Below are positions 1 through 27,833 of a stretch of DNA of 27,833 nt, in pieces (within the stretch, counting starts at the first letter, position 1; every line of letters starts with the position of its first letter). Under the pieces are notes generated by a model. The model searched no databases. It saw only the letters and a program-made list of their open reading frames with translations, and was not told the origin of the DNA. The translations under genes and the position numbers were made by a program. Source of the DNA: a virus. Location of the stretch: positions 1-27,833 of the IMG/VR virus record IMGVR_UViG_3300044985_000394. The stretch is one strand, 5' to 3'.

Positions 1-717
1 GGATATCCATGCGATATGGAGGATTTACAAAAAATTGCAACTAAATATAATATTCCATTGATTGATGATGCAGCACATAGTTATGGTTCAACGTATAGAG
101 GTTTTATTATAGGTGATTGTAAATATTCTAATTTCACAATGATGAGTTTTCAAGCAATTAAACACTTGACTTCAATTGATGGTGGAGCTTTATTTTGTCA
201 AAAAGAATCTGATTATGAAAGAGGAAAACTTCTTAGATGGTATGGTATTAATAGAGAAACTTTAAGACGTGATATGAGATGTGAGGAAGAGATTTTAGAG
301 TTTGGTTATAAATATCATTTGAATGATGTCTGTGCAACTGTTGGTTTAAATAATATGAGTTTAGCTGATAAAAATGTTGAGAGATGTAGAGAGAATGGTA
401 TATTCTTTGAAAAAGAATTAAGGAATATAGAGGGAATAACACTTACTCAAACAAGTGTTGACAGATTTTCTTCATATTGGTTATTTACAATCCTAGTTGA
501 AGATCGAGCATCATTTGTTCGCAAGATGGAAGCTAAAGGTATTCACGTCTCCAGAGTTCATGAAAGAAATGATATACATGACTTTGCTAAAAAATATCAA
601 TGTGACTTACCTGTGCTTGATTCAATTATAGATGATATGGTTTGTATCCCTTGTGGTTGGTGGGTTACAGATGAAGATAGAGAATATATTGTTAGGGAGA
701 TTGAGAGAGAATGGTAA
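1..717 (+). CDS. DegT/DnrJ/EryC1-type sugar aminotransferase, 5' end outside the window
   Basis: The open frame runs in from the left edge (reads GYPCD before the first in-window Met at 16), so the N-terminal third is missing. Motifs of the PLP-dependent DegT/ArnB/PseC family are visible: IDDAAHS (Asp that contacts the PLP pyridine nitrogen), then SFQAIKHLTSIDGGAL, where the Lys is the expected PLP-binding residue, and a YKYHLNDVCATVGL block matching the usual GYN-R-ND-AA-G-Q segment. Family members transfer an amino group to a keto-sugar nucleotide to make aminodeoxysugars. It heads a string of glycosyltransferase and sulfotransferase genes, so it probably supplies an unusual sugar donor for them. 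The stop overlaps the next start by 7 nt. Family assignment is strong; the sugar made cannot be told. Confidence 0.9.
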   Translation, partial: GYPCDMEDLQKIATKYNIPLIDDAAHSYGSTYRGFIIGDCKYSNFTMMSFQAIKHLTSIDGGALFCQKESDYERGKLLRWYGINRETLRRDMRCEEEILEFGYKYHLNDVCATVGLNNMSLADKNVERCRENGIFFEKELRNIEGITLTQTSVDRFSSYWLFTILVEDRASFVRKMEAKGIHVSRVHERNDIHDFAKKYQCDLPVLDSIIDDMVCIPCGWWVTDEDREYIVREIEREW

Positions 718-1319
718 TGAAATGCGAATATGGTTGTAACAAAGAAGCTGAATATTTTTTAGAATTTAAGACGACTATTAATAAATGGTGTTGTAGTGAT
801 CATTTTAATAAGTGTGAAGAAGTAAGACAAAAAAATTCTAATTCCAATAAAGGTGAAAAAAATCATTTCTATGGAAAGAATCATACAGAAAAATCTAGAA
901 AGCAAATATGTAAATCTCTGATTGGTAAAAACTCGGGAAATGAAAATCCTTTCTATGGAAAGAAACATACTAAAGAAACTAGATTAAAAATAAGTATTTC
1001 TTGTACTGGAAAAAATTTATTACATGAGAATCCTAATTGGAAAGGTGGATTATCATTTGAAGATTATTGTATGACTTGGTCTGATAAAGAATTTAGATCC
1101 TTTATAAAAGAAAGAGATGGACATAAATGTTTAAATCCCATGTGTTCATACAAAGATCCCTTTGATATTTGTTTACATCATATTAACTATAATAAAAAGG
1201 ATTGTGATCCAAATAATATTATAACTTTATGTAGAAGTTGTAATTGCTCTGCTAATTATAATAGAGAGTGGCATAAATCTTGGTATGAAGCAATCATGCA
1301 TAAAAGGAGAGTAATATAA
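711..1319 (+). CDS. HNH homing endonuclease with NUMOD3 DNA-binding repeats
   Basis: This is a free-standing mobile nuclease. From N to C it has: a Cys/His cluster (C5, C9, C27, C28, H31, C35) that may bind zinc; two to three NUMOD3 repeats (NHFYGKNHTEKSRKQI at about 51-66, NPFYGKKHTKETRLKIS at about 79-95, and NPNWKGG); and an HNH nuclease domain with zinc ligands C140, C145, C174 and C177 around the catalytic LHHINY block (H156, H157). The family nicks or cuts DNA at a specific site to spread its own gene. It is wedged into the sugar operon using a start that overlaps the upstream stop (ATGGTAATG) and ends immediately before the next ATG, so it disturbs no neighbour. A second ATG two codons in could be the real start. 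Confidence 0.93.
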   Translation: MVMKCEYGCNKEAEYFLEFKTTINKWCCSDHFNKCEEVRQKNSNSNKGEKNHFYGKNHTEKSRKQICKSLIGKNSGNENPFYGKKHTKETRLKISISCTGKNLLHENPNWKGGLSFEDYCMTWSDKEFRSFIKERDGHKCLNPMCSYKDPFDICLHHINYNKKDCDPNNIITLCRSCNCSANYNREWHKSWYEAIMHKRRVI

Positions 1320-2024
1320 ATGGTAAATACATTTAAGCATTCTGGTGGCGGGGGTGATCTGATCTATGGTCTTGCCACTATGTATAATCTTGGTGGTGGA
1401 CTTCTTCATTTAAATATTGATAAAGATAAAAAATTTTATAGAACATTACTAGAAGCTCAACCTTATATAAAATATTTAACTTATCATAGTCTTCTTGCTA
1501 AAGATTGGAGAGTATTTGCTATTGATTATGACCTTGATAAATTTAGACAACAACCTTTTCATAGTTATACAATATTAGAATGTCATGCGATGGCATTTAA
1601 ATTAAATTTTGATTTAACAAAACCCTGGTTATTTAATGTTGAACCAAATCATGTTGCTGATATTGTTATTAATGATACCGGAAAGATAAGATGGGAAGGT
1701 GTTACTATTGATTGGGAACAGTTACGTGGTTATGAAGATAGAGCTGTTTTCGTAGGTCTTGATATTGAGTATAAAAACTTCTGTAAAAATAGAAACTATA
1801 AAGTTGAAAGATATATTATTAAAGATGCTATGGAGTTTGCTCAAATAATTAAAGGATCAAAACTATATTTAGCAAATCAATCAACAGGTCTTGCAATAGC
1901 TGAAGGATTGAAGGTTCCTCGGGTTGCAGACTTATATTTGGGTAGATCGAAACAATATCCCAAAGGAAATACAGGTCATTATAAATTAACTAAAGATTTA
2001 ATAGGGAGATATCTGAATGGGTAA
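1320..2024 (+). CDS. GT-B-like glycosyltransferase (heptosyltransferase/GT9-like)
   Basis: The 234-aa product starts with HSGGGGDLIYGLATMYNLGGG, which resembles the N-terminal glycine loop of ADP-heptose:LPS heptosyltransferases (usually a G-D-ilxxlPxi pattern). Its C-terminal half contains IIKGSKLYLANQSTGLAIAEGLKVPRV, similar to the donor-binding segment of GT9 (I-x-x-a-x-l-x-i-g-x-d-S-G-x-x-H-l-A-x-a-l-g-x-P), but with AEG where the catalytic or donor His region normally lies. It is shorter than bacterial GT9 enzymes (about 320-350 aa), so it may be a reduced version. It lies in the glycan-modification operon; the ATG follows the homing endonuclease stop directly, with AAAAGGAGAG as ribosome binding site. 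Confidence 0.62.
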   Translation: MVNTFKHSGGGGDLIYGLATMYNLGGGLLHLNIDKDKKFYRTLLEAQPYIKYLTYHSLLAKDWRVFAIDYDLDKFRQQPFHSYTILECHAMAFKLNFDLTKPWLFNVEPNHVADIVINDTGKIRWEGVTIDWEQLRGYEDRAVFVGLDIEYKNFCKNRNYKVERYIIKDAMEFAQIIKGSKLYLANQSTGLAIAEGLKVPRVADLYLGRSKQYPKGNTGHYKLTKDLIGRYLNG

Positions 2025-2640
2025 AGTATTTTTAGTTTTTGGACCAGAGAGTTCAGGAAATCATCTTACATCATTATTATTACAGAAAATGGGATGCTAT
2101 TGGGAAGAACCTCAAAAGTTAAATATAGATTCATTCTTAAGAGGTGAGTGTGAGTTAAAAGATATTACAGATAGTTCAAATATTGTTTTAAGGAGAAGTA
2201 TTCCTTATGAGAGAGAATGGTTTGATCCAAAACCTGTTGGTTTAAAATTTCTTGATCTTGGTTATAGAATGTATACTGTTATTCTACAAAGAGAATGGAT
2301 GGCGACTATGTTGTCTAACTATTATCATAGATCACTAACAGTTGAGGAAGCATGGGATACCCTAGTTAAAGCAGAATTACATATTGCAGAATATTTGAAT
2401 ATACTTAATCCATTCTATATTTTAAACACATCAGCTTTAATGAAAGATCCTGAACCATGTATAAAAGGATTAGAAATATTTACAGGATTGAAGTGGCCAA
2501 AAGATATTCCCTATGATAAATATATTTACGATTCTGATATTGGAAGACATCAACTATTTATAGATCATGGATTTAATTCTATTGATAGAATGGAGCATAG
2601 AAAATATATGACAAAACCAAGACCATTGGTAAAAAGATAA
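2017..2640 (+). CDS. Sulfotransferase-like P-loop protein
   Basis: The N-terminus reads VFLVFGPESSGNHLTSLLL (residues 4-22), a P-loop-like strand-loop-helix as in PAPS-dependent sulfotransferases, where this loop binds the 5'-phosphosulfate. A second segment, ILQREWMATMLSNYYHR (about 89-105), fits the position of the 3'-phosphate-binding R-x-x-x-S helix, with Arg and Ser present. This would transfer sulfate from PAPS, or a related group, to a hydroxyl of a glycan. The start overlaps the upstream stop by 8 nt and the stop overlaps the next ATG by 1 nt, so it is translationally coupled. It could also be a nucleoside kinase-like P-loop protein; a nearby clear sulfotransferase supports the present call. 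Confidence 0.55.
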   Translation: MGKVFLVFGPESSGNHLTSLLLQKMGCYWEEPQKLNIDSFLRGECELKDITDSSNIVLRRSIPYEREWFDPKPVGLKFLDLGYRMYTVILQREWMATMLSNYYHRSLTVEEAWDTLVKAELHIAEYLNILNPFYILNTSALMKDPEPCIKGLEIFTGLKWPKDIPYDKYIYDSDIGRHQLFIDHGFNSIDRMEHRKYMTKPRPLVKR

Positions 2641-3308
2641 TGTGTATTATATCACATAAGTATAAGTTTATATTTGTAAGAGTTAGAAAAACAGCTAGTA
2701 CGAGTATGCACGTAGCATTGTCAAAATTTTGTGGTCCGTTAGATATCATTGCTCATATTGGAGATATAGATCAATTAGAATCGAAAGCAGAGCAAAACAA
2801 CTGGGGGTATTTACCAAGTAAACATCCTGTATTTTATAACCATATTCCTGCATTTCGTGTAAGAGAAATGATAGCAGAACAGGATAAAGAAATCTGGAAC
2901 AACTATTTTAAATTTTGTTTTGAAAGAAATCCTTGGGATAAAACGATATCCCAATATTATTTTCATCGTCAAAAAGGTAATCATAGTAGAGAAGATTTAC
3001 ATAAATTTATAATGACTAACTATCTCTCTCATTTTTCTGACTGGAGAATATATACAGAAGAAGATAAAGATGATGATACAATACTTGTTGATAAAATATT
3101 TAAGTATGAAGAGATGGAAAGCTCATTTGAATATTTACAAGACATTCTAAAACTACCTGAAAAAATAGTCATGCCTGAAAAAAGATTTAAAGGATGGACT
3201 AGAAAAGATCATCGTCATTATAGAGATGTTTTAACGAATGAAGAGAAAGATCAAATAGCAAAAATATTTAATAAAGAAATAAAGGAAATGGGATATGAAT
3301 TTGATTGA
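2640..3308 (+). CDS. Sulfotransferase family 2-like protein
   Basis: The 222-aa product has both PAPS-binding signatures of the Golgi-type carbohydrate sulfotransferase fold. The 5'-phosphosulfate loop is FIFVRVRKTASTSM (residues about 10-23; family form F-x-x-x-x-K-t-a-s-T-S). The 3'-phosphate motif is FCFERNPWDKTISQYYF (about 92-108; family form v-R-n-P-w-d-R-x-v-S-x-y). Such enzymes sulfate sugar hydroxyls using PAPS. The preceding gene seems to be a more distant relative, and an alpha/beta hydrolase follows with a 14-nt overlap. The product probably acts in the cytoplasm of the infected cell on a glycan or glycosylated protein; the acceptor is unknown. Confidence 0.82.
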   Translation: MCIISHKYKFIFVRVRKTASTSMHVALSKFCGPLDIIAHIGDIDQLESKAEQNNWGYLPSKHPVFYNHIPAFRVREMIAEQDKEIWNNYFKFCFERNPWDKTISQYYFHRQKGNHSREDLHKFIMTNYLSHFSDWRIYTEEDKDDDTILVDKIFKYEEMESSFEYLQDILKLPEKIVMPEKRFKGWTRKDHRHYRDVLTNEEKDQIAKIFNKEIKEMGYEFD

Positions 3309-3930
3309 AGTAAATTTGGTTGATTCTGATACTCTTCTTGTATCTTTTGGAGGATTTGCTCTTTATGTTGGTATGCCAATATCTGAGTTTAAAAGAGTTA
3401 TGACTCCACTTAATGTCAATAAAGCATTTTTAATTGATAAGGATAGATGTTGGTATTATAAAATTATGCAAGATGTGAAACATGAATTAAAAGAATTAAT
3501 TTATCATGTGAATCCGAAGTATACAATATTTTATGGATGTTCTGCAGGAGGATATGCTTCAATATTATATGGTTTATTATTAGAAGTTGATAGAGTTATG
3601 GTATTTCAAACACAAACATTTTTAAGTGAAAAGTATAGAAAAAAATATAAAGATCAAAGATGGGAAACTGAAGCTCATGAAGCACAAAATTATGCCAAGG
3701 AAGATTATCTAGATCTATGGAATCATGATAAACAATGTAAGACAGTTGTAGAGTTATTTTACTGTGAAAACTTTTATCATTCAAAAATACATGCTGATTT
3801 ATTTTACAAAAAAACTAATTATTTAAATGTTATATTAAATAAATATGAGTGTGAAAGTTATCCACTAGCAAGAAACTTAAAAAATAAAGGTGAATTGTTA
3901 TCAATATTCCAAGATAGAATGGGAGAATAA
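3295..3930 (+). CDS. Alpha/beta-hydrolase-like protein
   Basis: The 211-aa product has a nucleophile elbow YGCSAGGYAS (Ser83 in a G-x-S-x-G-G setting) preceded by a predicted strand (KYTIFY), plus an early LLVSFGG strand-loop where the oxyanion hole usually sits. A late HSKIHADL stretch (about residues 160-167) is a candidate for the catalytic His. Proteins of this kind near capsule or glycan genes often add or remove acyl groups. The start overlaps the sulfotransferase by 14 nt. It is short for the fold, so it may be minimal. The exact substrate cannot be read; a role in trimming or acylating the same glycan is inference from position. Confidence 0.6.
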   Translation: MNLIEVNLVDSDTLLVSFGGFALYVGMPISEFKRVMTPLNVNKAFLIDKDRCWYYKIMQDVKHELKELIYHVNPKYTIFYGCSAGGYASILYGLLLEVDRVMVFQTQTFLSEKYRKKYKDQRWETEAHEAQNYAKEDYLDLWNHDKQCKTVVELFYCENFYHSKIHADLFYKKTNYLNVILNKYECESYPLARNLKNKGELLSIFQDRMGE

Positions 3931-3931
3931 T

Positions 3932-4975
3932 ATGGTAGTACAAAGTGATAAATTTCATTTGAATGACTTTCCTTTAACTGTTGACAAAGCAATAGTTTTG
4001 ACATCTTGGGATGGTCATAGATTATTTCTTAAACAGACTCTTGAAAAATATATGCAGACAGGTGCTTATGTATTATGTAGTTATGACTGTAAAGGAGAGT
4101 TTCCTAAACCTGATGTTTTAAAGATTCCTCATTCCTGGGTATTTAAACATTCTACTTATGGAGCAGATAAGAGAAATGGATGGTTATGGAATATTGTTTA
4201 TGCTTCTGGAGTTTTATCTAGATTTAATAATCTTAAAGTTGTCTTCATTGGTAATGGAGATTGTATTTGGGATAACCCAAATGGAATAAATGATATTATA
4301 AAATTATTGGGTAGCGATTGTGATATGATGGCATCCTCAAGTAATGGTATTATTCATACCTGCAGTGTTATGTTTAAAGCAAATGTATTTCATAGACTTG
4401 CAGATTATATTGCAGAAACTTTAAAATATAATATACCAAAATCATATAGTCCAGAAGTTGTTCTACGAGATTTCGTTAAACATCATAATATTAAAAATAA
4501 GGCGGCATCAATTCAACCCATGTTTCCTTTTGATAATAGGTACAAGGGAATAGATCATTATAATGCATATAATCAAGATAGCACGTGGCAAAGAGTTTTA
4601 GGATTTAGAAATTTAGGTGCTGAACATAAACAATGTCCAATAGAACATTTAGAACCTATTCCTAAAAAATATATAGATTTCGATTTCAATTATTTTACAA
4701 AACATGAACAGTTGCTACATCAATATTATAAAACAAATGATAGAAGATGGTTATATAGATACTGGGCAGAAGGTGAAGACTCATATTGGAATCGAAGATA
4801 TTATCCAATTGAATATTATGGAAATGAAGTTTTAACTGATGATTCAAAGAGAAAAGAACTAGGACCTCCGTCAGAAAGACTAAATCATTTTATTAGAAAA
4901 GAATTTCAATCGTTTATTTTAAAAGATAATGAATATCATAAAAAATGGAAAGACGTTATAGAAGGGACTGAATAA
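3932..4975 (+). CDS. GT-A-like glycosyltransferase, NGDC-motif paralogue 1
   Basis: I chose the ATG at 3932 rather than the one at 3890: it lies 1 nt after the upstream stop, with a GGGAGA site just before it, and gives 347 aa. An N-terminal VLTSWDGHRLFLKQTL strand-helix is followed by a short strand VVFIGNGDCIWDNP at about residues 103-116, where NGDC sits in the position of the metal-binding DxD of GT-A enzymes. The C-terminal part is rich in Trp, Tyr and His. The next gene is a clear paralogue with the same order (TS-x-x-G-x-R/H-x-FLK, then NGDCI). Probably both transfer sugars within the same glycan. A canonical DxD is absent, so activity is not certain. Confidence 0.55.
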   Translation: MVVQSDKFHLNDFPLTVDKAIVLTSWDGHRLFLKQTLEKYMQTGAYVLCSYDCKGEFPKPDVLKIPHSWVFKHSTYGADKRNGWLWNIVYASGVLSRFNNLKVVFIGNGDCIWDNPNGINDIIKLLGSDCDMMASSSNGIIHTCSVMFKANVFHRLADYIAETLKYNIPKSYSPEVVLRDFVKHHNIKNKAASIQPMFPFDNRYKGIDHYNAYNQDSTWQRVLGFRNLGAEHKQCPIEHLEPIPKKYIDFDFNYFTKHEQLLHQYYKTNDRRWLYRYWAEGEDSYWNRRYYPIEYYGNEVLTDDSKRKELGPPSERLNHFIRKEFQSFILKDNEYHKKWKDVIEGTE

Positions 4976-5844
4976 TGACAATAACTAGAGAGATATTAAA
5001 GGATAAAAAAATATCTAAAAAAGATCGTGCGTATTATGCAGATGTTTTAAAGGGTTATGAAAACTGTGATAAATGGGCAGTTAAGGCATTGAAACCATTA
5101 GGAATTTTATTAACATCACATCCTGGAAATAGACCATTCTTAAAAGCATCTGTTGAATCTCATAAGAAACTTGGATATTGGTTAGCAGTTGTTTATGATA
5201 ATTATTGGGATCCCATTCACAAGTCAGCTACATTTGATTTACTAATGCCAAAGAGAGAAGTCTTCGATGAAATTGATACATTTATTATTTCAAGATATCA
5301 AACTTGGGGTGGAGTGTTATATCCCTATTTTTGGTGTTTGAGATTTGGACTTCAAACTATGGGAGCTTTTGAATATGTCTACTGTGCTAATGGAGATTGC
5401 ATATTAGAGAAACCAGAAAATTTTGATCAGTTGTTAGATATGATGGGAGATGCTGATATATTCGGAGTTGGTTGGGAAAAAAATAATAAGAGACCTCTAT
5501 TTAATACAACAGGATTCATTGCCAAGACTACTGCTATTAATGCTATGATGAAACACTTTCAAGATCATTTAATCCCTTTAGCTAACTATGAAAAGTATGC
5601 TCAACAAATGGGTAATACAGAAGCACGTTTTGCTAAAGCTATTTTAGAGTTGGGTTTGAAATGTGTTAAACCAAAAGAGAATCCATTTAATACACAAGTA
5701 TGGAAACCTGGTGTCGGAACTTGGTATAAGACTGTGGGTTTTAGACACATTCACGGTGAGTATAATTATTTAATGAGATATGGAAATAAAGAGGACATCC
5801 CTTGGAATTATATTGATCAAACTTATTTAAAAAGAAAGAAATAA
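4975..5844 (+). CDS. GT-A-like glycosyltransferase, NGDC-motif paralogue 2
   Basis: The 289-aa product has the layout of its upstream neighbour: ILLTSHPGNRPFLKASVESHK near residues 43-63, a VYDNYWDP segment, then VYCANGDCILEKPENF with NGDC at about 139-142, followed by a Gly/Thr-rich strand (FNTTGFIAKTTAINAMMKHF). The shared motif and adjacent position point to an old tandem duplication followed by divergence; paralogue 1 has a longer C-terminal region. It starts on the TAATG of the previous gene, so the two are coupled. This is the last gene of the operon; a short spacer separates it from virion genes. Glycosyltransferase is the best reading but rests on fold-level motifs only. Confidence 0.55.
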   Translation: MTITREILKDKKISKKDRAYYADVLKGYENCDKWAVKALKPLGILLTSHPGNRPFLKASVESHKKLGYWLAVVYDNYWDPIHKSATFDLLMPKREVFDEIDTFIISRYQTWGGVLYPYFWCLRFGLQTMGAFEYVYCANGDCILEKPENFDQLLDMMGDADIFGVGWEKNNKRPLFNTTGFIAKTTAINAMMKHFQDHLIPLANYEKYAQQMGNTEARFAKAILELGLKCVKPKENPFNTQVWKPGVGTWYKTVGFRHIHGEYNYLMRYGNKEDIPWNYIDQTYLKRKK

Positions 5845-5847
5845 ATA

Positions 5848-5870
5848 AGAACAAAATACAAAAGGGAATA
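5848..5870 (+). repeat. Intergenic repeat, copy 1 (AGAACAAAAT core)
   Basis: The 23-nt stretch starting AGAACAAAAT and ending GGGAATA recurs at 6517-6539 with about three differences. Both copies lie in short spacers flanking the same small fibre gene. In copy 2 the purine-rich end works as a ribosome binding site for a downstream ATG; in copy 1 no start codon follows at the right distance. It could be a duplicated translation signal or a promoter-proximal element. Confidence 0.45.
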
Positions 5871-5895
5871 TAACGACTAGAGAGGTTTCTATTAT

Positions 5896-6495
5896 ATGTT
5901 AAGAGATAATATTATAAGAGGTGGCGGAGTTACTTCCAATCTTGTGTGGAAAGGACCTTGGGGTGATAGTACATCTTATATTATAAATGATCTAGTCGAA
6001 AATGATGGCGATTCTTATATAGCAATAGCTGCGCACACTTCAACATTTAACGATGAACCAGGTGTTGGTGTTAATTGGCAACTATATTGGGACTTGTTTG
6101 TTGAGGGAGGACAAGACGGTGTAGATGGAGTTGATGGGGTTGGTGCATATACGAGTTGCGATAAATTAATTCTCGAAATGGAGATGGCATTTAAAACTGC
6201 ATATCTATGTCATTATAAAACGTTTACATATAATGTTAGTAAGCAATTGACTGATATAGAGATATGGACTGATTCAACAGCAACTATAAAGTTATTTCAT
6301 AAAGATTTAACATATGATGTTGAAAAGAATTTAATTCAAATAGATCTCACAAGAATTTCAGACGGATCACTTTTAACTAGCGTATTTAATTACAATGCGT
6401 CGAAACAATTAATATCAATAGAAAGAAGTGGTTACTGCTCTTGCAGTTCATCAAGTAGTTCAACTTCAAGTTCATCCTCGTCCAGTTCAACATAA
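5896..6495 (+). CDS. Small virion fibre-like protein with collagen-like patch and poly-Ser/Thr tail
   Basis: The 199-aa product has three parts. Residues about 15-70 (VWKGPWGDSTSYIINDLV...YIAIAAHTS...NWQLYW) match the aromatic pattern of carbohydrate-binding CBM5/12-type modules common in phage fibres. A short Gly-x-Asp stretch (GQDGVDGVDGVG, about 73-84) looks like a collagen-like trimer linker. A middle domain of short repeats (FTYNVSKQLTDIEIW, LTYDVEKNLIQIDL, FNYNASKQLISIERS) may be a small beta-prism. The C-terminus is an unbroken Ser/Thr tract of about 18 residues starting after YCSC. The Ser codons are mixed (AGT, TCA, TCC, TCG), so the tract is kept at protein level. It is the first virion gene after the glycan operon and shares its Ser tract type with the 961-aa baseplate protein. 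Confidence 0.68.
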   Translation: MLRDNIIRGGGVTSNLVWKGPWGDSTSYIINDLVENDGDSYIAIAAHTSTFNDEPGVGVNWQLYWDLFVEGGQDGVDGVDGVGAYTSCDKLILEMEMAFKTAYLCHYKTFTYNVSKQLTDIEIWTDSTATIKLFHKDLTYDVEKNLIQIDLTRISDGSLLTSVFNYNASKQLISIERSGYCSCSSSSSSTSSSSSSSST

Positions 6496-6516
6496 CCATA
6501 ACGAAGTTAAAAACAT

Positions 6517-6539
6517 AGAACAAAATGAAAAGGGGAATA
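6517..6539 (+). repeat. Intergenic repeat, copy 2 (AGAACAAAAT core)
   Basis: Second copy of the element at 5848-5870. Here the AAAAGGGGAATA end sits 6-7 nt before the ATG at 6546 and can serve as a Shine-Dalgarno sequence for the mini-ORF there. Confidence 0.45.
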
Positions 6540-6545
6540 GTATCT

Positions 6546-6596
6546 ATGGATAAAAAAGATACAATGAAAGTAAATCATAAGGTTAGGATTAAATAA
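6546..6596 (+). CDS. Possible 16-residue mini-protein or translational leader
   Basis: ATG with a good purine-rich site (AAAAGGGG) opens a 16-codon frame for a very basic peptide (MDKKDTMKVNHKVRIK). Its TAA overlaps the ATG of the YkgJ-like gene (TAATG), and that gene has no strong ribosome binding site other than the AAGGTTAGG inside this frame. The simplest role is a translational coupler delivering ribosomes to the next gene; a functional peptide is possible but unsupported. Confidence 0.4.
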   Translation: MDKKDTMKVNHKVRIK

Positions 6597-7033
6597 TGAA
6601 TTGTGGAAATTGCACCGAATGTTGTAGACAATTAAATATACCAGAAACCGATAGCAAAGAAGGTGATCTTTGTCAACATTGTGAAGAAGGTGTTGGTTGT
6701 AAGATATATTCTGAAAGACCGGAATCTTGTAGAATATTTGAATGTTGTTGGAAACAGATGAAAATTGCAGGAAAAGAATTAAGACCAAATGTATGTGGAG
6801 TTTTATTTGAGAAATGGTCTGACAAAGTAATAGTTGGTTCAACAGAAAACAAATTATCAAAATTAATTCTTAATCAAATAGAATATTTTAAAAACGAAGG
6901 TATCTCTATTTTAATAGTAAATCAAAATGAAAAAACGAGAACTTTTTATGTAGCAGATGGTCATACGGTAGAATCTGTTAAGGAGGAGATTAAATGGCGG
7001 CACCAAGCTATACAGAAGACCTTACAGATATAG
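6596..7033 (+). CDS. YkgJ-like cysteine-cluster protein
   Basis: The 145-aa product begins CGNCTECCRQL and continues CQHCEEGVGCKIYSERPESCRIFECCW. This is the C-x2-C-x3-CC...C...GC-x-IY-x-x-RP-x-x-C-R-x-F signature of the YkgJ (UPF0153, Fe/Zn cluster-binding) family. The metal and reaction of the family are not settled; it has been linked to zinc or iron-sulfur binding. The C-terminal half (VCGVLFEKWSDKVIVGS... YVADGHTVESVKEEIK) is a small alpha/beta part. It is unusual to see it inserted between virion fibre genes. Its last 40 nt overlap the next CDS in another frame, and the next gene's strong AAGGAGG site lies inside it. Confidence 0.8.
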   Translation: MNCGNCTECCRQLNIPETDSKEGDLCQHCEEGVGCKIYSERPESCRIFECCWKQMKIAGKELRPNVCGVLFEKWSDKVIVGSTENKLSKLILNQIEYFKNEGISILIVNQNEKTRTFYVADGHTVESVKEEIKWRHQAIQKTLQI

Positions 7034-8634
7034 CTACTGGAGATGAAGCTTCTGGATGGATCGAATTTGCAGGAACTTCTGGGTTTGACGATCAGGGCGT
7101 TCCTGTATATGAGGATGCTGATTATCCCTATATTCAAGGAAGCTTTGCTGTTACACAAAGTTGTAGTAAGAGTAAGACATTAGGTTCTCTTGGTTTTGAT
7201 TATGCTTCGACTATATCTCTTCCTACAGATGGTGCTTTTCTTGTATGGCAATCATTTTCATCTCCATTTGCAATAGATGATTATGTTGGAACATCAACCA
7301 CATTTGCTGGAATGATGGTTCTTATTGGTGACGATGTAAGTAATTTTGAGGTATGGAATGTTGGTGGAAAAGATAAAACTCCTATGCCTTATGGTGGGTT
7401 TCAATGTCATGCTGTTAATACAACAGTTGCTGCTGATAATACATCAAACGGAACTAAAACAATTGATAGATATGTTGGTGCAGCAATAGCACTTACAGCA
7501 TATCCATCAAAAGGTAATCCACATCAAGTTGATGTTATGAGATTTGGAAGGTGTAGCGCTATATTTGAATTTGGAGAAGCTTTAAATTATGCTACAATTC
7601 CTGGGTTTGCTACTGAAAATGATAACCAAATTAATAGATGGGGATTGATTCAAGAAACTGCTGGTGGTTATTTATGGCAAGGTCGAATACAACTTGGAAG
7701 CGTATCAAACCTAGTTGATTTTAGAGATTCTAACAGAACTATATTTATTAAATGGACTCCAAAGGTTACAGCTAATTTTAATTTAATTGAGATTCTTAAT
7801 ACAGATAGTAATATTGAGATGACAGGTTTTACATTTCAAGTATTAGATGTATCAACTGCATCAAAAGGAAGATTGTTAATGACAGATGATGCAGATGTGG
7901 CAATAGATAAATGCACATTTATAGATATGGATTCATTTATATTTAGTGTAGGAGTTAATACAGTTACGATTGATGATACAACATTCCGTAGATGTGGATT
8001 AGTAACTCAAGATGGTGCTACATTTGATGGTTGTTTATTTGATGAACCATCAGGACCTGTTGGTTTTGAAGTAACAGATTTAGATGTTGTTGATAACTGT
8101 GTGTTTAATAGTGATGGAACTGGTTATGCTATGGAGTTAAATGCTTCAATGGCAGGCAACAGTTATACAATGTCAGGATGTTCATTTGTTGGTTATGCAG
8201 GTTCAGATGGAGATACCGGAAATGAGTGTATTTATAATAATACTGGAGGAACTGTAACAATTGGAGTTGGCACAGGTCAGATTCCAACCGTTCATGATGT
8301 TGGTATATCAGTAACAATTATTACTGCTTCAGTTCCTCTTTATATAATAGTTAAAGATGAAAATGGAGATCCAATTCAAAATGTTTGGGTTGGGATCTAT
8401 AAAACATCTGATAGAACGGAAATTAAAAATCAAGAAACAGATGTAAACGGAGAGGTTGATACAGGTTACACACAATCGACTCCGGAAGAGGTTGAAGTTA
8501 GATGTCGTAAAGCGTCATCTCTCGACGATCCAAGATATAAAAATTATAGTTCAATACAGACTATAGCAACAACTATAGGATTATCTTTAGCAGTTACAAT
8601 GATAGTGGATCCAAATAATAATGCTACAACTTAA
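6994..8634 (+). CDS. Virion beta-helix protein with C-terminal Ig-like/carboxypeptidase-regulatory-like domain
   Basis: The start is fixed by AAGGAGG 7-8 nt upstream even though it overlaps the previous gene by 40 nt. The 546-aa product is rich in Gly, Thr, Asp and beta-strand patterns. Residues about 260-430 show short repeated strand-turn units with C-x-F rungs (DKCTFIDMDSF, DDTTFRRCGL, DGCLFDEPSG, DNCVFNSDGTG, SGCSFVGYAG), typical of a right-handed parallel beta-helix. From about residue 450 a separate domain reads LYIIVKDENGDPIQNVWVGIY...TDVNGEVDTGY, the pattern of carboxypeptidase-regulatory-like/Ig-like domains often placed at the ends of phage fibres. It is likely a tail or surface adhesin. 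No catalytic site was recognised. Confidence 0.7.
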   Translation: MAAPSYTEDLTDIATGDEASGWIEFAGTSGFDDQGVPVYEDADYPYIQGSFAVTQSCSKSKTLGSLGFDYASTISLPTDGAFLVWQSFSSPFAIDDYVGTSTTFAGMMVLIGDDVSNFEVWNVGGKDKTPMPYGGFQCHAVNTTVAADNTSNGTKTIDRYVGAAIALTAYPSKGNPHQVDVMRFGRCSAIFEFGEALNYATIPGFATENDNQINRWGLIQETAGGYLWQGRIQLGSVSNLVDFRDSNRTIFIKWTPKVTANFNLIEILNTDSNIEMTGFTFQVLDVSTASKGRLLMTDDADVAIDKCTFIDMDSFIFSVGVNTVTIDDTTFRRCGLVTQDGATFDGCLFDEPSGPVGFEVTDLDVVDNCVFNSDGTGYAMELNASMAGNSYTMSGCSFVGYAGSDGDTGNECIYNNTGGTVTIGVGTGQIPTVHDVGISVTIITASVPLYIIVKDENGDPIQNVWVGIYKTSDRTEIKNQETDVNGEVDTGYTQSTPEEVEVRCRKASSLDDPRYKNYSSIQTIATTIGLSLAVTMIVDPNNNATT

Positions 8635-8657
8635 ATTTATAATGGGAGAAATAAGTC

Positions 8658-11198
8658 ATGGCTGATGCAACAATTTTAGACGGCGACATTGGTGTAAACT
8701 ACCTAGCAAATAATCGTCAAAAACTTATGTATTGGATTGGCGGAACATTAACAGAGTATACTATGAATGAAGTCTATTCAGCAATGGCAACACTGCTTGA
8801 TGAAACTACAACAATTGATAGTGGAACTGCGTTCTCCGCTGAAACTCCGGTTGAGTATACAACTGGAAAAATTGATACGGGCGATACCGAACCTTGGTAT
8901 ATGTCCTTTGATTTAATGGAAAAAATTACAAGTGGTGCTCTAAAGACATCTGGTTGGACTCGAGTTCAAGATTCTAATACTGGAATCATATGTGTTCAGG
9001 TCGATTCTGGTGGAGCAATTGTAGCTGGCGATAGAGGGTTCACAATTGTTCATAGTGATGGTGATGAGGGAGTTCTATTAGAGTTTGTTGAAACTGGTGG
9101 TGCCGTGGATCTATGTTTCATTAGACCATTAACAAGCGGTGTTGCAAATAGTTTTGCTGGTGCTACATCTGATGATCTAACTTGTAATACTCACGTTGCA
9201 GATGTATTAGAAACAGATGGTGTTGCAACAACTGGAGAAATGGTTTGGGCGAATCTATATTCAATTGGAACTATAGATCCAAACGTCCATCTATATCTAT
9301 ATCAGGGAGAAGCAGGAGATGATGCAGATAGAAACCGTGTATATTCATGGAATTGGGATGGTGTAGGCACAAATGAAGATTGGTATGCAAATGGTCATAT
9401 TGATATTTGTGTTGCCTTAAACGATCCAACTGATCCCACATGGTCAACAATTGATGCTGGTTATATTACTTGTTTTGCTCGTAAGTATGGCGATTTGTAT
9501 GCATCATTTGAGGTAGCAAACTCTGCAACTGCAGGTGGAAGGAACCCAATTCCGCTACAATCATCTGCTGACCTTGACAATACAACTGGCATTAGAACAG
9601 TTACTACTAGTCCTTTTTCTGATACACCATTGCTATTTACTGTTGGTGAAATTATTACAGAAGACGTATCAGGAGCAAGAGGTATTGTTACAGGACAATT
9701 GCTTGATGAATGGATCAGTTATATTCCGATTGATGATCCTCAAATTGAGTTCTTTAGTGCAGGTGGTCAAACCGTAACTGGTTCAGTTACAGGTTATACT
9801 GCAACAAGTGAAGCTGATGCTGATTCTGGTCCTGCTATTGCTGGTTGGTTTGGTCAAACAACCACACCAACAGTTACGTTTGCAAATACCACATTCGATG
9901 TTGATGATAATGGAACTCCAGAAAATTACGGTATTACAATCGACTGTAAATCTAATCCATTAACAGAAGTATATGAATGGTTAAAATATGCCACAAGAAA
10001 TGGTGAAGTAACAAATGATCTTAATGGTATTAATGGTGAGCGTTATATTGGTGGTGAAGTATACCTTGAGTATGATGGTGCTGTTGCAAGCGGAACTATT
10101 GGAGAAGGTGATGATGTATCACAAGCAACAACACTTGCTACTGGTGTAGTTATTTCTCATAACACAGTTGATAAAATTCTTTTATTGAGAGATACTAGAG
10201 GAACATTTAACACAGCTGCATTAATTACTTCAACAGATAATAGTGGTGAAGTGACTGCTAATATAGCTGCTGTAACCTTCGCACCGAAGACTGCTTCTCC
10301 ATTGGGAACATTTGCTGGTGGAACCTTCTTTGGGGCACGTGGTGTTCTTCTTGATAATTGGGCGACTTTGGATGAGAACTCATTCCAGTTAACACCTATT
10401 GAAGGTGGAACCAAAGAAAGACCACAGGCGTTTATCATTGAGGTTACAAATCTTTATGGTGGTCTTGAAACTGAAGATGATCATGATAGAGTATCAGTAT
10501 TTCGTCTTGCAACATCTGGTGGAATTGTTAAGAAAACTGAATACAATGCAGTTGGTGGTGAAACTCCTGGTGATGCTACTTTGGTTGTTTCAGGTGGTAT
10601 TACACAAGACACACCTGGTAAATCTACAGGTGGGTGGTTAGTATTAGTTGATGATCCTGATGTGATTGGTGCTGAATATAAAATCAGATATGACTCTTGG
10701 GATACATCTACATTTACACTTTCTAATGTCCCTAACTTTACATCAGATGCAGGAACATCTGAAACTCAAGTTCAGTATGATACCGGCACACCTTTTGCAG
10801 CTGTAAAACGTGGTGATTTAGTTTACAATTCAACTCAAGGTGCAGTTGGTTATGTTAAAACTGTAGATTCAGATACTGTATTACAACTTGAAGGCACTGG
10901 TATTGATAGTCAGTCAGATGGTGATGTAATTGAAATTAACTGTATTCCAATTACAGTTGTTTCTGATGATGATGTCTACGTTCCATTTATTGACAAAATC
11001 GCTGCCGCAGCTTCCGAAAGTGTATCTGTTATTTTTGGTGCTGAACTTTACTTTAGAGTAAAAGTAAGAAATACAAGATCATCAGCTCCAAATGGTCCAA
11101 TTAAACCATACAGTTCTGATGGAACAGTTGCCACAAGCACAAGTAATCAATCGGTTCCTGTTATTAGAACCGAGGATACAATTATATCAACACCATAA
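8658..11198 (+). CDS. Large virion structural protein, beta-rich
   Basis: This 846-aa acidic, Gly/Thr/Asp-rich product has few Lys or Cys and many short strand-turn patterns, as expected of an extracellular virion protein. The N-terminus (ILDGDIGVNYLANNRQKLMYWIGG) is helical; the middle contains repeated small modules such as GARGIVTGQLLDEW, GSVTGYTATSEAD and GAVGYVKTVDSDTVLQLEG, similar to tail-fibre beta-prism insertions; WLKYATRNGE and EVYLEYDG lie near residues 440-475. A C-terminal segment FRVKVRNTRSSAPNGPIKPY leads to a Thr/Ser-rich end. Ribosome binding site GGGAGAAATAAGTC precedes the ATG. I cannot assign it to a named tail component; its place between two beta-helix proteins suggests a fibre, collar or decoration part. 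Confidence 0.66.
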   Translation: MADATILDGDIGVNYLANNRQKLMYWIGGTLTEYTMNEVYSAMATLLDETTTIDSGTAFSAETPVEYTTGKIDTGDTEPWYMSFDLMEKITSGALKTSGWTRVQDSNTGIICVQVDSGGAIVAGDRGFTIVHSDGDEGVLLEFVETGGAVDLCFIRPLTSGVANSFAGATSDDLTCNTHVADVLETDGVATTGEMVWANLYSIGTIDPNVHLYLYQGEAGDDADRNRVYSWNWDGVGTNEDWYANGHIDICVALNDPTDPTWSTIDAGYITCFARKYGDLYASFEVANSATAGGRNPIPLQSSADLDNTTGIRTVTTSPFSDTPLLFTVGEIITEDVSGARGIVTGQLLDEWISYIPIDDPQIEFFSAGGQTVTGSVTGYTATSEADADSGPAIAGWFGQTTTPTVTFANTTFDVDDNGTPENYGITIDCKSNPLTEVYEWLKYATRNGEVTNDLNGINGERYIGGEVYLEYDGAVASGTIGEGDDVSQATTLATGVVISHNTVDKILLLRDTRGTFNTAALITSTDNSGEVTANIAAVTFAPKTASPLGTFAGGTFFGARGVLLDNWATLDENSFQLTPIEGGTKERPQAFIIEVTNLYGGLETEDDHDRVSVFRLATSGGIVKKTEYNAVGGETPGDATLVVSGGITQDTPGKSTGGWLVLVDDPDVIGAEYKIRYDSWDTSTFTLSNVPNFTSDAGTSETQVQYDTGTPFAAVKRGDLVYNSTQGAVGYVKTVDSDTVLQLEGTGIDSQSDGDVIEINCIPITVVSDDDVYVPFIDKIAAAASESVSVIFGAELYFRVKVRNTRSSAPNGPIKPYSSDGTVATSTSNQSVPVIRTEDTIISTP

Positions 11199-11216
11199 AA
11201 AGAAAGGGGTAACTTA

Positions 11217-11435
11217 ATGGGTGGATTTAGTGTAGAATCTTTGGACAATGGCATCGAAGCAAGCAAGAAGAACATTCTAGTTTTTGAAGATGCCATTGAT
11301 AAAGAACGAAATACTATTAAAGAGTATCGAGAAATGATTGATATAATTGAACGTAAAAAAAGAGAAGCAAAGATCCGTAAAGAAATGTCATCTCAAGTTG
11401 AAGTTGTAAGGGATGGTGACCCTATGTTAAACTGA
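11217..11435 (+). CDS. Small coiled-coil protein in the virion gene group
   Basis: The 72-aa product is dominated by one amphipathic helix from about residue 10 to 60 with heptad-like spacing (NILVFEDAIDKERNTIKEYREMIDIIERKKREAK), ending in a polar tail. AGAAAGGGGTAACTTA before the ATG is a good ribosome binding site. It lies between two large structural genes in the same direction and is probably a small assembly or linker protein. No family recognised. Confidence 0.65.
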   Translation: MGGFSVESLDNGIEASKKNILVFEDAIDKERNTIKEYREMIDIIERKKREAKIRKEMSSQVEVVRDGDPMLN

Positions 11436-11450
11436 TAGGAGATAAATGAT

Positions 11451-12746
11451 ATGGCAGTTCGTTATGATGTAACCATAGATTGGGTTTCCAGTCCGCGTCT
11501 CCTAACAGTTGATGCAACGTCAGTTGAAATTTCGGTGCAAGAGATTGTTGATACTTGTAGATTCTTAGAAGATACAACTCCAGGTGAAAATTATGATTAT
11601 CTTATTGATGCTGCTGGAAAGGAACCTTTAGGAGGAACCACTTCCGTTGGTATTACTGCTACCCTAAACAATTGCCAGATTGCATTTGAAGCAAGAGCAG
11701 GACCTAATTGGGTTTTATGTACGATCTCGGGCGGTAACATTGTTGCGGTGGATGAAAATGGGGCAGCGTTAGATCCTCGCTATCCCACTGCCTTTACATC
11801 TGTTGATAGAGCTGCATCTTCATCCGCTACATTATCAGAGGCGGAGGGGAGTGATCCAGCTGCAGTTGCTGAAGCTGTTTGGGAAGCAAAAGTCAGTGGT
11901 TTTCAACCAGCTACTGTTGGAGCAGGATTCCAGACTCTTCTATATGGTGAATATATTTTTGTTGATGGTAATAGTGCTTATTCAGGAACAGGAACATTTG
12001 GACTTGGAACAAAAGCACAACCTTTGAATAACATTAATGATGCTGTAACTGTTGCAAATAGTAGAAAAATTAAAAGGTTAATGTTACTATCTAGTATGAC
12101 AGTTGAGGCGGATGATGATATTTCTAATAAATCTATTGAGACAATCGGAACAATGGGTATAGATTTAACACTAGCTCCAGACTGCACTTGTAATTCAACA
12201 ATTTTTAGATATTTAAATATAGAAGGAACTGTATCAAATGGAGACATTATTCAAATTGAAAATTGTTCGATTATGAATTTAGAAAATTTCACTGGTATTA
12301 TGAACAACGTTGCTTTTGGTCAGGGATCTGAAATATCAATTGGAAATTGGGCAACAATTATTCAAGCAACAGCAGGAGGAAATCCAACAAATGAGCCAGA
12401 GATTAATATAGGAACTGGTTCTCTTAATATTTCTCATTTTGCAGGTAACTTAAAACTAACCGGAAAAACGGGAAGTAACAGAACGATTATTAATGCAGAT
12501 TCTATGAATATACTTATTGCTTCATCATGTGTTGCCGGAATTATTCAATTATTAGGAGTTGGTATAATTGAATCTGATAATTCTGGACCAGGATGTCAAG
12601 TTGATTCAGATGGTTTTATCTCTATTGAAAATATTATTGATAATGTTTGGGATGAGGATCTGACAGATCATATTACAGAGGATAGCTCTGGTCAGGAAAT
12701 AAAAAATATCAAGAAAGATACTGGTTTAATACCAGGTATATTATAA
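11451..12746 (+). CDS. Virion protein with predicted beta-helix domain
   Basis: The 431-aa product has an N-terminal domain of about 115 residues (VRYDVTIDWVSSPRLLTVDATSVEISVQEIVDTCR...NCQIAFEARAG), then a Ser/Ala-rich hinge (about 120-137). Next comes AVAEAVWEAKVSGF...GAGFQTLLYG and a FVDGNSAYSGTGTFGLGTKAQPLNN segment, which resembles the opening of phage beta-helix domains (G-x-G-x-x-x-P-x-x-x-I-x-x-A). Residues about 200-390 are short strand repeats. The C-terminus NVWDEDLTDHITEDSSGQEIKNI repeats the pattern of the AVWEAK segment, suggesting an internal duplicated cap. Ribosome binding site TAGGAGATAAATGAT. It is likely a tail or collar adhesin acting with the 546- and 846-aa proteins. Confidence 0.66.
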   Translation: MAVRYDVTIDWVSSPRLLTVDATSVEISVQEIVDTCRFLEDTTPGENYDYLIDAAGKEPLGGTTSVGITATLNNCQIAFEARAGPNWVLCTISGGNIVAVDENGAALDPRYPTAFTSVDRAASSSATLSEAEGSDPAAVAEAVWEAKVSGFQPATVGAGFQTLLYGEYIFVDGNSAYSGTGTFGLGTKAQPLNNINDAVTVANSRKIKRLMLLSSMTVEADDDISNKSIETIGTMGIDLTLAPDCTCNSTIFRYLNIEGTVSNGDIIQIENCSIMNLENFTGIMNNVAFGQGSEISIGNWATIIQATAGGNPTNEPEINIGTGSLNISHFAGNLKLTGKTGSNRTIINADSMNILIASSCVAGIIQLLGVGIIESDNSGPGCQVDSDGFISIENIIDNVWDEDLTDHITEDSSGQEIKNIKKDTGLIPGIL

Positions 12747-12756
12747 GGAGAGTAAT

Positions 12757-13275
12757 ATGCTACAAGGAGTTATTAATCAACCTGTATCTGAACACTTTAC
12801 AGTTTCAGATATCAATGGTAACTTAATAACAGGTATCGTTCCAGGAGCATTTACTTTATATGTATATAATCCAACAGGTAATGAAGTATCAGGTTCTGTG
12901 TCTGGATCAATTACAGAACTTGGAAGTGGAAATTATAAATATGCATTTACTCCAAACTCTGAGGGAACATGGTATGTAAATGCAACACACCCAACTTACT
13001 TTCCTTGGGGTAAAGCGGATGATGTTCAAATATTCAATGCAGACTTAACAATGATATATGATTCTGTAGAAAAAACTCTTGGTCTATCAAAGCATAATAT
13101 GTACATAGATAATCCAACATATGATGAGAGTGGGAATATGATTGCAGCAAGAGTAAGAACATATTCCGATAAAGCTTCTGTTGGAACAGTAAATAATGTT
13201 ATTGAAACTTATCGTATTGAAGCAGATGGAACCGAATGTGGTCAATTCACATATTGGAAACAGGTGGTGGAATAA
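12757..13275 (+). CDS. Ig-like virion protein
   Basis: The 172-aa product starts with a beta-sandwich-like domain (EHFTVSDINGNLITGIV...ITELGSGNYKYAFTP...GTWYVNATHP), an Ig-like/invasin-like pattern frequent in phage structural proteins. A second half (LGLSKHNMYIDNPTYDESGNM...VRTYSDKASVG... ECGQFTYWKQVVE) has the look of a conserved phage particle module. Ribosome binding site AAGGAGAGTAAT is strong. Its stop overlaps the ATG of the GIY-YIG gene (TAATG), so the nuclease uses its translation. Precise location in the particle is unknown. Confidence 0.65.
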   Translation: MLQGVINQPVSEHFTVSDINGNLITGIVPGAFTLYVYNPTGNEVSGSVSGSITELGSGNYKYAFTPNSEGTWYVNATHPTYFPWGKADDVQIFNADLTMIYDSVEKTLGLSKHNMYIDNPTYDESGNMIAARVRTYSDKASVGTVNNVIETYRIEADGTECGQFTYWKQVVE

Positions 13276-14102
13276 TGTTAATTTATAGATGCTTAAATCT
13301 AAAGAATGAAAAATGCTATATTGGTAAAAGTATATTTTCGTTAAATATTAGAATAAAACAGCATCTATGTGATATGGAGAAAAATAAATATAAATCTACA
13401 TTACATGACGCTTTAAGAAAATATAGTTCTGAAAATTTTTCTTGGGATATTCTATGGAAAGGAAATTGTTCAAAAAATTGGTTAAATGAATTAGAAAAAT
13501 TTTATATTTATTTCTTTGATTCTTTTAAATCTGGTTATAATATGACACAAGGTGGGGAAGGAGGTCCACTATGGACCAAAGAAAGAATATCTATTGAAAG
13601 AAGAAAATTAGCTGCTAAAAAAGCTTGTGAAAATAGGGATAACACTTATTTAAAAAATGGAATCTTTAAAAATATGACTATTGAAGAAAGAAGAAGAAAT
13701 ATATTAAAAAGAGATAATAGCTATTTAAAAGGTAGTAATAATCCCTTTTGTAAATTATCTGAAGAAAGAAAGAAGGAAATTATAGAGAAGGGAAATAAAA
13801 AACGACGTTTATATAAACCAACTAAAGAGACAAATTTAAAAATATCAGATGTTTTGATAGAGAAAGAATGTTTTGTTGGTAGAAAAAATCCAATGTCTAA
13901 AAAATATAAAATGGTATCGCCACAAGGAATTATTTTTACAGTTAAAGATGGTTTATTAAATTTTTGTAATGAAATGAATTTATCATTTTCTATGATAAGG
14001 AGAAGTTTAAAAAATAGCATAGAGGTAAGTTCTAATCAAAAAAATTTAAGAAGTGAGAAATCAAAAAGTACTATTGGTTGGAGGGCAATCGAATGTCAGT
14101 AA
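13275..14102 (+). CDS. GIY-YIG homing endonuclease
   Basis: I chose the ATG at 13275, overlapping the upstream TAA, not the longer in-frame start at 13236; this puts the GIY-YIG domain at the very N-terminus as expected. LIYRCLNLKNEKCYIGKS supplies the Y4 and Y15-I16-G17 signature, R26 and H30 fit the catalytic Arg region, and E72 or E74 in NELEKFYIYFF fits the metal-binding Glu. Then come basic linker repeats (NTYLKNGIFKNMTIEERRRNI, NSYLKGSNNPFCKLSEERKKEI) of NUMOD type and a C-terminal helix-turn-helix-like unit (SPQGIIFTVKDGLLNFCNEMNLSFSMIRRSL). It is a mobile element; its base composition is even more A-rich than its neighbours, suggesting separate origin. About 275 aa, typical for the class. 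Confidence 0.92.
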   Translation: MLIYRCLNLKNEKCYIGKSIFSLNIRIKQHLCDMEKNKYKSTLHDALRKYSSENFSWDILWKGNCSKNWLNELEKFYIYFFDSFKSGYNMTQGGEGGPLWTKERISIERRKLAAKKACENRDNTYLKNGIFKNMTIEERRRNILKRDNSYLKGSNNPFCKLSEERKKEIIEKGNKKRRLYKPTKETNLKISDVLIEKECFVGRKNPMSKKYKMVSPQGIIFTVKDGLLNFCNEMNLSFSMIRRSLKNSIEVSSNQKNLRSEKSKSTIGWRAIECQ

Positions 14103-14302
14103 GCATCGCAACTGGAGGAATGTTTCGAGATTGTTGCGGTGGTGGAGGTACAGGATTTGGAGGTGGAGCGCCACCAACTAGTCAATTAGCAGAAAAACAA
14201 AAGTTTGCAGTTACAGTTGATAAAGTATATTTTAGAAATGTTAAGGAAAAAGATAAAGGATTAAAAATTCTTGTTAAACAAATTACAATAGGTGATTATT
14301 AA
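14093..14302 (+). CDS. Small glycine-rich protein of unknown function
   Basis: The ATG at 14093 is chosen over an in-frame TTG at 14078, because GGAGGG lies 8 nt before the ATG. The 69-aa product has an N-terminal Gly/Cys-rich piece (DCCGGGGTGFGGGAPP, about 13-28) and a charged beta-like C-terminus (FAVTVDKVYFRNVKEKDKGLKILVKQITIGD). Its 5' end overlaps the GIY-YIG gene by 10 nt. The preceding Ig-like gene and this one would have been adjacent before the nuclease arrived. No family recognised. Confidence 0.6.
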   Translation: MSVSIATGGMFRDCCGGGGTGFGGGAPPTSQLAEKQKFAVTVDKVYFRNVKEKDKGLKILVKQITIGDY

Positions 14303-14317
14303 AAGAGGTAAAAAATA

Positions 14318-15016
14318 ATGTTATATTTAAATCCAACTAAAGAAAAGGTTTTGACATTTGAAGTTGAATTGTCAGGAGCAAGTTCTTCAGAAATTAATGG
14401 GTTTGTAAGATTCTTTATTTCCGAAGAAGTTCAACTTGGATTTCCAGTCGTCGTTGGAGATAATCAAATACAGGCAGTTATTGCTCCATTAAAAAATCTT
14501 GTTAAGAAAGCTATTAAAAATGGAACAGTATTTGAAGCTCAACTTGATTTATATACAGAAGATCAAGATTATTTTAGTCCTTGGAAAGGTGAAATAGAAG
14601 TTAAGATGCCTGTGACAATTGAAGCTAAAATAGCAGATGAAGATGATCGTTCTCGAGTTAGTGAGAATAGAAAAACTGGAGTCAAAGTTAAGTCTGTTTC
14701 AGAATCAAGTGATAAGACCAAGTTAAAAAAGGAACAAATTGTTGAGGAGAAGCTTAGTCAATATAGAAATATTAAAACTACAAATGTTAAACCAAAAACT
14801 GAAAAGAGAAAAATTACAAGAAACGATCTTAAAAAACACGTTAATGAAGAGTTCATTTATAAATATATGGCAAAAGTTGGAAGTAAAACCAAACGGATTC
14901 AAGACATCATATATGAACAAGCAACAAATGCTGCAGCAAGTGGAGATCAATATAAAATCTTAAAAGAAGTCGTAAAAATACTTGGTAAGAAAAAACCAAA
15001 TCAGAAGCGAGGATAA
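14318..15016 (+). CDS. Unknown protein with beta N-terminal domain and basic C-terminus
   Basis: Of 232 residues, about 1-110 look like a beta-sandwich (LTFEVELSGASSSEINGFVRFFIS...FEAQLDLYTEDQDYFSPWKGEIEVKMPV). A highly charged linker (about 110-175) follows, and then a Lys-rich helical end (NDLKKHVNEEFIYKYMAKVGSKTKRIQDIIYEQATNAAAS...). Such an arrangement is seen in phage scaffold or assembly proteins, but I do not recognise the family. AAGAGGTAAAAAATA precedes the ATG. It is directly followed by a lipoprotein gene at 3 nt spacing. Confidence 0.6.
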   Translation: MLYLNPTKEKVLTFEVELSGASSSEINGFVRFFISEEVQLGFPVVVGDNQIQAVIAPLKNLVKKAIKNGTVFEAQLDLYTEDQDYFSPWKGEIEVKMPVTIEAKIADEDDRSRVSENRKTGVKVKSVSESSDKTKLKKEQIVEEKLSQYRNIKTTNVKPKTEKRKITRNDLKKHVNEEFIYKYMAKVGSKTKRIQDIIYEQATNAAASGDQYKILKEVVKILGKKKPNQKRG

Positions 15017-15019
15017 GTT

Positions 15020-15559
15020 ATGAAAAGTTTAGTTATGGCATTGTGTTCAGGTGTATTACTTTTAATGGTAGCGTGTTCGAGTATTGGACTACAACCAGGA
15101 GGAGTAACAGTTCCTTGTATTGTTGATAAACCGGATGGTTCACAAATTGAATTAAGTCAGTTTTGTATTGAAGTTAGAGAAGCTGGAAGAGTGAGTTATA
15201 TTTGCAATTTGGAACAAGATTATAGTCTCGACCCATGTGTTCTTCATAGGGGATTAGAAGTTGTATCTAAAGAAGGTCTAATATTAGAAGGATATACATT
15301 TAAAGAGTTTAAAAAATGGGCAGACTATACTAAAGACCGTGTTAAAAATGGTTTATCATTTGGTGATCTACAAACCATAGTTTTAGCTCAATTTACTAAA
15401 ATAAATAAAATGGTTGGTGCTCAAATTCTTCTTCTTGGTGGCACATTTTTACAAATTCCACAAGCTGAAATAATTCCTCCAGATGATATTATTCTTGTAA
15501 TATCTAGTATTGATGATCTCGTGGTCGAAGTGAGGGGATTAAGCATATGGATAGAATAA
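15020..15559 (+). CDS. Predicted lipoprotein
   Basis: The 179-aa product has a type II signal peptide: MKSLVMALCSGVLLLMVAC with a lipobox (L-M-V-A-C, Cys19), then an SSIGL tail. The mature part contains Cys residues (C33, C48, C61, C72 approximately) that may form disulfides in the periplasm, and a C-terminal hydrophobic stretch (GAQILLLGGTFLQIP). It leads the run of membrane-related genes here. A phage lipoprotein in this setting may act in lysis or superinfection exclusion. It overlaps the next gene by 13 nt. Confidence 0.68.
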   Translation: MKSLVMALCSGVLLLMVACSSIGLQPGGVTVPCIVDKPDGSQIELSQFCIEVREAGRVSYICNLEQDYSLDPCVLHRGLEVVSKEGLILEGYTFKEFKKWADYTKDRVKNGLSFGDLQTIVLAQFTKINKMVGAQILLLGGTFLQIPQAEIIPPDDIILVISSIDDLVVEVRGLSIWIE

Positions 15560-16107
15560 AAGATCTAGGACAATATTATGTATATCGTCATTTGATGGAT
15601 AATGGAGATCTTTTGGAATTTGCTACTCATTCATTTGTTGGAAGAATGATACGTAAGATAACAAAGAAGGATGTTAATCATACTGCTCTTTTATGGTGTG
15701 TGGATCAGTTTAAAAATATTAAAGATAGAAAATTTATAATGGAAGCATTAGCAAATGGTCTTGAATTGAATTTAATATCTGCTAGATTAAAAAATTATAA
15801 AGGAACTATATATTGGCATTCTCTAAAGAGTGAGTATAATGAATATAGAGATGAAGTTGCAAGTATTTGTCTTTTAGCAGAAGGTCGAGTAGTAGAAATG
15901 AAATATGACTATATATCATTAATTCGTAACTCATATAAAAAGGTTAGTGTTGATGTAGAAAAATATAGCTTTTGTTCTGAATTTGCTCAATGGGTATTAG
16001 AAGAATCTAAAATATTAGAAAAACAAGATAGAGCTTTGAGACCAGGTGAATTTGACAACCTTGGAATTTATAAACCAAGAATTAAAATATATTCATGGAA
16101 ATCATAA
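15547..16107 (+). CDS. Permuted papain-like (YiiX/NlpC-P60 superfamily) amidase
   Basis: The 186-aa product shows the permuted NlpC/P60 layout. GDLLEFATHSFVGRMIRKITKKDVNHTALLW contains the GDLL opening and the catalytic His (H45), and the nucleophile Cys lies near the C-terminus in SFCSEFAQWVL (C143). In this superfamily the His precedes the Cys; members cleave peptidoglycan peptides, other amide bonds or lipid esters. There is no signal peptide, so export would need a holin, and a holin-like gene lies two genes downstream. I therefore consider it a candidate endolysin or envelope hydrolase, although a virion-associated role is also possible. GAGGGGATTAAGCAT precedes the ATG, which lies inside the previous gene. 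Confidence 0.68.
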   Translation: MDRIKDLGQYYVYRHLMDNGDLLEFATHSFVGRMIRKITKKDVNHTALLWCVDQFKNIKDRKFIMEALANGLELNLISARLKNYKGTIYWHSLKSEYNEYRDEVASICLLAEGRVVEMKYDYISLIRNSYKKVSVDVEKYSFCSEFAQWVLEESKILEKQDRALRPGEFDNLGIYKPRIKIYSWKS

Positions 16108-16388
16108 TGAATAGATTAATTTATATATCACTTTTTCTTTTAATATTTTTATCGTGTACTGTAAGAACATATGATGTTAATTTTCATTACTATGTTGGTA
16201 ACAATGAAGATCTTGAGAAATTACAAGAACAAGATATTAATTCAGAAGAAACAAATAACTTACAAAGACAAGTTATTTTTATTCCACCTGGATCTGGAAA
16301 TTTAACTATTTATATTCAAGCAGAGGTTCCAAAACATATACAAGCAGATGCAGATGCACAATTATCAACACCTTTGCTTGGGAGGTAA
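16107..16388 (+). CDS. Small lipoprotein, possible outer-membrane spanin-like
   Basis: The ATG at 16107 overlaps the upstream TAA and is preferred to an in-frame ATG at 16095. The 93-aa product has a short basic start, hydrophobic core and lipobox (NRLIYISLFLLIFLSC, Cys17), then a polar mature region ending in a Gln/Ala-rich helix (VPKHIQADADAQLSTP). Size and form suit the lipoprotein half of a two-component spanin (Rz1-like), which joins inner and outer membranes in Gram-negative lysis. It lacks the usual Pro-rich tail, so the call is from context: amidase before, holin-like and TM coiled-coil genes after. Confidence 0.55.
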   Translation: MNRLIYISLFLLIFLSCTVRTYDVNFHYYVGNNEDLEKLQEQDINSEETNNLQRQVIFIPPGSGNLTIYIQAEVPKHIQADADAQLSTPLLGR

Positions 16389-16391
16389 ATT

Positions 16392-16793
16392 ATGGTAGAT
16401 GAAATATTGAAACAATTTATGATGTTGATTGTTCCTACTTTAGTTACAGCAGTAGGAATAGTTTTAACTTGGGGATTGAATGAACTTCGAAGATTTGTTA
16501 GAGGAAGAACAGATAATGAAGCAATTGATTTTGCATTTAAACAATTCAATTTTATAGCAACTGGTGCTGTTAAAAAAGCAGAACAAGAAATGAAGAAATA
16601 TGCTGCTGATGGTAAAATCACTAAAGAAGAAGCAACTAACATAAAAAATACTGTCTTTAATGAAGTTAAAAAACAAATTCCGGAGCGTACAGAAATTATG
16701 TTGAGAAGAGGTGTTAATGATCTTGATGATTTGATAAACACTAGAATTGAAGAAATAGTTTATAATGAAAAAGAAAGAAAGCGTTTAGGTTGA
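16392..16793 (+). CDS. Holin-like membrane protein (LLH-family-like)
   Basis: The 133-aa product has one N-terminal membrane helix (about residues 8-28, FMMLIVPTLVTAVGIVLTWGL) followed by a charged helical region with AVKKAEQEMKKYAADGKITKEEATNIKNTVFNEVKKQIP. This recalls the LLH family of phage holins: one TM helix, then an AV-x-x-AEQ segment and a C-terminal helix. GGGAGGTAAATT is a strong ribosome binding site. Placed between a lipoprotein and another one-TM protein next to an amidase, it is the best holin candidate in the window. Confidence is limited because such sequences are low in complexity. Confidence 0.58.
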   Translation: MVDEILKQFMMLIVPTLVTAVGIVLTWGLNELRRFVRGRTDNEAIDFAFKQFNFIATGAVKKAEQEMKKYAADGKITKEEATNIKNTVFNEVKKQIPERTEIMLRRGVNDLDDLINTRIEEIVYNEKERKRLG

Positions 16794-16806
16794 AAGGAAT
16801 GTTAAA

Positions 16807-17211
16807 ATGTGGAAAAAAATTACAGTAATAGGTGGAGCAATTTTAATAGTTGCTTCTCTTGTGACTACTGGATTTGTTTTAGAAGATAGATATAATAATC
16901 AAGACGATCACGATAAAGATATTGCAGGTGAAAGGGAAGTAACTAATTTAAAGTTTGAAAATATAGAAAAACATTTAGTAATGAATTTAGAACAATTTAG
17001 AAAGGAGCAACAAGTTTCTTTAGAAAATCAAAAAAGAGAAAATGATTATAGATATTATTCTAATCTATTAGATAGTATTCAAAATCAAATATACAAGATG
17101 AGACAATGGTTAAGACAACATCCAAATGATTCTGAAGCTATGGAGGATTATGACAATTTAAAACAAAAAAAAGATTTAGTTAAGAGTAAGTTAGATGAGT
17201 TAATGAAGTAA
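16807..17211 (+). CDS. One-TM coiled-coil protein, possible inner-membrane spanin-like
   Basis: The 134-aa product has a single N-terminal membrane helix (about 5-26, ITVIGGAILIVASLVTTGFVL), an Asp-rich hinge, then a long coiled-coil-like helix to the end (FENIEKHLVMNLEQFRKEQQ... LLDSIQNQIYKMRQWL... LKQKKDLVKSKLDEL). A TM helix plus periplasmic coiled coil is the form of i-spanins (Rz-like). Together with the lipoprotein at 16107 it could make a spanin pair, though the order is unusual with the holin-like gene in between. GAAAGGAATGTTAAA precedes the ATG. Confidence 0.55.
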   Translation: MWKKITVIGGAILIVASLVTTGFVLEDRYNNQDDHDKDIAGEREVTNLKFENIEKHLVMNLEQFRKEQQVSLENQKRENDYRYYSNLLDSIQNQIYKMRQWLRQHPNDSEAMEDYDNLKQKKDLVKSKLDELMK

Positions 17212-17232
17212 ATACATTGGAGGACAATAAAA

Positions 17233-17466
17233 ATGAATACAGTTAAATTAAAAAAACTTGCTGGATCAATAGTGTTTGAATCTAAATTATCAAAACCAGC
17301 AAAGATACAATTATTAAATTGGTTAAAAACTGAAGCAACAATAGTTCAAACAAAAGCATTTTTACTTGATGGTCAGATTATTAATTTGGATGAACAAGCA
17401 GAAGAAATTGTTAATATTAGATTCAAATCTCATAAATTAAATAAAAGTGAAGCTTCTGATAAATAA
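17233..17466 (+). CDS. Small conserved-looking phage protein
   Basis: The 77-aa product is mainly helical (IVFESKLSKPAKIQLLNWLKTEATIVQTKAFLLDGQIINLDEQAEEIVNIRF). From memory, the LSK-AK-QLLN-x-x-K-x-EA pattern with a later LLDG-x-I occurs in small proteins near lysis genes of other phages; the function is not known. A strong TTGGAGGACAATAAAA site precedes the ATG. Confidence 0.6.
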   Translation: MNTVKLKKLAGSIVFESKLSKPAKIQLLNWLKTEATIVQTKAFLLDGQIINLDEQAEEIVNIRFKSHKLNKSEASDK

Positions 17467-17496
17467 GATAAGTTGATTTAAAAGAAAGGAAATATA

Positions 17497-18063
17497 ATGG
17501 AGTATAAAGAGAAGATTACTGAATTGTTAAATAATAATTTGACAGGAAGAGCGTTTAATTTATGGAAGGGTATTGATCGTGTACTTCCCAATACTTGGAA
17601 TAAGGCAACATCGTCAACAGGAAAATGGCATAAGAAATTGAATGGAGATGTTCCTAATCAAGGAGAGCATGTTTATGAATTACTTTATGCAGCAACTAAA
17701 GTTATGAGGTTGTTCAACTTTAAATTAAGAACATCTAACGGAGATAAAATGTTGCTTGCAATTGCTTTACATGACTCATTGAAATATGGAAAACAAGGAA
17801 GTCGTAGACATACAGATACTAAACATGATCAATCAGCTGCTGATATGGTTAATATTAATAAAGATACATTTTTAGAAATATTAACTGAAGAAGAATTTCA
17901 AATCATGGAGGAATCTATGAGATTTCATTCTGGTCAATGGAGTACAGATGTACCAAAAAATAAACCTTTTTCCTTTAAGGATTATAATCCAGAAACTCTC
18001 TTTATTCATGTGTTAGATATGATGAGTACAGCTGATTTAATTCAGACTGACGTGAGGAATTAA
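17497..18063 (+). CDS. HD-domain metal-dependent phosphohydrolase
   Basis: The 188-aa product contains the HD signature in order: H58 (GEHVYELLYAA), H92-D93 (ALHDSLKYG), H110-D111 (KHDQSAADMV), H144 (MRFHSGQW) and a C-terminal D (HVLDMMSTAD, D174 or D180). HD enzymes hydrolyse phosphate ester bonds of nucleotides, including second messengers. Lying between lysis-type and baseplate genes, it is odd for a nucleotide enzyme. It may degrade a signalling or defence nucleotide or just salvage dNTPs; the sequence does not say which. AAAGAAAGGAAATATA precedes the ATG; the next gene starts directly after the stop. Confidence 0.82.
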   Translation: MEYKEKITELLNNNLTGRAFNLWKGIDRVLPNTWNKATSSTGKWHKKLNGDVPNQGEHVYELLYAATKVMRLFNFKLRTSNGDKMLLAIALHDSLKYGKQGSRRHTDTKHDQSAADMVNINKDTFLEILTEEEFQIMEESMRFHSGQWSTDVPKNKPFSFKDYNPETLFIHVLDMMSTADLIQTDVRN

Positions 18064-18705
18064 ATGACATTAGCATCTACTATATTAGTTTCTGAATTAC
18101 AAACGTGGTTTCATTCGTTTGTAGTAGGATCTTCAATAAATAAGAATGAGGTTCCTTTGCCAGTTGATATTGGTTCAGTTTATCTTACACCCAATTCATT
18201 TATAGCTCTTCTTTTTAATGATGATTTTGATACAGTAACATATCCAACATATAAATATCTGTATAAAGAAGAAAGTATTTCTTGTTGGCCCAACGTTGTT
18301 AAACATCGAATTATGATTTATCCAGCATCAGCTAAATATCTTATAACGGATGATGACGAAGGAACAAATGTCTTTACTTTGCAATCTGATGATTTTGTTT
18401 TATTGGATTCTTTATTAGCGTATAGAGGGGATTCAACTGGAGTAACAATAGTTGATTCCCTCTCTACCTCTTTTGATTCAACTGCAAATATTTTATATGC
18501 GAATTATGAAAACTTATCGACTGTTTTATCAAAGTTAATTTTTTTATATTTAGATTTAAAAATATATAGTAACTATTCCAATTATAATAATTCAACATTA
18601 GTATCAAACGGAACTGTTTTAGAATCTCTTTATGAAATGTATGTTATGGATCAGTATTTTGACTACATGACTTTAAGAGAACCAGATATTACTACGTTTG
18701 ACTAA
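18064..18705 (+). CDS. Unknown virion-type protein before the baseplate gene
   Basis: The 213-aa product is acidic, rich in Ser, Thr, Tyr and Leu, with no signal or membrane segment. The N-terminus (TLASTILVSELQTWFHSFV) is helical; a mixed alpha/beta middle is followed by a helical C-terminal end (YENLSTVLSKLIFLYLDLKIY... LESLYEMYVMDQYFDYM). Its ATG directly follows the HD gene stop, and its stop is 14 nt before the baseplate protein, so it may be a partner of that protein. No family recognised. Confidence 0.62.
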   Translation: MTLASTILVSELQTWFHSFVVGSSINKNEVPLPVDIGSVYLTPNSFIALLFNDDFDTVTYPTYKYLYKEESISCWPNVVKHRIMIYPASAKYLITDDDEGTNVFTLQSDDFVLLDSLLAYRGDSTGVTIVDSLSTSFDSTANILYANYENLSTVLSKLIFLYLDLKIYSNYSNYNNSTLVSNGTVLESLYEMYVMDQYFDYMTLREPDITTFD

Positions 18706-18719
18706 GGGGAGATAAAAAT

Positions 18720-21605
18720 TTGTTTACAGTAGATAACTTTTGGGACATATTCACTGCAGCAAGTGGAGAAACTGTAGATGGTATGACGGAAGTGCTTGAT
18801 TCCCTTGCCAAGGATGCTAAAGCTAAAGGTCAATTATATTTCGATTTTGTTCTTGGTGGAGCTCCTCCTACTAATGAAAATGATTGGTTACGTTTAAGAG
18901 CTTTTCTGCTTGACTGGTATGCATCACATCAAACTATTGGTTCAGCAACATCAAAAATAACAGACCCAAGAACTCTTTCTAATTCTGATATTGATGAGTT
19001 ATTTAGAAGTTTTGGATATAACTATTCTCCACAATTAAAAGGACATGATGAAAATCCCACTGATTTAAAAATTAATTTCTTTTTAGATCTTGTTAATTTG
19101 TATAAACGAAAAGGAACACCACAAGCTATTGTTGAAGTGTTACAATATTATGGTGTTACAAAAGTGGATGTATATGAGTTTTTTATAAAGTTAAAAAATG
19201 CAAATTCTTTAATTTTTGAAGGAACAGCAGTTGCTGGAACAACAACTAATCCTTCTAAACTTATATTTGAATATGAAAGATTAACTGCAGATGATCCTCA
19301 CTGGTTATATACTGAAGAACAAATCTTACAACTGCAACAAACAAATGATATTAACCTTCCTTCTAAAACTCCCTATTTAGGTGTTCGTCCAGTAGCTGCT
19401 ATTGATGGTGCTGAAATTGGTATTCTTATTCGACTTGTACAAGATCAATTTCAATATTATTTAGATAATGGAGTGCCACCAGAAGCAAATGCTGAAGTTA
19501 GTGAAATAGGTGAGGTCGTTTCTTTATTAGAACTCTATCTATCAGTTTTATATGTTTTTATTAAGCAATACAATGTTGGTCAAACTGGGGATAGTTTTAT
19601 ATGTTATGATGGAACTAGTTCTATAATAACTGACATAGTAGATGAGTTTGAAACTGCAACCACTAAACCAACTGTTAGAGCAGAGATTCTATCTGGTCTT
19701 ACAACATTTTATGATGGATTCACTAGAGAAAATCCTAGAAACTTTCTACAAAACAAGACAGATGCTGAAATGTTTCTAACTCTAATAAATCCTTCATTGA
19801 AAGCTTCATTGGACTCTACTACATTAACAGACTCTGAGATGCTATTTAGTTTAATGAAAGATCTATCAACTTGGGTTCGTATTAATCTTGGATATGGTTT
19901 TGTTAATATGGGATTCATTATGTTTGGTTTAGATTCATTTTTTGATGATCTTAAACCTGTTATTAATTTCTTCAAACCATATAGAGCAAGATTATTATTA
20001 CTTGAGTTATTACAAATAAGCAATCCTCTATTTAATACAATTATTGTTGAAGATGATCCTGAAGTTCCAAGAGTAGAATTTCCTATCTATGATTGGTTAA
20101 CAGCAAATGGAAATCCTTGTTGTACAGAAGAGAATATTGATTCAACTGGACCTTGTACAATTTGTTTAGAAGATTCAACAAGTAATTTATATTATGCAAG
20201 AGAAACTTATGACTGTGGTTCCTATCATGATATTGGTGCTGTATCAGATATAAGACAAACTGATTTCTTTCCATTCATAGAGGAAATACGTCATATATCA
20301 TTAGTATGTATTCCACCTGATTTGGATTCGACTTCTATTGTTTATAATGAAGTTCTTAATGGATCAATGGTTCAGGATGGTACGTCTACAATAATAGTAA
20401 CAGATTCTACTGCTGAAGTGGATGAATTAATTTATGAAGAAGTAACGACTGGAGGTTTTGCTAATTTTGATGGTGAACAGGGTGATCCTAGTGGTTATGT
20501 ATATGATCCTGCTGATGGAACTAGTGTTATCGCTACTCTTTATGAAAATCATCTATCTGGAAAGTTTGATTGTAAAACAGCATTTGATGCGGTTTTTATA
20601 CAAGTTTATAATACGAGTAGTTCGAGTAGCTCTACTTCTTCCTCAAGTAGTTCAAGTTCAAGCTCTATTTCATCAAGCAGTTCATCAACGTCAGCAGCAC
20701 CATCAGGATTTTTTATACCTTTAGATCAGGGAAATGCAGGAGGAAGTCATACAGATGTTTTTGATGATGGAACTTTTGTATATGCTACTGCTAGTGGTAG
20801 TGGTCTTCATAGTTATTCTGTTAATCCTTCTACAGGTGAAATTACTCATATAGATACAGATTATCAAGGTGTAGATAATTACCAGGGTGTTTGGGGAGAT
20901 GGTAATTTTATTTATGTTGCTGTCGGTACTGATGGTATAAAAAGCTATTCAGTAGACGGTAGTGGACTCTTAACATATATAGTAAACTGGCAGGATGAAG
21001 GTGGTACTTACTATGGTGTTTGGGGTGATGGAACTTATATTTATGCTGCTACTAGTCTTGGTATAAGAACTTATTCTGTAGATGGAAGTGGTATCTTATC
21101 ACATATAAGTTTAGTGGGTGGAGGTGGATTTTGTTATAGAGTTTGGGGGGATGGAACTTATATTTATGGTGCTCATTCGGGTATTGGAATTAGAAGTCAT
21201 TCTGTAGATGGAAGTGGAAACTTGACAGTCATAGATACACATAATCAAGGTGGGGGTTATTATGATGTTTGGGGTGATGGAAATTTTATTTATGTTGCTA
21301 CTTCTGAGGGTATAAGAAGTTATTCTGTAGATGGTAGTGGAAACTTAACATATATAGATACAAAAGATAATGTACCAGGCTGGTACAAGGGTGTTTGGGG
21401 TGATGGAACTTATATTTATGCTGTAGCAGAATTAGATGGTATATTAAGCTATTCTGTAGATGGTAGTGGAAATTTAACACATATAGATACAGATGATACA
21501 TATGCACCTTCTTCAACTGGTCATTATTTTAAAATTCATAAAGCTACGGGTTTTATTTATGTGGCAGGGTCAACTAGTGGAATGTATAGTTATGATATAA
21601 CTTAA
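18720..21605 (+). CDS. Baseplate tail-protein-I-like/poly-Ser/seven-bladed beta-propeller fusion
   Basis: Translation starts at TTG (18720) with AAGGGGAGA 8-9 nt upstream; no ATG fits better. The 961-aa product is modular. In the N-terminal part, INFFLDLVNLYKRKGTPQAIVEVLQYYGV (about 118-146) is the K-G-T-x-x-A-I-x-x-x-L-x-x-x-G hallmark of phage tail protein I/baseplate wedge proteins. A Cys-rich patch NPCCTEENIDSTGPCTICLED lies at about 462-482. An almost pure Ser/Thr linker spans about 632-658. The rest (about 663-961) is seven repeats of about 42 residues with V-WGDG-x-(Y/F)-IY-x-A and G-I-x-S-YSVDGSG cores, fitting a closed seven-bladed beta-propeller. Likely a baseplate protein that carries its own receptor- or glycan-binding head. 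Confidence 0.8.
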   Translation: MFTVDNFWDIFTAASGETVDGMTEVLDSLAKDAKAKGQLYFDFVLGGAPPTNENDWLRLRAFLLDWYASHQTIGSATSKITDPRTLSNSDIDELFRSFGYNYSPQLKGHDENPTDLKINFFLDLVNLYKRKGTPQAIVEVLQYYGVTKVDVYEFFIKLKNANSLIFEGTAVAGTTTNPSKLIFEYERLTADDPHWLYTEEQILQLQQTNDINLPSKTPYLGVRPVAAIDGAEIGILIRLVQDQFQYYLDNGVPPEANAEVSEIGEVVSLLELYLSVLYVFIKQYNVGQTGDSFICYDGTSSIITDIVDEFETATTKPTVRAEILSGLTTFYDGFTRENPRNFLQNKTDAEMFLTLINPSLKASLDSTTLTDSEMLFSLMKDLSTWVRINLGYGFVNMGFIMFGLDSFFDDLKPVINFFKPYRARLLLLELLQISNPLFNTIIVEDDPEVPRVEFPIYDWLTANGNPCCTEENIDSTGPCTICLEDSTSNLYYARETYDCGSYHDIGAVSDIRQTDFFPFIEEIRHISLVCIPPDLDSTSIVYNEVLNGSMVQDGTSTIIVTDSTAEVDELIYEEVTTGGFANFDGEQGDPSGYVYDPADGTSVIATLYENHLSGKFDCKTAFDAVFIQVYNTSSSSSSTSSSSSSSSSSISSSSSSTSAAPSGFFIPLDQGNAGGSHTDVFDDGTFVYATASGSGLHSYSVNPSTGEITHIDTDYQGVDNYQGVWGDGNFIYVAVGTDGIKSYSVDGSGLLTYIVNWQDEGGTYYGVWGDGTYIYAATSLGIRTYSVDGSGILSHISLVGGGGFCYRVWGDGTYIYGAHSGIGIRSHSVDGSGNLTVIDTHNQGGGYYDVWGDGNFIYVATSEGIRSYSVDGSGNLTYIDTKDNVPGWYKGVWGDGTYIYAVAELDGILSYSVDGSGNLTHIDTDDTYAPSSTGHYFKIHKATGFIYVAGSTSGMYSYDIT
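20745..21602 (+). repeat. Tandem coding repeats of the beta-propeller (about 126 bp unit)
   Basis: The codon block GTTTGGGG(x)GATGG recurs at 20889, 21018, 21141, 21267 and 21393 (spacing 129, 123, 126, 126 bp), with a second shared block TATTCTGTAGATGG(x)AGTGG about 65-70 bp later. First and last blades are the most diverged. Units remain similar at DNA level, which would allow blade gain or loss by recombination. Confidence 0.85.
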
Positions 21606-21625
21606 GAATATATAAACCAAAAAAA

Positions 21626-21662
21626 AGAGATGGTGATACAAGTTCTATCACCATCTCTCTTT
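21626..21662. terminator. Hairpin terminator between convergent genes, stronger in the minus direction
   Basis: A perfect 13-bp stem (AGAGATGGTGATA at 21626-21638, TATCACCATCTCT at 21646-21658) closes a 7-nt loop. Read on the minus strand, it is followed by an unbroken run of T (the A run at 21619-21626), ideal for rho-independent termination of the minus-strand gene at 21782. Read on the plus strand, only CTTT follows, so stopping the baseplate transcript may be partial. Confidence 0.85.
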
Positions 21663-21703
21663 GGCATAAGTTTTCACCCCCTTTTATAGAATTTATTTTT
21701 TGA

Positions 21704-21791
21704 TTCAGAGTGAAAGGGATCATTCTTACTGGGATAAGCAACGAAGATGATCACCCCGTTCGCTCCACCAGCATAGACCTCTCACTCTGAA
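21704..21791. other. Nested inverted repeat, possible structured RNA in the intergenic region
   Basis: TTCAGAGTGA (21704-21713) pairs perfectly with TCACTCTGAA (21782-21791). Inside, GATCATTCTT (21718-21727) pairs with AAGATGATC (21744-21752) with one bulge. The outer right arm includes the stop codon of the minus-strand gene, so on that transcript the structure would form right at the end of the coding region. I checked for a tRNA and found no matching clover-leaf. Confidence 0.4.
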
Positions 21792-22072
21792 ACTGATCTA
21801 TCAACTTTTAAAGCGTTAAGATTTATTAGAGCGCTATCCCAACCTCCCAAATGTACTGTATCAAGAATTAAATTATTATCATGAAATATTTCCCAAAGCT
21901 CGTTATAACCAGCATCATCTCGAGTACAAATACCATAATTTTGAAGATCTTTTAATGCGATAATCAAATTATTTAGATTCTTGTGAATCCATTTTTTATT
22001 ATCTACGAGTTGTTTAAGATCTTCTATACTAAATTCTTTATTCAGTCTTAAAAAACTAATTTGTGCGCTCAT
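21782..22072 (-). CDS. Unknown small cytosolic protein
   Basis: The ATG at 22072 is preferred because GAAAGGAAATAAA precedes it; a TTG five codons upstream would sit on top of that site. The 96-aa product is helical and soluble (FSIEDLKQLVDNKKWIHKNLNNLIIALKDLQNYG), with GYNELWEIFHDNNLILDTVHLGGWDSALINLNALKV in the second half. It is the only minus-strand gene inside the long plus-strand virion region, with its own terminator at 21626-21662. This suggests separate control, perhaps early expression. No family recognised. Confidence 0.65.
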   Translation of the reverse strand: MSAQISFLRLNKEFSIEDLKQLVDNKKWIHKNLNNLIIALKDLQNYGICTRDDAGYNELWEIFHDNNLILDTVHLGGWDSALINLNALKVDRSVSE

Positions 22073-22229
22073 TTTATTTCCTTTCAATTTGAAACTTATT
22101 AAAAAAGATATAAGTTTAATTCTATTAGTTATTAATATATATAATTAGAACATATATATGTACACCAACCAATATACCAACTGACTTTAAATAAATCTGA
22201 GGTCTTAGTCAGTGACCTGTAAAAGGAGG
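22073..22229. promoter_or_regulatory. AT-rich divergent spacer with two competing stems near a strong ribosome binding site
   Basis: This spacer separates divergent genes, so it should hold promoters both ways; it is AT-rich with TATATATA tracts, but I cannot fix a -10/-35 pair. In the leader of the plus gene, ACTGAC (22180-22185) can pair with GTCAGT (22208-22213), while AGGTC (22200-22204) can pair with GACCT (22214-22218). The two pairings interlock and probably cannot coexist. AAAGGAGG follows at 22222-22229. Confidence 0.35.
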
Positions 22230-22234
22230 ATGTT

Positions 22235-23059
22235 ATGATGACTTACAAAGATCGCTTCGTTGCAGAAATCAAATGTGGTGGTAAAATTCTTCGAGTAAAG
22301 GATGATACTGTTTATCTACCCTTTAAGTCAGAGTATTCATTACTATTAAAGAATTTGAATACTCAAAGAGCATCGCTTAATATTGATATTGATGGACAGG
22401 ATGTTTTAGATGGACATAGTTTAATTATTGGTGCAAATGAAACATCTGAATTGATGGGTTTCTTAAAAGGAGCAACAGCTAGAAACAGATTTAGATTCAT
22501 TCAGAAAACAAAACAGATACAAGAGCATCGTGGTGATAAGATTGAAGATGGTGTTGTAAGAGTTGAATTTGCATTTGAGAGACCATCTAAAGAACCTTGG
22601 ATTACTAAAACTATTGATGAAGTTCATCACCATCATCATTATAATCCACCATTTAGATATGATCATTATGGAAGTGATGCAGATTGGACTTATAGTAATA
22701 GTGGAGATAGTGGAGATAGTGGAGATGATAGAGATGTAATTAGAGGAAGAGGAATTGCAAGTTTTGGCGAACCAGTTTCTTCATATAATTGTAGTGTTGA
22801 AAATCTTGGAGTGACTCCTGCACAGGATGAAGGAATTACTGTAAAAGGTTCCCAGATTAATCAAGCTTTTAACTATGCTTCAATGGGTCCTTTAGAAGAT
22901 TCAAAAGTTATAATTATTAAACTTTGTGGTTTAACAGAAAGCGGTGTAAAGATAAAAAGTTCATTATCTGTTAAGAATAAAATTACCTGTCCTACTTGTG
23001 GAAAGAAATCAAAATCTTCAGCTAAATTTTGTTCTGGATGTGCAACATTTCTAGAATAG
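22235..23059 (+). CDS. Conserved-looking protein with His tract and C-terminal zinc ribbon
   Basis: AAAGGAGG lies 5 nt before the first ATG; the second ATG directly after is an alternative. The 274-aa product has an N-terminal beta-domain (VYLPFKSEYSLLLKNLNTQRASLNIDIDGQDVLDGHSLIIGA...FRFIQ, about 27-104). This pattern occurs, as far as I recall, in uncharacterised proteins of phages and bacteria in which a folded beta-domain has an IDG turn. A linker holds five consecutive His (about 131-135) and an SGDSGDSGDD repeat. The C-terminus is a zinc ribbon, CPTCGKKSKSSAKFCSGC. It may be a virion-associated or scaffold-like protein. It ends with TAG and is followed by a strong terminator. Confidence 0.68.
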   Translation: MMTYKDRFVAEIKCGGKILRVKDDTVYLPFKSEYSLLLKNLNTQRASLNIDIDGQDVLDGHSLIIGANETSELMGFLKGATARNRFRFIQKTKQIQEHRGDKIEDGVVRVEFAFERPSKEPWITKTIDEVHHHHHYNPPFRYDHYGSDADWTYSNSGDSGDSGDDRDVIRGRGIASFGEPVSSYNCSVENLGVTPAQDEGITVKGSQINQAFNYASMGPLEDSKVIIIKLCGLTESGVKIKSSLSVKNKITCPTCGKKSKSSAKFCSGCATFLE

Positions 23060-23079
23060 AGTGGCCATTGGGCGGGCCT

Positions 23080-23143
23080 GGGGGTGCAGTTTAATTTGAT
23101 ATAGATAAAATGATGCTCTATGTCCCTGCACCCCCTATTTTTT
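23080..23143 (+). terminator. Strong rho-independent terminator with extended hairpin
   Basis: GGGGGTGCAG (23080-23089) pairs perfectly with CTGCACCCCC (23126-23135), followed by TATTTTTT. The loop holds a second pairing, GATATAG (23098-23104) with CTATGTC (23118-23124). It ends the zinc-ribbon gene transcript. The GC-rich stem stands out against the AT-rich surroundings. Confidence 0.82.
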
Positions 23144-23223
23144 CGTTTCAAGTATCTAATCTCAAAAGGTTTTTAGAACAAAATATAAACTTTATCCGCT
23201 ATTACATTAGAAGGAAGAATACT

Positions 23224-23886
23224 ATGGAAAATAAGATAAAAACAACTGAGGTTCAGATCCATGATCATTATGGTGAAGAATGTTTAGGAGATTCTTTTAA
23301 CAGAGATATGAGTGTTAGTAGAAGACCACTAGGTGTGGTTCATATCTTTGAAGTAGATGAAAATGGAAAAAAACAACTTGTTAGAAAGAACAATTTAGTT
23401 GTTTATAACGGAAGAGAAGCGCTTGCTCAAATGTTAGTTAGACAAAATAATTCATCAAGTTCAAATGCTCCGAACGCAAAAGATCATTTTCTTAGCTGGT
23501 TTGGTTTAGGTAATGGCGGAGTCTTACCAGCTGATCCTTTAGATCCTGTACCACCAACATTAATTAATACTGATCTTAATTCAGCTGTAGAAATTAATAC
23601 AGATGATTCAACTGCAGCAGATAGTGGATTTAAACATCCATTTGATCAGATTGAATTTGAAAGGGATCCATTAAATGATGATAAATGGTTAATTCTAAAA
23701 ATTACAGTTACTATCGGAGTTGATGATGCAAACGGTAAGCAAATAAGTGAGGCAGGTTTATTTACTGCAACTTCAAATGCAGGAGGTTGGTCAGGTGACT
23801 TTTTCTTATTTGCAAGGGTTACCTTCTCATCAATTGTAAAGACTTCAGATAGAAGACTAGTCTTTGTGTGGTACCTTTACGTCTAA
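23224..23886 (+). CDS. Conserved virion-type protein upstream of tail sheath
   Basis: The frame is open back to 23110, but that would begin inside the terminator; the ATG at 23224 has GAAGGAAGAATACT before it and gives 220 aa. The N-terminal region reads GVVHIFEVDENGKKQLVRKNNLVVYNGREALAQMLV and the C-terminal region ISEAGLFTAT...FFLFARVTFSSIVKTSDRRLVFVWYL. This K-N-L-V-x-x-x-G-R/ISEAGLF/FARVTF pattern recurs, from memory, in structural proteins of large myoviruses, probably tail or fibre attachment parts. The pairing with the sheath gene supports a virion role. No catalytic site seen. Confidence 0.7.
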   Translation: MENKIKTTEVQIHDHYGEECLGDSFNRDMSVSRRPLGVVHIFEVDENGKKQLVRKNNLVVYNGREALAQMLVRQNNSSSSNAPNAKDHFLSWFGLGNGGVLPADPLDPVPPTLINTDLNSAVEINTDDSTAADSGFKHPFDQIEFERDPLNDDKWLILKITVTIGVDDANGKQISEAGLFTATSNAGGWSGDFFLFARVTFSSIVKTSDRRLVFVWYLYV

Positions 23887-23991
23887 AGGATATTAGAAAA
23901 TTTTAAAAGGAGTTTTAAACTTAGACCTGGAGAGAAAGGAAAAATATAAATTAGATCTATTATAAAAAATTTATTATGGAGGTTATAAAAA
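23887..23991 (+). promoter_or_regulatory. Leader of the tail sheath gene with several SD-like sequences
   Basis: This 105-nt spacer contains AAAAGGAG (23905-23912) and GGAGAGAAAGGA (23929-23940) with no start codon at a useful distance, then the true GGAGG (23978-23982) 9 nt before the sheath ATG. TATAAATT at 23945-23952 is one base from the T4 late-promoter box TATAAATA; whether it is used cannot be judged. Confidence 0.3.
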
Positions 23992-25986
23992 ATGGCTAAT
24001 GTTTCTCCGGGTGTATACACCAAAATTATTGATCTCTCTGCTTATGTGCAAGCTGTACCGTCAACCATTGGTTTTCTTTGCGGTTTTACACATAAGGGAA
24101 GAGATAACGAATTGATATTTTTGGGTTCAAGAGCAGAATTGATTTCTGAATTTGGTGAACCTAAAATTACCGATTTTGGAAAGAGTTATGGACAAGGTCC
24201 ATATGTAGCGTACAATTACTTAGGTGAATCGGGTGCATTATTTTGGATTCGTCTATTACCAGATGATGCACAATATGCTAACTTTAGAATTGATAGTTCA
24301 TTAAATACTGATGGAACTTCTTCAATTTCAATTACGTATGTTGATAGTTTAAATTCTATAGCAGAAGTTACAACAAATCTAGCAGCAGTTGGAGATACTA
24401 AACCAGTTGCATTTCTTAGACCAATTGGAAGAGGAGATTATTATAACGCTCTTGGAATAAGACTTACAGAGCATTCCAATCCAACACTTACTGGGGTTTA
24501 TGTTCTAGATGTATATGAGAAACAATCGGATGATGATGATGTTATTATTGAATCATTTGAAGTTTCTTTTGAACCTAAAGCTGTTGATTCAGCTGGTGAG
24601 TCTATTTTTATTGGATCAATTCTTGAAACATATTCATCTGTTTTAAGAGCAGATATGGAACTTGCAAGTGGTGATTATACAAGTGGTTATGAATTAGCAG
24701 TTAAAGAGTATGATAAAGAAATTGGAACTACAACTGTTGTCGATACTACTGCTGCAGCAACTATCACTGATGTTAAACAAGATTTCTCTGACTGGGAATC
24801 AGCAGCATCTCCAGCAGATTATGTTGTAGTTGCTAAAGATGGTAGAGGAAATGAAATCTGGGGTTGGTTAGGAGCTTCATCAGGAGTCGATAATGAAACC
24901 ATCAGTGTATTTAAAGAAAGAAGTCTTACTACACAGTCATGGAATGGTACATCAGAAGAAATAGCAGCATTTGATGTTAATTCCACAGTTACATATACAG
25001 TTAGACAGTCATATATAAATGTTGCTGATGCATTTAGTTCATCTGAACCAGTTCCTTTAAGAAAAGGAACTGAAGGATCACTGTGGATAGATGGTGCTCT
25101 TAATACTGATGATTCAGGACCTAATGCTCTATATTCAGCACCAACTCTACTTGAACAAGGATATACAGGTGTTTTAACAAATCCGAATACTGGAAATTAT
25201 GTAGATGAAGTATTGGATACTGAGAACATTTATTTTTCAATTGTATTTGATGCTGGTTATCCATCAGATACAAAAACAGCTATCAGTACACTTTGTACAA
25301 CCAGAAAGGATTGTATTGGAGTTCTTGATAATGGTGATAATGTATCAGTGACTACTGCGTTGGCAACACGTACAGAAAGTCATCCATTTAATAACTATTA
25401 TGTTTCATTATATGAATCATACAATAAAGTTTCTGATCCATTTACAGGTCAAGATATTTGGTTCTCTCCAATGTATCATATGGCATACCTGCTACCAAGA
25501 AATGATAATATTGCTGAACTTTGGTTTGCAGCAGCTGGATTCACTAGAGGTGCAATTGATAGTATTAAAGAGCTTAGATATAATCCAAGACTTGGGCAAA
25601 GAGATCAGATGTATCTAAAACAACTAAATCCAATTGTTCAATTTTCAGCTGGTTATGTCGTTTGGGGACAATTGACATCTCAAGCTAAAGCGAGTGCATT
25701 ACAGGATGTTAATATTGTAAGACTTGTTCTGTATTGTAAGAGAGCTCTTGAACAATTCTGTCGTTTCTTTATCTTTGAACAAAACGATCCTATTACATGG
25801 GGTGAAGTAGGTGGAGCAATAACAGAGTTCTTGGAAGTTATTAAGAACAAAAGAGGTCTTGATTCTTATTCTATTGAGGTTGGTGCAACCGATTATGAGA
25901 AGAAAACAAAGACCTTCCATGTTAATATCATTCTGCAACCAACCAGAGTGGTTGAGAAAATTGAGTTGAACTTTTTTATTATATAA
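23992..25986 (+). CDS. Contractile tail sheath protein
   Basis: The 664-aa product (T4 gp18 is of similar size) has both conserved ends of the family. The N-terminus SPGVYTKIIDLSAYVQAVPSTIGFLCGFTHKG carries the P-G-V-Y...D-x-S signature. The C-terminal domain (QNDPITWGEVGGAITEFLEVIKNKRGLDSYSIEVGATDYEKK... NIILQPTRVVEKIELNFFII) carries the beta-arms that interlock sheath subunits. Residues about 190-350 are a beta-rich insertion exposed on the tail surface in related sheaths. Subunits stack around the tail tube and contract on infection. No tail-tube gene follows; instead a terminator comes straight after, so the sheath is expressed as a separate unit here. GGAGG fixes the start. Confidence 0.95.
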   Translation: MANVSPGVYTKIIDLSAYVQAVPSTIGFLCGFTHKGRDNELIFLGSRAELISEFGEPKITDFGKSYGQGPYVAYNYLGESGALFWIRLLPDDAQYANFRIDSSLNTDGTSSISITYVDSLNSIAEVTTNLAAVGDTKPVAFLRPIGRGDYYNALGIRLTEHSNPTLTGVYVLDVYEKQSDDDDVIIESFEVSFEPKAVDSAGESIFIGSILETYSSVLRADMELASGDYTSGYELAVKEYDKEIGTTTVVDTTAAATITDVKQDFSDWESAASPADYVVVAKDGRGNEIWGWLGASSGVDNETISVFKERSLTTQSWNGTSEEIAAFDVNSTVTYTVRQSYINVADAFSSSEPVPLRKGTEGSLWIDGALNTDDSGPNALYSAPTLLEQGYTGVLTNPNTGNYVDEVLDTENIYFSIVFDAGYPSDTKTAISTLCTTRKDCIGVLDNGDNVSVTTALATRTESHPFNNYYVSLYESYNKVSDPFTGQDIWFSPMYHMAYLLPRNDNIAELWFAAAGFTRGAIDSIKELRYNPRLGQRDQMYLKQLNPIVQFSAGYVVWGQLTSQAKASALQDVNIVRLVLYCKRALEQFCRFFIFEQNDPITWGEVGGAITEFLEVIKNKRGLDSYSIEVGATDYEKKTKTFHVNIILQPTRVVEKIELNFFII

Positions 25987-25995
25987 AATTTAGAC

Positions 25996-26041
25996 AAAAA
26001 AAAGACCGACTAATTAATCAATTGTTAGTCGGTCTTTTTTT
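25996..26041. terminator. Bidirectional rho-independent terminator after the sheath gene
   Basis: GACCGACTAA (26004-26013) pairs perfectly with TTAGTCGGTC (26025-26034) around an 11-nt loop. An A run precedes (25996-26003) and a T run follows (26035-26041), so it works in both directions and serves the convergent sheath and minus-strand operon. Confidence 0.93.
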
Positions 26042-26051
26042 CGTTGGTAGT

Positions 26052-26564
26052 TTAATCAATTCGATCTATTGATGCTAGAGTTTCTTGTCTATCCAATTCT
26101 AGTTCATCTAGTCTCAAAAGATTTTGAATAGCACTTTCTAAATAAAATTTACTATTCTGAATTAAGGGAAAAATATTAACCATATGAACTGCCATGCCAG
26201 ATGATTCTTGTACAACTTCTTTCATAAATACATCAAATGCTTCTTCCTTATTGCCACTCCATAATAACTCTTTAAAACTGAACTTTTTAAATGAGGTAAC
26301 TATTAATCCCAACTCGTCTAGACACATTAAGTATGCAGCAGCTGATGCTATTGCTTGTCTTTCCTGCATATGATTTTGAGCATGTGATAATAAACTAACT
26401 TTAAGAAAACCTGTTGTCTTAATAACCGCATTGGTTTTACCAATTAAGGCGAGCGTAATATAATCAGGATATTTAAAAAATCCCATTCTTTCTCTCATAC
26501 CCATATACTCTTCAATAATAAAGTCTTCCGGTACTGCTATCACATCAGTAATTTGTATTCCCAT
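26052..26564 (-). CDS. Unknown helical protein, last gene of minus-strand operon
   Basis: The 170-aa product is mainly helical (QERQAIASAAAYLMCLDELGLIVTSF, KEEAFDVFMKEVVQESSGMAVHMVNIFPLI, SAIQNLLRLDELELDRQETLASI) with a conserved-looking MGFFKYPDYITLALIGKTNAVIKT segment. No signal peptide or membrane segment is evident. The ribosome binding site AAAAGGAG lies about 15 nt before the ATG, which is far; an in-frame ATT two codons upstream of the ATG would be at normal spacing, so a rare ATT start is possible. No family recognised. Confidence 0.62.
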   Translation of the reverse strand: MGIQITDVIAVPEDFIIEEYMGMRERMGFFKYPDYITLALIGKTNAVIKTTGFLKVSLLSHAQNHMQERQAIASAAAYLMCLDELGLIVTSFKKFSFKELLWSGNKEEAFDVFMKEVVQESSGMAVHMVNIFPLIQNSKFYLESAIQNLLRLDELELDRQETLASIDRID

Positions 26565-26585
26565 AGTAATTGAAAATAACTCCTT

Positions 26586-27140
26586 TTAGTGTTTATTAAT
26601 TTTAATATGGGGGAGAAGTGAAAAGGTATTTCCGTGTTCCATATCTGAAAAGAAATCACCTTCATTATCTCCATATTCAAATTTGTATAAATAGTAGAAT
26701 TTATTTTGCTCACAAAAATCTCTTGCTATTTGTCTTGCCAATGTCAATGTATAAATTTCACGTTCTTCATAAAGTAGATGTCTATAGTAATAGTTTTTAT
26801 TAAGATCTTCTTCTGTAATATTATGTCTTTCTTTAAAGTCGAGTTCATACTTTCTATAATGAAGTTTCTCCTTCCAATATTTTCTATACTTTGGTTGACT
26901 ACAAAGATGTTCCATGGATCCTACTGTTATATGTTGAGCAAGATCTTCAATAAGATTTTTATCGTTTGGATCAAGTTGAATAATATGTTGATTATTTTTT
27001 GCATCTTTAAAAACTTGTTTTGCTTTACTTTTATCGTGAATATATTTTAAAACATCTGTTAAATACATTATTTTATTTGGCCAACCAACCATAAATGATG
27101 ATGAACTTGAGTTGGTTACAAAGTCAAACTTTATTCTCAT
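26586..27140 (-). CDS. Protein with N-terminal FVTNSSSSSF motif, function unknown
   Basis: The 184-aa product starts MRIKFDFVTNSSSSSFMV. From memory, near-identical N-terminal segments (K-I-x-x-D-F-V-T-N-S-S-S-S-S-F) stand at the start of many otherwise unrelated uncharacterised proteins of bacteria and phages; the role of the motif is not known to me. The rest is charged and rich in Tyr, Lys and His (YRKYWKEKLHYRKYELDFKERH, NYYYRHLLYEEREIY), with no recognised domain. GAGGTTATT precedes the ATG. It lies 10 nt downstream of a small zinc-ribbon gene and two genes after a probable radical SAM enzyme. Confidence 0.68.
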   Translation of the reverse strand: MRIKFDFVTNSSSSSFMVGWPNKIMYLTDVLKYIHDKSKAKQVFKDAKNNQHIIQLDPNDKNLIEDLAQHITVGSMEHLCSQPKYRKYWKEKLHYRKYELDFKERHNITEEDLNKNYYYRHLLYEEREIYTLTLARQIARDFCEQNKFYYLYKFEYGDNEGDFFSDMEHGNTFSLLPHIKINKH

Positions 27141-27150
27141 AATAACCTCT

Positions 27151-27378
27151 TTAACTTCTATATTTTTCTATTCTTTTATTATCAACACCTCCATCTATTT
27201 CTAATCGTTCTAATTCATGAGTACTAAAATATCTATAATTTGAAATTCTTGCTTTACACTTTGGACATAGTTTATAAGGTGATGGGGGTATATGTACTAA
27301 ATTAAGGGGATCAGAGGGTATCTTAGGATTATTTTTAACACATTTTAGACACATTAAATTTACTGAATTCTCATACAT
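27151..27378 (-). CDS. Small zinc-ribbon protein
   Basis: The ATG at 27378 follows an excellent AAGGGAGGGGATAAA site; the longer TTG frame would contain that site. The 75-aa product has two CxxC knuckles, C10-x2-C13 and C38-x2-C41 (LMCLKC, LCPKCKARIS), about 24 residues apart, as in zinc ribbons. A Pro-rich loop lies between (PSDPLNLVHIPPSPY). It sits between the probable radical SAM gene and the FVTNSSSSSF gene in one operon, so it may act with them; an RNA or DNA-binding role is equally possible. Confidence 0.68.
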   Translation of the reverse strand: MYENSVNLMCLKCVKNNPKIPSDPLNLVHIPPSPYKLCPKCKARISNYRYFSTHELERLEIDGGVDNKRIEKYRS

Positions 27379-27391
27379 TTTATCCCCTCCC

Positions 27392-27833
27392 TTAAAATTC
27401 AATTGGACAAATATTTGGTTGTTTCTTTAATTTTCTTCTGAATGATTTAAAAAGATTAGAAGTATTCCATATTTTTTCAATTGTTTTTATTCGTGTAATT
27501 TTATAAGAGGGAGATTTAGAATGCATAAAACTACAAGGAGTCATGATTAATGATGGACTGATATATGCTGATTCTTTTGCAGCATTGCAGGTTTGTAATA
27601 ATGGTTCCATATATTTTGGAATTTCTTTAATATGATTAACTAAACAAGCATCCATACCAACTTTTGTCAATCCTTTTCTTTCTAATATTAATTCTGAAAA
27701 TACTGATATATGATATGGTTTTGGTTGTAAAGAGTATAGCTGTTTAGCGTTTCCTACTGGTTTAAATAATAAAAAAATAATTCCATTTATTTTATCTAAA
27801 TTTATTTTACGTTTCCAAGGATTGTGACCGTGG
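27392..27833 (-). CDS. C-terminal part of a probable radical SAM/SPASM-type protein, 5' end outside the window
   Basis: The open frame continues to the right edge without a needed start (reads GHNPWKRKINLDKINGIIFL...), so about 147 residues of a longer protein are seen. INGIIFLLFKPVGNAK resembles a barrel strand-turn of radical SAM enzymes, and GLTKVGMDACLVNHI followed by CNAAKESAYISPSLIMTPCSFM matches the usual C-x-A-G-x-x-x-x-x-I-x-P-x-G-x-V-x-P-C-S auxiliary cluster region. The end FKSFRRKL...NICPIEF fits the closing R-x-x-l...C segment. The CxxxCxxC SAM cluster would lie outside the window, so the call needs the missing part. It leads the minus-strand operon. Confidence 0.55.
   Translation of the reverse strand, partial: HGHNPWKRKINLDKINGIIFLLFKPVGNAKQLYSLQPKPYHISVFSELILERKGLTKVGMDACLVNHIKEIPKYMEPLLQTCNAAKESAYISPSLIMTPCSFMHSKSPSYKITRIKTIEKIWNTSNLFKSFRRKLKKQPNICPIEF

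Follow-up and report, generated by a model that had tools for sequence, protein, structure and literature searches.

Positions 1-5844 of the window, the whole stretch of 27,833 nucleotides of viral DNA that was analysed, form the right-hand half of a longer cassette of sugar-modifying genes, and our leading, if tentative, reading is that this cassette is a transferable system for glycosylating the phage's own serine-rich fibre proteins. The list of open reading frames places eight ORFs of the same strand in this segment, each overlapping or abutting the next; the original prediction had recognized the overlapping run and counted seven genes in it, overlooking an HNH gene. Fibre genes had been expected directly after the block, and one, FIB1, does begin 51 bp 3' of the last transferase gene, GTA2. 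With this fibre gene downstream and a sheath gene (23992-25986) on the same strand, the transferase genes fall inside a virion gene module. Promoter and terminator scans of positions 1-7000 gave signal at the level of shuffled sequence. The features of the window are as follows.

1-717, + strand: AMT, a sugar aminotransferase of the DegT/DnrJ/EryC1/StrS family (PF01041, DegT_DnrJ_EryC1, E 5.7e-40), its 5' end cut by the contig end
711-1319, + strand: HNH homing endonuclease with NUMOD3 motifs (NUMOD3 E 3.8e-17; PHROG homing endonuclease E 1.7e-7)
1320-2024, + strand: GT9-like (heptosyltransferase-fold) GT-B glycosyltransferase, from PDB structure matches of an AF2 model
2017-2640, + strand: ST1, sulfotransferase-like P-loop protein (motifs GPESSGN and R92-x7-S100)
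2640-3308, + strand: ST2, Sulfotransfer_2 family (PF03567 E 9.2e-9; PHROG 3347 E 8.5e-9)
3295-3930, + strand: ABH, putative alpha/beta hydrolase, accessory (GCSAGG motif only)
3932-4975, + strand: GTA1, GT-A-type glycosyltransferase, a GTA2 paralogue with an NGDC motif and no Pfam family above cut-off
4975-5844, + strand: GTA2, GT-A-fold glycosyltransferase, from its AF2 model
5896-6495, + strand: FIB1, short fibre protein and candidate acceptor (PHROG tail fibre E 6.1e-7), with a C-terminal serine tract
18720-21605, + strand: 961-residue protein and second candidate acceptor, with a C-terminal beta-propeller (Lactonase E 2.1e-6) and two serine tracts

The Pfam match bears out the predicted sugar aminotransferase: the truncated window copy of AMT scores 138.1 bits against PF01041 (cut-off 19.8) and its orthologue in the relative L003 scores 262.4. 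The PLP-lysine motif reads SFQAIK in the window, and a PLP lysine in SFxxxK context is found in 14 of 15 AMT members, the window included, the pattern having missed that of G018. The full-length L003 orthologue has two putative aminotransferases and CalS13 as its nearest PDB entries, and this AtmS13/CalS13 group of closest solved relatives (E 1.1e-83 to 4.3e-73) is followed by an ArnB-type group at 1.7e-40. We take entries 4zwv and 4xau to be AtmS13. According to excerpts of PMC10951976, AtmS13 serves the synthesis of an antibiotic sugar. The AtmS13/CalS13 aminopentose aminotransferases resemble the cassette enzyme as its closest solved structures but differ in serving antibiotic sugars. The HNH gene, inserted between the genes for AMT and the GT9-like protein and missing from the same junction in L003, lies outside the sugar pathway.

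The GT-B-like protein of the original prediction is upheld by its structural model (pLDDT 67.6, moderate confidence), which is closest in the PDB to GT9 enzymes (3tov, Z 12.8; WaaC, Z 12.4; TibC, Z 10.6); three chains of the plant NDH complex rank among these (Z 9.9-11.4), and 2-epimerases follow near Z 8. TibC is a protein heptosyltransferase, and its having the GT9-like fold in common with the window protein speaks for our reading. We use "GT9-like" as a name only, because no Pfam family, Glyco_transf_9 included, was matched by the window protein or its L003 orthologue, and hhalign found no relation between the family and the N-terminal part of a fusion protein present in the relatives (see below), though both look GT9-like; against PHROGs the best E was only 0.14.

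Two GT-A-like proteins had also been predicted, and the GTA2 model (pLDDT 94.5) does have the GT-A fold, its best match reaching Z 13.8 (164 residues, rmsd 2.6); GTA1 is the paralogue of GTA2 (24% identity over 127 aa, the NGDC motif being common to both). Nucleotidyltransferases of the same fold match the GTA2 model up to Z 13.1, so that the fold alone is no proof of transferase activity, and the matches listed by Foldseek and VIA-align assign GTA2 to the GT-A fold without singling out any one GT family. Compared by sequence, 39 of 40 GTA members carry N[GS]DC, and the classical DxD was not seen there. The ORF of GTA1 opens at 3890; translation probably starts at ATG 3932, the position that matches the start of the L003 relative. 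Relatives of GTA2 are encoded at 25 viral loci, and GTA1 and GTA2 appear to be paralogous branches of a GT-A family that has no Pfam or PHROG entry. The GT9-like protein, ST1, ABH, GTA1 and GTA2 gave nothing above Pfam cut-offs or at useful PHROG E-values, and PDB sequence or profile searches with the GTA, GT9-like, ST2 and ABH proteins returned nothing or chance-level matches.

Of the two proteins called sulfotransferase-like, ST2 is confirmed by Pfam (36.2 bits against Sulfotransfer_2, cut-off 22; motifs RKTASTS and R96-x7-S104), whereas ST1 has no sulfotransferase Pfam match above cut-off and is assigned on two motifs, GPES[SA]GN and R-x7-S, which are present in all 4 homologues with R92 and S100 invariant. 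The GCSAGG motif of the predicted alpha/beta hydrolase is present, but neither Pfam nor PHROGs gave a family above cut-off for ABH, its PDB sequence matches were no better than E 0.39, and a scan of viral_contigs gave no relatives. We rejected an acylation step because ABH was seen in the window only and the motif is the whole basis of its assignment. The amino, sulfated and acylated sugar first proposed thus keeps its amino and sulfate groups at the level of enzyme families and loses the acyl group, and methylation should be added.

The wider extent of the cassette is seen in its relatives. Eighteen of these extend 7.5 kb or more upstream of GTA2, and in 17 of the 18 AMT, a methyltransferase, GTA1 and GTA2 occur together, usually accompanied by a GT9-methyltransferase-GT4 fusion and a CmcI-type methyltransferase; the methyltransferase families lie upstream, at the point where the window is cut. 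The original prediction had taken the genes to form one pathway, and a search for their scattering in related phages found the opposite, the core staying together and its pairwise distances co-varying (Mantel r 0.47-0.87), so that one pathway is now well supported. The core is kept in phages down to 43% GTA2 identity to the window, and the virion genes around it are often unrelated between relatives; it recurs as a single mobile unit in several separate groups of uncultured viruses of bacteria. Five genes shared with the relative G001 are under purifying selection (dN/dS 0.10-0.31), and these low values, together with a gene order kept across distant phages, argue that the block is more than chance. 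GTA and the aminotransferase are absent from 12 sheath-related records, and G017 has GTA2 without the cassette. The record G002 is almost identical to the phage of the window.

In the scheme that we favour, AMT would convert a precursor, probably an NDP-4-keto sugar, into an NDP-amino sugar, which would be decorated by the methyltransferases encoded upstream in relatives and, in some phages, by the sulfotransferases. The soluble GT9/GT4 fusion, the GT9-like protein, GTA1 and GTA2 would then act in the cytoplasm and build up a short glycan on late virion proteins. As acceptors we favour the serine hydroxyls of the serine-rich fibre proteins whose genes follow close downstream (O-glycosylation). 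The benefit may be fibre stiffness, resistance to proteases or depolymerases, or altered adsorption. The sugar, the order of the steps, the acceptor and the benefit are what we infer.

Serine tracts are statistically linked to the cassette. In the window, FIB1 has an S/T run of 16 residues with mixed codons, and the 961-residue protein has tracts at residues 632 and 651. The tracts are nearly pure serine with isolated interruptions (N, L or K, for example), and their AGY:TCN codon ratio is 555:672 as compared with 1965:4590 in other serines (seven records, mostly G011); such mixing argues for selection on serine itself. Of the 24 distinct loci, 12 have tract ORFs that start no more than 2.6 kb beyond GTA2, an enrichment with p ~3e-7 at this post hoc limit (2e-6 at 1.5 kb, 3e-4 at 5 kb) when the expectation is taken from the density of tract ORFs in the rest of 9 long cassette contigs. 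Leaving out the short cassette loci L011, L012, L017, L025 and L026 as well as G002, tract density reaches 53.3 per 100 kb across 23 cassette records as against 2.06 across 8 cassette-free sheath relatives (~26-fold). By presence, 8 of 9 long cassette contigs and 1 of 3 long cassette-free relatives have tracts (Fisher p 0.13; the long relative G030 entered gene searches only). The pooled figures are 17/23 and 5/20 (Fisher p 0.002), with record lengths unequal and the 20 controls comprising the 8 sheath relatives and 12 hand-picked cultured-phage regions, in which the cassette profiles found no match at E 1e-3. The six tract-free cassette records are G019 (120 kb) and five on stretches of 9.5-19 kb. 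All 10 serine-tract proteins of relatives compared with virion families were without a match, so we infer their identity as fibres from position.

As an unbiased test of the link between serine and glycan, viral_contigs was scanned with an alternating-serine-codon pattern, which gave at least 80 loci: at least 37 in frames of at least 120 codons, at least 36 in short spurious frames and at least 7 in between. Among the matches listed, cassette profiles hit 3 of 37 real-frame, 0 of 7 intermediate and 1 of 36 spurious loci, and the cassette lies in the flank of 1 of the 37. Serine tracts were accordingly rejected as a predictor of the cassette in short flanks (3/37 versus 1/36 among the matches listed), and most serine-run loci, again among the matches listed, have no cassette. 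One of the three matches, L079, is a core cassette (without CmcI) recovered by the tract scan alone, with an 831-residue serine-tract protein downstream, and L068, with no match in its flank, nonetheless lies inside the cassette contig G011. Of 80 sheath loci, 11 have tracts, and three of these 11 belong to cassette contigs.

The glycan could instead sit elsewhere on the same virion, on residues of the sheath, the capsid or ordinary fibres, with the tracts serving as flexible linkers in the same module. We consider this unlikely. It agrees with the polyserine linkers that join modules of marine carbohydrases (excerpts of PMC2386152), with FIB1, in which a weak CBM_5_12-like module (E 4.5e-4, below cut-off) is combined with a serine tail, with G019, where a cassette occurs without tracts, and with mycobacteriophages, whose phage-encoded glycosyltransferases O-glycosylate capsid and tail (Freeman 2023, as cited in excerpts of PMC11652166 and PMC12619734). 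Tract ORFs are, however, enriched directly after GTA2, and in L053 and G011 the tracts span hundreds of residues, beyond what a linker needs. Remodelling of a host surface glycan (LPS, O antigen or capsule), leading to a superinfection block or a changed receptor, is improbable. LPS loci typically hold sugar aminotransferases, GT9-type enzymes and methyltransferases, and the second PDB group of AMT is ArnB-type; but the eight window proteins have no transmembrane segment, no flippase-like or multi-TM protein is conserved in the core families (some cassettes do have non-conserved TM-like ORFs, one of which, encoded by the other strand in G004 and G005, has four segments), and the cassette adjoins virion genes in the window.

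We give quite a low probability to hypermodification of the phage DNA with an oligosaccharide by the cassette enzymes, for which the jumbo-like phage YerA41 offers a precedent (a thymidine substitution of ~1 kDa, apparently an oligosaccharide; PMC9023294). A PF00303-type enzyme is present in 4 of 12 cassette records, but this family includes plain thymidylate synthase, the other 8 records, none rated complete, have no match, and the cassette lies beside virion genes and not replication genes; Tet_JBP gave no match in cassette records and none in controls either, which makes it uninformative. That the block brings together host-derived metabolic genes by chance, without a shared function, is hardly credible: accessory genes do come and go (ST1, ST2, ABH, MT24b, the GT9-like gene and a protease), yet the conserved core, its purifying selection and its co-varying distances have already largely refuted this idea. 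Action on the phage's own virion, one of the two targets originally suggested, is favoured by gene position, the lack of conserved membrane proteins and the serine-tract link, with the host surface or DNA as less probable targets.

The mycobacteriophage system, as the citing papers describe it, resembles our proposal in having phage-encoded transferases with virion proteins as acceptors, whereas the cassette is multi-gene, with an aminotransferase, methyl- and sulfotransferases and serine-tract proteins beside it. GTA1, GTA2 and the fusion protein had no tblastn match in INPHARED. Bacterial serine-rich repeat glycoproteins of the GspB/Fap1 type are encoded next to dedicated glycosyltransferase genes, as our candidate acceptor is, but the cassette is virus-borne and its runs are nearly pure serine broken by single N, L or K. 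Giant viruses (chloroviruses, mimivirus) build their own glycans on virion proteins, and BFVD structural neighbours of GTA2 include giant-virus proteins at 8-15% identity; the cassette differs in belonging to a bacterial virus and in its enzymes. The glycan cluster of Flavobacterium phage immuto (MW353176) encodes an AMT 43.5% identical over its whole length, likewise adjoining annotated glycosyltransferases and a methyltransferase, but in the 21 kb examined there was no GTA-profile match and only a weak match to the GT4 part (E 2.7e-5), and, unlike in the window, no fibre gene is annotated at the cluster. Neither the cassette nor glycosylated polyserine phage proteins are described in the open-licence PMC literature among the matches listed.

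It is possible, though doubtful, that the cassette is a horizontally moving O-glycosylation system in which the two-branch GT-A family and the GT9-methyltransferase-GT4 fusion coat mucin-like polyserine domains of the fibres with an amino-sugar glycan that is methylated and in some cases sulfated, making the cassette the phage counterpart of serine-rich-repeat glycoproteins and giant-virus glycan coats. If our reading is true, some phages make amino-sugar glycans bearing sulfate or methyl groups and attach them to serine-rich fibres. Virion glycosylation by phages would then have a specific acceptor and a candidate pathway that is close to complete, some at least of the polyserine proteins in viral metagenomes would be explained, and a family absent from Pfam and PHROGs would join the glycosyltransferases.

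The gene cluster at 1-5844, originally predicted to be a glycan-building operon next to fibre genes, is real and larger than first seen, its core being kept in 17 of the 18 relatives that extend at least 7.5 kb upstream of GTA2. The window, a 27.8-kb IMG/VR virus record, holds the right half of this set, and the presence of a sheath gene makes its phage contractile-tailed. The features concerned are the following.

1-5844, single strand: eight overlapping or abutting ORFs, namely a DegT aminotransferase (AMT; first ORF, truncated at the contig edge), an HNH/NUMOD3 homing endonuclease, a GT9-like protein, two sulfotransferase-like proteins (ST1, ST2), a putative hydrolase and two GT-A-type glycosyltransferases (GTA1, GTA2)
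711-1319: the HNH/NUMOD3 gene, separating AMT from the GT9-like gene
5896-6495 (+): FIB1, a short fibre gene beginning 51 bp past GTA2
13236-14102: GIY-YIG homing gene amid virion genes
18720-21605: 961-aa protein combining serine tracts with a part weakly resembling Tail_P2_I (E 0.21) and a beta-propeller built from repeats of GVWGDG
23992-25986: tail sheath gene

Relatives were collected by a GTA-alignment scan (25 viral loci) and a GT9-like scan (one further contig), with additional cassettes from a genome contig scan (L053) and from scanning for serine tracts (L079). The MAG contig L053, labelled as an uncultured bacterium, carries a GroES-like gene, the cassette and an SPP1-type portal, because of which it is counted as a phage itself. 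From 29 stretches profiled, the window (4.97 kb upstream of GTA2) and ten others with less than 7.5 kb upstream were set aside, leaving 18. AMT, the methyltransferase MT24, GTA1 and GTA2 occur together on one strand in 17; the exception, G017, has the most diverged GTA2 (29%) and none of the other three. A 900-aa protein in which GT9-like, methyltransferase and GT4 domains are fused is found in 15/17 (G004 and G005, both cut upstream, lack it), as is a CmcI-type O-methyltransferase (E 3.1e-61 in L003), and an ST1- or ST3-profile sulfotransferase-like gene in 7/17. Before GTA1 lies a second Methyltransf_24-type gene (12/17) or a GT9-like gene (5/17), never both, as if these were two alternative decoration modules. 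Across shared records, pairwise distances in one family track those in another (Mantel r 0.47-0.87 for 21 pairs, with 0-16 of 2000 permutations as high), and dN/dS against the relative G001 is 0.31 for AMT, 0.21 for the GT9-like gene, 0.25 for ST1, 0.18 for GTA1, 0.10 for GTA2 and 0.19 for the sheath. That the genes form one pathway, as originally proposed, is now well supported.

In G001 (L003) the ends of AMT and the GT9-like gene overlap, which identifies the endonuclease as inserted at their junction. The same relative lacks ST2 and the hydrolase; ST2 has a relative in G003 (53%), and the hydrolase none in the viral contig scan or among the clustered loci. The module is crowded with homing elements, the HNH/NUMOD3 and GIY-YIG genes being joined by LAGLIDADG inteins in AMT of L022 (3272-5500) and the fusion protein of L027 (1532-5446). 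Other neighbours include a radical SAM-family cluster adjoining or near GTA2 in five loci that include the most diverged members (L026, L027 at 6475-7410 with SPASM, L028, L029 and L009 at 6397-7281); a papain-family cysteine protease, joined in some loci by a DUF1353 protein, between GTA1 and GTA2 (L010, 6998-7867 and 7867-8262, with cluster members in L009, L015 and L016); and a response-regulator and PAS protein just upstream of two cassettes (L033, 2375-3304, profiled; L032, 255-1181, same cluster).

AMT matches Pfam PF01041, and the nearest solved structures to a full-length orthologue are the putative aminotransferases 4zwv and 4xau, together with CalS13 (E 1.1e-83 to 4.3e-73), the ArnB-type group following far behind (E 1.7e-40). 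The same three structures are retrieved by AMT of the distant cassette L053 (E up to 1e-35). We take 4zwv and 4xau to be AtmS13. Kinship with AtmS13 and CalS13 makes an amino-pentose a lead, not a result, for the AMT product, since AtmS13 is mentioned as postulated to add an amine to a TDP-4-keto-pentose (PMC10951976). The AF2 model of the GT9-like protein (pLDDT 67.6, pTM 0.72) matches 3tov (Z 12.8), WaaC (Z 12.4) and TibC (Z 10.6), with three plant NDH-complex chains among the top matches (Z 9.9-11.4) and 2-epimerases near Z 8. ST2 matches the Sulfotransfer_2 family and ST1 is assigned by motifs alone. GTA2, modelled from 41 sequences (pLDDT 94.5), has a GT-A fold (best Z 13.8), and sequence comparison makes GTA1 its paralogue. 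Neither these two nor the fusion had any tblastn match among 50,697 INPHARED records (E limits 0.01, 0.01 and 1e-5).

The window sheath is 28-29% identical to those of the jumbo phages phiR1-37 and PBS1 and 62% to those of uncultured contigs of up to 277 kb (best 80 of 233 matches). Eleven window virion proteins were searched across the cassette stretches. Close matches occur in G001, G002 and G018, and for four of the proteins in G019; the sheath is distantly matched in G003 (29%) and G011 (21%), G006, G007, G008 and G017 give short matches, and G009, G012-G016, L053 and L079 give none; S232 has weak blastp matches in L009 and L013. No GTA or DegT match was found in 12 sheath-related records (35-277 kb), which may be incomplete, so that the negative result carries most weight for the large records (102, 224, 248 and 277 kb); the GTA profile matched all six cassette records used as a positive control, including the 29% member. 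The fusion's GT9-like part matches weakly in two of the 12, in G029 beside an MT24b-profile match, and G024 has a weak MT24 match. Given this patchy relatedness and the sheath relatives without GTA or DegT, the cassette is accessory, and either passes from one phage type to another or is frequently lost.

FIB1 has a 16-residue Ser/Thr run at its C-terminal end and the 961-aa protein has two runs. Tracts, defined as runs of 8 or more Ser/Thr, 6 or more of them Ser, encoded by AGY as well as TCN codons in a frame of at least 120 codons, occur in 17/23 cassette records (599 in 1.12 Mb, 53.3 per 100 kb, a density inflated by a few records such as G011 with 167 and G004 with 87), in 3/8 cassette-free sheath relatives (16 in 0.78 Mb, 2.06 per 100 kb) and, one apiece, in two of 12 cultured-phage regions of 32-43 kb. 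The first tract ORF opens within 2.6 kb downstream of GTA2 on the same strand in 15/27 loci, or 12/24 once four loci 99.5-100% identical over GTA2 are merged, and within 4 bases in L079 and L024. Against a background of 29 tract ORFs in 852 kb of nine long cassette contigs (0.09 expected per 2.6 kb), this gives p ~3e-7, with a limit picked after the data were seen, a background leaving out 2 kb of G018 and a test that ignores virion-gene clustering; at 1.5 kb the figures are 9/24 (p 2e-6) and at 5 kb 12/24 (p 3e-4). The G011 cassette itself encloses, between two methyltransferase genes, the gene for a 2553-aa protein that has 64 tracts (L044, from 4515). Tract serines use AGY and TCN codons at 555:672 versus 1965:4590 elsewhere in the same ORFs (seven records, mostly G011), and this mixture points to selection for serine rather than repeat slippage.

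Several observations count against serine-rich fibres as acceptor. Six of 23 cassette records lack tracts, five of them short and the other, G019, carrying the cassette on 120 kb; only 1/37 tract loci has the cassette in its flank among the matches listed; 11 of the best 80 of 233 sheath loci have tracts, three of them in cassette contigs; and none of ten serine-tract proteins of relatives matches a virion family. The tracts could instead act as linkers, a role described for polyserine in bacterial carbohydrases (PMC2386152), or the acceptor may possibly be phage DNA, oligosaccharide-like thymidine substitutions being described for YerA41 (PMC9023294).

The core enzymes look soluble, which argues for a cytoplasmic acceptor: in a simple hydropathy test the eight proteins of 1-5844 show no TM-like segment, and 1/40 GTA, 1/15 CmcI and 3/14 fusion members pass marginally; four window ORFs taken as membrane or lipoprotein-like all pass. 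Non-conserved TM-like ORFs occur in some cassettes (G004, G005, G008, G009 and G014). The G008 cassette (L016, 1650-4672) encodes a heptose-7-phosphate-kinase-like protein (E 9.2e-30) with its kinase-like part fused to a cupin, a cytidylyltransferase-like protein and an enzyme resembling dTDP-glucose-4,6-dehydratase (E 3.2e-65). In G014 the cassette adds a C-methyltransferase and two proteins of epimerase/dehydratase type. Together, the solubility, the cytoplasmic acceptor and the donor-sugar genes favour O-glycosylation of serine-rich fibre proteins by the cassette enzymes, although for every enzyme here we infer the transfer onto serine. Some phages, such as those of G008 and G014, carry donor-sugar synthesis themselves and the rest would draw on the host; for the acceptor, originally placed on either the virion or host surface glycans, serine-rich fibre proteins are now a specific, testable candidate.
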